This document shows, in pieces, positions 1 through 49,169 of a stretch of DNA of 49,169 nucleotides. Position 1 is the first letter of the stretch; the number at the start of each line of letters is the position of its first letter. The DNA comes from Acidimicrobiaceae bacterium (lineage in GTDB: Bacteria; Actinomycetota; Acidimicrobiia; Acidimicrobiales; Aldehydirespiratoraceae), in NCBI GenBank assembly GCA_009843915.1, contig VYCM01000112.1:1-49169 (forward strand), written 5' to 3'. The position numbers and the translations under genes were made by a program. The notes under the pieces are model-generated. The model saw nothing but the letters and a program-made list of their open reading frames with translations. It had not been told where the DNA came from and did no database searches.

Positions 1-1
1 C

Positions 2-100
2 CCGGATTCCGCCCCCCGCCGGCCCACCCTGCAACTCGTTGGCGGCAGCGCGGCCGGCCGCAATACGGCCACCACCGAGCGCAACGGAGCACCCCGATGA
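2..100 (+). CDS. C-terminal tail of probable CpaF/TadA-type secretion ATPase (5' partial)
   Basis: An open frame enters from the left edge and stops with TGA at 98-100. It overlaps the ATG of the next gene in an ATGA arrangement. Only about 32 residues are visible, rich in Ala, Arg, Pro and Thr, and none of them is diagnostic. The call rests on position: in actinobacterial Tad loci the ATPase gene directly precedes tadB and tadC. The frame could be another Tad component, so the identity is inferred from context and not seen in the residues. Confidence 0.4.
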   Translation, partial: PDSAPRRPTLQLVGGSAAGRNTATTERNGAPR

Positions 101-912
101 GCACCTCGGGATGGATCATCTGTGCTGGCGGCTCGCTGGTGCTCGCCATCATGCTGTGGCCGGCCGACGGGACGCGCTGGTCGTTGCGGGCGAGGGCGGG
201 TCGGCGCCGCCGGGCTCGTATCCCGGCCGAGCTTCCCGCTGCAGCCGCGGCCGGAAGCGCCATGATCGCCCTTGACCTGGCCGCCGGCCACGCGGCCGCG
301 GCCGCGATCGGCGCGGTGGTGTGCACATCGGCGACGAAGGTGCTGGTGTCGTCGAGGCGGCGGGTCGCCACCGCCGAGGGGGTGGCCCGATTCGCGAGCG
401 TGCTGGCCAACCAGGCGGCGGTCGCGGTGACCGCCTCCGACGCGGTCGCCCGGGCCGCACCGCTCGTGAGCGGACCCGTGGGCGCGGCGGCGGTAGCGAT
501 GGCCGCCGACTGCGAGAGCCTCGGGGTGGACATTGCGGCCGAGCGGTTCGCGGCCCGGGTGCCTTCCGCGGTGGCCGCTTCCCTGGCCGATCTGGTAGCC
601 GTCTCGGCCGAGGGCGGCGGGCGCTGGGCGGAGACCGTGACTGTGCTCGAGGCGGAGGCCTCCCAGACCGCAGCTACGGCCCGGCTGTTCCACGGCCGTG
701 TCGCAGTGGCCATGCCCACGCTGGCCCTCGTGGTGCTGCTCGGAGCCGGGCTCGTTGCCGGGGCCGGACAAGTCGCCACCGATGTCGGGGCGTGGCTGGC
801 CGGCGCCCAGGGAGCCGCTCTGCTGCTGGCCGGAGCGATCGTGATGGCGGCGTTGAGCACCCGAGTCCTGCTGCCCGCCCGGTCGGCCGCTGGACACAAG
901 GGACTGCAATGA
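97..912 (+). CDS. tadB: TadB-like type II secretion system F-domain membrane protein
   Basis: The 271-residue protein has hydrophobic segments near the N terminus (about residues 4-20), at about 65-82, and two strong ones at about 200-223 and 232-258. This is the arrangement of T2SSF-domain inner-membrane platform proteins of Tad pili, with a cytoplasmic helical region between membrane segments. Its start overlaps the upstream stop by 4 bp, and tadC begins one base after its stop. TadB pairs with TadC to couple the ATPase to pilin assembly. The sequence is Ala/Val-rich and diverged, so the family call depends partly on the paralogous neighbour and the locus context. Confidence 0.65.
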   Translation: MSTSGWIICAGGSLVLAIMLWPADGTRWSLRARAGRRRRARIPAELPAAAAAGSAMIALDLAAGHAAAAAIGAVVCTSATKVLVSSRRRVATAEGVARFASVLANQAAVAVTASDAVARAAPLVSGPVGAAAVAMAADCESLGVDIAAERFAARVPSAVAASLADLVAVSAEGGGRWAETVTVLEAEASQTAATARLFHGRVAVAMPTLALVVLLGAGLVAGAGQVATDVGAWLAGAQGAALLLAGAIVMAALSTRVLLPARSAAGHKGLQ

Positions 913-913
913 C

Positions 914-1708
914 ATGGCCCGGCGCCCACGCGGGTCTGGGGTTGGCCCCCCGCGCCGCTCCGCCAGCCGTGTCCGGCGGTTCGCGATGATCTGGCTCACG
1001 GCCATGTCCGGTGCGGGAGCGGCGCTGCGACTCGTGCTTACCGGCCCGCCCCGAATGGCCAACACCGTCGAGCTCGCAGCCGCGGGCTGGCCGCCGGCGA
1101 GGCTGCGCGCCGCGTCGGTGACAGCCACGCCGCTGATCGCGGGCGTGATCTTTGTGGCCGGGTCGCTGCTGTCGGGCTTCCGGTCCGGCGCCATGGCGGC
1201 GGTGGCCGTGTCGTTGTGGGTGCCGGTGGTTCTGGCGCCGTTGCTGCGCCGGGTCGTGCTGTCGGGCTTCCGGGCCCGGCGTGACGCCGCCCTGCTCGAG
1301 TGGCTGCGCCGCATCCGTCTGTTCGTGGCCGCGGGCCGCCCCATCAACGACGCCGCGGTCGAAGCGGCCGAGCGGGTGGAGGCGCCAGCCTTCGCGCCCG
1401 TCGCCACCAGCATCAACCTGGCCCTCGCGTCGGGACGCGACCCTCTCGGCGCCGCGTCGGCGCATTTCGCCGGATCGGCGGCCGAGACGCTGGTCGGCAC
1501 CCTGGCTGCAGCCGAGCGGGGCGGCGCGGCCGCCACCGGCCTGATCGACCGGCTCATCGCCCAGGCCGTGCAGGCCCTGGAGGATCAGCGCCGGGTCCGC
1601 ATCGAGGCGCTGGGACGGTCCGTGGCCGGCACCGGCACCCTCGTTGCCGTCACGGCCAGCGCGGTTGTGGTGATCGCGCTGCTGGCGAGCATCCAAATCG
1701 GCGTGTGA
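914..1708 (+). CDS. tadC: TadC-like type II secretion system F-domain membrane protein
   Basis: The 264-residue protein has a central cytoplasmic region (about 120-225) followed by a final hydrophobic helix near the C terminus ending in IQIGV. Membrane segments also lie at about 75-90 and 95-115. The motif RPINDAAVEAAERV followed by a region ending near GGAAATGLIDRLIAQAVQAL resembles the helical T2SSF domain. The ATG at 914 lies 1 bp after the tadB stop. A second ATG at 986 would remove a basic N-terminal stretch and is also possible. It should form the membrane platform with TadB. Confidence 0.65.
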   Translation: MARRPRGSGVGPPRRSASRVRRFAMIWLTAMSGAGAALRLVLTGPPRMANTVELAAAGWPPARLRAASVTATPLIAGVIFVAGSLLSGFRSGAMAAVAVSLWVPVVLAPLLRRVVLSGFRARRDAALLEWLRRIRLFVAAGRPINDAAVEAAERVEAPAFAPVATSINLALASGRDPLGAASAHFAGSAAETLVGTLAAAERGGAAATGLIDRLIAQAVQALEDQRRVRIEALGRSVAGTGTLVAVTASAVVVIALLASIQIGV

Positions 1709-1766
1709 GCCCTCGCTCTTCGCCCTTCCCGACAGTCACTCAAACCTCGTGAAGGAGACAAGCCTC

Positions 1767-1973
1767 ATGGACTCACCCGTCGCCAAGATCATCATGCTCG
1801 CCGCCACCATCGCCATCACCGCCGCAGTGGTCCTGTTCACCTGGCAGGTAGTGGGCAACAACACCCCTGATACCAAGAAGAACCCCGACACCGACAAGAC
1901 CCAGATCAAGCATGAGAACCTGTGCAACGCTGTCAGCGGCACGTGGGACGGCACCGCCAAGACGTGCTCGTAG
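1767..1973 (+). CDS. Small pilin-like (Flp-position) single-pass protein
   Basis: The 68-residue protein starts at ATG 1767, chosen because AAGGAG lies at 1751-1756 with good spacing; an upstream in-frame GTG at 1749 overlaps that ribosome site. One hydrophobic helix occupies about residues 8-30. A polar Lys/Asp-rich stretch follows, and then a C-terminal segment with two cysteines about 15 residues apart (LCNAV and KTCS). It sits exactly where Flp or DUF4244 pilins lie in actinobacterial Tad loci. I see no convincing class III cleavage motif, so it may be a pilin or a small accessory membrane protein. Confidence 0.5.
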   Translation: MDSPVAKIIMLAATIAITAAVVLFTWQVVGNNTPDTKKNPDTDKTQIKHENLCNAVSGTWDGTAKTCS

Positions 1974-2012
1974 CCGCATCGCTCCTATCGAGAGTGTGGC
2001 CGGGTACTGGCG

Positions 2013-2429
2013 ATGGACACCGCCTTCGCGGCGCTGCGCACCACCGCGATGATCTTCGTGGTAGTGGCGATCAGCTTCGGCGTCTACCTCCACCAGATGG
2101 CCCGCATTACCGCCTCCACCGCCGCAGTGGCCGCGGCCACTGCGGCTGCTCAGACCCTCGACGACACCGGCTGGGACTGCAGCACCTCACACACCATTTG
2201 GGCCGAAGCCGAGGAGGCCGCCGCCCAGGCCGCGGCGACCCGCACCGGAGCCCGCTCGGCCGCCACGGCCACCGGCTACACCCTCACCGCCGAGCCGTCG
2301 TGCACGGTGGTGGCCACTGTCACCGTGGGCGCGGCCGGTGTCCGCAGCTGGCTGGAAGCCACCGCGATGGCCTGCCGGCCTTCACGAGCCGCCGACGCCA
2401 CCGGCTGGGCGGTCGCGCCGCTGTGCTAG
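2013..2429 (+). CDS. TadE-like minor pilin / pseudopilin
   Basis: The 138-residue protein has an N-terminal hydrophobic segment (TTAMIFVVVAISFGVYL, about residues 9-25) followed by an Ala-rich helical region and a beta-prone C-terminal half containing several cysteines (DCSTS, SCTVV, ACRPS). This matches TadE-type pseudopilins, which carry one membrane helix and an exported domain. It lies 39 bp after the pilin-like gene and is followed by two more proteins of similar build, so it is probably part of the same transcript. The spaced cysteines suggest disulfides outside the cell. Confidence 0.55.
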   Translation: MDTAFAALRTTAMIFVVVAISFGVYLHQMARITASTAAVAAATAAAQTLDDTGWDCSTSHTIWAEAEEAAAQAAATRTGARSAATATGYTLTAEPSCTVVATVTVGAAGVRSWLEATAMACRPSRAADATGWAVAPLC

Positions 2430-2495
2430 TCGAACCCGCTCATAGGTGGGGCCTCAATGTGGATGAGGCAGCGGCACTGGCAGTAGGGCCGACCG

Positions 2496-2873
2496 ATGGA
2501 TGAGGCGGTGGCGCTGGTCGTCGCCGCTCCGGTGGTCGCGCTCGCGCTGTGGGCGGTGGCCTTCGTCGGAGGCTTCGCCAATGGCCAGGCCCGTGCGGCC
2601 GTCGCGGCCGAGCTGGCGGCCCAGGCTGCGGTGCAGGCGGGCGGTCCCGAAGCAGCCGACTCCGCTGAGCGGGTTGCACTCGGGGCGACGCTCTCCGCTT
2701 GCGTCCGGACCAGCGCGACCCTCGCCCAAGCCGATACCGGCCAGTCGGCCACAGTCACCGTCGTCTGTGAGGCGCCGGGCCCGCTGCCGGGCAACCGGGC
2801 GTGCTTCACCGGCTACGCCCAGTCTCGGCCGGCCGCATCGGCGCACGTGCGGGTCGCCTGCCCGGCACCGTAA
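2496..2873 (+). CDS. Second TadE-like exported protein
   Basis: The 125-residue protein begins with a hydrophobic helix (about residues 3-26, VALVVAAPVVALALWAVAFV). An Ala/Gln-rich amphipathic stretch follows, and then a C-terminal domain with four cysteines (LSACV, VVCEA, ACFTG, VACPAP). The architecture is that of Tad minor pilins. It lies 9 bp before the next small gene. I recognise no specific subfamily. Confidence 0.5.
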   Translation: MDEAVALVVAAPVVALALWAVAFVGGFANGQARAAVAAELAAQAAVQAGGPEAADSAERVALGATLSACVRTSATLAQADTGQSATVTVVCEAPGPLPGNRACFTGYAQSRPAASAHVRVACPAP

Positions 2874-2882
2874 GGGTCCCGG

Positions 2883-3242
2883 ATGACCGTCCCGGTGCTG
2901 GTGCTGATGCTGGCCGCGATGATCACCGCCATGACCGTCTCGCTGCGCGACCATGCGGCCCACGCTGCGGCCGCCGACCTGGCCGAGATCCGGGCCGAGC
3001 ACGCCGCAGCCGCGTTCGTGGCCAGCTGCATCACCCACGAGGGATGCGCCCCACCCGAGGGTGACGGCACAAGGGCGTGCGCGGCGGCCGACGCCGGAGT
3101 GATAGTGACCGCGCGGGTGGCCTGGACGCCCGTTCTCTGGAAGAGCCTGACGCCCGCGACCGCCGACCGGGTGGTCGCCTACGACGAAGGGCTGGGCACC
3201 GGCCTCAAGGCCCGCGCTGCCGCAGCCCTCGACCCCTGCTGA
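2883..3242 (+). CDS. Third small TadE/Rv3654c-like exported protein
   Basis: The 119-residue protein has an N-terminal hydrophobic segment (VPVLVLMLAAMITAMTVSL), an Ala-rich helix and a C-terminal domain with cysteines at CITHEGC, ACAAA and the final residue. It has the same build as the two preceding genes and ends the Tad cluster. Position and size match the Rv3654c-type gene that closes actinobacterial Tad loci. The assignment is by position and topology. Confidence 0.45.
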   Translation: MTVPVLVLMLAAMITAMTVSLRDHAAHAAAADLAEIRAEHAAAAFVASCITHEGCAPPEGDGTRACAAADAGVIVTARVAWTPVLWKSLTPATADRVVAYDEGLGTGLKARAAAALDPC

Positions 3243-3300
3243 CCCGAGTGCGCCGGGCCCAGTCCTCCGCACTCTCCCGACACCGCTATGCCATCGCGAT

Positions 3301-3327
3301 GTCGCGGTTCTACCGTCTGGCCGCGAC
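3301..3327. terminator. Weak hairpin in convergent gap
   Basis: GTCGCGG at 3301-3307 pairs with CCGCGAC at 3321-3327 around a 13-nt loop. It lies in the 100-bp gap between the Tad cluster and the convergent transporter gene. No T-tract follows on either strand, so this is only a possible bidirectional terminator. Just upstream lies the 10-bp palindrome CATCGCGATG at 3292-3301. Confidence 0.25.
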
Positions 3328-3342
3328 GATGCAGGAGGGGCG

Positions 3343-4383
3343 TTACTGCGATTGGGCTGATTGCTGTCCGCTGCGGTCTGCTGCGATAGCCGCGTTGAGT
3401 CCGAAGATGACCGCCATGCCGCCTGCGAACAGCACAGGCTGGTAGATGGGGTCGCCTGCGATCGTCAGCCATATGGCCGCCAGCGCCGGCGACGCGTAGA
3501 GCAGGCTGTTGACGCGCGTGTCGGCGGTGACGATGTTGCCTGCCCGATGCAGCAGGCGGGCGCAACCCATGATCAGTCCGGACAGTGCCCCGAAGGCCGC
3601 CGAGCGGGTGGCGCCCAATCCGCCGAAGGCGAACGTCAGCCCGACCGCGGCCGCGATCGGAATGCTGACGGCCGAGGCGGCGAACGTGGACCACCAGAGG
3701 TTGACGCCGTACTCCTTGACGGACGCAGCCCTGCGTCCAGCGCGCCGAGCCAGGGCGCTGCGGTCGCCGTAGATGATCCCCGCCGATGGCCGCACGGCGT
3801 ATGTCGCCGTGGTCAGCACCCCCAGCACCAACCCGACTGCCGTGTTCTGCCATGAACCCCCTTCGAGTTGGCCGGGGGCGGTCTGACTCCAAATGACAGC
3901 GGCCACCGCGATCGGCAGTCCGCACATCATGCTGGCGCTGCGGGTCGAGATGCTCCTGCTGCTGCCGCTCCAGCGCGCGATCAGAAGGGACTGGGGCACG
4001 ACGTCCAGGCCGTCCGAGAAGCAGGACAGCACCACGAGCGGCAGCAGGGCCGCCGTGCCGGCATACAGCAGGACATTGGGTGCCGTGATCAGCAGCAGCG
4101 CCAAGAGCACGCCCGGACGCGGGCCCGCCGGCCCGACGGGAGGCAGCGCCACGAGTCGTGCTGGACGCATCGCCTCGAGCGGCCCCACTCCTAGCGCGGG
4201 CCTAGCCGTCACGGCCAGCGCTACCAGCAGCATCGTCGCGCAAGCAGACTCCATGAGCGTGCCCAAGACGAGGACGGAGAAGCCCTCGCCCGCGAACCTG
4301 ATCGGCAGCGGGATCAGCGAGTAGGCGACGGCCGCCCCCGCGATGCACGCCGCACCGAGCGCATTCCGGCGACGCGGCTGCAT
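3343..4383 (-). CDS. EamA/DMT-family membrane transporter
   Basis: The 346-residue integral membrane protein has about ten hydrophobic helices in two halves, as in the drug/metabolite transporter superfamily. The first helix is GAACIAGAAVAYSLIPLPI, followed by the typical FAGEGFSVLVLGTLMESA helix pair, and the last helix reads VLFAGGMAVIFGLNAAIA. The frame stays open upstream to 4506, but the ATG at 4383 is preferred because the extra 41 residues are arginine- and proline-rich without membrane character. No clear ribosome site is visible. Substrate is unknown. It converges with the Tad cluster and is transcribed away from the tRNA. Confidence 0.65.
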   Translation of the reverse strand: MQPRRRNALGAACIAGAAVAYSLIPLPIRFAGEGFSVLVLGTLMESACATMLLVALAVTARPALGVGPLEAMRPARLVALPPVGPAGPRPGVLLALLLITAPNVLLYAGTAALLPLVVLSCFSDGLDVVPQSLLIARWSGSSRSISTRSASMMCGLPIAVAAVIWSQTAPGQLEGGSWQNTAVGLVLGVLTTATYAVRPSAGIIYGDRSALARRAGRRAASVKEYGVNLWWSTFAASAVSIPIAAAVGLTFAFGGLGATRSAAFGALSGLIMGCARLLHRAGNIVTADTRVNSLLYASPALAAIWLTIAGDPIYQPVLFAGGMAVIFGLNAAIAADRSGQQSAQSQ

Positions 4384-4603
4384 CAGGACGCGAAACCCAC
4401 GGAGCGCTGGGCCGGCTCGACGCTGATCTGTTGACCCTAGCCCAACCAGTTGCGGCCACGGCTCAAGCCCACAGTCGCCATCCAGCGCTCTAGACCAGCG
4501 ACCCAACCCGCTGAGCGGCCTGCCTCAGATAACCTCATCCACGTCCCCCAACTAACCCGGCCGCCCAACGAGCCGCATAACGCGCCAAATGTCGTTCCAT
4601 CCC

Positions 4604-4677
<74 letters not shown>

Positions 4678-4699
4678 CAGAAGACAGGCCTAGTTTCCT

Positions 4700-4741
4700 G
4701 AACGAGTTCCGTGAACCGTGGTCCAACGGTGGAACTCGTTC
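4700..4741. terminator. Nested inverted repeat downstream of tRNA-Thr
   Basis: GAACGAGTTCC (4700-4710) is perfectly complementary to GGAACTCGTTC (4731-4741). Inside lies a second stem, ACCGT (4715-4719) with ACGGT (4726-4730), around a 6-nt loop. A moderately T-rich stretch (CTGTGTTCTTGTG) follows. It may terminate tRNA transcription, or it may act as an operator for the SDR gene that starts 33 bp further on. Confidence 0.55.
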
Positions 4742-4773
4742 TGTGTTCTTGTGACGAAGAGAAGGAGATCATC

Positions 4774-5742
4774 ATGCCGCGGAAGAAGCTTGCAATCGAT
4801 GAGGCGACCCGTTCGAAGGACCTCGCCGGCAAGACCTACATCGTCACCGGCGCGAACTCCGGCGTCGGCCTCGAGACCACCCGCCAGCTCGTGAAGCAGG
4901 TGGGCCATGTGGTCATGGCCTGCCGCCGGACCGAGGCCGCGGAGGAGGCGGCTCGGAGCTTCGCCGGCCTCCGCGGAACGTATGAGGTCATGCGGCTCGA
5001 CCTCGCTGACCTCCAGTCGGTTCGCGAGTTCGTCGCCGCATTCACCGCCAAGCACGACCGCCTCGACGGGCTCGCGTGCAACGCCGGCATGGTGAACATG
5101 AGCGGTGACCTCCAGTGCACCAAGGACGGATTCGAGTCGACCATCGGAGTGAGCTACTTCGGCCACTTCCTGCTGACCGAACTCCTCCTCGACACACTCC
5201 GGGCGACCGCGCCCTCGCGAATGGCGATCGTGTCGTCGGTCGTCCACGCCGGAAGCCCCAAGAACCGGCCGCAGCTGGTACTCGACGACCTCAACTACGA
5301 GCGGCGCGACTTCAGCAACATGCGCGCCTACTGCGAGGCGAAGGTGGCGACGGTCCTATACGCCAAGGAACTCGCCGAACGGCTGGCGGGCACCGGCGTC
5401 TCGACATTCTCCCTCCACCCCGGATGGGCCCGTTCCAACTTCGGGTCAGGCGGCAGCCTGCCGATGCGTATCGTCATGGCGATCATGCGCCCCTTGACCC
5501 GGTGGGTGTCCGACAGCAGCGAGGAGTCGGCCCAGACCACACTCCACTGCCTCTTGTCCGACGACGCCCCCCGGCACTCCGGCGCCTACTTCAGCCAGTG
5601 GAGCATCCTCTACCGCGACAAGGAGTGCCGGGCCGGTGGCTGGCCCATGGAGACCCCGAACCCGAACGCCAAGAACATGGACACCGCCCGGCGGCTCGTC
5701 GCCACCAGCTACGACCTCGTCGGGCTGGACAAGCCCTCATGA
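4774..5742 (+). CDS. Short-chain dehydrogenase/reductase (retinol/protochlorophyllide reductase-like)
   Basis: The 322-residue protein carries the Rossmann nucleotide motif TGANSGVG (residues 25-32), a NAG motif (CNAGMVN), the catalytic serine in VSSVVH, and YCEAK as the catalytic YxxxK. The C-terminal extension beyond 250 residues is typical of retinol dehydrogenase and protochlorophyllide-reductase-like SDRs, which use NAD(P)H. The start at 4774 has AAGGAG 8 bp upstream; an in-frame ATG at 4711 lies inside the dyad and is rejected. It is transcribed towards the catabolic operon (convergent). Substrate is unknown. Confidence 0.85.
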   Translation: MPRKKLAIDEATRSKDLAGKTYIVTGANSGVGLETTRQLVKQVGHVVMACRRTEAAEEAARSFAGLRGTYEVMRLDLADLQSVREFVAAFTAKHDRLDGLACNAGMVNMSGDLQCTKDGFESTIGVSYFGHFLLTELLLDTLRATAPSRMAIVSSVVHAGSPKNRPQLVLDDLNYERRDFSNMRAYCEAKVATVLYAKELAERLAGTGVSTFSLHPGWARSNFGSGGSLPMRIVMAIMRPLTRWVSDSSEESAQTTLHCLLSDDAPRHSGAYFSQWSILYRDKECRAGGWPMETPNPNAKNMDTARRLVATSYDLVGLDKPS

Positions 5743-5810
5743 CCTAGCCGGGATCACGGACTATCGAATGGCCCAGTTGAAGGGGGCTCACCCCGCGGCT
5801 GGGATGCGGG

Positions 5811-6590
5811 TCACGCTGGCACCGTCGATAGCAAGGCCGCGGCGAAGGCGGACGCGGTCGCTTCCAGGGGCACTCTGCCGTTCGGGATGACCTCGACTCG
5901 CGACGCGTTCAAGTGCAGCTGCAGGACTGCTGTGTGCGGACTGGCGAAGGGATCGGCGCTGTGTTCGACGAGCGTCACGGGGCAGCGGACCCGCTCGGCG
6001 GCGTTCTCCATCCGGTACCGTCCCACAGCTCGATGGCCCGCGGCAGGGTCGTCCGCTCGAAGGGCGTCGCTGACGAACCGGGTCAGCTGATCGGTGCTGC
6101 CGCCATAGAAGGGCGCTCGCTGGTTCCACAGGTCCAGCAGATGTGAGCCGTCCGACCGGGGCTTCACGGTGTCGATCGGCTGCTTGCCGGCCCGACGCGC
6201 CCGCTCGGTGCCATCGATCCACGGCGTCGATGACAGGACCAGGCGATTGACGAGGTGAGGATGGCGGGCCGCCAGCTCGACGGCCACTACCCCGCCGGTG
6301 TGATGGCCGCACACCGGCATCGGGCTGCGGCCCGACTGCTCGATGACGGCTGCAGCCGCGGCGGCGTAGTTCTCGATCGACGGTCCGTCCGGATGCTGGT
6401 CGGAGGATCCCATGCCTGGGAGGTCCATCGCGATCATGTGGAGGCGGTCTTCCAGCGCGATCATCACCTCGCGGAACTCGTCCCAGCTTCTCGGAGTCTG
6501 GTGGAGCAGCAGCACGCTCGGGCCCCGGCCCGCCTCCGCCAGGTGGATCCGACCTGACGGTCCGTCGATGTAGCGCCTGACGATGCTCAT
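5811..6590 (-). CDS. Alpha/beta-hydrolase-fold protein with degenerate catalytic triad
   Basis: The 259-residue protein has a normal fold signature (oxyanion region LLLHQTPRSW, DLPGMGSSD), but the nucleophile elbow reads GHHTGG, placing His97 where Ser, Cys or Asp is expected. The usual late catalytic GH reads GR (Arg239, in PNGRVPLE). The acid position is kept (ADPF, Asp213). It is therefore unlikely to work as an ordinary serine hydrolase. It is the last gene of the long minus-strand catabolic unit and starts 3 bp after the preceding hydrolase. Possible roles are a non-hydrolytic lyase, a chaperone-like partner or a binding protein; none is shown by sequence. Confidence 0.7.
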   Translation of the reverse strand: MSIVRRYIDGPSGRIHLAEAGRGPSVLLLHQTPRSWDEFREVMIALEDRLHMIAMDLPGMGSSDQHPDGPSIENYAAAAAAVIEQSGRSPMPVCGHHTGGVVAVELAARHPHLVNRLVLSSTPWIDGTERARRAGKQPIDTVKPRSDGSHLLDLWNQRAPFYGGSTDQLTRFVSDALRADDPAAGHRAVGRYRMENAAERVRCPVTLVEHSADPFASPHTAVLQLHLNASRVEVIPNGRVPLEATASAFAAALLSTVPA

Positions 6591-6593
6591 CGC

Positions 6594-7448
6594 CTACGGG
6601 TGCGATGCGATGAAGTCGATGCTGAGGCGGTTGTACTCCTCGGCGTGCTCGTGCTGGGGCCAGTGCCCGCAGTTGTTGAAGATCTTCAGCTCGGATCCCT
6701 CGACAAGCTCGTGCATCCTCTGGGCCTCGGGCACGTCGCCGAAGGGGTTCTGACTGCCCCAGACGATCAGCGTGGGAGCGGCGATGCGTTGCAGGCGCTC
6801 GGGTCGCATCAGGTTGCGCTGACGGACGTCCATCTCTTGCAGGCACAGCAGGTTGTGGAGGTTCTGCTGGAACTCGGGCTGGTGGTAGATGCGGTAGCGG
6901 ATCTCGACCAGCTCCTCCGAGACGTCCCGCTCGCCGTCGTGCATCAGCAGATGCAGGCGGTCACGGGTCAGCGACATGTCCTCGTCGAGTGCGGCTCTGG
7001 TCGTGGTGGCCTTGATCCGTTCCATCACCTCAGGATTGGCCTTGGTGCCTCCCGCCGCCACGAGCTGAAGAGTCTGGACCCGATCGGGCTGCTCGCTGGC
7101 CAGCCATCCGGCTGTCCATCCGCCGAGCGACTCACCGACGAGATGGGCTCGAGCGATGCCCATCGCGTCCAGATAACCGACCAGGTGTTCCACGTACCGG
7201 GGGATCTCGTAGGGGTAGTCGGGCTTTGCCGTGTACCCGTGGCCGAGAGCGTCGATGGCGTGGCAGCGCAGACCCGCGGAGACATGGGGCACGAAGTTGC
7301 GGGAGAAGGCCTCCAGGTGGCCGCTGGTCCCGTGGAGGAACACCACGTCGGGGCCGTCACCCGCGATAAGCGCCCTCGTCGGCACGCCGGCGGCTTCGAC
7401 GGTCCTCACGTCGAAGTCGATGCCTGTCAGATCAGTCCAAACGGTCAC
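6594..7448 (-). CDS. Alpha/beta hydrolase, meta-cleavage-product hydrolase-like
   Basis: The 284-residue protein starts at GTG 7448 with AGGAGG 6 bp upstream. The ORF can be extended to 7598, but the added residues are out of character and overlap the upstream gene. Oxyanion motif HGTSGHLEAF, nucleophile elbow GESLGG and catalytic histidine GHWPQHE are all present. The position where the acid is usually found reads WGSQNPFGD, so the Asp may be displaced. The fold and context beside an extradiol dioxygenase suggest hydrolysis of a ring-cleavage product or an ester. It overlaps the dioxygenase gene by 17 bp, which implies coupled translation. Confidence 0.75.
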   Translation of the reverse strand: MTVWTDLTGIDFDVRTVEAAGVPTRALIAGDGPDVVFLHGTSGHLEAFSRNFVPHVSAGLRCHAIDALGHGYTAKPDYPYEIPRYVEHLVGYLDAMGIARAHLVGESLGGWTAGWLASEQPDRVQTLQLVAAGGTKANPEVMERIKATTTRAALDEDMSLTRDRLHLLMHDGERDVSEELVEIRYRIYHQPEFQQNLHNLLCLQEMDVRQRNLMRPERLQRIAAPTLIVWGSQNPFGDVPEAQRMHELVEGSELKIFNNCGHWPQHEHAEEYNRLSIDFIASHP

Positions 7449-8406
7449 GGTCGTCCTCCTGTTCGCTCGAGGGATCGTCGGGTGTGAAGACGGCGACGGC
7501 CATGCCGGTGAGCCATTCCGGCACGGCCGAATAGGACAGAACGTCGCCTGTGGCCGAGCCGACCGCGGCTCGCATGGCCAGCCACGCTCTGATCTCATTG
7601 CCGCCGTTGCCGGCTGCGGCTACGAGTGCTCGGTTGTCGAGCTGCTGGGCGAACGCCTCGTGTTCGCCGGCGACCAGGCGGTCCAGGAACGCCTGGTCGA
7701 AGTCGCTGTTGATGACCGCGGGCGAGTCGAGGATGATCCGGCGCCGGCGCGACTCGTTGGTGGACCAGCCGGTGCGGGCTTGCCGCCACGACTCGACGAG
7801 GAACCGGTCGTCGTCGGTGCTGGGGCTCGACCATTTGGGGAAGGGCAGGGTGTGGCTGAGGCCGCCGGTGCCGATCACCGCCACTCGCCTGTCGCCCGCC
7901 AGCGCGTGGGCGGCAGACCCGAGCGCGTGTCCGAACCGGCAGGTCCTGAGCAGGGTCGGCAGTGGCGGTGCGAAGACGTTGATGACGACGGCCACCACGG
8001 GAACGCCTTCGGGCAACAGGTACTGGATGGCGTGGCTGATGCCGTGGTCCACCATTAACTCGGTGGAGAAGGCCATGTCGATTCCACCTTCGACGAGCCG
8101 CTCGCAGAGTCGCAGCGCGGCTGGCGGGTCGGTGGTCTGAGGACCGGCCGGAGTGCCGTGCTCGCCCGCGCCGATCAGGTCCCCCACCCCGATCGTGAAG
8201 GCGGGCATGAGGTCCAAGCCCGTGCCTCTGAAGTGGTTGGAGCCGACGATCACCGCGAGGTCTGGGGCCCGATGTTCGAGACGCGCGCGGGCGTCGTGCA
8301 GAGCGTTGCGGAATCGACAGGCCCGGTCGAGGTGGGCCACCTCGTCCCAGCGGGTGTTCATGAGGGTGGTGTGCGACGCGCCCACACCGAGCACGACCCG
8401 GCTCAT
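7432..8406 (-). CDS. mhpB: Class III extradiol ring-cleavage dioxygenase, MhpB/LigB type
   Basis: The 324-residue protein matches the length and layout of 2,3-dihydroxyphenylpropionate 1,2-dioxygenase. Candidate iron ligands are His12 (ASHTT), His58 (SNHFRG) and the Glu of GGNEIRAW. The second-sphere catalytic histidines are His121 (VDHG) and His185 (GGLSH). All appear intact, so an active Fe(II) enzyme cleaving a catechol-type ring next to one hydroxyl is expected. Its start overlaps the stop of the upstream M20-like gene by 4 bp. The symbol denotes family; the true substrate need not be dihydroxyphenylpropionate. Confidence 0.85.
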   Translation of the reverse strand: MSRVVLGVGASHTTLMNTRWDEVAHLDRACRFRNALHDARARLEHRAPDLAVIVGSNHFRGTGLDLMPAFTIGVGDLIGAGEHGTPAGPQTTDPPAALRLCERLVEGGIDMAFSTELMVDHGISHAIQYLLPEGVPVVAVVINVFAPPLPTLLRTCRFGHALGSAAHALAGDRRVAVIGTGGLSHTLPFPKWSSPSTDDDRFLVESWRQARTGWSTNESRRRRIILDSPAVINSDFDQAFLDRLVAGEHEAFAQQLDNRALVAAAGNGGNEIRAWLAMRAAVGSATGDVLSYSAVPEWLTGMAVAVFTPDDPSSEQEDDRDRLD

Positions 8407-9665
8407 GTGTCACCTCCGAAGTAGCCGAAGACGGTCCGTATGAGGAGGCGCGACAGGGCGACCTGGTCGCTGGGCGCGACCGCGTTCATGCCGTACTGGA
8501 AGTCGACGTCAACGCCGGGCTTGGCGACCTTGGGAAGGCCGACCCGCGCCGTGGGGATGCCGCTGGCGCGGAGGATGTTGGCGTCCGTGGCACCGGACAG
8601 GCCCCGTATCGGCTGGTGCAGCCGGCCGGTCTCGGCCTCCCAGGACTTGACAGCCGCCTGCACGACCGGCTCCGAGGGATCGGTGCAGGTGCCATCGATC
8701 GCGACCGTGCGCGTCACGGTGGCGTCGATGCCGGCGGCAGCCGCTCGCCGGCCGACGCGTTCTGCCAGGGCCCGCTCGGCCGAGTCGGCGTCGATTCCGG
8801 GAGGGATCCGCAGATCGACGGTGAACTCGCATGTGCACCCGGTGAACGCGGCCGCGGAAGGGTCTCCCCCTCGGACCGCGGCCACGATGCCCTGCGGCCG
8901 GTTGAACTCATCGGATCGAAACTCGGCCCATTCTTCGATCCAGGACTCCACATCGAGGATCAGGTCGGCCGCGTCGGCGATTGCGCTGCGGTAGGCGAGC
9001 AGGTGGCGGCTGCCGGCATAGGTGTGGATGCCCGACACCCGCACGGTGAACCAGGCCAGGCCGACCTCGCTCCACGACACCGCCCAGCCGGACTTGGCGA
9101 TCACGGCCGCTTCCGGGCGAACGGTGCCGACGAGCGCCTCGCACCCCGCGCCGTGGCCGTCCCGCAGGTGCGGCGCACGCCGGTTCACCGGCATGCCCAG
9201 GCATCCGAAGCCGGCGATGACCCGTCCCGGCAGGTCGGCTCCGGCGGACAAGAGCGCTTCGACCGCCATGAGCACACATGCGGCATGGCCCTTGGGGTTC
9301 TGAGCACCCAGGCCGACCATCCAGCCGTGCTCTTGACGGGCTTCAGGCTCCATGTCGGGTCGGGCCTCCGGGCTGGCCCAAGGGAGGCCCAGATCCGGAT
9401 CCCCCGCGGTGAGCGTGTCGATCGGCGAGTACAGCAGCAGCGACGGGCCGCACCCGTCCGATCCCAGGACGCCCCAGGAGTTGGCCGCATTGGCATCGAG
9501 CCACTGGGTGCGGCCCTGCATGCCGACCGCGTTGAGCGACTCCGCTATCTGCGCGGCTAGGGCACCTTCTTCGCCCGTCGGCGAAGGCGTGGCGACGAGC
9601 ATCCCGGTGAGCTCGCGCAGCCGGGACGCCGACACCCGGGCGAGGGCGTCGTCGAGCGCGCTCAT
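8403..9665 (-). CDS. M20 peptidase-like protein lacking the canonical metal ligands
   Basis: The 420-residue protein has the M20 fold pattern, including a lid/dimerisation domain region (SGIHTYAGS) and the late GATDANILRASGIP motif. The metal site is absent. HxD reads SPID (Pro81 for His, Asp83 kept), the bridging GxGxxDxKG reads GLGAQNPKG (Asn123 for Asp), the catalytic EE region reads FGCLGMP, and the next acidic ligand position reads AKSG. The expected final His region reads GMNAVAPSDQ. The start is uncertain: the frame opens at 9797, but ATG 9665 removes an atypical basic leader that overlaps the neighbour. It may be a repurposed, non-metallo enzyme or an inactive partner. Confidence 0.7.
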   Translation of the reverse strand: MSALDDALARVSASRLRELTGMLVATPSPTGEEGALAAQIAESLNAVGMQGRTQWLDANAANSWGVLGSDGCGPSLLLYSPIDTLTAGDPDLGLPWASPEARPDMEPEARQEHGWMVGLGAQNPKGHAACVLMAVEALLSAGADLPGRVIAGFGCLGMPVNRRAPHLRDGHGAGCEALVGTVRPEAAVIAKSGWAVSWSEVGLAWFTVRVSGIHTYAGSRHLLAYRSAIADAADLILDVESWIEEWAEFRSDEFNRPQGIVAAVRGGDPSAAAFTGCTCEFTVDLRIPPGIDADSAERALAERVGRRAAAAGIDATVTRTVAIDGTCTDPSEPVVQAAVKSWEAETGRLHQPIRGLSGATDANILRASGIPTARVGLPKVAKPGVDVDFQYGMNAVAPSDQVALSRLLIRTVFGYFGGDT

Positions 9666-9756
9666 GGCTGCGATGGCGGTCGCACGGATCCGATCCAGGT
9701 GCCGGTGGTCCTGGTGAGGAGACGCACGAACAGCCGCCTCAGGAACGACAGGGGGT

Positions 9757-10650
9757 TCATGACGCGTCGGTGACACCCGGCCGATCGGCCTGGTCAAGGA
9801 AGCCGGCGACCACTGAGTGGAAGTGCTGGGGGCGCTCCTCCTGGAGATGGTGAGACGCCTTGTCCATCACGTAGAGCTGGCCGTGCTCGATCATGCTGGC
9901 CAGCATCAGCGGGTAGTCGGGAGTGAGGAAGGCGTCGTGCATGCCCCAGGCGAACAGCACCGGGCAGCGGATGGCGCCCAGTTCGGCGGTGAGGTCCTGC
10001 CACTCGCCCCTGGGGCTGTCGCTGCGGGCGGCGAGGCTCATCTCCTCGGGATCGATGGACTGCCGGTAGCGGCGCTCGACGGTCTCGTCGGGGATGGCGT
10101 CGGGGTCGTACCACTCCAGTGCCGCCATCAGCGCCCGCATCTTGGCCTCGGTGGGGCCCTCGCCACCGAAGTAGGCATCGCGAGCTCTCCGACCCCTTCG
10201 GCCACCTTCGGGCAGCGGCGCCAGCGGGCCCCTGAACACCGGCATCGACCCGGTCACGACCAGCGACCGGACGTTGTGCTGGTACTTGGCGGCCAGATTC
10301 AAGGCGATGGAACCGCCCCAGGAGTTGCACACGAAGTCGGCCCGCGGCACGCCCAGCGCAGCCAGCAGGTCCGAGATGGTGCGGGCGTGGAAGTCCCACA
10401 TGGGGCCACGGATGGTGCGCTTGTCCGACTGGCCGTACTGGAGCAGGTCCACGAGGTGACAGACCCGGTCAGCCGCGAACAGCGGGGCCACCGCTCCGAA
10501 GTCGGTCCAGGCGGTGCAGCCCGGCCCGCCGCCATGCAGGAACACGGTCGGCGGCCCGGCGTCGCCCAGGGTGATCACGTGGTATGCAACGCCTCCGGCG
10601 TCGACCATGCGGCCCGCGGGCTCAGGCCCGATCGGCTCAGGTCCGATCAC
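9757..10650 (-). CDS. C-C bond hydrolase of the meta-cleavage pathway (HsaD/BphD/MhpC-like)
   Basis: The 297-residue alpha/beta hydrolase has the signature HGGGPGCTAWTDF near residue 39 that typifies meta-cleavage product hydrolases. The nucleophile elbow is CNSWGG, the acid is in WGMHDAF, and the catalytic histidine is in KASHHLQEERP. Such enzymes hydrolyse 2-hydroxy-6-oxo-dienoates made by extradiol dioxygenases. GTG at 10650 is preceded by GGAGGAGG. The gene overlaps the Rieske oxygenase gene by 14 bp. Of the three alpha/beta hydrolases here it is the best candidate for the C-C hydrolase step. Confidence 0.85.
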   Translation of the reverse strand: MIGPEPIGPEPAGRMVDAGGVAYHVITLGDAGPPTVFLHGGGPGCTAWTDFGAVAPLFAADRVCHLVDLLQYGQSDKRTIRGPMWDFHARTISDLLAALGVPRADFVCNSWGGSIALNLAAKYQHNVRSLVVTGSMPVFRGPLAPLPEGGRRGRRARDAYFGGEGPTEAKMRALMAALEWYDPDAIPDETVERRYRQSIDPEEMSLAARSDSPRGEWQDLTAELGAIRCPVLFAWGMHDAFLTPDYPLMLASMIEHGQLYVMDKASHHLQEERPQHFHSVVAGFLDQADRPGVTDAS

Positions 10651-11797
10651 AGCCGGCCGCCTCCTCCACCAGTCGGCGCCATTCGATCAGCGAGATGTCG
10701 GGCCGGTAGAGCCGCTCAGGCGGGGCGTCGGTCTCGGCCACCATCCAATGGTCCTGGCGGGAGAACTGGCCGTGGAACAGCCACCGGATCCCGGCCAGGT
10801 ACTTGAAGTAGAACAAGGCCCCGGCCAGGCCGGTCTTGAACTGGACCATGACACCCACGTACTTGGTGCGCCCGGCCTCGATCGGGACGTAGAACTCGTA
10901 GTGAATGAACTGCGGGTAGGCGATCCGGAGCATCCCCGGAACGGCTAGTGAGGCGAAGCCGGGGAATTCCTGGGACAGGATGTAGGGGTCGTTGCGCTTG
11001 GCCCCTCCGGTGTTGCCGAGCATCGAGCCCTGGCGCTGCTTGGGCTTGATCTTCCACCAGCGGTCGTTGGACCAGGTGCCGAGGTCACCGAAGTCGGCTT
11101 CCCAGTAGCGCTCGTCCTCCACTCGATAGAGCCACCGTCCGTGACGCTCGATGTGGATCCTGTTCCAGGTGGGCATGACCTTGAACGTCCTCCACAACGA
11201 TGTCCGGTGCAGGTACTTGGCGTGGCCCTCGTCGAACCCGTTCTCGGCGAACAGGCGCCAGTCGCCGCCGCGGTCCTCGATACGTCCACCGACCGCGTAG
11301 GGCGGCGGGTCGGCCAGCTCCTCCGGAAGTTGCTCAGTGAGCGGGTGGGGCTCGGCGTCGCCCACGAACACCCAGACGAGCCCCACGGCTTCGGCCGTCG
11401 GGTAGGTGCGCACCGCGGCCTTGCCGCACATGGGTGAGTCGGGACCGTCGGTGATCACCGCCACGAGCTCGCCGTCGCTCAGCCGGTAGGTCCATCCGTG
11501 GTAGGGGCACGAGACGGTTCCGGGAAACTCCTGCGTGCCCTGGCTGAGCTTGACGCCTCGGTGAAGGCAGCGGTCGTGCAGCGCGTGCACCGATCCGGAG
11601 GGGCCGCGCTGCAACACGATGTCGTGCCCGCAGACCCGCCGGGCCACGGGCGAGTCGGAGACCTCGTTGGCCCACAGGACCGGGTACCAGTAGCCCTCCA
11701 GGCCCGATGCCGCCGCGTCGTAGGCGGGCCAGGTCGACCAGTCGGAGCGGCCCGTGGATCTCTTGGCCTCCTCGGGGCTTCGCCGGGCCACTGCCAT
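10637..11797 (-). CDS. Rieske non-heme iron oxygenase, oxygenase component
   Basis: The 386-residue protein has a Rieske [2Fe-2S] site, Cys77/His79 (RCLHRG) and Cys97/His100 (CPYHGW), and a mononuclear iron site in NGFDEGHAKYLH (His192, His197, with the bridging Asp189). The length and single-subunit appearance fit the phthalate, vanillate or dicamba-type group that works without a small beta subunit. No ferredoxin or reductase gene lies nearby, so electrons must come from elsewhere. It probably hydroxylates or demethylates the aromatic substrate ahead of ring cleavage. Confidence 0.88.
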   Translation of the reverse strand: MAVARRSPEEAKRSTGRSDWSTWPAYDAAASGLEGYWYPVLWANEVSDSPVARRVCGHDIVLQRGPSGSVHALHDRCLHRGVKLSQGTQEFPGTVSCPYHGWTYRLSDGELVAVITDGPDSPMCGKAAVRTYPTAEAVGLVWVFVGDAEPHPLTEQLPEELADPPPYAVGGRIEDRGGDWRLFAENGFDEGHAKYLHRTSLWRTFKVMPTWNRIHIERHGRWLYRVEDERYWEADFGDLGTWSNDRWWKIKPKQRQGSMLGNTGGAKRNDPYILSQEFPGFASLAVPGMLRIAYPQFIHYEFYVPIEAGRTKYVGVMVQFKTGLAGALFYFKYLAGIRWLFHGQFSRQDHWMVAETDAPPERLYRPDISLIEWRRLVEEAAGCDRT

Positions 11798-11815
11798 CGG
11801 TAGGGCGCGATCCGG

Positions 11816-13180
11816 CTACAGGCGAGGAGCCTGCGCGTGGTGGTCGGTCATGCACTGGAAGGCTTCGCCGACCGCCGCCAGGGTGCGGTCGGCGAAGGGC
11901 CGCCCGATGATCTGGAAGCCGATCGGCATCCCGTCGCCGGCGAATCCCCCGGGAAGAGCGATCGCCGGCAGTCCCGCCGCGTTGACCGGGAACGTGAACT
12001 GCGTCGTCGCGGGGATCAGCGGCACACCGCCGAGTTCGACCGCGCCGTGGTCGAGCACCTGGTTGGGATTGACGGGGGCGACGATCAGATCGACGCCCTG
12101 TTCGTCGAACACGTCGAGATAAGCGCGCTCGAACGACATCCGCTTGGCCTGGGCGGCAGCCAACGCGGTGCCCGGGATAGCCGCTCCGGAATCCATTATC
12201 GCCCGGGGCTCCTCGCCGATCAGATCGTTGCTGGAGGACCGCAGTTCCCCCAAGAGGGCAGCCGACTCGGCGAACACGATGGCGGCACCCGCGTCGAAGT
12301 GCTCGGCGGTGTGGGGCACCCGCACGGTGCGCACCTCGGCCACGACGGACCCGAGCACGTCGACGGCCTCCTCCATCACCGCCCGCACCTCGGGATCGGT
12401 CTCGAACCCGTCGAAGAAGCCCTCATCGGGCACTCCCAGCACCAGGGCTTCGGGCGCTTCGCCAGGCGCGAGCGCGGTCTCGGCCGAGTACGGATCCAGC
12501 CGGGAGAAGCCGGCCATGACGTCGAGCAGCACCCCGCAGTCGGCGGCCGTGCGGGCCATCGGGCCAACCGTGTCGTAGGTCCAGGAGATGAGATGGACGC
12601 CGTCTCGTGGAACTGCGCCCCTGGTGGTCTTGATGCCGGTCGTGCCACAGCAGTTCGACGGGATCCGCACCGACCCCCCGGTGTCGGTTCCCAGCGCGCC
12701 GAACACCTGCCGGGCAGCGACGCTTGCCGCGCTTCCCCCCGACGATCCGCCCGTCATCCGCTGGGGGTTCCACGGGTTGCGCGACGCCGGGCACGACACG
12801 CCGTAGGCCAGTTCATGGGTGTTGGTCTTTCCCACAATGACCGCTCCGGCGCTGCGCAGGCGGCTGACCACGGTCGCGTCGGCGTCCGGCGTGAACCCCT
12901 TGAGCGCTTCGCAGTTGGCCTCCGTGGCAACCCCCTGAGTGAAGAAGAGATCCTTGAGCGCGACCGGGACTCCGTGAAGGGGGCCACCAGCCTCGCCCCG
13001 GTCGAGACTGGCCGCATCTGCTCGGGCCGCGTCGGCCTGGACCGACGCGAACGCCCCGACCGCCGCGTCGGTCTGCTCTATCCGGGCCAGGGATGCCTCC
13101 AGCAGTTCAGAGGCGGTCACTGCCTTGGACCTCACCGCTTCGGCCGCCTCGATGAGGCTCATCTGTGTCAGGTCGGTCAT
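11816..13180 (-). CDS. Amidase, amidase-signature family
   Basis: The 454-residue protein has the complete Ser-cisSer-Lys triad: Lys76 (VALKDLF), the cis-serine Ser146 in TGGSSGGS, and the nucleophile Ser170 in GTDTGGSVRIPSN. It is GatA-like in sequence, but gatB and gatC are absent nearby, so a catabolic or salvage amidase is more likely than a glutamyl-tRNA amidotransferase. AAGGAAGG lies just upstream of the ATG. It follows the ABC importer by 30 bp, which links uptake to deamidation of an amide-containing ligand. Confidence 0.88.
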   Translation of the reverse strand: MTDLTQMSLIEAAEAVRSKAVTASELLEASLARIEQTDAAVGAFASVQADAARADAASLDRGEAGGPLHGVPVALKDLFFTQGVATEANCEALKGFTPDADATVVSRLRSAGAVIVGKTNTHELAYGVSCPASRNPWNPQRMTGGSSGGSAASVAARQVFGALGTDTGGSVRIPSNCCGTTGIKTTRGAVPRDGVHLISWTYDTVGPMARTAADCGVLLDVMAGFSRLDPYSAETALAPGEAPEALVLGVPDEGFFDGFETDPEVRAVMEEAVDVLGSVVAEVRTVRVPHTAEHFDAGAAIVFAESAALLGELRSSSNDLIGEEPRAIMDSGAAIPGTALAAAQAKRMSFERAYLDVFDEQGVDLIVAPVNPNQVLDHGAVELGGVPLIPATTQFTFPVNAAGLPAIALPGGFAGDGMPIGFQIIGRPFADRTLAAVGEAFQCMTDHHAQAPRL

Positions 13181-13210
13181 GGGTTTCCTTCCTTTCTTCG
13201 TGCTGCTTCC

Positions 13211-13897
13211 TCAGATCAACAACCGCCGGGCGACTCGCGCCGCCAGGTCGGGGTCGGCGGCCGGTCCGCTGTCGACGACCTCGCCCTTCTCGAGGACGAT
13301 GAAGCGGTCGGCGAGCCGCTTGGCCAGCTCGAGGTGCTGCTCGATGAGAAGCACTCCCCGCCCCGCATCTCTCGCCGATTCGATGTGATCGCCCAGCAGG
13401 GCGACGTTGGAGGGCTGCAACCCCTCGGTGGGCTCGTCCATAACCAGCAGCGACGCGTCCGTAGCCAGCGCGATCGCGGCAGCCAGCATCTTCTGCTCGC
13501 CGCCCGACAGTGTTCCCGTCCTCTGGGAGCCCCGTCCCGACAGAGCAGGACCGAACGCGTCGAGCACCCGATCATGGCTCTCGGAACCGAAGCCGCTGAG
13601 GCGAAGGTTGTCGCTGACCGTGAGCGCGCCGAACAGGGCCCGCTCCTGGAACGTGGCGCGCAGACCGGCCCGCACCCGCCGCGAGGGCGGCATCCGCGTG
13701 ATGTCGACACCGTCGAGGTGCAGAGCGCCTCCGGTAGAGCGCAGCACACCGAGGACGGTCTTCACCAGCGTGGTCTTGCCCGCGCCGTTGCGGCCCACCA
13801 GCGCGACGATCTCGCCGCTCGACACGGTGAGGCTCACGCCGTGAAGCACCGGCACTGTGCCGTAGCCGGAGCGCAAGTCGGTGGCTTCGAGACGCAT
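13211..13897 (-). CDS. livF: ABC transporter ATP-binding protein, LivF type
   Basis: The 228-residue ATPase has Walker A GRNGAGKTT, ABC signature LSGGEQK and Walker B LLVMDEP, with the size typical of LivF. It overlaps the stop of the fused LivMG gene by one base (TGATG), so it is translationally coupled. It would energise the hydrophobic amino acid/amide-type importer encoded directly upstream together with the ATPase half of LivMG. Confidence 0.9.
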   Translation of the reverse strand: MRLEATDLRSGYGTVPVLHGVSLTVSSGEIVALVGRNGAGKTTLVKTVLGVLRSTGGALHLDGVDITRMPPSRRVRAGLRATFQERALFGALTVSDNLRLSGFGSESHDRVLDAFGPALSGRGSQRTGTLSGGEQKMLAAAIALATDASLLVMDEPTEGLQPSNVALLGDHIESARDAGRGVLLIEQHLELAKRLADRFIVLEKGEVVDSGPAADPDLAARVARRLLI

Positions 13898-15636
13898 CAG
13901 CGGTCGACTCCCCCGTACACGGCCACCACCTCGGGGGCGTTCTCGACCTCGGCCACGGTTCCGTCGGCCAGCAGCGAGCCCCTAGCCAGCACGGTCACCC
14001 GGTCCGCAACTGCCCGGATGAACGCCATGTCGTGCTCGACGATCAGCACCGGCAGCCGGTATTCGGTATGCACCTCCCGCAGGAGCTCGGCCGCCGCGAG
14101 GCTCTCCGCCGCCGTCATGCCGGCGGTCGGCTCATCGAGCAGCAAGACGCGGCAATGCCCCGCCATCGCCATGGCGGTCTCCAGCCACTGCTTGTCGCCG
14201 TGGGAGAGCCCCCCGGCACCGGAGCCGGCCCGTGCGTCGAGTCCGGTGCGCTCCAGTATCCGCAGCGATGCCGGTGGCACCCGGGCCTCCCAGGCGGCGA
14301 AGGTCAGTCGCCAGGGCGAAGGGTCGGCTCCCCAGGCCGCCACCGCGATGTTCTCGGCCACCGACAGCGAACCGATGACCTGGGGTGACTGGAACTTGCG
14401 ACTCACACCGTGGCGGGCGAACTCCCAGGCCTTCAGGCCCGTGCAGTCCCGGTCGAGCATGATTACCGAGCCGTCTTGGCAGTCCTGCTGGCCGCAGAGG
14501 ACGTCGAGGAGGGTGGACTTGCCTGCGCCGTTGGGGCCGATCAGGCAGCGCAGTTCCGGTTCGTCCATGGTGAGGGTGACGCCGTCGAGGACCTTGAAGA
14601 ACCCGAAGGACTTGTCCACGCCGGTGGCCTCGAACACCGCTGAACCGTTGCCGGCAGCGGCGGCGGGGTCGGTGGCCAGCAGCGGAAGGTCGCGGCTCCG
14701 CCTCGGTGGACGTCCCGCCACTCGCAGCAGGCTCGGGACCAGCCCCTCGGGGACGAGGGCCACCGCCGCGACGAAGATCACGCCGGTGGCCAGGGTCCAG
14801 TACTGCAGCCACACGTCGGCGAGGGTCGCCGATGCGAAGTTGATGGCCAAGGTGCCGATGACGGGTCCGATGATCGTTCCCCGACCACCGACGAGCGTCC
14901 ACAGCACCACGTTCGTGGCGAGGGCGAAGCCGAAGATCTGGGGCGACACGAAACCGGTCCGGTGCACGTACAGGGCGCCGGCCAGGCCGGCGACTGCCCC
15001 TCCGACGGTGAAGACCCAGACCTTGAGGGCCACCGTGTCGTAGCCGAGCGCCTCCATGCGGCGCTCGTTGTCCCGGATGCCGATGAGCACCGCTCCAATG
15101 GGCCTGGTCGCCAACAGGCCGACCAGAGTGATGACGGCCACGGCCACGACCGAGATGAACAGGTCCTGGGTGCTGTCTGACCATTCCGACCCGAATGCAG
15201 TTATGCGTGGGATGTCGGTCAGGCCGTTGAAGCCGCCGGTCACGTCGCGCCATTGCTCCGCGACCTGCTCGAGGGTGAGCGACAGCACCAGGGTCAGCAG
15301 CCCGATGACGACCGGTGTGGGCCGGCGCCGGAACGCGGCGACGCCCACGCCGGCCGCGACGGTCGCGCCGACCAGTGTCGCCACCAGCAACCCGGGCAGG
15401 GTCAGCGCCGGTGCGGCGGTGGCGATGCGGGCGGTGGTGTAGGCCGCGATCCCGAAGGGCAGCAGCTGGCCCAGCGAGAGGATCCCCGCGTAGCCCCAGA
15501 CCAGGTCGAGGCTCACAGCCAGCACGGCAAGGCTCAGGAACAGCGACAGCTGCCCGGCCCGGAAGTCTCCCAGGGTGACGCTGGCGACCGCGGCGGCCGC
15601 CGCCGCGGTCGCGCCGTAGCCGAGCGGCCGCTTCAC
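13897..15636 (-). CDS. Fused LivM permease and LivG ATPase subunit
   Basis: The 579-residue protein starts at GTG 15636, which overlaps the livH stop (GTGA). The N-terminal part (about 1-300) is a LivM-type permease with about eight to ten helices, including GYAGILSLGQ and GGRGTIIGPVIGTLAI. A short linker follows (about 305-335). The remainder is an ATPase with Walker A GPNGAGKST, signature LSHGDKQWLE and Walker B LLLDEPTAGM. The LSHGxxQWLE form recalls urea-type UrtD and LivG proteins. The frame is open up to 15927, but the added residues are non-membrane arginine-rich shadow sequence. Confidence 0.88.
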   Translation of the reverse strand: MKRPLGYGATAAAAAAVASVTLGDFRAGQLSLFLSLAVLAVSLDLVWGYAGILSLGQLLPFGIAAYTTARIATAAPALTLPGLLVATLVGATVAAGVGVAAFRRRPTPVVIGLLTLVLSLTLEQVAEQWRDVTGGFNGLTDIPRITAFGSEWSDSTQDLFISVVAVAVITLVGLLATRPIGAVLIGIRDNERRMEALGYDTVALKVWVFTVGGAVAGLAGALYVHRTGFVSPQIFGFALATNVVLWTLVGGRGTIIGPVIGTLAINFASATLADVWLQYWTLATGVIFVAAVALVPEGLVPSLLRVAGRPPRRSRDLPLLATDPAAAAGNGSAVFEATGVDKSFGFFKVLDGVTLTMDEPELRCLIGPNGAGKSTLLDVLCGQQDCQDGSVIMLDRDCTGLKAWEFARHGVSRKFQSPQVIGSLSVAENIAVAAWGADPSPWRLTFAAWEARVPPASLRILERTGLDARAGSGAGGLSHGDKQWLETAMAMAGHCRVLLLDEPTAGMTAAESLAAAELLREVHTEYRLPVLIVEHDMAFIRAVADRVTVLARGSLLADGTVAEVENAPEVVAVYGGVDR

Positions 15637-16487
15637 GCCACCGCTCCAGCCGGTGTGGGCCGCCGGAACTGAAGGACCAGCACCGCCAGCGCCAGGGACG
15701 CGATCTGGGCCCACACCGCGTCGTAGAAGTGGATGACGCCCGTCTGGACCGCGGCCACGGTCAGCGCCCCCGCCGCCACGCCCCAGAGCCGGTTGTAGCC
15801 CCCGACTATCACCACCAGGAAGGCGCCCGGGAGATAGGCGAGACCGGCCTGCGGCTCGACGGCACCGAGCGGCGCCACCAGCGCTCCCGCTATCCCCGCG
15901 GTGGCGGCGCCGACACCGAACGCGCACAGATTGGTCATTCCGGTGCGGATGCCCGCCGATTCGGCCAGGTCGCGATCGGCGACGATGGCCCGTACCACCA
16001 AGCCGAAACGGGACCGGGTGAACGCCAGCAGGGTGGCCGCCACGACCACGGCTGCGATGGCGATGAGCAGGTAGCGGTAGGTGGGGAACAGGACGCCGAA
16101 GGCCTCAGTCGCGCCCGGCACCGGGTTGGGGACGCTCCGGAAGTCCTTGCTGAACACCAGCTCCGCGACCTGGCGGAGGCACACCGACAGCCCGAACGTG
16201 GCCAGGATCGTCAGCTCGGGCTGGCGGTGGATGCGCCGGATCAGGCCCACTTCGATCACGACACCCAGAACGAACAGCACGACCGCGGCCAGCGGCACGC
16301 TCAGCCAGTGGTTGAGGCCGACGGTGTGCACGACGTACGCCACGTACGCGCCGAGCATGACGAACTCGCCGTGAGCCAGGTTGATCACGCCCATGAGGCC
16401 GAAGACGATTCCGAGTCCGAGCGCGACGATGGCGAGGATTGCGAAGAGGCTCGCGCCGTTCAGCAATTCGAGTGTCAGCGCGTCCAA
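15633..16487 (-). CDS. livH: Branched-chain amino acid/amide-type ABC permease LivH
   Basis: The 284-residue permease has the characteristic N-terminal GLGIVFGLMGVINLAHGEFVMLGAY motif region of LivH/UrtB proteins and about eight membrane helices. It pairs with the permease half of LivMG. A strong hairpin separates it from the binding-protein gene upstream, which would allow lower expression of the permease than of the binding protein. Confidence 0.9.
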   Translation of the reverse strand: MDALTLELLNGASLFAILAIVALGLGIVFGLMGVINLAHGEFVMLGAYVAYVVHTVGLNHWLSVPLAAVVLFVLGVVIEVGLIRRIHRQPELTILATFGLSVCLRQVAELVFSKDFRSVPNPVPGATEAFGVLFPTYRYLLIAIAAVVVAATLLAFTRSRFGLVVRAIVADRDLAESAGIRTGMTNLCAFGVGAATAGIAGALVAPLGAVEPQAGLAYLPGAFLVVIVGGYNRLWGVAAGALTVAAVQTGVIHFYDAVWAQIASLALAVLVLQFRRPTPAGAVA

Positions 16488-16527
16488 GGTCTCGGTCTCC
16501 GGTGTCTCGGACGCTCAGGGTTCGAGT

Positions 16528-16563
16528 CGGTGCGGGCGCTGGAAGAACACAGCGCCCGCACCG
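16528..16563 (-). terminator. Intercistronic hairpin between binding-protein and permease genes
   Basis: CGGTGCGGGCGCT (16528-16540) and AGCGCCCGCACCG (16551-16563) form a perfect 13-bp stem with a 10-nt loop. It lies in the 112-bp gap between the binding-protein stop and livH. On the transcribed strand no U-run follows, so partial termination or 3'-end protection of the upstream message is more likely than full termination. Confidence 0.7.
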
Positions 16564-16599
16564 GCTCTTGAGCGGCTGCGGTTGCCGGCCGGTTGGGGG

Positions 16600-18003
16600 C
16601 TAGGCCGGGTCGCAGGTCTCGTCGGGTTCCACCGAGGAGAACGACTGCACGATCAGCTGCGAGCCGTCGGCCTGGATCTCAGCCACGTAGATCGGCTGGG
16701 ACAGATGGCGGCTGCCGGTGATGGCGATGTCGCCTGTCGGTGTAGTCAGCGACAGACCCTCCATGGCGGCTGCCACCGCAGCGGTGTCGGTGGTTCCGGC
16801 TGCGTTGGCCGCCGCCGCGTACAGCAGCGCGGCGTCGTAGATGTGGGAACTGAACGTCATGTGGGGTGGCGCGTCGGCACCGAAGCGCTCGAAGTAGCGG
16901 CTCACGAACTCGTTGTTGAGGGCGCTGTCCACTTCCTTGAAGTAGCCCAGGGTGACCCGCATGCCTGCGGTTACCGCCGGTCCCATCGCTCCCAGGACGT
17001 TCTCCTCGTAGATGTTCGCCAGCCTGGGGATGGCGTCCTGGCCGATGCCGAAGTCCACCGCCTGGGTCTCGAAGGCAATGGCGTCACCCCCGACGAGCGC
17101 CGGGAAGATCAGGTCCGCGCCCGATCCCGCGATGATCTGGGCCACCGACGAGAAGTCCTGGGTACCCAACGGGACGTACTCTTCGCCGACCACCTCGCCG
17201 CCGGCGGCCTCGATGTACTGCCGCGCCAGTTCGAAACTGCGACGGGGCCACACGTAGTCGTTGCCCAGCAGGAACCAGGTCTGACCGCCGGTCTGCTCCA
17301 TCATCCACGGGATGACGGGCGCCAGTTGCTGGCTGGGCACCTCGCCGGTGTTGAACATCACCGACGAACACTCGCCGCCCTCATACAGGGCCGCGTAGAT
17401 GTAGAGCACGTCGGCGTCCTCCGCCAGCGGCTTGGCGGCCTGGCGCGTCGCGCTGGAGTGGGTCCCGAGGACCACGTCGACGTTGTCGGAGTCGATCAGT
17501 TGCTCCATGGCCTGCCGGCCGACGGCCGGATCGGTGGCGTCGTCAGCCAGGTAGGTCTCAACAGGCCGGCCGTTGATTCCTCCGGCCGCGTTGATGTCCT
17601 CTTCGATGAACTCGGCGATGTTTGATGTGGGTGGACCGAAGAGGCCGGCGGGACCGCTGTTGGAGAACAGGATCCCGATGCGCACCGGCTCTCCCGAGGG
17701 CTCGGCCGGCTCCTGCGGCTCGGGCTCGTCGGGCGCCTCGGTCGTCTCAGGCTCAGATGCCTCGGTCGTCTCCGGCTCGTCGGGCTCGGGCTCGTCGGGC
17801 GCCTCGGTGGTCTCAGGCTCGGGCGCCTCCTCTGAGTCGCTCGGTTCGGCAGCACCCGTGTCGGTCGCGGCCGTGTCCGAAGGAGCAGCCGGGGTCGCCT
17901 CTTCGTCATCCCCGCAGGCCGCGGCGATCAGAGCAAGGAGCGCGACGAACGCGGCCACAAACCACAAGCGCGACCGCGAGCGGGAGTCCGATGGTGTTCT
18001 CAT
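16600..18003 (-). CDS. AmiC/LivK-like substrate-binding lipoprotein of the ABC importer
   Basis: The 467-residue protein has a lipoprotein signal (basic n-region, hydrophobic core, lipobox LIAAAC with Cys30). An acidic Pro/Thr/Glu linker (31-105) follows, then a type I periplasmic-binding fold starting at VRIGILFSNSG. The segment WFLLGNDYVWPRR is typical of the AmiC/UrtA amide- and urea-binding branch. It should be anchored on the outer face of the membrane and feed LivH/LivMG/LivF. AGGAGG sits about 8 bp before the ATG. The ligand is unknown: a short amide, urea-like compound or aromatic acid is possible. Confidence 0.85.
   Translation of the reverse strand: MRTPSDSRSRSRLWFVAAFVALLALIAAACGDDEEATPAAPSDTAATDTGAAEPSDSEEAPEPETTEAPDEPEPDEPETTEASEPETTEAPDEPEPQEPAEPSGEPVRIGILFSNSGPAGLFGPPTSNIAEFIEEDINAAGGINGRPVETYLADDATDPAVGRQAMEQLIDSDNVDVVLGTHSSATRQAAKPLAEDADVLYIYAALYEGGECSSVMFNTGEVPSQQLAPVIPWMMEQTGGQTWFLLGNDYVWPRRSFELARQYIEAAGGEVVGEEYVPLGTQDFSSVAQIIAGSGADLIFPALVGGDAIAFETQAVDFGIGQDAIPRLANIYEENVLGAMGPAVTAGMRVTLGYFKEVDSALNNEFVSRYFERFGADAPPHMTFSSHIYDAALLYAAAANAAGTTDTAAVAAAMEGLSLTTPTGDIAITGSRHLSQPIYVAEIQADGSQLIVQSFSSVEPDETCDPA
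17700..17820 (-). repeat. Acidic PETTEAPDEP tandem repeat in binding-protein linker
   Basis: The linker contains PETTEAPDEPEP at residues 63-74 and again at 85-96, a 22-residue (66-bp) period, with shorter DEPETTEA variants between. It is a flexible acidic tether between the lipidated cysteine and the folded domain, and copy number could vary by slippage. Confidence 0.75.
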
Positions 18004-18113
18004 GACAAAGCCCTCCTATATGTGAGCAGTTATTGACATATTGTCGGATAGGAGGGGCGCGGTCAAGTCCCGAGGGATCGTCCGTTGAAGGACGACCGAC
18101 CGGCGCGGGCCTG
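18004..18113 (-). promoter_or_regulatory. Leader of the importer binding-protein gene
   Basis: This 110-bp gap is locally AT-rich. It contains the imperfect dyad GACATATTGTC (18035-18045), and TATTGACA at 18031-18038 (TGTCAATA on the minus strand) recurs upstream of the ArsR gene. CCCTCCTATA (18011-18020, minus strand) includes the ribosome site of the downstream gene. I cannot assign a confident -35/-10 pair. Confidence 0.35.
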
Positions 18114-19553
18114 CTAGGACGCTTGGGTGGCGGCGGGGAGTTCGTCCAGGACCCGGACGCCGGAACGGGTCGCTTCGCCGAGCAGCAACGACTTGAGGGA
18201 GCCGCCCCGGGTGCAGCACCGGGGACCGTTGAAGGTGGATCTGCGTAGGCCGCTCAACAGTGCGGTCGGCTCCACTCCCCCGCCGGCCCGGCACGAGCGG
18301 GCCCAGGTGTGGATCGCTTCGTACACGCCCTCCGCGGCGGCCGAGACGGGCGGGGAGCAGGACCCGAACCGGTCCGAGTAGCGCCGGAGGAACCCGCGGT
18401 TCTCCGACGTGTCGAGCGCGACGAAGTAGCCCAGAGCATTCCAGGTGCCCTCACCGGACTCGCCGAGATGCTCGACCACGGCATCGTCCATGAGCGGGGC
18501 GAACGTCCGGATGCTGTCTCTGAGGCCGTATGCCGCGAAGTCGCGCTGGAAGCCGACATGGTCCTGGCCGACGAAGCTCGACACCACATGGTCGACGCCG
18601 CTCCGCTGGATGGCCGCCAGCAACGGTTCGAAGTTCTGCGATCCCAACGGAAGGTAGCCCTCGCCGGCGATGTGGCCATCCATGCGCTCGATGACGGCTC
18701 GCGCCGTTGCGCCGACCGCGCGGGGCCACGAGTAATCGTTGCCGGCCAGGAACCAGCGGGACCCGCCCGTCTGTGCGGCCATGCGCGGCAGTGCATGGTG
18801 GAGCTGGTCCATCGGCGTCTCGCCGAAACGGACGAGCAGTGGATGTTCTGTCGTCGGCTCACTCGTCGGCGTGTAGAGGTAGGGGATGCCCTCTGCTAGC
18901 GCCATGGGGGCGGTGACCGCGTAGGTGGCCGAGGAGTGCATCCCGATCACGGCGGCGAGGCCCGGTGTGCGGCACAGGCGGCGCATAGCAATCGCGCCTA
19001 CGCCTGGGTCAGTGGAATCATCGCCTACGACCAGCCTGACGGCTCGGCCCATCACACCACCGTCGGCGTTGACCTCCTCGACTGCGAGTTGCGCGCAGTT
19101 CGCAGTCGAGCGACCCAGGATCCCCGCCGGACCTGACAGGGAGATCAGGAGGCCAAGAGGCACCTCCCACAATCCCGTCTCGTAGCCGTCGAGCAGCCCC
19201 AGCTCGGCGCCGAGGCGAGCTACCTCGAGGTCATCGATCGTCACACGGACCCGCAACCGCGTGCCCCCGCTGTCCAAGGGGTCGAAGCGGCAGACGACAC
19301 GGCCCGCCCAGGGTGTCTCGTGCATCAAGTCGATGCGGCGGTTCGGCTGGCACGAGAGCACCCGGGCTGTCCCCGGCGACCGGGCCAGGCCGCCGAGGGG
19401 AAGCGCTAGGCGGACCAGCGCGCCGGGTGTGAGCAGGGGTGCCTCAGACCCGAACAGCCACCCGATGGCCGCGTCGCCCTGGCCGAAGAGCGCGAACAAC
19501 TCGCTGGGGCAGGCCTCCAGCCGCAGTTCGTTGTTGAGGACGAGCTCACCCAT
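18114..19553 (-). CDS. SRPBCC domain fused to AmiC-like periplasmic-binding fold, cytoplasmic sensor candidate
   Basis: The 479-residue protein has no signal peptide or membrane segment. Residues about 1-130 look like an SRPBCC/AHSA1 ligand-binding domain (PWAGRVVCRFDP, GGTRLRVRV). Residues about 138-470 are a type I periplasmic-binding fold clearly paralogous to the lipoprotein encoded next to it (TGGSRWFLAGNDYSWPR against TGGQTWFLLGNDYVWPR). AmiC of Pseudomonas is a known cytoplasmic regulator with this fold. ATG 19553 lies 10 bp after the ArsR stop; an upstream start at 19583 would overlap it. A ligand-sensing partner of the ArsR repressor is inferred. Confidence 0.75.
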   Translation of the reverse strand: MGELVLNNELRLEACPSELFALFGQGDAAIGWLFGSEAPLLTPGALVRLALPLGGLARSPGTARVLSCQPNRRIDLMHETPWAGRVVCRFDPLDSGGTRLRVRVTIDDLEVARLGAELGLLDGYETGLWEVPLGLLISLSGPAGILGRSTANCAQLAVEEVNADGGVMGRAVRLVVGDDSTDPGVGAIAMRRLCRTPGLAAVIGMHSSATYAVTAPMALAEGIPYLYTPTSEPTTEHPLLVRFGETPMDQLHHALPRMAAQTGGSRWFLAGNDYSWPRAVGATARAVIERMDGHIAGEGYLPLGSQNFEPLLAAIQRSGVDHVVSSFVGQDHVGFQRDFAAYGLRDSIRTFAPLMDDAVVEHLGESGEGTWNALGYFVALDTSENRGFLRRYSDRFGSCSPPVSAAAEGVYEAIHTWARSCRAGGGVEPTALLSGLRRSTFNGPRCCTRGGSLKSLLLGEATRSGVRVLDELPAATQAS

Positions 19554-19563
19554 GAGACCGCGT

Positions 19564-19926
19564 CTACGCGCTGCGCTCTTCAATTCGGCCGCCGGAGACG
19601 TCCTCCGGAGTGGCCGCGCCCTGCACGGCCGACGCCAGCTGCTCCAGGGAGTTCTGATACACGGAAGTGAGGAAGGCCACCACCGCGTCGGCCGGCGTAG
19701 GTGTGACCGAGTAGTGCCGGAACCGGCCGTCGCGGCGCTCCGCCACCAGCCCGGCGAGGCGGAGTATTCGCAGATGAGACGACACCGCAGTACGTCCCAA
19801 CGAGTCGAAGTGCGCGGCGATCTCGCCCGCGGTCAACTCCTCGTGCTCGCCGATCAGGCTGAGGATGGCCCGTCGAGTGGGGTCGGCGAGAGCCGAGAAG
19901 ATGGCGTCACTGTCGGAGGGGGCCAT
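19564..19926 (-). CDS. ArsR-family winged-helix transcriptional regulator
   Basis: The 120-residue protein has the classic ArsR opening (IFSALADPTRRAILSLI), a recognition helix region (RTAVSSHLRILRLAGLV) and the beta-wing (RRDGRFRHYSV). It lacks metal-binding cysteine motifs such as CVC, consistent with the ArsR branch that partners with SRPBCC proteins. AGGAGG lies 4 bp before the ATG at 19926; GTG at 19929 is an alternative. As first gene of the long unit it probably autoregulates and controls the importer and catabolic genes. Confidence 0.88.
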   Translation of the reverse strand: MAPSDSDAIFSALADPTRRAILSLIGEHEELTAGEIAAHFDSLGRTAVSSHLRILRLAGLVAERRDGRFRHYSVTPTPADAVVAFLTSVYQNSLEQLASAVQGAATPEDVSGGRIEERSA

Positions 19927-19992
19927 CACGCCTCCTGTGTCTGTTTGTCAATACTTGCGCACACATGTTGCCACACCGGCGATCAGCCTGCC
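19927..19992 (-). promoter_or_regulatory. Upstream region of the arsR-led catabolic unit
   Basis: The 66-bp gap between the ligase stop and arsR contains TGTCAATA at 19946-19953, the same octamer found in the leader of the binding-protein gene. TGTGT (19936-19940) and ACACA (19961-19965) form weak outer arms. It is a candidate autoregulatory operator; no promoter is certain. Confidence 0.35.
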
Positions 19993-21453
19993 CTAGAGAC
20001 CGAGTTCGTGCTTCTTCACCTTGCCCAGCGACGTGCGCGGCAGGTCGCGGACGAGGATCCACGCTCGTGGCCGCTTGTAGGCCGCGAGCCGCTGCTCGCA
20101 CCATTGCTCGAGGGTCGCAGCATCGGGCGGCGCCCCGGCTTCAGGGACTATGAAGGCCACCGGCACCTCGCCCCAGCGCTGGTCGGGCCGTCCGATGACG
20201 GCTGCCTGGGCCACCGCAGGATGTTCGCCCAGTACCCGCTCGACCTCCGCGGGATAGACGTTCTCCCCGCCGGAGATGATTAGCTCGCGGACGCGGCCGG
20301 TGATGTAAACGAATCCGTCTTCGTCGAGGCGGCCGACATCCCCGGTCCGGTACCACCCGCCCTCGAAGGCTCGGGCCGTCTCGACGGGACGGTTCCAGTA
20401 GTGGGTGAACAGGTTGGGCCCCCGCAGCCATAGCTCCCCCGCCCGGCCCGGCGCGACGTCGGCGCCCGCGGTGTCGACGAGCCGCAGCTGGCAGTGCTGG
20501 GCCGGTCGGCCGCATGAGCCGATCCGGTCCGCGTCGCCGTAGTCGAGCACGACCGCGGTCGGGCCCGTCTCGGTCGCCCCATAAACCTGCACGACCCGCA
20601 CGCCGTAGGTGTTGAAGCGCCGGATGAGTTCTTCGGGAACGATCGAGGACCCGCAGTTGAGGGCACCGAGTGAGTCGAGGTCTTCGGGGATCAGCGAGCC
20701 GCAGCCCAGCAGGGCCTCCATGGCCGTCGGCACGAGCAACAAGTGCGTCGGCCGGTGGCGGCGCATGATCGCCACGAGGCCGTCCGGCTCGAACCTCTCG
20801 GCGAGCACGACCGTTCCGCCGGCGAACAGGCAGGGAACGGTCTGGATGTTGAGCCCGCCGACATGGAACAGCGGCAGGACCGAAGCGACGACCGAGCCGG
20901 TGCCGAACCCCTCGTGAGCCACCCCGTTCAGGACGGTGTAGTGAAGCGACCGCTGCGTCAGCACCGCACCCTTGGGCGTGCCCGTCGTGCCCGACGTGTA
21001 CACCAGCAGCAAGGAATGCTCCGGTGCGCCCTGCTCCCGAGCGCCCGGTTCGGCGTCGAGAGCCAGAGCGGTGAACGCATCCAGGTCTTCCGGTTCAATG
21101 CCGGCACGGCGGAGCAAATCCTCAAAGGCCGCCTCGGCCAGCACCACCGATGGCTCGCAGTCTCCAAGCTGGAAGCGAACCTCGGGAGCAGTCAGCCGGT
21201 TGTTGACAGGAACCAGGACCGCTCCTAGATGGGCGCAGGCGAAGAGCAGTTCCAGCAGCTCGACGCGATTGAGGGCGCACACGGCCACGCGGTCGCCCGT
21301 ATCCACGCCGCGGCTGCGAAGTTGCGCCGCCATGCCTCGAACCCGGGCCGCCAACTCGGCATAAGAGAGCTGCCCGCGATCGCTGACGACGGCCGTGCGC
21401 TGCGGCGTCCACTGGGCCCAGTGATCGATCCAGCCGAAGATGCTCGCTCTCAT
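19993..21453 (-). CDS. AMP-forming acyl-CoA synthetase (aryl/acyl-CoA ligase)
   Basis: The 486-residue class I adenylate-forming enzyme has YTSGTTGTPKG (AMP/phosphate binding), YGATETGP, YRTGDVGRLDEDGFVYITGR and the C-terminal catalytic Lys region RTSLGKVKK. This is the standard 4-coumarate:CoA ligase-like architecture. It activates a carboxylic acid as the adenylate and then as the CoA thioester. It lies 23 bp downstream of the molybdenum hydroxylase small subunit and is the last gene of that unit, suggesting that the hydroxylase or a later step uses a CoA-activated aromatic acid. Confidence 0.88.
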   Translation of the reverse strand: MRASIFGWIDHWAQWTPQRTAVVSDRGQLSYAELAARVRGMAAQLRSRGVDTGDRVAVCALNRVELLELLFACAHLGAVLVPVNNRLTAPEVRFQLGDCEPSVVLAEAAFEDLLRRAGIEPEDLDAFTALALDAEPGAREQGAPEHSLLLVYTSGTTGTPKGAVLTQRSLHYTVLNGVAHEGFGTGSVVASVLPLFHVGGLNIQTVPCLFAGGTVVLAERFEPDGLVAIMRRHRPTHLLLVPTAMEALLGCGSLIPEDLDSLGALNCGSSIVPEELIRRFNTYGVRVVQVYGATETGPTAVVLDYGDADRIGSCGRPAQHCQLRLVDTAGADVAPGRAGELWLRGPNLFTHYWNRPVETARAFEGGWYRTGDVGRLDEDGFVYITGRVRELIISGGENVYPAEVERVLGEHPAVAQAAVIGRPDQRWGEVPVAFIVPEAGAPPDAATLEQWCEQRLAAYKRPRAWILVRDLPRTSLGKVKKHELGL

Positions 21454-21476
21454 CGCCGGGCCGCGCCCAAGAGCCG

Positions 21477-21944
21477 CTATTCCATCCGGGCGAGCGCCAC
21501 CGACAGGACGGCGTCGATGATCTTGCTGTACCCGGTGCAGCGGCAGAGATTGCCGGCCAAGCCCTCACGTATGGCGGCACCGTCCGGTTCCACGCCGTCG
21601 CGCAGCAGCTGTTCGGCGGCCACAACCATGCCCGGCGTGCAGAACCCGCACTGGGCGGCGCCGTGGGTGACGAAAGCCTCCTGCAGGTCGTTCATCATCC
21701 GCCCGCGCCCCGCGATGCCCTCGATGGTGGTGATATCGGCCCCGTCGATCTGTCCGACGGTCTGCAGGCACGACACCACCGATCGGCCGTCGACGATCAC
21801 CGTGCATGCGCCGCAGTCCCCCGTGAGACATCCCCACTTCGTGCCGATCAAGTGGAGCTGCTCGCGCAGCACGGACAGCAGGGTGTCGGACGGATCGACC
21901 GGCTGGACCACTGGATCGCCGTTGACGGTGATGCTGATCCTCAT
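21477..21944 (-). CDS. Molybdenum hydroxylase small subunit, two [2Fe-2S] clusters
   Basis: The 155-residue protein has the plant-type [2Fe-2S] motif (GCLTGDCGACTV plus a later SCLQT cysteine) and the second all-helical cluster motif (CGFCTPGM and LCRCTGYSKI). It matches CoxS/HcrC/XdhC-type small subunits in length. ATG 21944 overlaps the FAD-subunit stop by 4 bp; upstream extension to 22118 is shadow. It passes electrons between the molybdenum centre and FAD. Confidence 0.93.
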   Translation of the reverse strand: MRISITVNGDPVVQPVDPSDTLLSVLREQLHLIGTKWGCLTGDCGACTVIVDGRSVVSCLQTVGQIDGADITTIEGIAGRGRMMNDLQEAFVTHGAAQCGFCTPGMVVAAEQLLRDGVEPDGAAIREGLAGNLCRCTGYSKIIDAVLSVALARME

Positions 21945-22876
21945 GCCCGCGCGCCCGAGGAAGCTACGGCCGACTCCCGACCGTTCACCGGAGCGAGCCC
22001 GCCGGACCACAGCCCCGCGGCCCTGGCATGGGCGATCGACAGGGCCCTCGCCGCCAGCACGCCGGCGACGTGGCGGCGATGCTCGGCCGTTCCGCGGGTG
22101 TCGCTGATCGGTTTGCACGCGGCCGACGCGGCCGCGCTCACGGCGCCGAGTCGCTCGGTTGTGGGTGGCGCGCCCGCGAGCAGCGCTTCGAGTCCGGGTA
22201 CCAGCACCGCGGTGGGTGCGACCGCGCCGAGCGCCACCCGTGCCTCCTGGACGGCTGCCTCCCGGCCCGTTCCGTCAGTCAGGACCCAGGCAGCGACACC
22301 CACTCCTGCAAGATCCATCGCCCAGCGGACCGTCTGGCGCAGATAGCACGAGCCGCTATGGGCAGGAGTCCGCAGGCGCACGTTCGTCAGGATCTCGCCA
22401 GAGGCCAGGATCGTGGTCCGGGGCCCGGTGGCGAAGTCAGCGACAGCCCACCGACGCTCGCCATCGGGGCCCTGGATCGCCACGACGGCGTCGTGGACCA
22501 TCAGCGGCGGTGCCATCTCGGCGGCCGGCGAGGCGGTGCAGAGATTCCCGCCCAGCGTGGCCATGTTGCGGATCTGCACCGAGCCGAGGACCCTGGCCGC
22601 CTCCGCCAGGGCCGATGCTCGGACGATGACCGCCGGGTCGGATTCGATCTCCCTGACGGTGGCCGTCGCGCCGAGGTGCAACTCGTCGCCGTCCCAGTGA
22701 ACGTCCCGGAGTCCGTCGATTCCGGTCACGTCCACGAGCGGCGCCTGGGGGTCGGCGCGGCCGAGCCGGCGGTCGATCACCAAGTCAGTGCCGCCCGCGA
22801 TGACCATCGCGCCCGAATTGGCGGCCAGGATCGCCACGGCCTCGCTCACCGACCTCGGCCGGCAGTAGCCGTTCAC
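21941..22876 (-). CDS. Molybdenum hydroxylase medium subunit, FAD-binding
   Basis: The 311-residue protein shows FAD-binding motifs typical of CoxM/HcrB-type subunits: VIAGGTDLVIDRR near the N terminus and IRNMATLGGNLCTASPAAEMAPPL. GTG 22876 overlaps the large-subunit stop (GTGA). I see no cysteine-rich [4Fe-4S] insertion like the one in the beta subunit of 4-hydroxybenzoyl-CoA reductase. That argues for an ordinary hydroxylase over a dearomatising or dehydroxylating reductase. Confidence 0.92.
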   Translation of the reverse strand: MNGYCRPRSVSEAVAILAANSGAMVIAGGTDLVIDRRLGRADPQAPLVDVTGIDGLRDVHWDGDELHLGATATVREIESDPAVIVRASALAEAARVLGSVQIRNMATLGGNLCTASPAAEMAPPLMVHDAVVAIQGPDGERRWAVADFATGPRTTILASGEILTNVRLRTPAHSGSCYLRQTVRWAMDLAGVGVAAWVLTDGTGREAAVQEARVALGAVAPTAVLVPGLEALLAGAPPTTERLGAVSAAASAACKPISDTRGTAEHRRHVAGVLAARALSIAHARAAGLWSGGLAPVNGRESAVASSGARA

Positions 22877-25197
22877 CGTGCGTTCTCGTCTGGCACGGGA
22901 TGCGGGTGCTTGTCCACGTGGGAGCGCTCGCCGGTCTCGATCCATCGGCGCAGCTTCCAGGGCCGGATCGGATAGGACCGGGGCCGCACCCCCACCGCGT
23001 CGGCCACGGCGTTGGCGATCGCCGCGGGCGGAAGGATGATCCCTCCCTCGCCGATCCCCTTGGCACCGAAGGGTCCGAGTTCGTCGGCGGTCTCGATGAG
23101 GGTCACATCGATCGGTGGGGCGTCCATGGTGGTGGGCATGCCGTAGTCGTGGAGGTTCGGGGCCGGGAACCGGCCGTCCTCCACCGGGAGTTCCTCGCTC
23201 AGCGCGAGGCCGACGCCCATGACCGCACCGCCCTCTATCTGGCCCTCGCAGCTCATGGGATTGATGGCCCGTCCCACGTCGTGCGCGGCCCACAGCCCGA
23301 GGACCCGCACCATCCCGGTGTCCGGGTCGACCTCGATCTCGGCCACATGAGCCCCGAAGCCATAGCTGGCGGAGATGTTGCCGACGTAGTTCTCGTCCTG
23401 GCGCTGGGTGGGCGGGTCGTAGAAGGCAGAGGTCATGATGATTGAGCTGCCCTCCCGTAGCAGCCGCCGGCGCACGGCCTTCTCGTAGCGGAGGGTTGCG
23501 GTGGGCTCTCCGGGCACCGAGATGACTCCGTCCCGGATGGTGAGCGACCGGGCCGGACGGTCGAGCACCTCTGCTGCCCCCTCCAGGAGCTCGTCGCGGG
23601 CCTTGGCCGCGGCCATGCGGGCCGCGTTGCCGGCGACGAAGGTGGTACGGCTGGCGTGAACGCCCACATCCCAGGGCTTGACGTCGGTGTCGTCGTGGCT
23701 GACGCTGACCGCTTCGAGCGGCACCCCCAGCGTCTCGGCCACGATCATGGCGAGAGCCGTCTCGGAACCCTGCCCGAGTTCCGAGGATCCGGAGATGAGG
23801 GCGACCCGTCCCGAGTCGTCGATCTTGATCATGGCCCCGCAGCCGTCCGATCCGTAGATGCGGGCACCGCCGCCGACGTGCACGTACGCGGCCGCGCCGA
23901 GCCCCCGGTGCTGGCGGCGCATCCGGCCGCGGCGCTGGTCCCAGCCGGACTTGCGCCTCACCGTCTCCAGGCACTCACTGAGCCCGCAGGACGTGATTTC
24001 CAAGCCTTGGGGGGTCACGTCGCCGGGGCGGTTGGCGTTCTTGAGCCTCAGGTCCATCGGGTCCATGCCCAGGACGTCGGCCAGCTCCTCCATCTGCTGC
24101 TCGACCGCGAACGTGGCCTGGGGATTGCCGAAGCCCCTCACCGAGCCGCCGTAGTTCTTGTTGGTGTAGACGACCTTGGCAGCCAGTCGCGACGTGCCGA
24201 CCCGGTACATGGAGGTAACGGTGTTCATCGCCACCAGCAGCGCGTGCGAGCCCCAGGCGTTGTAGGCGCCATTGTCGGAGACGACCTCGGCGTGGCGAAA
24301 CAGCAGGGTGCCGTCGGCGGCGGCGCCCGTTCGCAACCGGAAGTGGATCGGCTGGCGGGTGCGGGTGCCGGTGAACTCCTCCTCGCGGCTCATGGCCAGC
24401 TTGACCGGACGCCTGGCAGCCCTGGCCAGCATCACCGCGATGAAGTCGTGGGCGTCGATGTCGATCTTGCCGCCGAAGCTGCCGCCCACTGGGGGCTGCC
24501 TCACGGTGATGCGCCGCCAGTCCAGTCCGAGGCAGTCGGCCAGCTCCTTGCGGTACATGAACACCATGTGCACCGGGCTGATGACCTCCAGGTCGCCGTC
24601 AGCATCGAAGCCGGCGATGACCACATGCGTCTCGATCGGCGCGGGAGCCGCCTGGGGGCTCGAGTAGCTGCCGCTCACGATCACCGCCGAGCGCTGCTCG
24701 GCCTCGGCCAGATCGCCGGTCTGGAAGTTCCACTCCATCGACACGTTGCCCTCGATGTCGAGTTCGTCGTGGATCCGGGGAGCGCCCGGTTGCAGGGCCT
24801 CGAAGGGATCGTCCACGGCGGGCAACAACTCGTAATCCACGCGGATCAGGTCGAGAGCGCGCTGGGCGGTCGCCGCGTCCACAGCGGCGACGGCGGCCAC
24901 CTCGTCGCCGACACAGCGCGCCACCCGGTCCTTGAGAGGGATGTTGTCGTGTCCGAAGCCGAACGGGCGCTGGGTGACATTGCCAGCATGGATCACTGCA
25001 TACACACCCGGCAAGGCCTCGGCCGCGGAGACGTCGACGCTTAGGATCCGAGCGTGCGGGTGGGGGCTGCGCTTGATGGCCCCGGTCAGCAGCCCGCTCA
25101 TCTTCAGGTCGTCGGCGTAGACGGTGCGCCCGGTGACCTTGTCGGGGGCGTCGAGCTTCGGGATCCGCTTGCCCACGACTGCGTAGTCGGACCGCAT
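22873..25197 (-). CDS. Molybdenum hydroxylase large subunit (xanthine dehydrogenase family)
   Basis: The 774-residue subunit begins SDYAVVGKRIPKLDAPDKVTG, the usual opening of CoxL/HcrA-type subunits. It has the cofactor-binding GGSFGGK and RGFGNPQ motifs, GSSELGQGS, and the catalytic glutamate in FGAKGIGEGG. It should bind molybdopterin cytosine dinucleotide and hydroxylate an electron-poor carbon, often next to a ring nitrogen or on an aromatic CoA thioester. ATG 25197 is chosen over the open frame to 25401 because family alignment begins there. It is the first gene of its unit, divergent from the ADP-forming CoA ligase. Confidence 0.92.
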   Translation of the reverse strand: MRSDYAVVGKRIPKLDAPDKVTGRTVYADDLKMSGLLTGAIKRSPHPHARILSVDVSAAEALPGVYAVIHAGNVTQRPFGFGHDNIPLKDRVARCVGDEVAAVAAVDAATAQRALDLIRVDYELLPAVDDPFEALQPGAPRIHDELDIEGNVSMEWNFQTGDLAEAEQRSAVIVSGSYSSPQAAPAPIETHVVIAGFDADGDLEVISPVHMVFMYRKELADCLGLDWRRITVRQPPVGGSFGGKIDIDAHDFIAVMLARAARRPVKLAMSREEEFTGTRTRQPIHFRLRTGAAADGTLLFRHAEVVSDNGAYNAWGSHALLVAMNTVTSMYRVGTSRLAAKVVYTNKNYGGSVRGFGNPQATFAVEQQMEELADVLGMDPMDLRLKNANRPGDVTPQGLEITSCGLSECLETVRRKSGWDQRRGRMRRQHRGLGAAAYVHVGGGARIYGSDGCGAMIKIDDSGRVALISGSSELGQGSETALAMIVAETLGVPLEAVSVSHDDTDVKPWDVGVHASRTTFVAGNAARMAAAKARDELLEGAAEVLDRPARSLTIRDGVISVPGEPTATLRYEKAVRRRLLREGSSIIMTSAFYDPPTQRQDENYVGNISASYGFGAHVAEIEVDPDTGMVRVLGLWAAHDVGRAINPMSCEGQIEGGAVMGVGLALSEELPVEDGRFPAPNLHDYGMPTTMDAPPIDVTLIETADELGPFGAKGIGEGGIILPPAAIANAVADAVGVRPRSYPIRPWKLRRWIETGERSHVDKHPHPVPDENAR

Positions 25198-25277
25198 TGA
25201 CCGGCGAGTATGTTTCAATATGTAGTGACATGTCAAACCTATTGAGCCGCGGGCGGGCACGCCGTGCGCGTTGAGCC
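25198..25277. promoter_or_regulatory. Divergent promoter region with nested dyad
   Basis: The 80-bp region separates the molybdenum hydroxylase unit from the plus-strand ligase. It is locally AT-rich. TGACATGTCA (25226-25235) is a perfect 10-bp palindrome nested within arms TCAATA (25215-25220) and TATTGA (25240-25245). This is a strong candidate operator for coordinated control in both directions. Confidence 0.6.
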
Positions 25278-27326
25278 GTGACTGAGATTCCGGACCTGAA
25301 CCCGCTGTTCCTGCCCCGGTCAGTGGCGGTGTACGGCGCTTCCACCCGCGATCCGTCCAGACTCGGGAACCGCCTGCTGCGCAACGCCATCGACTCGGCA
25401 TTGGACGAAGTGAGGGTGATCAGTCCCTCCGCAGGCACGGCTGAGGGTCTTCGCACCACTCGCTCACTGGCCGGTGGTGTGGACCTGGCGTTGATCTCCG
25501 TGCCAGCAGTGTCCGTGGAGGCCGCCATTACCGACGCCGCGGCCGGCGGCGCGCGGGCCGCGATCGTGCTGACGTCAGGCTTCGGCGAGACAGGCCAGGA
25601 GGGCCGGGCCGCTCAAGAACGGCTCCGAGCGATCGCTTCCCGAGCGGGGATGCGGTTCCTGGGCCCCAACTGCATGGGAGTGATCAGCCGGCTGGACGTC
25701 GGGGGGTGGATGAACGGCTCCTACTTCTGGGACGTCGACCTCGCGCCGGGCGGGGTGACCATGCTCAGCCAGTCCGGCGCGTTCGGTGGCATGTTCCTCG
25801 CAGAGATGAGCCGGAGGGGTCTAGGGGTCAGCCGGTTCGCCAGCCTCGGCAATGCTGCCGACATTGACGAGACACAGGTCTTGAGGTGGCTCGCCCAAGA
25901 CGACCAGACCAGGGTCATCGGCCTGTTCGCAGAGGCACTGTCCGGAGGGCGCGGCTTCGTTGAGACCGTGCGTTCGATAACTGGCGAGCGACCGGTGGTG
26001 GTGCTGAAGGCGGGCAAGACAGCCGCCGGCGTCCGGGCCGCCATCAGCCACACCGGCTCCATCGCCGGCGCCCACGGGGCGGCGTCGGCCGCACTCAGCC
26101 GAGCAGGCGCGATGGAGGCGCAGACAGCTGATGAGTTCTTCGACCTCCTGGCGTTGGCCGCCTCCTCGATGCGGCCCCCCGCCGGCCCGCGACTAGCCGT
26201 CGTGACGATTTCGGGAGGACCGTCAGTGCTGGCGGCCGACGAGGCAGAACGGCTGGGCCTCGTCCTGCCACAGCTGGCTGACTCGACACTGCGGGCCCTC
26301 GATGCCGTCGTGCCCTCGTTCGCCGCGACCGGCAACCCTGTCGACCTGACCCCTCAGTGCCCACCTGAGGCGTTCGCGCCCGCAGTGGATGCCGTCTATC
26401 GCGATCCAATCGTCGACGGAGTCGTGGTGATCGACTGTGGCCTCGACAGCGGAGACCTCGCGGATGCGATCACCGCAGCCCACAAGCGCACCAACAAGCC
26501 GACGGTGGCCTTCGTAACCGACACGCCCGTCGTGGCCGGGAGGCTCGCGGCGGCCGGTGTGCCCCTGCTGCCCTCGCCCGAACGAGCCGTGAGAGCCTTC
26601 GCGTCACTGATGCGACGGTCGCCGAGAGGGCTCTCGATGCGGGGGCCGGGCCGCTCGCTGACCGAAGCCGGTGCAGCTGAGCCCCGAGGCCTCACGACTC
26701 TGACGGAATGGGAGTCCAAGCAGAGGCTGCGAGGCCTTCCCCTGGTTCCGGAGCGTCGGACCAGATCGCTGGCCGAAGCCGCCCGCGCCGTCGAGGAGCT
26801 GCGAGCCCCGTTCGTCGCGAAAGCCTCCGGCGTCGCCCACAAGTCGGAGCGAGGCCTGGTGAGGTTGGACCTGTCCCCCGAAGAAGTTCTCGACGCCTGG
26901 GAGGAACTTGCCGGCGCAGGCGACGGCACCGTCCTCGTTGCCGAGTTCGTCCGAGGCGAGCTGGAGCTCGTTGTCGGTGGTCTTCGCGATCCGCACTTCG
27001 GGCCGGCCGTCACGATCGGGCTGGGAGGCACAGCGGCCGAGATCTTCGACGACACCGCCACCGTCCTCGTCCCGCCCGAACCGGGTGAGGTCGAGTCCGC
27101 GGCCAGGGCACTCAGAGGTGCTCCGCTGCTCCACGGCTACCGGGGTGCCAAGCCGATAGACCTCGACGCGCTCGAGGCAATCGTCCAGGCCGTGGCCGAC
27201 GCCCTCCTTGAGCAAGACGAGATCATCGAGATCGACTGCAACCCCGTGATCATCAGCGAAGGCGCTCCGAGAGTGGCAGACGCCCTAGTGGTCATCAGGA
27301 TCCCGCGCGATAATTCAATTAGATAA
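25278..27326 (+). CDS. ADP/NDP-forming acyl-CoA synthetase, fused alpha and beta subunits
   Basis: The 682-residue protein contains the CoA-binding Rossmann domain (LFLPRSVAVYGAS), succinyl-CoA-ligase-like domains with LGPNCMGVI and LSQSGAFGG, the phosphohistidine loop SHTGSIAGAH, and a C-terminal ATP-grasp domain (about 460-680) ending in EIIEIDCNPVII. These enzymes interconvert acyl-CoA and acid with ATP and phosphate. The start codon is GTG. It is divergent from the molybdenum hydroxylase operon. It may activate a catabolic acid or recover ATP from a CoA thioester product. Confidence 0.87.
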   Translation: MTEIPDLNPLFLPRSVAVYGASTRDPSRLGNRLLRNAIDSALDEVRVISPSAGTAEGLRTTRSLAGGVDLALISVPAVSVEAAITDAAAGGARAAIVLTSGFGETGQEGRAAQERLRAIASRAGMRFLGPNCMGVISRLDVGGWMNGSYFWDVDLAPGGVTMLSQSGAFGGMFLAEMSRRGLGVSRFASLGNAADIDETQVLRWLAQDDQTRVIGLFAEALSGGRGFVETVRSITGERPVVVLKAGKTAAGVRAAISHTGSIAGAHGAASAALSRAGAMEAQTADEFFDLLALAASSMRPPAGPRLAVVTISGGPSVLAADEAERLGLVLPQLADSTLRALDAVVPSFAATGNPVDLTPQCPPEAFAPAVDAVYRDPIVDGVVVIDCGLDSGDLADAITAAHKRTNKPTVAFVTDTPVVAGRLAAAGVPLLPSPERAVRAFASLMRRSPRGLSMRGPGRSLTEAGAAEPRGLTTLTEWESKQRLRGLPLVPERRTRSLAEAARAVEELRAPFVAKASGVAHKSERGLVRLDLSPEEVLDAWEELAGAGDGTVLVAEFVRGELELVVGGLRDPHFGPAVTIGLGGTAAEIFDDTATVLVPPEPGEVESAARALRGAPLLHGYRGAKPIDLDALEAIVQAVADALLEQDEIIEIDCNPVIISEGAPRVADALVVIRIPRDNSIR

Positions 27327-27386
27327 GTTATTTTGACTGCTCGATATAACTCGAATGATCCTCTTTGCCCGTCGCAGCGCGGCCCG
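27327..27386. other. AT-rich convergent gap
   Basis: The 60-bp gap between convergent genes contains a short AT-rich stretch around 27310-27355 (AATTCAATTAGATAAG and TTATTTTGACTG), unusual in this GC-rich window. No clear GC hairpin is visible, so no terminator is called. Confidence 0.3.
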
Positions 27387-28175
27387 TCAGCGGGCTAGGC
27401 GGGTTGACACGCGGCCCAGCGGACCAAGGTCGGCGGACACCTCGGCGCCGGGGCCGATCGGCCTCATCGGGCCGAGCGACCCGGTCATGAGGCACTCACC
27501 TGCTCGCAGGGGCGTGCCGCGCTCGCACATCACATCGGCCAACCACACCGCGGCGTTCAGCGGGTTGCCGAGGCACGCAGCGCCGGTTCCTGTGGCGGCG
27601 AGTTCACCGTCGATCGTCATGCTCATCTCGATCTCCCGCAGGTCCACGGCTTCGAGGCTCACCGGACGGGTACCCACCACATAGAGCCCGCAGCTGGCGT
27701 TGTCGGCGACGGTGTCGACGATAGTGATGTCCCACGCCGCGATACGGCTGTCGACGATCTCCAACGCAGGCAGCACATAGGCCGTCGCGTCGATGACGTC
27801 CACCACGCAGTGCCCGCCCTTGTCGAGGTCGCGGTCGATGACCAATGCCACCTCGGCCTCGACGCGGGGCTGCAGCAGCCGGCCCGCCTCGATGTCGGCG
27901 CCGTCAGCCAGGCACATGTCAGCGAACAGCACGCCATAGTCGGGCTGATCCACACCCAGCTGCTCCTGCACCACCTTGGCCGTGAGTCCGATCTTGTGAC
28001 CGCTCACCCGGCGGCCGGCGGCCACCTCCAGCTCGACATTGTGCTGCTGCACCCCATAGGCGGCATCAACATCGGTCGATGTGCCCAACACCTCGCGAAC
28101 GGGGTCGCATGGCACACCGGTTTCAGCCGCGGTACGCAACTGATCCGCCGCGACCTCAACCAGCTCCGGACTCAT
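27387..28175 (-). CDS. mhpD: 2-keto-4-pentenoate hydratase, MhpD-like
   Basis: The 262-residue protein matches the fumarylacetoacetate-hydrolase-fold hydratases in length and motifs: GHKIGLTAKVVQEQLGV near residue 59, DYGVLFADM, and the acidic metal-binding stretch with RVEAEVALVI. These enzymes hydrate 2-hydroxypenta-2,4-dienoate after C-C hydrolysis in meta pathways. Together with the MhpB- and MhpC-type genes in the long operon it supplies the third lower-pathway step. No MhpE aldolase or MhpF dehydrogenase is present in the window. Confidence 0.87.
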   Translation of the reverse strand: MSPELVEVAADQLRTAAETGVPCDPVREVLGTSTDVDAAYGVQQHNVELEVAAGRRVSGHKIGLTAKVVQEQLGVDQPDYGVLFADMCLADGADIEAGRLLQPRVEAEVALVIDRDLDKGGHCVVDVIDATAYVLPALEIVDSRIAAWDITIVDTVADNASCGLYVVGTRPVSLEAVDLREIEMSMTIDGELAATGTGAACLGNPLNAAVWLADVMCERGTPLRAGECLMTGSLGPMRPIGPGAEVSADLGPLGRVSTRLAR

Positions 28176-28223
28176 GCCTCCATCACTCCCGCACCGGCCG
28201 CGTCACCCTATCCCTACGTACGC

Positions 28224-29201
28224 TCAGCCTGGGGAGCGAGCGATCTCGGCGGCTAGGGCCAAATCCTCGGCGGCGGAGTGGAGGTCGTTCACCGACACCT
28301 GGAACTCGTCGATCCCGTGGGCGTCCACCAGCGCGTTCAGCTCGGATCGGCACTCGTCCAACGATCCCGAGATCACGAAGGCATCGACCCAGTCGTCGAG
28401 CACGAAGCGGGCCGCGGCCCCGGGCCCGCCCTCGGAGAGGCCCCGGCGAATGGCGGCCTCGGTCTGGGCGTCCAGGCCGATCCGTGCCTTGACGTGGTCG
28501 GGGGAATCCACGAGACGGAACGTCAGGGCCGCACGGGCTGCCTCACGGGCCCGATCCGTCGTGGCCAGGATGGTCATGTAGCACAGCCTCGGTCGGGGAC
28601 GGCCGTGCTCCTCGGCAGCCGTCCGGATCGCCCCTATGTGCTCGCCGATCAGCTCCTTGTGGACGAACGACAGGATGAAACCGTCGGCCAACTCTCCCGC
28701 CAACCGCATCACCCTCGGACCGCGTCCGGCCAGCCAGACGGGAATGTCGGGCCGGCCGTAGCCGAGGCGGGCCCGGCGGAACCCGCCGGTCACACCGGTG
28801 TGGTCGACGGTCTCGCCCGACCACAGCGCCCGGCTGGTCGTCACCAGCTCCCGCATGGCCGCGATCGGCGCCCGGCGTTCGATGGCCAGAGCGGTGAGCG
28901 TGAGGGCGCCGCCCGCTCCGATCCCCAGCGCGGCCCGACCACCGGAGGCCTCGTCCAGCGTGGCGACCGCCGCGGCGGTCATGCCCGGATGGCGGGTGTA
29001 GGCGTTCGTGATGCCGGTGCCGACCTCAACGGAGCTTGTGGCCGCGGCAACCGCGCCCAAGGTCACCCAGCACTCCCTGGCCGCCAGACCCTCGTCGGGG
29101 ATCCACACGCGGCTGCACCCGAGCTCCTCGGCCGTCACCGCTGCGTTCACGACATGCTCGACCGGTCCCTCGGGCATCACCATGCAAGCCAGCTCAACCA
29201 C
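28224..29201 (-). CDS. LLM-class flavin-dependent oxidoreductase
   Basis: The 325-residue luciferase-like TIM-barrel protein has GCSRVWIPDE, the barrel motif VEVGTGITNAYTRHP and LGIGAGGALTL, followed by PVWLAGRGPRVMRLAGELADG. This branch includes F420-dependent reductases common in Actinobacteria; FMN use is the alternative. The start is GTG 29201, with an ATG at 29183 as second choice. A TATTGT hexamer lies about 8 bp upstream of the GTG, which would suit a leaderless transcript. It precedes mhpD with a 48-bp gap. Its substrate is unknown. Confidence 0.82.
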   Translation of the reverse strand: MVELACMVMPEGPVEHVVNAAVTAEELGCSRVWIPDEGLAARECWVTLGAVAAATSSVEVGTGITNAYTRHPGMTAAAVATLDEASGGRAALGIGAGGALTLTALAIERRAPIAAMRELVTTSRALWSGETVDHTGVTGGFRRARLGYGRPDIPVWLAGRGPRVMRLAGELADGFILSFVHKELIGEHIGAIRTAAEEHGRPRPRLCYMTILATTDRAREAARAALTFRLVDSPDHVKARIGLDAQTEAAIRRGLSEGGPGAAARFVLDDWVDAFVISGSLDECRSELNALVDAHGIDEFQVSVNDLHSAAEDLALAAEIARSPG

Positions 29202-29263
29202 CGCGCCGACAATAGAGGCGCCCGGTCGAAACCGTGCGAACCGTGGTCTGCCATGCTTAACGG

Positions 29264-30028
29264 ATGGAGCTTGCAGGACGGGTCGCGTTGGTTACCGGCG
29301 GCGCCCACCGGGTGGGGCGAGCCATCGCTCTGGAGCTCGCGGCGGCAGGCGCCGCCGTGGCCGTCGCGTACCACCGGTCCGAGGATCAGGCCGCCGAGAC
29401 GGTCACCGAGTTGCGCAAATGCGGTGTCGACGCCGGCGCGTTCAAGGCCGATCTGGCCGTGCCGGCCGAAGCCGCCGGGCTCGCTGACGCCGTCGCCGGC
29501 GGCCTGGGACCCGTCGACGCCCTGGTCAACAGCGCGTCGTGGTTCGCCCGCGACGAGTTCCCCTCAGACGACACCGAGACCTGGTACCGGACCCTTGACG
29601 TCGTGCTCCACGGACCGTTCCATCTCACCAACGCCGTCGCGCCGTCAATGCTCGAGAGGGGCGGCGGGGCGATCGTGAACATCGTCGACCTGTCGGCCTG
29701 GCAGCCCTGGCCCGGCCGGGCCGCCCACAGCGTGGCCAAGGCCGCTCTGCTGGCCCTGACCCGCCAGGTGGCAGTGGAGCTCGCCCCGACCGTGCGCTGC
29801 AACGCGGTGGCGCTCGGCCCGACGATCGCGCCGGCCAAGTTCGGACCCGATCAGGTCGAGAGGCTGAGACAGCGCACGCTGCTCGGTCGCTGGAGCGGAG
29901 GCCCCGAGGCCGGCCGGGCCGTGCGGTACCTCCTCGAAGCGGAGGCGGTCACCGGCGAGTGCCTGACCGTCGACGGCGGCGAGCAGTACGGCCACGTGCG
30001 CGACCGCTTCACCGACACTGCCGTCTGA
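29264..30028 (+). CDS. SDR-family protein, pteridine-reductase-like, lacking the catalytic Tyr
   Basis: The 254-residue protein has the nucleotide motif TGGAHRVG (arginine-containing, as in PTR1-like SDRs), and VDALVNSASW in place of NAG. The catalytic YxxxK position reads HSVAK, with His for Tyr. Thirteen residues before that His is an Asp (VDLSAW), the position used by PTR1 in place of serine. The C-terminal VTGECLTVDGG segment is normal. Reductase activity is therefore doubtful or altered. It is divergent from the LLM gene. Confidence 0.75.
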   Translation: MELAGRVALVTGGAHRVGRAIALELAAAGAAVAVAYHRSEDQAAETVTELRKCGVDAGAFKADLAVPAEAAGLADAVAGGLGPVDALVNSASWFARDEFPSDDTETWYRTLDVVLHGPFHLTNAVAPSMLERGGGAIVNIVDLSAWQPWPGRAAHSVAKAALLALTRQVAVELAPTVRCNAVALGPTIAPAKFGPDQVERLRQRTLLGRWSGGPEAGRAVRYLLEAEAVTGECLTVDGGEQYGHVRDRFTDTAV

Positions 30029-30041
30029 GCAGCAACGACGG

Positions 30042-31595
30042 TCAGGTCCCGGTGGAGCGGCCCCTGAGGATGTCGTCGTAGCCCCGGATAAGGGTGTGCT
30101 CGGTCTCCTGCACATCCTCAGGGCTGGCCGCGAAGTAGCCGGTGGCCATTCCCATATCGGACGCGGCGTCCAGGTACTCGGGCACGCTCGACAGGTACAG
30201 GCAGTCGTAGAGGTCCACCGACATCACCCGGCGGGTCGCCTCGAACAGCGACCGCTCGGGAAGCACAGCCCCCACATCACCGCTCACCAGCCACGACGAC
30301 ACCGAGTCCTCCAGCTCGGCCATGCGCCTCAACCGCAGCCCCCACTCCCGGGGCTGGTTGCCGACCGCCGCCACCGGCAGGCTCCGGCTGGCGACCCGGT
30401 CGAGGAACGGGTGCAGGCCCGGCACCAGCTTGAACGACGACAGGTAGCGGGTCTCCACGTCCCGGCCGATCGGACCGAGCCCGAGGTCGCTCCAGAACTC
30501 CTCGGCGGTGAGCCTGCCCAGCACCAGCATGCGGTGCCGGTCGCGGATCAGCTCGGGATCGATGTCGGGGTTCTCGCCCAGGATCACCGGCAGCAGCAGG
30601 CCCTCCCGCGGGTCGGTGGGCCGCACGATCACACCGTGCACGTCCACCACCAGCAGGCGCAGCAGGCGCTTGCGGGGGCGGCTGGCCTCCGCCTCCCGGG
30701 CCGCGGCCCGCTGCCGGCGGCGCCGGGTGGCCCGGCGGCCCCGGCCCCTGGGAGCGCGCAGCAGTGCCACCAACCTGGCCACGCCCACGCCTAGCAGCAC
30801 TGCGCCGAAAGCGGCGCCGGCCACCCGGGCGATGTTGAGCCACAGCGGCGCCAAGGTGTCGGAGACCGTCGTCGAGGCGTTCACCGTCACCGGCCGGTCC
30901 CCGTAGGAGAAGCGCCAGACGGCCGTGGATCCGTCGACCTCGGGCGACAGTGCCACCATCCCGTCCTCGGATTCCCCCTCCACGCCGGAGGCGGCCGCAG
31001 AGGCGTCGAAGGCCTCGTCGGAGTCGATCAGCGTCAACAGGAACTCGAAGCCCAGCGAGTCCTCGGGGGCGCCGGCCTCCGCGATCAGGTCCTGCAGCGG
31101 GCGCCCGAAGGGCTGGCCCTCGAAGATCGCGGCGAGAGCGTCGTCGCTGAAGTCGTCCAGAGGCGGAGTCGGGTCGATGCCGGCCTGGAAGCGGTAGGAG
31201 GTCTCAGCGAAGGAGCGGGTCTGCTCCAAGACCACGCCGGTGAAGATCACATCCTTGCCGGCCAGCTCCTCAAGGACCTGGGGCAGCTGGCCGGCCGACT
31301 CGAACCGCTTGACCGCACGGATCTGCACACCGCCGTCGGCGCGGAACAGCGGGCCCTCCACCGCCCATCCGGCGGCCTGCGCATCGTCGAAGAGCAGCCC
31401 CCCGGCCAGTTCGGGGACGCGGGACACCGCCACGGCGTCGGCGTTGAAAACAACCGTCACCGTGCCCGAGCCGGCATCCTCCACTTCGACGTGCACGCTG
31501 GTGTCGACCCGGCACGCCGCAACCAGCAGCGCCAGCCCCAGAGCCAGCCCAGCCGACCGCATGACGGCAACGGCACGCCGACGCTGAGCGGCCAT
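30042..31595 (-). CDS. Lipoprotein-anchored membrane protein fused to a cytoplasmic HAD-like domain
   Basis: The 517-residue protein has a lipobox ending LLVAACRVD (Cys28), an extracytoplasmic domain of about 220 residues that recalls the LppM-type lipoprotein domain, and a transmembrane helix at about 251-279. A strongly basic stretch (280-312) stays inside, followed by a HAD-like domain beginning LLVVDVHGVIV. HAD motif I normally reads DxD; here it is Asp318-Val-His320. ATG 31562 would give a shorter signal and is equally plausible. The gene follows clpC's stop in reverse order, separated from clpC by 45 bp. Function is unknown. Confidence 0.65.
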   Translation of the reverse strand: MAAQRRRAVAVMRSAGLALGLALLVAACRVDTSVHVEVEDAGSGTVTVVFNADAVAVSRVPELAGGLLFDDAQAAGWAVEGPLFRADGGVQIRAVKRFESAGQLPQVLEELAGKDVIFTGVVLEQTRSFAETSYRFQAGIDPTPPLDDFSDDALAAIFEGQPFGRPLQDLIAEAGAPEDSLGFEFLLTLIDSDEAFDASAAASGVEGESEDGMVALSPEVDGSTAVWRFSYGDRPVTVNASTTVSDTLAPLWLNIARVAGAAFGAVLLGVGVARLVALLRAPRGRGRRATRRRRQRAAAREAEASRPRKRLLRLLVVDVHGVIVRPTDPREGLLLPVILGENPDIDPELIRDRHRMLVLGRLTAEEFWSDLGLGPIGRDVETRYLSSFKLVPGLHPFLDRVASRSLPVAAVGNQPREWGLRLRRMAELEDSVSSWLVSGDVGAVLPERSLFEATRRVMSVDLYDCLYLSSVPEYLDAASDMGMATGYFAASPEDVQETEHTLIRGYDDILRGRSTGT

Positions 31596-31640
31596 GGCCC
31601 TGGTCCTGTGGCCCGATCTCAGCTGCCCCGGAGGGGAAGC

Positions 31641-34172
<2,532 letters not shown>

Positions 34173-34318
34173 CGCATACACCTCCCGGCCAGATGGGCTG
34201 CCTCATGGCGGTCAGTGTAACCCGACCCCGTGACAGGAGTTGCGTCGCCGGGGCAGCCCCGACCGTGACATTGGCCACGCCGCGCCCGCGGCCGCGCGGT
34301 CCCTATTACCCTCGCTAC
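34173..34318. promoter_or_regulatory. Divergent promoter region clpC / polyprenyl synthase
   Basis: On the minus strand TACACT (34219-34214) could be a -10 for clpC, about 42 bp before its start. On the plus strand TATTAC (34304-34309) lies 9 bp before the GTG of the synthase gene, the spacing expected for a leaderless message. I cannot identify convincing -35 elements. Confidence 0.3.
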
Positions 34319-35311
34319 GTGGCCAACACCTCGCCCTTCGCCCTGCTGCCGTGCCTCGAGGACGACCTGCGGCGAGTCGAGGAGGAACTGCTCAGGGCGG
34401 CCACCGCCCCCGACGACTTCGTCACCGAGTTGGCCCAGCATCTGATCACAGTCGGCGGGAAACTGGTCCGGCCCGGCTTCTGCCTCGCCTCGTCGCTGGT
34501 GTGCGATGCCGCGCCGAGGAGATCATCCGAGGCCGCGGTGCGGGGCGGCGCCTCGGTCGAGTTGGTCCACATCGGCTCGCTCTATCACGACGACGTCATG
34601 GACGAGGCCACGACCCGGCGCTCGGTGGCCAGCGTCAACGCACAGTGGGGCAACCTGCGGGCCATCCTGGCCGGCGACTACCTGCTGGGGCGGGCCTCCG
34701 CCATGGCGGCGTCGCTCGGGGCCGAGGTCGCGGAGCTCTTGGCCGAGGCGATCACCCGGCTCTGCGAGGGCCAGATCATCGAGCTCGAGAACGCCTACGA
34801 CACCGGGCGCAGCGAGCAGCGCTACGAGAAGGCAGTGTCGGGAAAGACCGCCGCGCTGCTGTCCATCTCCTGCCGGATCGGGGCCACCGTGGGCGAGGTG
34901 CCCCGGGCCGCGGCGGAGGCGCTCGGAGAGTTCGGCTTCTCCTACGGCATGGCCTTCCAGATCGTCGACGACATCCTGGACCTGGTGGCCACCGAGTCGC
35001 AGCTGGGCAAGCCGACCGGCAACGACCTGGCCGAGGGCACCTACACGCTTCCGGTCATCCGGGCGCTGGCCGACCCGGCGGCCGGCGACGAGCTGCGCTC
35101 GATCCTCGGCCGGCCCATCGACGCCGCAGTCCGCGACCGGGCCGCCGAGCTGGTCCGGTCCACCGGCGGTGTGGACGAGGCCCGCGGCACCGCCCGCATG
35201 TGGGCCGACAAGGCCCAGGCCGCGCTCACGTCGCTGCCCGACACCCCGGCCACCGCCGTGCTGCGCCTGGCCGCCGACCGCCTAACCGCAACCCCCGCCC
35301 TCGCCGGCTAG
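34319..35311 (+). CDS. Trans-polyprenyl diphosphate synthase (long chain)
   Basis: The 330-residue protein carries the two Asp-rich motifs, HDDVMDE (first) and FQIVDDILD (second), plus GGKLVRPG and SGKTAALL. It condenses isopentenyl diphosphate into an all-trans polyprenyl chain, most likely for menaquinone. The GTG at 34319 is preferred: the frame opens at 34193, but the extra residues are Pro/Arg-rich and unlike the family. No menaquinone genes are adjacent. It converges with lysS. Confidence 0.9.
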   Translation: MANTSPFALLPCLEDDLRRVEEELLRAATAPDDFVTELAQHLITVGGKLVRPGFCLASSLVCDAAPRRSSEAAVRGGASVELVHIGSLYHDDVMDEATTRRSVASVNAQWGNLRAILAGDYLLGRASAMAASLGAEVAELLAEAITRLCEGQIIELENAYDTGRSEQRYEKAVSGKTAALLSISCRIGATVGEVPRAAAEALGEFGFSYGMAFQIVDDILDLVATESQLGKPTGNDLAEGTYTLPVIRALADPAAGDELRSILGRPIDAAVRDRAAELVRSTGGVDEARGTARMWADKAQAALTSLPDTPATAVLRLAADRLTATPALAG

Positions 35312-35326
35312 CCCGGCGAATCCGGC

Positions 35327-36738
<1,412 letters not shown>

Positions 36739-36742
<4 letters not shown>

Positions 36743-37536
36743 CGGTCCTGGTTGCGCTCGTAGACGATGCGCAGGCCGTGCAGGGTCAGGAACGGCTCGA
36801 CGTGCTCGATCGTCTGCGAGATGGGGGCGATCACATTGGCCAGGCCGCCGGTGGCGACGACGTTGGCCTCGCCCAACTCGGCCAGGAAGCGGGCGTTCAT
36901 GCCGTCGATCATGGCGGTGAACCCGTACAGGGCGCCGGACTGGATCGACTCGACGGTGGTCTTGCCGATCACGCTGCGGGGCTCGACCAACTCGACCGCG
37001 CCGAGGGCGGCGGCCCGGCCGATGAGCGCATCCAGGCTGATCTCGATGCCGGGTGCGATGGCGCCTCCCATGAAGGCTCCGTCGGCCGATATGACGTCGA
37101 AGTTGTTGCCGGTGCCGAAGTCGACCACCACGGTGGGGCCGCCGTAGAGGTCGTAGGCCGCCACTGCGTTGGCGATCCGGTCGGCGCCGACCTCCTTGGG
37201 GTTGTCGTAGTGGATCGGCATGCCGGTCTTGACGCCCGGCCCGACCACCACGGGCGAGAATCCGAGCTGGCGCCGCACCATCTCCCGCAGGCCTGCGAGC
37301 AGTCGGGGCACGCCCGAGCAGATGGACACTCCGGAGACATCGCTGTCGAAGTCGATGTCGATCACATCGAGCAGCGACCTGATCACCACGCCGAGCTCGT
37401 CGGCGGTGCGGCTCGGGTCGGTAGAGAGCCTCCAGTGGTCGACCAGCCCATCCGCCGCGGCCGAACCGTGGACCGCGCCCGGGTCGTAGATGCCGACGAC
37501 GGTCTGGGTGTTGCCGACATCGATAGCAAGCAGCAC
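36739..37536 (-). CDS. coaX: Type III pantothenate kinase
   Basis: The 265-residue ASKHA-fold kinase has the phosphate motif AIDVGNTQTVVG at the N terminus, GADRIANAVAAY, and the DFGTGNNFD and GGAIAPGIEIS motifs. It performs the first committed step of CoA synthesis. It follows panC by 19 bp, so the operon joins pantothenate synthesis to its phosphorylation. Confidence 0.96.
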
Positions 37537-37555
37537 CGCCGCAGGATACGGCGGA

Positions 37556-38425
37556 TCAGCCGGCGCGGCAGCCGATGTTGTCTATCAGGCGGGCCTTGCC
37601 GAACCTGACGGCCGCCAGCAGCCGCACATCGCCTCGCAATGGTCCGTCCGCGGTGAGGGTGGATGCCGGCACCGCCGCGGTGTAGTCGATCTCCGCCAGC
37701 GGTGCGGTGGCGATCACCGAGGCCATCTCGGCCTCCACCGCCGTGGGGTCGGTCTCACCCGACTGCACCAGGGCCGCTCCGGCCTCGAGGGCGCGGCGCA
37801 ACACCGGAGCCTGGCTGCGCTCAGCCTCGCTCAGGTAGGCGTTCCGGCTGGAGAGGGCGAGCCCGTCTGGCTCCCGCACGGTTCCGCAGCCCACCACCCG
37901 CACCGGCAGCGACAGGTCTGCGGCCATGCGGCTCACGATCGTGAGCTGCTGGAAGTCCTTCTCACCGAAGTAGGCCGAGCATTCGCCCATGATCGAGAAC
38001 AGCTTGGCTACGACGGTGGCGACCCCGTCGAAGTGGCCGGCGCGGGAGGCGCCGCACAGCACATCGGCAAGCGTCCCCAGGCGCACGGTGGTCGCCACCG
38101 GCTCGGGGTACATCTCCTGGGTGTCGGGAACGAACACGAGGTCGGCACCGGCCTTCGCGCACGTCTCGAGATCGCGGTCCAGATCCCGGGGATAGTCCTC
38201 GAGGTCCTCGCCCGGATTGAACTGCAGGGGGTTGACGAAGATCGACACCACCACAACGTCGTTCTCGGCCCGGGCTCGCTCGACCAGGGAGCAGTGCCCG
38301 GCGTGGAGGAAGCCCATCGTGGGCACGAACCCGACAGTGAGGCCGGCCGCTCGGGCCTCGGCGAGCCGGGCGCGCAGACCGCGGATCGTGGCCTCGTACT
38401 CCAGAGCGGGGCGACCGGTGCTCAT
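37556..38425 (-). CDS. panC: Pantoate-beta-alanine ligase (pantothenate synthetase)
   Basis: The 289-residue nucleotidyltransferase-fold ligase has VPTMGFLHAGHCSLV, IFVNPLQFNPGEDLEDYPR, and LALSSRNAYLSEAER, all diagnostic. ATG 38425 overlaps the DUF2520 gene stop by 4 bp; the upstream open frame to 39235 is shadow. panB, panD and panE are not in the window. Confidence 0.96.
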   Translation of the reverse strand: MSTGRPALEYEATIRGLRARLAEARAAGLTVGFVPTMGFLHAGHCSLVERARAENDVVVVSIFVNPLQFNPGEDLEDYPRDLDRDLETCAKAGADLVFVPDTQEMYPEPVATTVRLGTLADVLCGASRAGHFDGVATVVAKLFSIMGECSAYFGEKDFQQLTIVSRMAADLSLPVRVVGCGTVREPDGLALSSRNAYLSEAERSQAPVLRRALEAGAALVQSGETDPTAVEAEMASVIATAPLAEIDYTAAVPASTLTADGPLRGDVRLLAAVRFGKARLIDNIGCRAG

Positions 38426-39144
38426 GCCCGGTCTGCGAGGCGGCAGGCTTGCTGGGACAATGCCTCGTAGGCAGCCTGCTCGTCCGGGCCGATCGCTTCC
38501 AGGTGCCCCCTGATCGTTTCGGTGTCGCCCCGGGCCGCCGGGCCGGTGAGGGCCGCGGCCGGGCCCAGCTCGTCGACGTTGTCGACGGTGGCTCTTACCA
38601 AGTCCATGAAGGCCGCGAAGGGCACTCCGGCCGCCGAGGCGATGCGCTCGGCCTGGCCGAGCAGCGCCACCAGATGGTTGGAGGCGACCACCGCGGCCGC
38701 GTGGTAGGCGGACCGGTCCGCGTCGGCCACCTCGAACGCCCGCCCGCCGAGATCGGTGACGACCTGCCGGACGATCGGATCGCCCGCCACCGCGAACCAC
38801 CCGCCCGCGAGCAGGCGCCGGGCGCCGACGGCAGCGTCGGGCAGCGCCACCAAGGGATGCAGGGCTGCCGGCCGCGGGTGCCCGGCGACGGCATCGAGGC
38901 CCAGCGACCCGGCGAGGTGGGCCACCGCCGCGGTCGCGGCGGGCTCGATCGCGGCGGACACCTCCGCCACCGCGCTGTCGGGGGTGGCGATCAGCACCAG
39001 GTCCACGCCGTCGGCCGCCCTGGACAGGGCGGCGGGCGTCGCCGACCGGCTCAGGACGGGGCGCAGGTGCCAGCCGACTTCGGTCAGGGCGGCGGCCATG
39101 GCTCCGCCCGCCCGGCCGCCGCCGATGATCCGGACCGACCGCAC
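38422..39144 (-). CDS. Rossmann-like DUF2520-domain protein, candidate ketopantoate reductase
   Basis: The 240-residue protein starts with the dinucleotide-binding motif IIGGGRAGGAMA. A Rossmann half follows (DLVLIATPDSAV), and then a helical DUF2520-like C-terminal domain (AYHAAAVVASNHLVALLG, then TGPAARGD). This is the same overall plan as ketopantoate and 6-phosphogluconate-type dehydrogenases. Translational coupling to panC suggests the pantoate-forming reduction. The function is inferred. Confidence 0.75.
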   Translation of the reverse strand: MRSVRIIGGGRAGGAMAAALTEVGWHLRPVLSRSATPAALSRAADGVDLVLIATPDSAVAEVSAAIEPAATAAVAHLAGSLGLDAVAGHPRPAALHPLVALPDAAVGARRLLAGGWFAVAGDPIVRQVVTDLGGRAFEVADADRSAYHAAAVVASNHLVALLGQAERIASAAGVPFAAFMDLVRATVDNVDELGPAAALTGPAARGDTETIRGHLEAIGPDEQAAYEALSQQACRLADRA

Positions 39145-39146
39145 GT

Positions 39147-39629
39147 CTAAAGGTGTAGGGGCCCGAGATTGACGACGCCGTCGGCGGCTTCAGGTTCGTA
39201 GCCGTCGGGCAGCAGGTCGGGGCCCACGTCCGCAAGGGGCACGAGCACGAAGTCCCGCTCGTTCATGCGAGGATGCGGAACGACGAGGTCGGGCGTGTCC
39301 ACCCGCTCGCCGTCGATCCACAGCAAGTCCGCGTCGAGAGTGCGAGGCCCCCAGCGCACCACCCGCATCCGGCCCGCTTCGAGTTCTCTGGCCCGGCACT
39401 GGGCCAGCAGCTCCTTAGCGCTGGCCGAGGTCCGGAGCCTGACGACCATGTTGAGGTAAGGGCCCTGCTCGGGGCCGCCCACCGGCTTGGTCTCATACAC
39501 GTCTGAGACCCCGTCGACATCGTCGAACCCGTCCACCGCGCTCCGCAGGTAGGCCATCCGGTCGCCCAGGTTGGACCCCAGCGCCACGAACACCCTCCGG
39601 GTCGGCCCTGGACGATCCGGTGCGGTCAT
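39147..39629 (-). CDS. folK: 7,8-dihydro-6-hydroxymethylpterin pyrophosphokinase (HPPK)
   Basis: The 160-residue protein has FVALGSNLGDRMAYL, the ETKPVGGPEQGPYLN segment, and the signature RWGPRTLDADLLW followed by HPRMNERDFVL. It pyrophosphorylates the pterin in folate synthesis. Its ATG overlaps the upstream stop by 4 bp (39626-39629), and the DUF2520 gene begins 2 bp after its stop. folB and folP are not nearby. Confidence 0.95.
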   Translation of the reverse strand: MTAPDRPGPTRRVFVALGSNLGDRMAYLRSAVDGFDDVDGVSDVYETKPVGGPEQGPYLNMVVRLRTSASAKELLAQCRARELEAGRMRVVRWGPRTLDADLLWIDGERVDTPDLVVPHPRMNERDFVLVPLADVGPDLLPDGYEPEAADGVVNLGPLHL

Positions 39630-40129
39630 GAGGCGGACTTGAGCTGCTGGGCCATCGACACGATCTCACGAGCCATGGGACCGAGCTCGCGCTCCAGCAG
39701 CCGCTCGGCGATGGTGATGGCCTCGGGGCCGGTGTCGACCAACCCAGACCACAGCAGGTAGCCCGCCACCACACCCGATACCCGGTCTCCGATGGAATCG
39801 TGGTGGAGCACCACCCGCTGGTCGGTCGAGTGGTCCCGGATCGTGGTCAGGATCTGCTCGAGGCGCTCGGCGCCGTCGCCGGGCTCCGAGAAGGGAAGGT
39901 GGGCGTAGGCCAGCCCGTGCTCGTCGTAGTCGTGGAGGTTGTAGGGAATCGCGGTGATGCTCACCATCAGGCCGATCTCGTTGCGGCTCAGCCAGATGAT
40001 CTCCTCGAGACGCCGCACCCGCCGGTGGCCGACGCCGTAGCCGCCGGGCCGTTCGCACACCCCGAAGCGGTCGGTGATGATCCACCGGAAGCCCCGGGGC
40101 TCGATCCCTTCCGACCACTTGCTGCTCAT
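39626..40129 (-). CDS. Dual-specificity-phosphatase-like protein without catalytic cysteine
   Basis: The 167-residue protein aligns by eye with the DSP/tyrosine-phosphatase fold: an early RPGG turn, LMVSITAIPYN, YAHLPFSEPGD, then VVLHHDSIGDRVSGVVAGYLL. In active enzymes that last segment reads HCxxGxxR; here His110 replaces the catalytic Cys, while Arg116 is kept. A pseudophosphatase that binds phosphate is likely. ATG 40129 overlaps the hpt stop by 4 bp, and its own stop overlaps folK, so it is tightly embedded in a purine/folate operon. Confidence 0.65.
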   Translation of the reverse strand: MSSKWSEGIEPRGFRWIITDRFGVCERPGGYGVGHRRVRRLEEIIWLSRNEIGLMVSITAIPYNLHDYDEHGLAYAHLPFSEPGDGAERLEQILTTIRDHSTDQRVVLHHDSIGDRVSGVVAGYLLWSGLVDTGPEAITIAERLLERELGPMAREIVSMAQQLKSAS

Positions 40130-40695
40130 GCGTCGTCCCGATCGAAGAGATGCACCGAGGGCAGCTCGCGGTAGCGCTCCCCCACGTCCAGGCCGTAGCC
40201 CACGAGCCAGTCGGCCGGCACGGAGAATCCGACGTAGCGGATGCCCTCGGTGCGGGCGTCCTCCCGCACGAGCAGGGCGCACATCTCGAAGCTGGCCGGA
40301 CGCCGGGCCTTCAGCAACTCGGCCAGGTAGTCGGTGGTGAGGCCGGAGTCGACTATGTCCTCCACCAGCACGACGTGGCGGTCCCGCACGTCGGTGTCGA
40401 GGTCCTTGATGATGCGGACCACTCCGCTGGACTCGGTGCTGAGCCCGTAGGACGACACGGCCATGAAGTCGATCTCGACCGGCAGGTCGATGGCTCGGGC
40501 CAGGTCGCTCATGAACACGAAGGCGCCCTTGAGAACGCCGACCAGCAACGGGGGACGGCCCTGGTAGTCGGCGGTGATCTCGGCGCCGATCGCCTCCACG
40601 CGGGCTCGCAGCTCCTCGGGGGTGATGATGGCGCGGCCGACCGACCCCGGCGGCTTCGGCATCTGCGCCGCGGGCTGCTCCGGCGCCAAGCTCAT
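40126..40695 (-). CDS. hpt: Hypoxanthine phosphoribosyltransferase
   Basis: The 189-residue type I phosphoribosyltransferase has the PRPP-binding loop VVLVEDIVDSGLT, the VGVLKGAFVFMSDLAR segment and MAVSSYG. It salvages hypoxanthine (and often guanine). The tilS-hpt order is common in Gram-positive bacteria. Confidence 0.95.
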   Translation of the reverse strand: MSLAPEQPAAQMPKPPGSVGRAIITPEELRARVEAIGAEITADYQGRPPLLVGVLKGAFVFMSDLARAIDLPVEIDFMAVSSYGLSTESSGVVRIIKDLDTDVRDRHVVLVEDIVDSGLTTDYLAELLKARRPASFEMCALLVREDARTEGIRYVGFSVPADWLVGYGLDVGERYRELPSVHLFDRDDA

Positions 40696-40707
40696 CCTCG
40701 CACCATA

Positions 40708-40722
40708 CCGGGCGCTGCCCGG
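40708..40722. terminator. Short GC hairpin between hpt and tilS
   Basis: CCGGGC (40708-40713) and GCCCGG (40717-40722) form a 6-bp stem with a 3-nt loop in the 39-bp gap. No T-tract follows. It may modulate read-through from tilS to hpt. Confidence 0.3.
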
Positions 40723-40734
40723 GCCTCTACGGGG

Positions 40735-41619
40735 TCAATCCGGCGGTTGGTCCCGATGTCGGGGCTCGATGCGGAGGCGGCCCGCAGTGCGGGCCACTCG
40801 ATGACCTCCGGTGATCTCGGTCGCGATGCCGCGACCCGCCGCGACGTCTAGCACCCGGCCGATCGAGGCGGCCGTCGGGGCCGAGCCGACGGCCTCGGCG
40901 ATCCAGCTCCTCAGCGCCTCGGCCGCCACCGCTCGCGGTGCGGCGGCGAGGGCGGCCGCGCTGGTGGGATCGATCTCTGCAGCCAACCCGGCGATCACGT
41001 CCAGCGCCTGGGAGGCCAGATCGGCGTGGCGATTCAGAAGGGGAACCGGGTCGCGTCCGAGAGCGTTCGCCAGTGCGGGCATCACCTCCTTGCGGATGGC
41101 CACCCGGGCGAAGGACGGGTCGTCGTTCATGGGATCGCGCACGGTTGGAAGCCCGAGCCGCTCACACAGGGCGTGCGTCTCGAAGCGGCGCAGTCCCAGC
41201 AGGGGACGGCCGACCCCCGCGTGGGGCGCAGCCGCGCCAGCCAGTCCCCCGCCCCGGCCGACGTTGAACAGCACGGTCTCGGCCCGGTCGTCCGCCGTGT
41301 GGCCGACCAGCACGTCGTCGGGCAGCGCCCCGTAGCGGGCGGCACGCGCTCTCGCCTCCAGGTTGGGGCCCGGATCCACACGCACCCGGCGTAGCTCGAA
41401 ACCTGCCTCGAAGTGGTCCGCGATGGCTCGGGCCGCCTCGGCGTCGCGGTGCGCCGAGGGCCGCAGGCCGTGGTCGACGTGCCAGGCGGTGACCTCCAGC
41501 CCGGCTGCGGTCGCCAGCGCGACCAGGGCGGCGGAATCGGGACCGCCCGACAGGCCACAGGCCACGGCGGTGCCGGGCGCCGGGAAGGTGCAGCGCGCCA
41601 GCAGAGAATCGACGCTCAC
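40735..41619 (-). CDS. tilS: tRNA(Ile)-lysidine synthase
   Basis: The 294-residue N-type PP-loop ATPase has the P-loop SGGPDSAALVAL, VDHGLRPSA, and GHTADDRAETVLFNVGRGGG. It converts cytidine 34 of the AUA-reading tRNA-Ile to lysidine. GTG 41619 is chosen because the catalytic domain begins about 20 residues later; the frame extends to 41739 and overlaps the upstream gene. No strong ribosome site is visible, so the start is uncertain. Confidence 0.9.
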   Translation of the reverse strand: MSVDSLLARCTFPAPGTAVACGLSGGPDSAALVALATAAGLEVTAWHVDHGLRPSAHRDAEAARAIADHFEAGFELRRVRVDPGPNLEARARAARYGALPDDVLVGHTADDRAETVLFNVGRGGGLAGAAAPHAGVGRPLLGLRRFETHALCERLGLPTVRDPMNDDPSFARVAIRKEVMPALANALGRDPVPLLNRHADLASQALDVIAGLAAEIDPTSAAALAAAPRAVAAEALRSWIAEAVGSAPTAASIGRVLDVAAGRGIATEITGGHRVARTAGRLRIEPRHRDQPPD

Positions 41620-41699
41620 ACCAGAGGCCGAGCTCAGCGAGGCCGTGGCCCGAGCGGCCCGTGAGCGCAGCGAACAAGAGCGGGAGACACGCAGTCCTC

Positions 41700-42842
41700 T
41701 CAGGCCGCAGCCTCGGTGACGCTCATGCGGCTGACCCAATCGCTCGGGCTGCGGATCTCGGCGATGCCGGGAACGTTCCCGGGGCTCTCCCAGACACGGT
41801 CGAGCAGGGCCGCGCCACCGACCTCCTCGACCGACGAGATGAAGTGTTCGCCCTCGGCGTACTGCTTGATCTTGGCATCGAGGCCGATCACCCGCTGGAA
41901 GACCTTGGCGAACCCCCGCACCGACTCCCGTCGCCTGCGCATCACCCGCCCGAACCGGGGAGCGGAAGGGACGAGGCCCTTGCCGGCTCGATCCATGGTC
42001 ACGTCGCCGTGGCCCTCGAGAAGGCTCATGAGACCGGCGAGCTGCTCCAGAGTCTCCACCTGTGCCTCTGAGGCGAACAGGGCCATGATCCCGCCGGCCG
42101 CCAGCGGGTCCTCGCCGCGGCGCCGGGCCTCCACCACCCGGCGCACGGCCGCCGCGATCCGCTTCGGGTCGGGATCCACCGAGTCGAGCACCGATTCGAC
42201 GAGGCCGATGAAGTGCGGCCGCATCCAGTCGACGCCGGTGAACTGGGCCCGATGGGTCACCTCGTGGAGCGCCAGCCAGAGCCGGAACTCAGCCGGGTCG
42301 AAGGCGTACTTGCTCTCCAGCGACACGACGTTGGGGGCCACGTAGTAGACGATGTCCTGGTCTTCGGGCTTGTCGTCCTCGATGATCAGCAGGTCGTACT
42401 GGCCCAGCACCCGCGTGGACATCCAGCCCAGCATGACGCCGAGCTCAGCCCCGGCCACCCGCCGGGTGATCGGGGCCAGCATCCCGTCCGAGCCCGTGCC
42501 GAGCTTGGCCGCGAGAGGCTTCAGCAGACGCTGGAACGAGGCCAGGTTGGCGTCGATCCAACCGACCCGGTCGGTCACCCTGCCCCGGGCCGGTCCCGAC
42601 AGCGACCGCAGGCCGGTGAACTCGGCCACCAGCCCCTCGGCCTGCTCAGTGCATTCGGCGAAGTCCTCGGCCAGGCCGTCGCGCCAGCGCGGCGCGGCGT
42701 AGGGCTCGCGCCGGGCGGTGCGCACCGCAACCCGGCGGGCCAGGTCCCAGTCGATGGGGTCGTCAAGGTCTCCAGGGTCGTTGGGACCGTCGAGATCGAC
42801 AGCACCGTCGAGATCGACGGAGCCCTCGGCGTGGGCGTCCAT
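41700..42842 (-). CDS. Zinc-dependent metalloprotease-like protein (DUF2342)
   Basis: The 380-residue protein has the zinc site LHEVTHRAQF (HExxH) in the middle, preceded by YYVAPNVVSLESKYAFDP, and a long C-terminal helical region with MSLLEGHGDVTMD. This is the actinobacterial DUF2342 family, once linked to F420 biosynthesis by annotation. ATG 42842 follows a long acidic stretch (Asp/Gly-rich, residues about 5-40) that is not conserved in character. It lies 80 bp upstream of tilS and 10 bp after the microprotein gene. Confidence 0.85.
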   Translation of the reverse strand: MDAHAEGSVDLDGAVDLDGPNDPGDLDDPIDWDLARRVAVRTARREPYAAPRWRDGLAEDFAECTEQAEGLVAEFTGLRSLSGPARGRVTDRVGWIDANLASFQRLLKPLAAKLGTGSDGMLAPITRRVAGAELGVMLGWMSTRVLGQYDLLIIEDDKPEDQDIVYYVAPNVVSLESKYAFDPAEFRLWLALHEVTHRAQFTGVDWMRPHFIGLVESVLDSVDPDPKRIAAAVRRVVEARRRGEDPLAAGGIMALFASEAQVETLEQLAGLMSLLEGHGDVTMDRAGKGLVPSAPRFGRVMRRRRESVRGFAKVFQRVIGLDAKIKQYAEGEHFISSVEEVGGAALLDRVWESPGNVPGIAEIRSPSDWVSRMSVTEAAA

Positions 42843-42852
42843 GCGGTGGGAC

Positions 42853-42984
42853 TCAGTCCCTCGGGTATCGCTTGTAGGTGACCTTCTGGAGGTAGCCGGC
42901 GATGGTCGCCACGATGGCGACGATGCCCGCCACGGCCAGCGGGACCGCGATCCAGAAGTGCCATACGACACCGGCGAAGGTCAT
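42853..42984 (-). CDS. 43-residue single-pass membrane microprotein
   Basis: ATG 42984 overlaps the anti-sigma stop by 4 bp (ATGA). The 43 residues are a short N terminus, a hydrophobic helix (about 7-30, VWHFWIAVPLAVAGIVAIV) and a basic tail ending TYKRYPRD. The size, topology and overlap make it a real small gene in the sigma operon. The longer open frame to 43119 lies inside the anti-sigma gene and is not needed. Confidence 0.65.
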   Translation of the reverse strand: MTFAGVVWHFWIAVPLAVAGIVAIVATIAGYLQKVTYKRYPRD

Positions 42985-43217
42985 GGGTTCGCAGTGTAGA
43001 TGGCTCGCAGGACGCGCACTCGCAGCGATTCCGGGACCTGCTCCTCGCAGCAGCAGCGGGCCACTGTCATCCGGACCTGGGCCTCGAAGTGGAACGCGTC
43101 GGCGCAGGAAGGACAGCACTCGAGGTGCGCGGAGATAGCAGTGCGGACCGCAACGGTGGCCTCACCGTCGAGGTAGAGGTGAAGGTCTCGGCAAGCGTCG
43201 TCGCAGTTGCAGACCAC
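42981..43217 (-). CDS. rsrA: Zinc-binding anti-sigma factor (RsrA/mycothiol-system type)
   Basis: The 78-residue protein has the ZAS motif with HLECCPSC (HxxxCxxC) and other cysteines in CNCDDAC and ARCCCEE. RsrA-type factors bind their sigma in reduced, zinc-bound form and release it on disulfide stress. GTG 43217 has AGGAG close upstream, within the sigma gene's end; the two genes are 3 bp apart. The symbol denotes the family. Confidence 0.85.
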   Translation of the reverse strand: MVCNCDDACRDLHLYLDGEATVAVRTAISAHLECCPSCADAFHFEAQVRMTVARCCCEEQVPESLRVRVLRAIYTANP

Positions 43218-43220
43218 GGG

Positions 43221-43814
43221 TCAACTCCTGTCGTCCGGACCGGCCTCTGGCTCCTGGGGGAGGAGCCGGTGGCGGGCGGCAAAGTCGTACAACCTCTTGT
43301 GGAGCTGTTTTCTTCCCCGATGCAGGCGGCTCATTACGGTGCCGATGGGGACATCGAGGATCTCCGCGATCTCCGAGTAGGAGAAGCCCTCCACATCGGC
43401 GAGCAGTACGGGCAGGCGGTAGTAGTCGGGAAGGTCCTCCACAGCCTGCTTCACCTCGTGCTCGGTGAACAGCGAGGACAGCTCGTCCTCGACGCTGCGG
43501 CCGAGCCGTGCCGCTGTGTCACCGCCGAGGCGGCGGTACAGATAGAGGTGCTCCACATCGCCCAGGTCGGTCTCGGCGGGTCGCCGCTGGCGGCGCCGGT
43601 ACTCGCTGATGTAGGCGTTGGTGAGGATGCGGTACATCCACGCCTTCAGGTTGGTTCCCGCCGTGAAGGTGCCGTAGGACCGGTAGGCCCGCAGGTAGGT
43701 CTCCGACACCAGGTCCTCGGCGTCGGCCGGGTTGCGGGTCAGCCGCATGGCCGCCGAGTACAACGACGGCATCAGCGGCAGAGCGTCGTCCGCGAAGGTT
43801 GCCTGGTCGGCCAC
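43221..43814 (-). CDS. sigR: ECF sigma factor, SigR/SigH group
   Basis: The 197-residue ECF sigma factor has region 2 ([19 protein letters not shown], then [15 protein letters not shown]) and region 4 ([29 protein letters not shown]). Pairing with an RsrA-type zinc factor marks it as the redox-stress sigma. The start is GTG. It lies 26 bp downstream of a tRNA-Thr gene in the same direction. Confidence 0.92.
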
Positions 43815-43840
43815 TCACCGCCTCTTTGGCTGGGGTTGGG

Positions 43841-43913
43841 AGCCCGAAAGGGGATTTGAACCCCTGACCTACGCTTTACGAGAGCGTCGCTCTACCGACT
43901 GAGCTATTCGGGC
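43841..43913 (-). tRNA. tRNA-Thr(CGT)
   Basis: The minus strand folds into a cloverleaf: acceptor GCCCGAA/TTCGGGC, D arm GCTCAGTCGGTAGAGC, anticodon stem ACGCT/AGCGT with loop CTCGTAA (anticodon CGT) and T arm GGGGTTCAAATCCCC. CCA is not encoded. It may share a transcript with the sigma gene. Confidence 0.95.
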
Positions 43914-43938
43914 CTGTGCGCCCCGCGGTCGGAGCCGC

Positions 43939-45078
43939 CTAGCGCCCGCTCAGGCTATCGCCCAGGGGCGGCAGATCGAGCAGCAGGGCTTGGAGGGCTA
44001 GGGCCTCGTTCGGGGAGCGGATCAGGCTCTCAGCGGTGGCCCGCAAGCGGTCTACGGCCCGCATGGCCGCAGTGACTCGCCGGTTCGCCGCCGGATCGTC
44101 GGGCACCGAGGTGATCTCATCGCGGTATCGGGCGCCGAGAGTGGACAGTCCGAATCGGATCTCGTCGGTGCGGAACTGGCGGTGCTCGCGCTTGTGCTGC
44201 GCTTCGATGATGCTGCGGCCCGAGCCCCTCACACCGAAGTGCTCCTCACGTTGCTCCAGGGTGACGATCTCGGCTCTGTGGCGCTCGGTGAGGGCTCCGC
44301 CGGCCTCGTCGATCATGGCACGCAGTTCGGCTACCAGCAGCGCGACGGCGGCCCCGGTTCCATCGAGGCGGTCCGGCACCATCCACCACGCCTCGCGCCG
44401 GGCCGCCACCCGCTCGTCGGTGGCCAGGACCCTGGCCCGATGGAGGTTGCCCGCCGCCGCGGCCGCTACCAGCGGGGCCCGGTCGGCCTCGACCAGACCC
44501 TCCGACACCAGCACCCGGGCGATCTCGGCGTCGGGAACCGGGCCGAAGTCGATTCTCGTGCAGCGCGACGCGATGGTGACGTGCTCGGGCAGCACCTGCT
44601 CGGCCAGCAGCACCCACACCACCGAGCCCGCCGGCTCCTCGACCGGTTTGAGCAGGGCCGCGGCCGCGGCCGGTGTGGCGGTGTGGAAACGGTCGACGAC
44701 CAGCACCTTGCGGGGGCCCTCCACGGGTGTGCGGCTGGCCTCGACGATGAGCTGGGACACCTCCTCCTCGCGGCGCAGGCTCGGGCCGGATGGGCTGAGC
44801 ACGAAGACGTCGGGGTGCTCACGGCTGGCAGCCAGACGACGATGTCTGGCGGACCGCGCCGGATCGGAGCCTGCCCGCTGGTCCGCGGCCGCGATCAGCT
44901 CCCCCGCGAAGGCGCCGGCCGCGGCCTGCTTGCCCGAGCCCCGCGGGCCGACCAGCAGGTACGCATGCACCGGCGATGCCACCGCCGCCGCCAAGGCAGC
45001 CACCGCCTGCGGCTGGCCCACCACCGCCGACCACGGATCGGCAGATGCAGTCTCGGCGGCAGCATCGAGGAGAGTCAT
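43939..45078 (-). CDS. holB: DNA polymerase III delta' subunit-like clamp-loader ATPase
   Basis: The 379-residue protein starts with VVGQPQAVAALAAAV and has Walker A GPRGSGKQ; ATPase-fold segments PRKVLVVDRFH and LLKPVEEPAGSVVWVLL follow. The zinc-binding four-cysteine cluster common in clamp loaders is not seen. It overlaps tmk by 4 bp; tmk-holB is a typical bacterial pair. It forms part of the clamp-loader complex. Confidence 0.88.
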   Translation of the reverse strand: MTLLDAAAETASADPWSAVVGQPQAVAALAAAVASPVHAYLLVGPRGSGKQAAAGAFAGELIAAADQRAGSDPARSARHRRLAASREHPDVFVLSPSGPSLRREEEVSQLIVEASRTPVEGPRKVLVVDRFHTATPAAAAALLKPVEEPAGSVVWVLLAEQVLPEHVTIASRCTRIDFGPVPDAEIARVLVSEGLVEADRAPLVAAAAAGNLHRARVLATDERVAARREAWWMVPDRLDGTGAAVALLVAELRAMIDEAGGALTERHRAEIVTLEQREEHFGVRGSGRSIIEAQHKREHRQFRTDEIRFGLSTLGARYRDEITSVPDDPAANRRVTAAMRAVDRLRATAESLIRSPNEALALQALLLDLPPLGDSLSGR

Positions 45079-45683
45079 GGCAGGTCGCCGAGGCGGTCTC
45101 GAACCGCCGCCAACACCCGGGCGGCCACGTCATCCACCGAGCCGTCAGCGTCGACCACCGACCAGTGGGCCGGGTCGGCCTCGGCCATGGTCAGATAGCC
45201 GGCCCGGACCCGATCGAGGAAGCCGTCACCGGTTCCCTCGAAGCGGTCGAGTGACGATCCCAGCCGCCGCGACGCCAATTCGAGGGGGATGTCCAGAAGC
45301 AGGTTCAAGTCGGGTTCGATCCCTCCGGTGGCGAAGTGCATCATCGTCTGCAACTCGGCAAGATCGAGACCGCGCCCGTAGCCCTGGTAGGCGAGCGTCG
45401 ACGCGGTGAAGCGGTCGGTGACTACATGCTGGCCATCTCGCAGTACCGGGCCGACGACCTCGGCCACATGCTGGGCCTTGTCCGCGATTATCAGCAGCGC
45501 CTCGGTGCGGGCGTCTAGGGAATCGTTGTCCGGATCGAGCAGCATCCGCCTGATCTCTGCCCCCACACCGGTGGCGCCGAACTGGAAGGTGAACACCGCG
45601 CCCAGCGACTCGGCCAGCAACCGGGCCTGGGTGGACTTTCCCGACGCGTCCACCCCCTCGACCGCAATGAGCCGGCCGGTCAC
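45075..45683 (-). CDS. tmk: Thymidylate kinase
   Basis: The 202-residue kinase has the P-loop EGVDASGKST, DRF (VVTDRFTASTLAYQGYGRG) and a LID-region arginine stretch (RRLGSSLDRFEGTGDGFLDRVR). It converts dTMP to dTDP. Its start overlaps the MFS gene stop by 4 bp, and it overlaps holB. Confidence 0.95.
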   Translation of the reverse strand: MTGRLIAVEGVDASGKSTQARLLAESLGAVFTFQFGATGVGAEIRRMLLDPDNDSLDARTEALLIIADKAQHVAEVVGPVLRDGQHVVTDRFTASTLAYQGYGRGLDLAELQTMMHFATGGIEPDLNLLLDIPLELASRRLGSSLDRFEGTGDGFLDRVRAGYLTMAEADPAHWSVVDADGSVDDVAARVLAAVRDRLGDLP

Positions 45684-47122
45684 TGCGCCGTCGCCTCGCT
45701 CTCGGACGCCACTCCGCCCTGCTCACGAGCACCGGATCTCAGACTCAATGTGGCCAGGGCGCCGGCGACAACGATGATCACACCAGCGATCCACATCGTG
45801 AGGCGCGATCCGGGCAACTCGACCAACGCTCCCAGCACCGTGACCTCCTGGTCCCACCAGAGGTCCGACAGGCCGTCGAGCAGGTCGGCCAGCACGCCAC
45901 CGACGGCCAGCGCAATCAGCGCGCACAGCCGCACCAGCACGAGCAGGGCTGCGAACACGCGGCCCCGGATCTCGTTGTCGACGTTCTCGTGCAGCAGCGT
46001 GAACCCGAGCACATATGAGGGACCGGCCAGCATCCCGAGCAGCACCACCAGTGGGATCATCAGCGACAGCCGGTCCACCGACGCAGCGGCCAGCAGCACC
46101 ACACCCGCGCCGATGAGCGCTGATGTGAACCCGCGGAGCCGGTTGATGCGGTTCTGCAGCGCAGCGGCCGAGGCCACGCCCACTGCCATGCCCACTCCGA
46201 GCGAGAACAGCACGGCATGGAAGTCGGCCTCCCGCCCGACGATCACTTCGTCGACGAACCGGGCGCCCAGAACCACCACCATCCCCGCGCCCATCACCGC
46301 CGTGGCCAACCCTACGTTCACCGACCGCACGATGCGGTTCCTCCCCACCAGGCGCCAACCTTCCCGGAGCTCGCGGATGGCCCCGCCGAGGTCAAGGCTC
46401 CCCCGCTCGGTCGCCTGACGCTCGTTGCGGGAACGCACCGGAATGGCGATGCGCCAGATGATCAGGGCGGTCACGAGGAACGTCAGGGCGTCCACGTAGA
46501 AGGCCAGTCCCTCCTCGTTGAGCCGCAGGTTCGTCACCCATCCCTCGTCCGGCACCGCCTCCGCCGCCTTGGCCAGCAGCGCGGCCGCCCCGGCAGCCAC
46601 CGGGAACATGCCGTAGGCCGCGGTCACGTTGAGCGAATTGGCGGCGGTGAGCTTTTCTCGGGGCACTAGGTTGGGGACCGTCGCCTCCTTGGCGGGCTGC
46701 CACATCAGGGTCAACAGCTCGAGCAGGAAGCTGGCCAGCACGAGCCCGATCAGGGTGTCGACGAACGGCAGGGTCACCAGCACCATTGCACGGCCGATAT
46801 CGCAGCCGATCATCACCCGCTTGCGATTGAAGCGGTCGACGATCACCCCCGCCGCAGTGCCGAGGAAGAACCCAGGAGCAACCCGGCTGGCGAGCACGAG
46901 TGCGATGGCCGCGCCCTTGGAGCCCTCGCTCAGTCGGGCCGCCAGCGAGATCGTGGCCACAAGACCCAGCCAGTCGCCGGTGGCCGACACCACTTGGGCG
47001 ATCCAGAGCCTGAAGAAGTCCCGCGTGCCGAAGATCCGCTCAAGGCGACCCGACGGTCGGGCCGCCTCGAAGGCCTCATCGAGCCGGAGGCCCGCCGATG
47101 AGCGGGGTACGTCGTCGTCCAC
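45680..47122 (-). CDS. Major facilitator superfamily transporter
   Basis: The 480-residue protein has about 12 hydrophobic helices with the MFS cytoplasmic loop VDRFNRKRVMIGCD (motif A-like) after helix 2, and a repeated half with ENVDNEIRGRVFAALL. It resembles the MFS_3-type efflux group. GTG 47122 gives an acidic N terminus typical of the family; the frame to 47455 overlaps topA and is rejected. Substrate is unknown. It lies between topA and tmk. Confidence 0.8.
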   Translation of the reverse strand: MDDDVPRSSAGLRLDEAFEAARPSGRLERIFGTRDFFRLWIAQVVSATGDWLGLVATISLAARLSEGSKGAAIALVLASRVAPGFFLGTAAGVIVDRFNRKRVMIGCDIGRAMVLVTLPFVDTLIGLVLASFLLELLTLMWQPAKEATVPNLVPREKLTAANSLNVTAAYGMFPVAAGAAALLAKAAEAVPDEGWVTNLRLNEEGLAFYVDALTFLVTALIIWRIAIPVRSRNERQATERGSLDLGGAIRELREGWRLVGRNRIVRSVNVGLATAVMGAGMVVVLGARFVDEVIVGREADFHAVLFSLGVGMAVGVASAAALQNRINRLRGFTSALIGAGVVLLAAASVDRLSLMIPLVVLLGMLAGPSYVLGFTLLHENVDNEIRGRVFAALLVLVRLCALIALAVGGVLADLLDGLSDLWWDQEVTVLGALVELPGSRLTMWIAGVIIVVAGALATLSLRSGAREQGGVASESEATAQ

Positions 47123-47169
47123 GACAGACGAGACTAGGCGGGCGGCCTGCCAGCGGCTTGCGGACGGGC

Positions 47170-49169
47170 TCAGCTGCGCTTGCCGGTCGACCTCCGGCGG
47201 GCGGGGCGCTTCTTGGCCGGACCCTTGGCCCGCCGCTCCGCCAGCAATTCGCAGGCCCGCTCCAGGGTGAGCCCCTCGACGGTGTCGCCGGACCGCAGTG
47301 AGGCGTTGGTCTCGCCGTCGGTGACGTAGTGGCCGTAGCGACCGTCCTTCACCACGACGGCCCGGCCGGTGTCGGGGTCCTCCCCCAGTTCTCTCAACGG
47401 TGCGGCCGGGGCTTGGCGACCCCGGCTCTTCGGCTGGGCCAGCAACTGGAGACATTCCTCGAGGGTCGCCGTGAACAGCTTGTCCTCGCTGGGCAGGCTG
47501 CGACTGTCGGAGCCCTTGCGTACAAACGGTCCGTAGCGGCCGTTCTGAACGGTGATCTCCACCCCGTCGGCGGGGTCGGCGCCGACGGTGCGCGGCAGCG
47601 ACAGCAGTTGCAGCGCATCCTCCAACGTGATCGTCTCCAACACCATGGTCTTGAACAACGACGCGAACTTCGGCTTGTCGGGGACCTCCTCACCCCGTCC
47701 AAGCTGCACGTATGGCCCGTAGCGGCCGGACTTGGCGACCACGGTCAGCCCGGTGACGGGATCGGTGCCGAGAACCCGCTCGTCGCGGCCGGCGGCCAGC
47801 AGTTCCAACGCCCGCTCGACGGTGAGCTCGTCGGGAGCGGTGCCGTCGGGCACGGAGGCCGAGTCATCGCCCCTCTGCACGGTCGGGCCGTAGCGCCCCA
47901 CGCGGACCTCCAGCTCGACGCCGTCGGCATCGTTGCCCAGCGGGATCGAGTTGACCAACCGGGCGTCGATGTCGCTGAGGCGGCTGGAGACCTTCTCCTT
48001 GAGGCCGGGATCGTCGTCACCGCCGAAGTAGAACCGGTGAAGCCACGGAACCTGCTCCTCCACACCGGTCGCGATCCGGTCGAGGTCGTCCTCCATCTCA
48101 GCGGTGAAGGCGTAGTCGACCAGCTTCGGGAAGTGGCGCTCCAGCAGATTCACCACCGAGAAGGCGGTGAACGACGGCACCAGTGCCGAGCCCTTCTTCC
48201 ACACGTACCCGCGGTCGATGATGGTGCCCATGATCGACGAATAGGTCGAGGGCCGACCCACGCCGAGCTGCTCCAGGCGCCGCACCAGCGAGGCCTCGGT
48301 GTAGCGGGCCGGAGGCTGGGTGTAGTGCCCGGACGCCTCGAGGCCGCGGCAGTCCGCGCCGTCTCCCTCGTGCAGCGGCGGCAGGCGAAGCTCAGCGTCG
48401 GTGTCGCTCGCTTCCCCGGCGTCGGTTCCCTCGGTGTACACCTCGCGGAAGCCCATATGGGTTATCACCGTGCCGCTGGCCGCGAACTCGGCGTCGCGGC
48501 CCGAGGCGCTTCGGGCGCCGACGCGCAACTGCACCGTCTCGCCGGTGCAGTCGGTCATCTGGCTGGCCAGCGTCCGCTTCCACACCAACTCGTAGAGCCG
48601 GGCCTCGGGCCGGGGCAGCTGACTGTCCACCGTCGACGGGTCGGTGAAGGTGTCGCCCGCGGGCCGGATGGCCTCATGCGCCTCCTGGGCGTTCTTCACC
48701 TTGCTGGCGTACGCCCTCGGTTCCGGCGGCAGCACGCTCGAGCCGTAGCGCCTCTCCACCTCGGAGCGAGCCGCAGCCACCGCGTTCGCCGACAGCGACG
48801 TGCTGTCGGTGCGCATGTAGGTGATGTAGCCCTTCTCGTACAGTGACTGAGCCGTGCGCATGGCCACCGCCGAGGTCATGTGTAGCTTCCGGGCCGCCTC
48901 CTGCTGCAAGGTCGACGTGATGAAGGGCGCGGCCGGGCGCCGCCGGTAGGGCTTGGAGGTGCGAGCCCGAACCGCGTAGGCCGCGTCCTGAAGATCCGAG
49001 GCCAGCGACGTGGCCGCCGCCTCATCGAGCACAGTGACCTCGCCCCGGGTCGGTTGGCCGTCGGAGCCGAAGTCGCGAGCCGCGGCGATACGAGAGCCGT
49101 CGAGTTGGACGAGATCGGCGGTGAACTCGGGCCGGTTGCCGTTGCCGCCGGCAGAATCCGCCGGGACGA
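47170..49169 (-). CDS. topA: DNA topoisomerase I, C-terminal two-thirds (5' partial)
   Basis: The frame is open to the right edge, so the N-terminal Toprim domain is outside. Visible parts are the catalytic region with GYITYMRTDSTSLS (nucleophilic Tyr), NAQEAHEAIRP, LVRRLEQLGVGRPSTYSSIM, and then four RYGPY-type C-terminal repeats (VGRYGPTVQ, SGRYGPYVQ, NGRYGPFVR, DGRYGHYVT). No zinc fingers are present, and the tail is basic (AKKRPARRRSTGKRS), as in actinobacterial enzymes. About 665 residues are visible. Confidence 0.96.
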   Translation of the reverse strand, partial: VPADSAGGNGNRPEFTADLVQLDGSRIAAARDFGSDGQPTRGEVTVLDEAAATSLASDLQDAAYAVRARTSKPYRRRPAAPFITSTLQQEAARKLHMTSAVAMRTAQSLYEKGYITYMRTDSTSLSANAVAAARSEVERRYGSSVLPPEPRAYASKVKNAQEAHEAIRPAGDTFTDPSTVDSQLPRPEARLYELVWKRTLASQMTDCTGETVQLRVGARSASGRDAEFAASGTVITHMGFREVYTEGTDAGEASDTDAELRLPPLHEGDGADCRGLEASGHYTQPPARYTEASLVRRLEQLGVGRPSTYSSIMGTIIDRGYVWKKGSALVPSFTAFSVVNLLERHFPKLVDYAFTAEMEDDLDRIATGVEEQVPWLHRFYFGGDDDPGLKEKVSSRLSDIDARLVNSIPLGNDADGVELEVRVGRYGPTVQRGDDSASVPDGTAPDELTVERALELLAAGRDERVLGTDPVTGLTVVAKSGRYGPYVQLGRGEEVPDKPKFASLFKTMVLETITLEDALQLLSLPRTVGADPADGVEITVQNGRYGPFVRKGSDSRSLPSEDKLFTATLEECLQLLAQPKSRGRQAPAAPLRELGEDPDTGRAVVVKDGRYGHYVTDGETNASLRSGDTVEGLTLERACELLAERRAKGPAKKRPARRRSTGKRS

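Follow-up and report, generated by a model that had tools for sequence, protein, structure and literature searches.

The window analyzed here is a single contig of 49,169 nucleotides (VYCM01000112.1) from an Acidimicrobiaceae bacterium whose assembly (GCA_009843915.1, 3.24 Mb in 151 contigs) is 88% complete. On its minus strand lie, just as the sequence-only reading had described them, a gene for a 120-residue ArsR-family winged-helix regulator (19564..19926) and, 10 bp further on, the gene of a 479-residue protein (18114..19553); the ArsR stop codon occupies 19564-19566 and the ATG of the second gene is at 19553. Domain matches and profile comparison identify the longer product as a fusion protein. 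After a gap of 110 bp the strand continues with the UrtA/AmiC-like substrate-binding lipoprotein of an ABC importer (16600..18003), a permease of the BPD_transp_2 type (15633..16487), a permease fused to an ATPase (13897..15927, an open frame whose true start lies downstream of the listed one), the importer ATPase (13211..13897) and an amidase (11816..13180; PF01425, 1.5e-98). A Rieske oxygenase (10637..11797) belongs to the same gene cluster and is followed downstream by a LigB-type dioxygenase, a peptidase-like gene and two alpha/beta hydrolases. Taken by themselves, the Rieske oxygenase, the LigB-type dioxygenase and the two hydrolases found at 5811-11797 suggest the breakdown of an aromatic, perhaps nitrogen-containing, compound. 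Upstream of ArsR, also on the minus strand, are an AMP-binding CoA ligase (19993..21453) and the [2Fe-2S], FAD and large subunits of a molybdenum hydroxylase (21477..25401). The Rieske oxygenase, the ligase and the hydroxylase are not constant among the loci compared below.

Three operator-like dyads related to the pattern TGTSA-N8-TGACA accompany these genes. Upstream of ArsR is TGTGCGCAAGTATTGACA (19946..19963, minus strand), with one mismatch, and upstream of the gene of the substrate-binding protein is TGTGAGCAGTTATTGACA (18021..18038, plus strand), with none. Directly adjoining the latter we noticed by eye a possible promoter of the importer operon (TTGACC, 17 nt, CAATAT; 18038..18066, minus strand). 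This promoter rests on that reading by eye, since a consensus promoter scan of 17900-20100 called no sites. A third, weaker dyad with one mismatch (25213..25230, strand not assigned) lies between the putative start of the large-subunit gene of the molybdenum hydroxylase (about 25203, minus strand) and a CoA-ligase-like gene at 25278 on the plus strand.

The fusion is composed of an SRPBCC/AHSA1-like domain (residues 1-122), a linker (about 123-130), a type I periplasmic-binding fold (131-445) and a diverged C-terminal tail that reaches residue 479. The binding fold had been placed at about 138-470 from the sequence alone; the fold itself was right and the start was not, the match to Peripla_BP_6 beginning near residue 131 and extending to 445 (6.9e-72). 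Peripla_BP_5 also matches this domain (2.8e-42), and the scores for PF13458 (243.4 bits, cut-off 31.7) and PF13433 (145.6 bits, cut-off 27) assign it to the AmiC/UrtA group, in agreement with the AmiC-like character proposed before. The nearest solved chains are likewise of UrtA and AmiC type, with 8tg1 at 6.3e-30 and the AmiC chain 1pea at 2.3e-16. Inspected by eye, the N-terminus (MGELVLNNE) has neither signal peptide nor lipobox, as the earlier reading had it, and the conserved domain fills the protein from residue 1, so that the export signal or lipoprotein leader of an ABC substrate-binding protein is missing. The substrate-binding protein encoded next to it (16600-18003) does open with a lipoprotein-type leader. 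The sequence thus indicates that the fusion is probably located inside the cell, and genes annotated as ABC substrate-binding proteins in loci of this kind probably encode regulators.

The nature of the N-terminal domain had to be approached by profile comparison. Residues 1-122 gave no Pfam or NCBIfam match, and among six N-domains of relatives one matched PF10604 at 0.02, below the cut-off, which no Pfam family reached. An hhalign comparison of 14 diverse N-domains with 18 AHSA1 domains gave a probability of 95.7 and a score of 52.7 over 95 columns, whereas 40 column shuffles reached at most 17.6, the reversed AHSA1 alignment 9.5 and an ArsR alignment 10.7. An earlier run, with the Acidimicrobiia sequences and the copy of genome G311, had given 93.6 and 44.0 (30 shuffles, at most 9.7). 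The similarity to SRPBCC/AHSA1 therefore exceeds chance by the shuffled, reversed and ArsR controls. Against a small set of six other SRPBCC-type sequences the probability was only 0.1 in the earlier run and 11.8 in the later one. CoxG, which the adjoining molybdenum hydroxylase had brought to mind as the nearest SRPBCC relative, was not used, the small set of CoxG/Polyketide_cyc2-like sequences having scored low. When 396 genomes of the phylum were searched with an N-domain profile at 1e-4, four matches were obtained: the source locus, the fusion of genome G639 and two free-standing proteins, both members of Polyketide_cyc2 (1.7e-16 and 5.3e-16). An AlphaFold2 model built from 17 sequences was of low confidence (mean pLDDT 63.4, below 50 at residues 9-37 and 115-148); its N-domain shows a strand (4-12), two helices (16-22 and 35-40), five strands and a helix (108-117), an order compatible with a helix-grip fold. 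Profile comparison places residues 1-122 in SRPBCC/AHSA1, and the SRPBCC-like domain proposed for about residues 1-130 is supported by this and by the Polyketide_cyc2 proteins retrieved, with no Pfam match to add.

Is the fusion real? The third-position GC of its reading frame (0.85) indicates a coding sequence. A homologue search recovered 30 loci, 17 of them with the whole fusion, all 17 free of stops and 60-99% identical; in the other 13 the match was limited to the binding-fold part or less. Together with eight plasmid records described below, these copies rule out a sequencing or assembly artefact, the explanation on which the fusion might have been found only here. One copy, 88% identical, has an internal TAG (genome G014, locus L038). 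The 17 loci come from metagenome-assembled genomes whose titles name Acidimicrobiia, Acidimicrobiaceae, Acidimicrobiales or Microthrixaceae; the two exceptions are L013 ("bacterium") and L014 ("Acidobacteria"). The cluster in L014 is 80% identical to the source locus, and is probably a case of a mislabelled bin or of transfer.

The gene order around these copies is conserved to very different degrees. ArsR is directly upstream of the fusion in 17/17 full-length loci. The importer substrate-binding protein is present in 16 (locus L010 ends early), and both permease genes, the ATPase and the amidase are all found in 14, the other three being on short or reordered contigs. Even in L011 and L012, where the importer block is inverted, it still adjoins ArsR. 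The CoA ligase accompanies four of the 17 and the molybdenum hydroxylase three. Searches of genome sets that overlap one another found the full-length fusion in 9 of 61 related genomes, all of the genus of the source (in a further genome an N-terminal fragment lies where a contig begins), in 4 of 395 genomes of the class and in 2 of 396 of the phylum. These prevalence figures depend on the profile used, because profile A2, made from Acidimicrobiia alone, retrieved no distant fusion and the wider profile A5 did. The distant copy is in G639, from another family of the phylum, where ArsR (9132-9467 of locus L133) precedes a fusion that starts at 9481. Together with the plasmid copies, it rules out a fusion confined to the source lineage. 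Genome G311 has two copies, one on a contig recovered twice (L021 and L053) and a second (L058, L069) that also has ArsR directly upstream. Around this second copy (contig 75, L069:8388-18954) we found its own UrtA-type importer, an amidase and a carbon-nitrogen hydrolase, and upstream of it a haem aldoxime dehydratase with a perfect dyad in its promoter. No amidase adjoins the ArsR-fusion pair in the stretches examined of L133 and of the plasmid locus L141.

The ArsR assignment is firm, with HTH_20 (2.9e-12), HTH_5 (5.5e-10) and NF033788 all above cut-off. Its sequence has no cysteines, and neither do 15 of the 16 other Acidimicrobiia sequences; the sixteenth, L012, is over-extended upstream in the computed gene call. 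The cysteine-based metal site of an ArsR metalloregulator is thus absent, making a metal-thiolate signal unlikely. ArsR genes are frequent neighbours of ordinary AHSA1 proteins, as 18 of 30 loci from related genomes show, so an SRPBCC domain would be the natural ArsR-facing part of the fusion. These pairs share with our locus the ArsR beside an SRPBCC domain and differ from it in that the binding fold is lacking and in that only 1 of 17 ArsR promoters tested bears the dyad. In five loci (L079, L082, L083, L090 and L091) ArsR matches in long open frames overlap AHSA1 matches, suggesting that ArsR-AHSA1 fusions also exist.

The sequence-only reading knew of no described family with this combination, and here our results differ. 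We searched 72,556 plasmid records at 1e-20 and found 678 that match the fusion protein, eight of them over at least 80% of its length: Rhodococcus rhodochrous BAA870 and BX2, R. pyridinivorans P23, PE41 and 4-4, R. aetherivorans N1, Rhodococcus sp. PD04 and Paenarthrobacter aurescens TC1. ArsR is upstream of the fusion in all eight, so that the adjacency proposed for checking holds in the 17 Acidimicrobiia-type loci, in G639 and on the plasmids. In seven of these records, which come from soil bacteria, a nitrile hydratase is found no more than 9 kb away, and an amidase is nearby in six, in the stretches viewed. Searching with the N-domain alone returned seven records, each at the same fusion. 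The fusion of the BAA-870 plasmid pNit is 38.4% identical over 92% of the query, the domains aligning end to end, and the genes are in the order ArsR, fusion, nthB, nthA, accessory protein, cobalt transporter and amidase. We take this to be the order nhlD, nhlC, nhlB, nhlA, nhlE, nhlF and amidase of R. rhodochrous J1, and the pNit fusion to be the counterpart of J1 NhlC. According to work of 1996, J1 NhlC is said to be AmiC-like and a positive regulator, and NhlD ArsR-like and negative, with control dependent on amides; the same strain reportedly has, for nitrile hydratase regulation, an AmiC-like NhhC and a MarR-like NhhD. On sequence grounds the ArsR-fusion pair fits the NhlD/NhlC kind, known in outline from the regulation of nitrile hydratase. 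Both have an ArsR gene, then an SRPBCC-like plus binding-fold protein (472 residues in BAA-870), then target genes that include an amidase, and in BAA-870 the dyad precedes ArsR and nthB. The differences are an identity of about 36% and the targets, which are nitrile hydratase, cobalt transporter and amidase there and an ABC importer-amidase operon at the source locus. Our literature search for nhlC, nhlD, nhhC, nhhD and nitrile hydratase regulators gave no useful account, the 1996 papers lying outside its coverage; it also returned nothing on the SRPBCC part or on the combination of ArsR, SRPBCC and periplasmic-binding fold. The excerpted report on BAA-870 describes a plasmid cluster with nitrile hydratase, two amidases and regulators, and lists four nitrile hydratase regulators (PMC6941271).

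Next in similarity within the phylum come binding proteins that have neither the N-terminal domain nor a visible signal peptide and that are found beside another repressor. MarR adjoins them in 4/4 phylum loci examined (G580 outside) and in 4/4 plasmid loci, the latter taken from 86 matching records, 8/8 in total. Their contexts include nitrile hydratase in R. pyridinivorans PE41 and Rhodococcus sp. M8, an aliphatic amidase in R. jostii RHA1, and AmiS plus amidase in Mycolicibacterium arabiense. Signal-less AmiC-like proteins beside or divergent from MarR were seen across Actinobacteria (L134:6941-8697, L135:7644-9207, L136:902-2466, L137:8096-9736 and L153:3446-5059). On the R. pyridinivorans plasmid pPE111 (L139, L143) the two kinds of pair occur together, MarR with an AmiC-like protein and ArsR with the fusion, and each pair adjoins its own nitrile hydratase genes. 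We liken the MarR pairs to the type of the mycobacterial acetamidase operon, and presumably to NhhC/NhhD as well. They resemble our locus in the signal-less binding-fold protein, the winged-helix regulator and the amidase or nitrile hydratase genes; they differ in that the binding protein is free-standing, without SRPBCC, and MarR replaces ArsR. AmiC-AmiR of Pseudomonas aeruginosa is similar in having a cytoplasmic sensor with an AmiC/UrtA-kind periplasmic-binding fold linked to amidase genes, and different in that it has neither SRPBCC nor ArsR and that AmiR is an RNA-binding antiterminator; in the loci examined the partner gene of the fusion is ArsR, not an AmiR-type antiterminator. UrtA/AmiC-type substrate-binding proteins of ABC importers belong to the same fold family and differ in being exported and in lacking the N-terminal domain.

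The repressor neighbours bear on a different role for the fusion. ArsR could have a ligand of its own or act alone, and the fusion could be co-expressed without regulating anything, assisting the pathway in an enzyme-like or storage capacity. Solitary action is frequent among ArsR proteins, and the two need not touch. Against such a role stand the absence of cysteines in the ArsR of the source locus, the fact that across loci the fusion keeps ArsR and not the downstream enzymes, and the sister binding proteins that likewise adjoin a repressor gene, that of MarR. We consider it improbable.

A further question concerns the origin of the binding domain, which might have arisen recently by duplication of the adjoining importer protein, with loss of the export signal, and have no history of its own. 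The adjacent protein is indeed the best match of the fusion in its own genome (37% identity with the binding domain). We analyzed a tree of 36 sequences, leaving out L003, L004 and L045 (wrong-strand or very distant). In the best tree the ten fusions cluster together (100/98), the MarR-paired proteins are their sister group (91/85, a value not starred), and the importer proteins of the source-locus type fall outside both, branching next. The second copy of G311 also groups with the fusions, though the importer protein adjoining it falls in another group, which weakens the idea of a recent copy. The topology joining fusions with importer proteins was not rejected (p-AU 0.199), leaving a recent copy with a small chance of being correct.

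The dyads provide the evidence about the genes controlled. A 20-mer pattern was read from the two upstream regions of the source locus, so both sites match it by construction; over the whole 3.24-Mb assembly it had one other match with up to two mismatches, and the reversed control none. A pattern-free test of 18 loci, one by one, gave best common 20-mers of 14-17/20, and since 25 shuffles of each reach 14-16, single loci are marginal. Distant loci led us to a shorter dyad, TGTSA-N8-TGACA. With at most one mismatch it was found in 14 of 19 promoter windows from eight loci (six perfect), against about 0.3 expected from shuffles and none among six control windows, a count that is not a clean test because the dyad was partly shaped on the loci counted. 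Perfect sites found after it had been fixed precede amdA-nitrile hydratase and follow the fusion in Paenarthrobacter. The misses were both windows of L021 (two mismatches), both of L139 (three) and the ArsR window of L141 (two); in L139 a dyad with one mismatch falls a little within the first gene of the operon as annotated. Scanning ten loci produced 25 matches, about 21 of them distinct and five away from the expected places, and among five near-identical Rhodococcus ArsR promoters three have two mismatches. Elsewhere the dyad precedes amidase, nitrile-hydratase or aldoxime-dehydratase genes. Besides, perfect copies occur between a MarR gene and nitrile hydratase, with a further ArsR gene downstream (L139:814, L143:6968, L144:6967), and one with a single mismatch precedes another, unpaired ArsR gene on a plasmid that also bears the fusion pair (L141:2133). 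The earlier proposal was control of the importer and of catabolic genes. Shared operator-like sites support control of the importer operon; for the molybdenum-hydroxylase genes the weaker site makes it possible.

All these data lead us to propose a two-protein switch of amide type, which we regard as probable. ArsR would act as repressor from the dyads at its own promoter and at the promoter in front of the ABC importer-amidase genes; the dyad at the molybdenum hydroxylase promoter would probably be used as well. The cytoplasmic AmiC/UrtA-type domain of the fusion would close on an amide or related compound delivered by the importer; an amide-like inducer is indicated by the ligand-fold companion together with the amidase, the aldoxime dehydratase and carbon-nitrogen hydrolase of G311 and the nitrile hydratase context. 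The SRPBCC domain would be the likely docking arm towards ArsR, and the loaded fusion would remove or disable the repressor, allowing expression of the importer, amidase and catabolic genes. The idea of a combined ligand sensor is well supported.

The sign of the control is less certain. That the loaded fusion relieves repression by ArsR we infer by analogy with NhlC and with mycobacterial AmiC. In the excerpts of the two sources, AmiC of mycobacteria is a positive regulator and AmiA a negative one (PMC12719403), and AmiC of Pseudomonas acts negatively, by silencing AmiR (PMC13209695); the latter leaves the sign uncertain. The fusion might accordingly be an AmiC-like co-repressor that, unliganded, aids repression by ArsR or silences an activator, and that the ligand sets free. 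The Pseudomonas protein is its precedent; the mycobacterial one and NhlC, reportedly positive, speak against it, and we find this quite unlikely. We also count against an inducible switch that nitrile hydratase is reported, in the same excerpted account, as constitutive in R. rhodochrous BAA-870, a carrier of the pair (PMC6941271). As for the two-protein switch, the SRPBCC domain may, with a chance slightly under even, be an adaptor, borrowed from ArsR-SRPBCC pairs, that lets an AmiC-type sensor otherwise paired with MarR act on ArsR.

Rhodococcal nitrile hydratase serves as an industrial catalyst, and that amides induce it has been known since the 1990s. The literature searched gave no explanation of how an AmiC-like protein influences a repressor of the ArsR family. 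The SRPBCC part, the dyad and the exchange between MarR and ArsR make this regulation directly testable, and in Acidimicrobiia the same switch would serve an importer-amidase operon. If the adaptor reading is true, Actinobacteria would have a modular family of amide and nitrile switches with two interchangeable repressor families and one sensor fold, the ArsR side having TGTSA-N8-TGACA as common operator.
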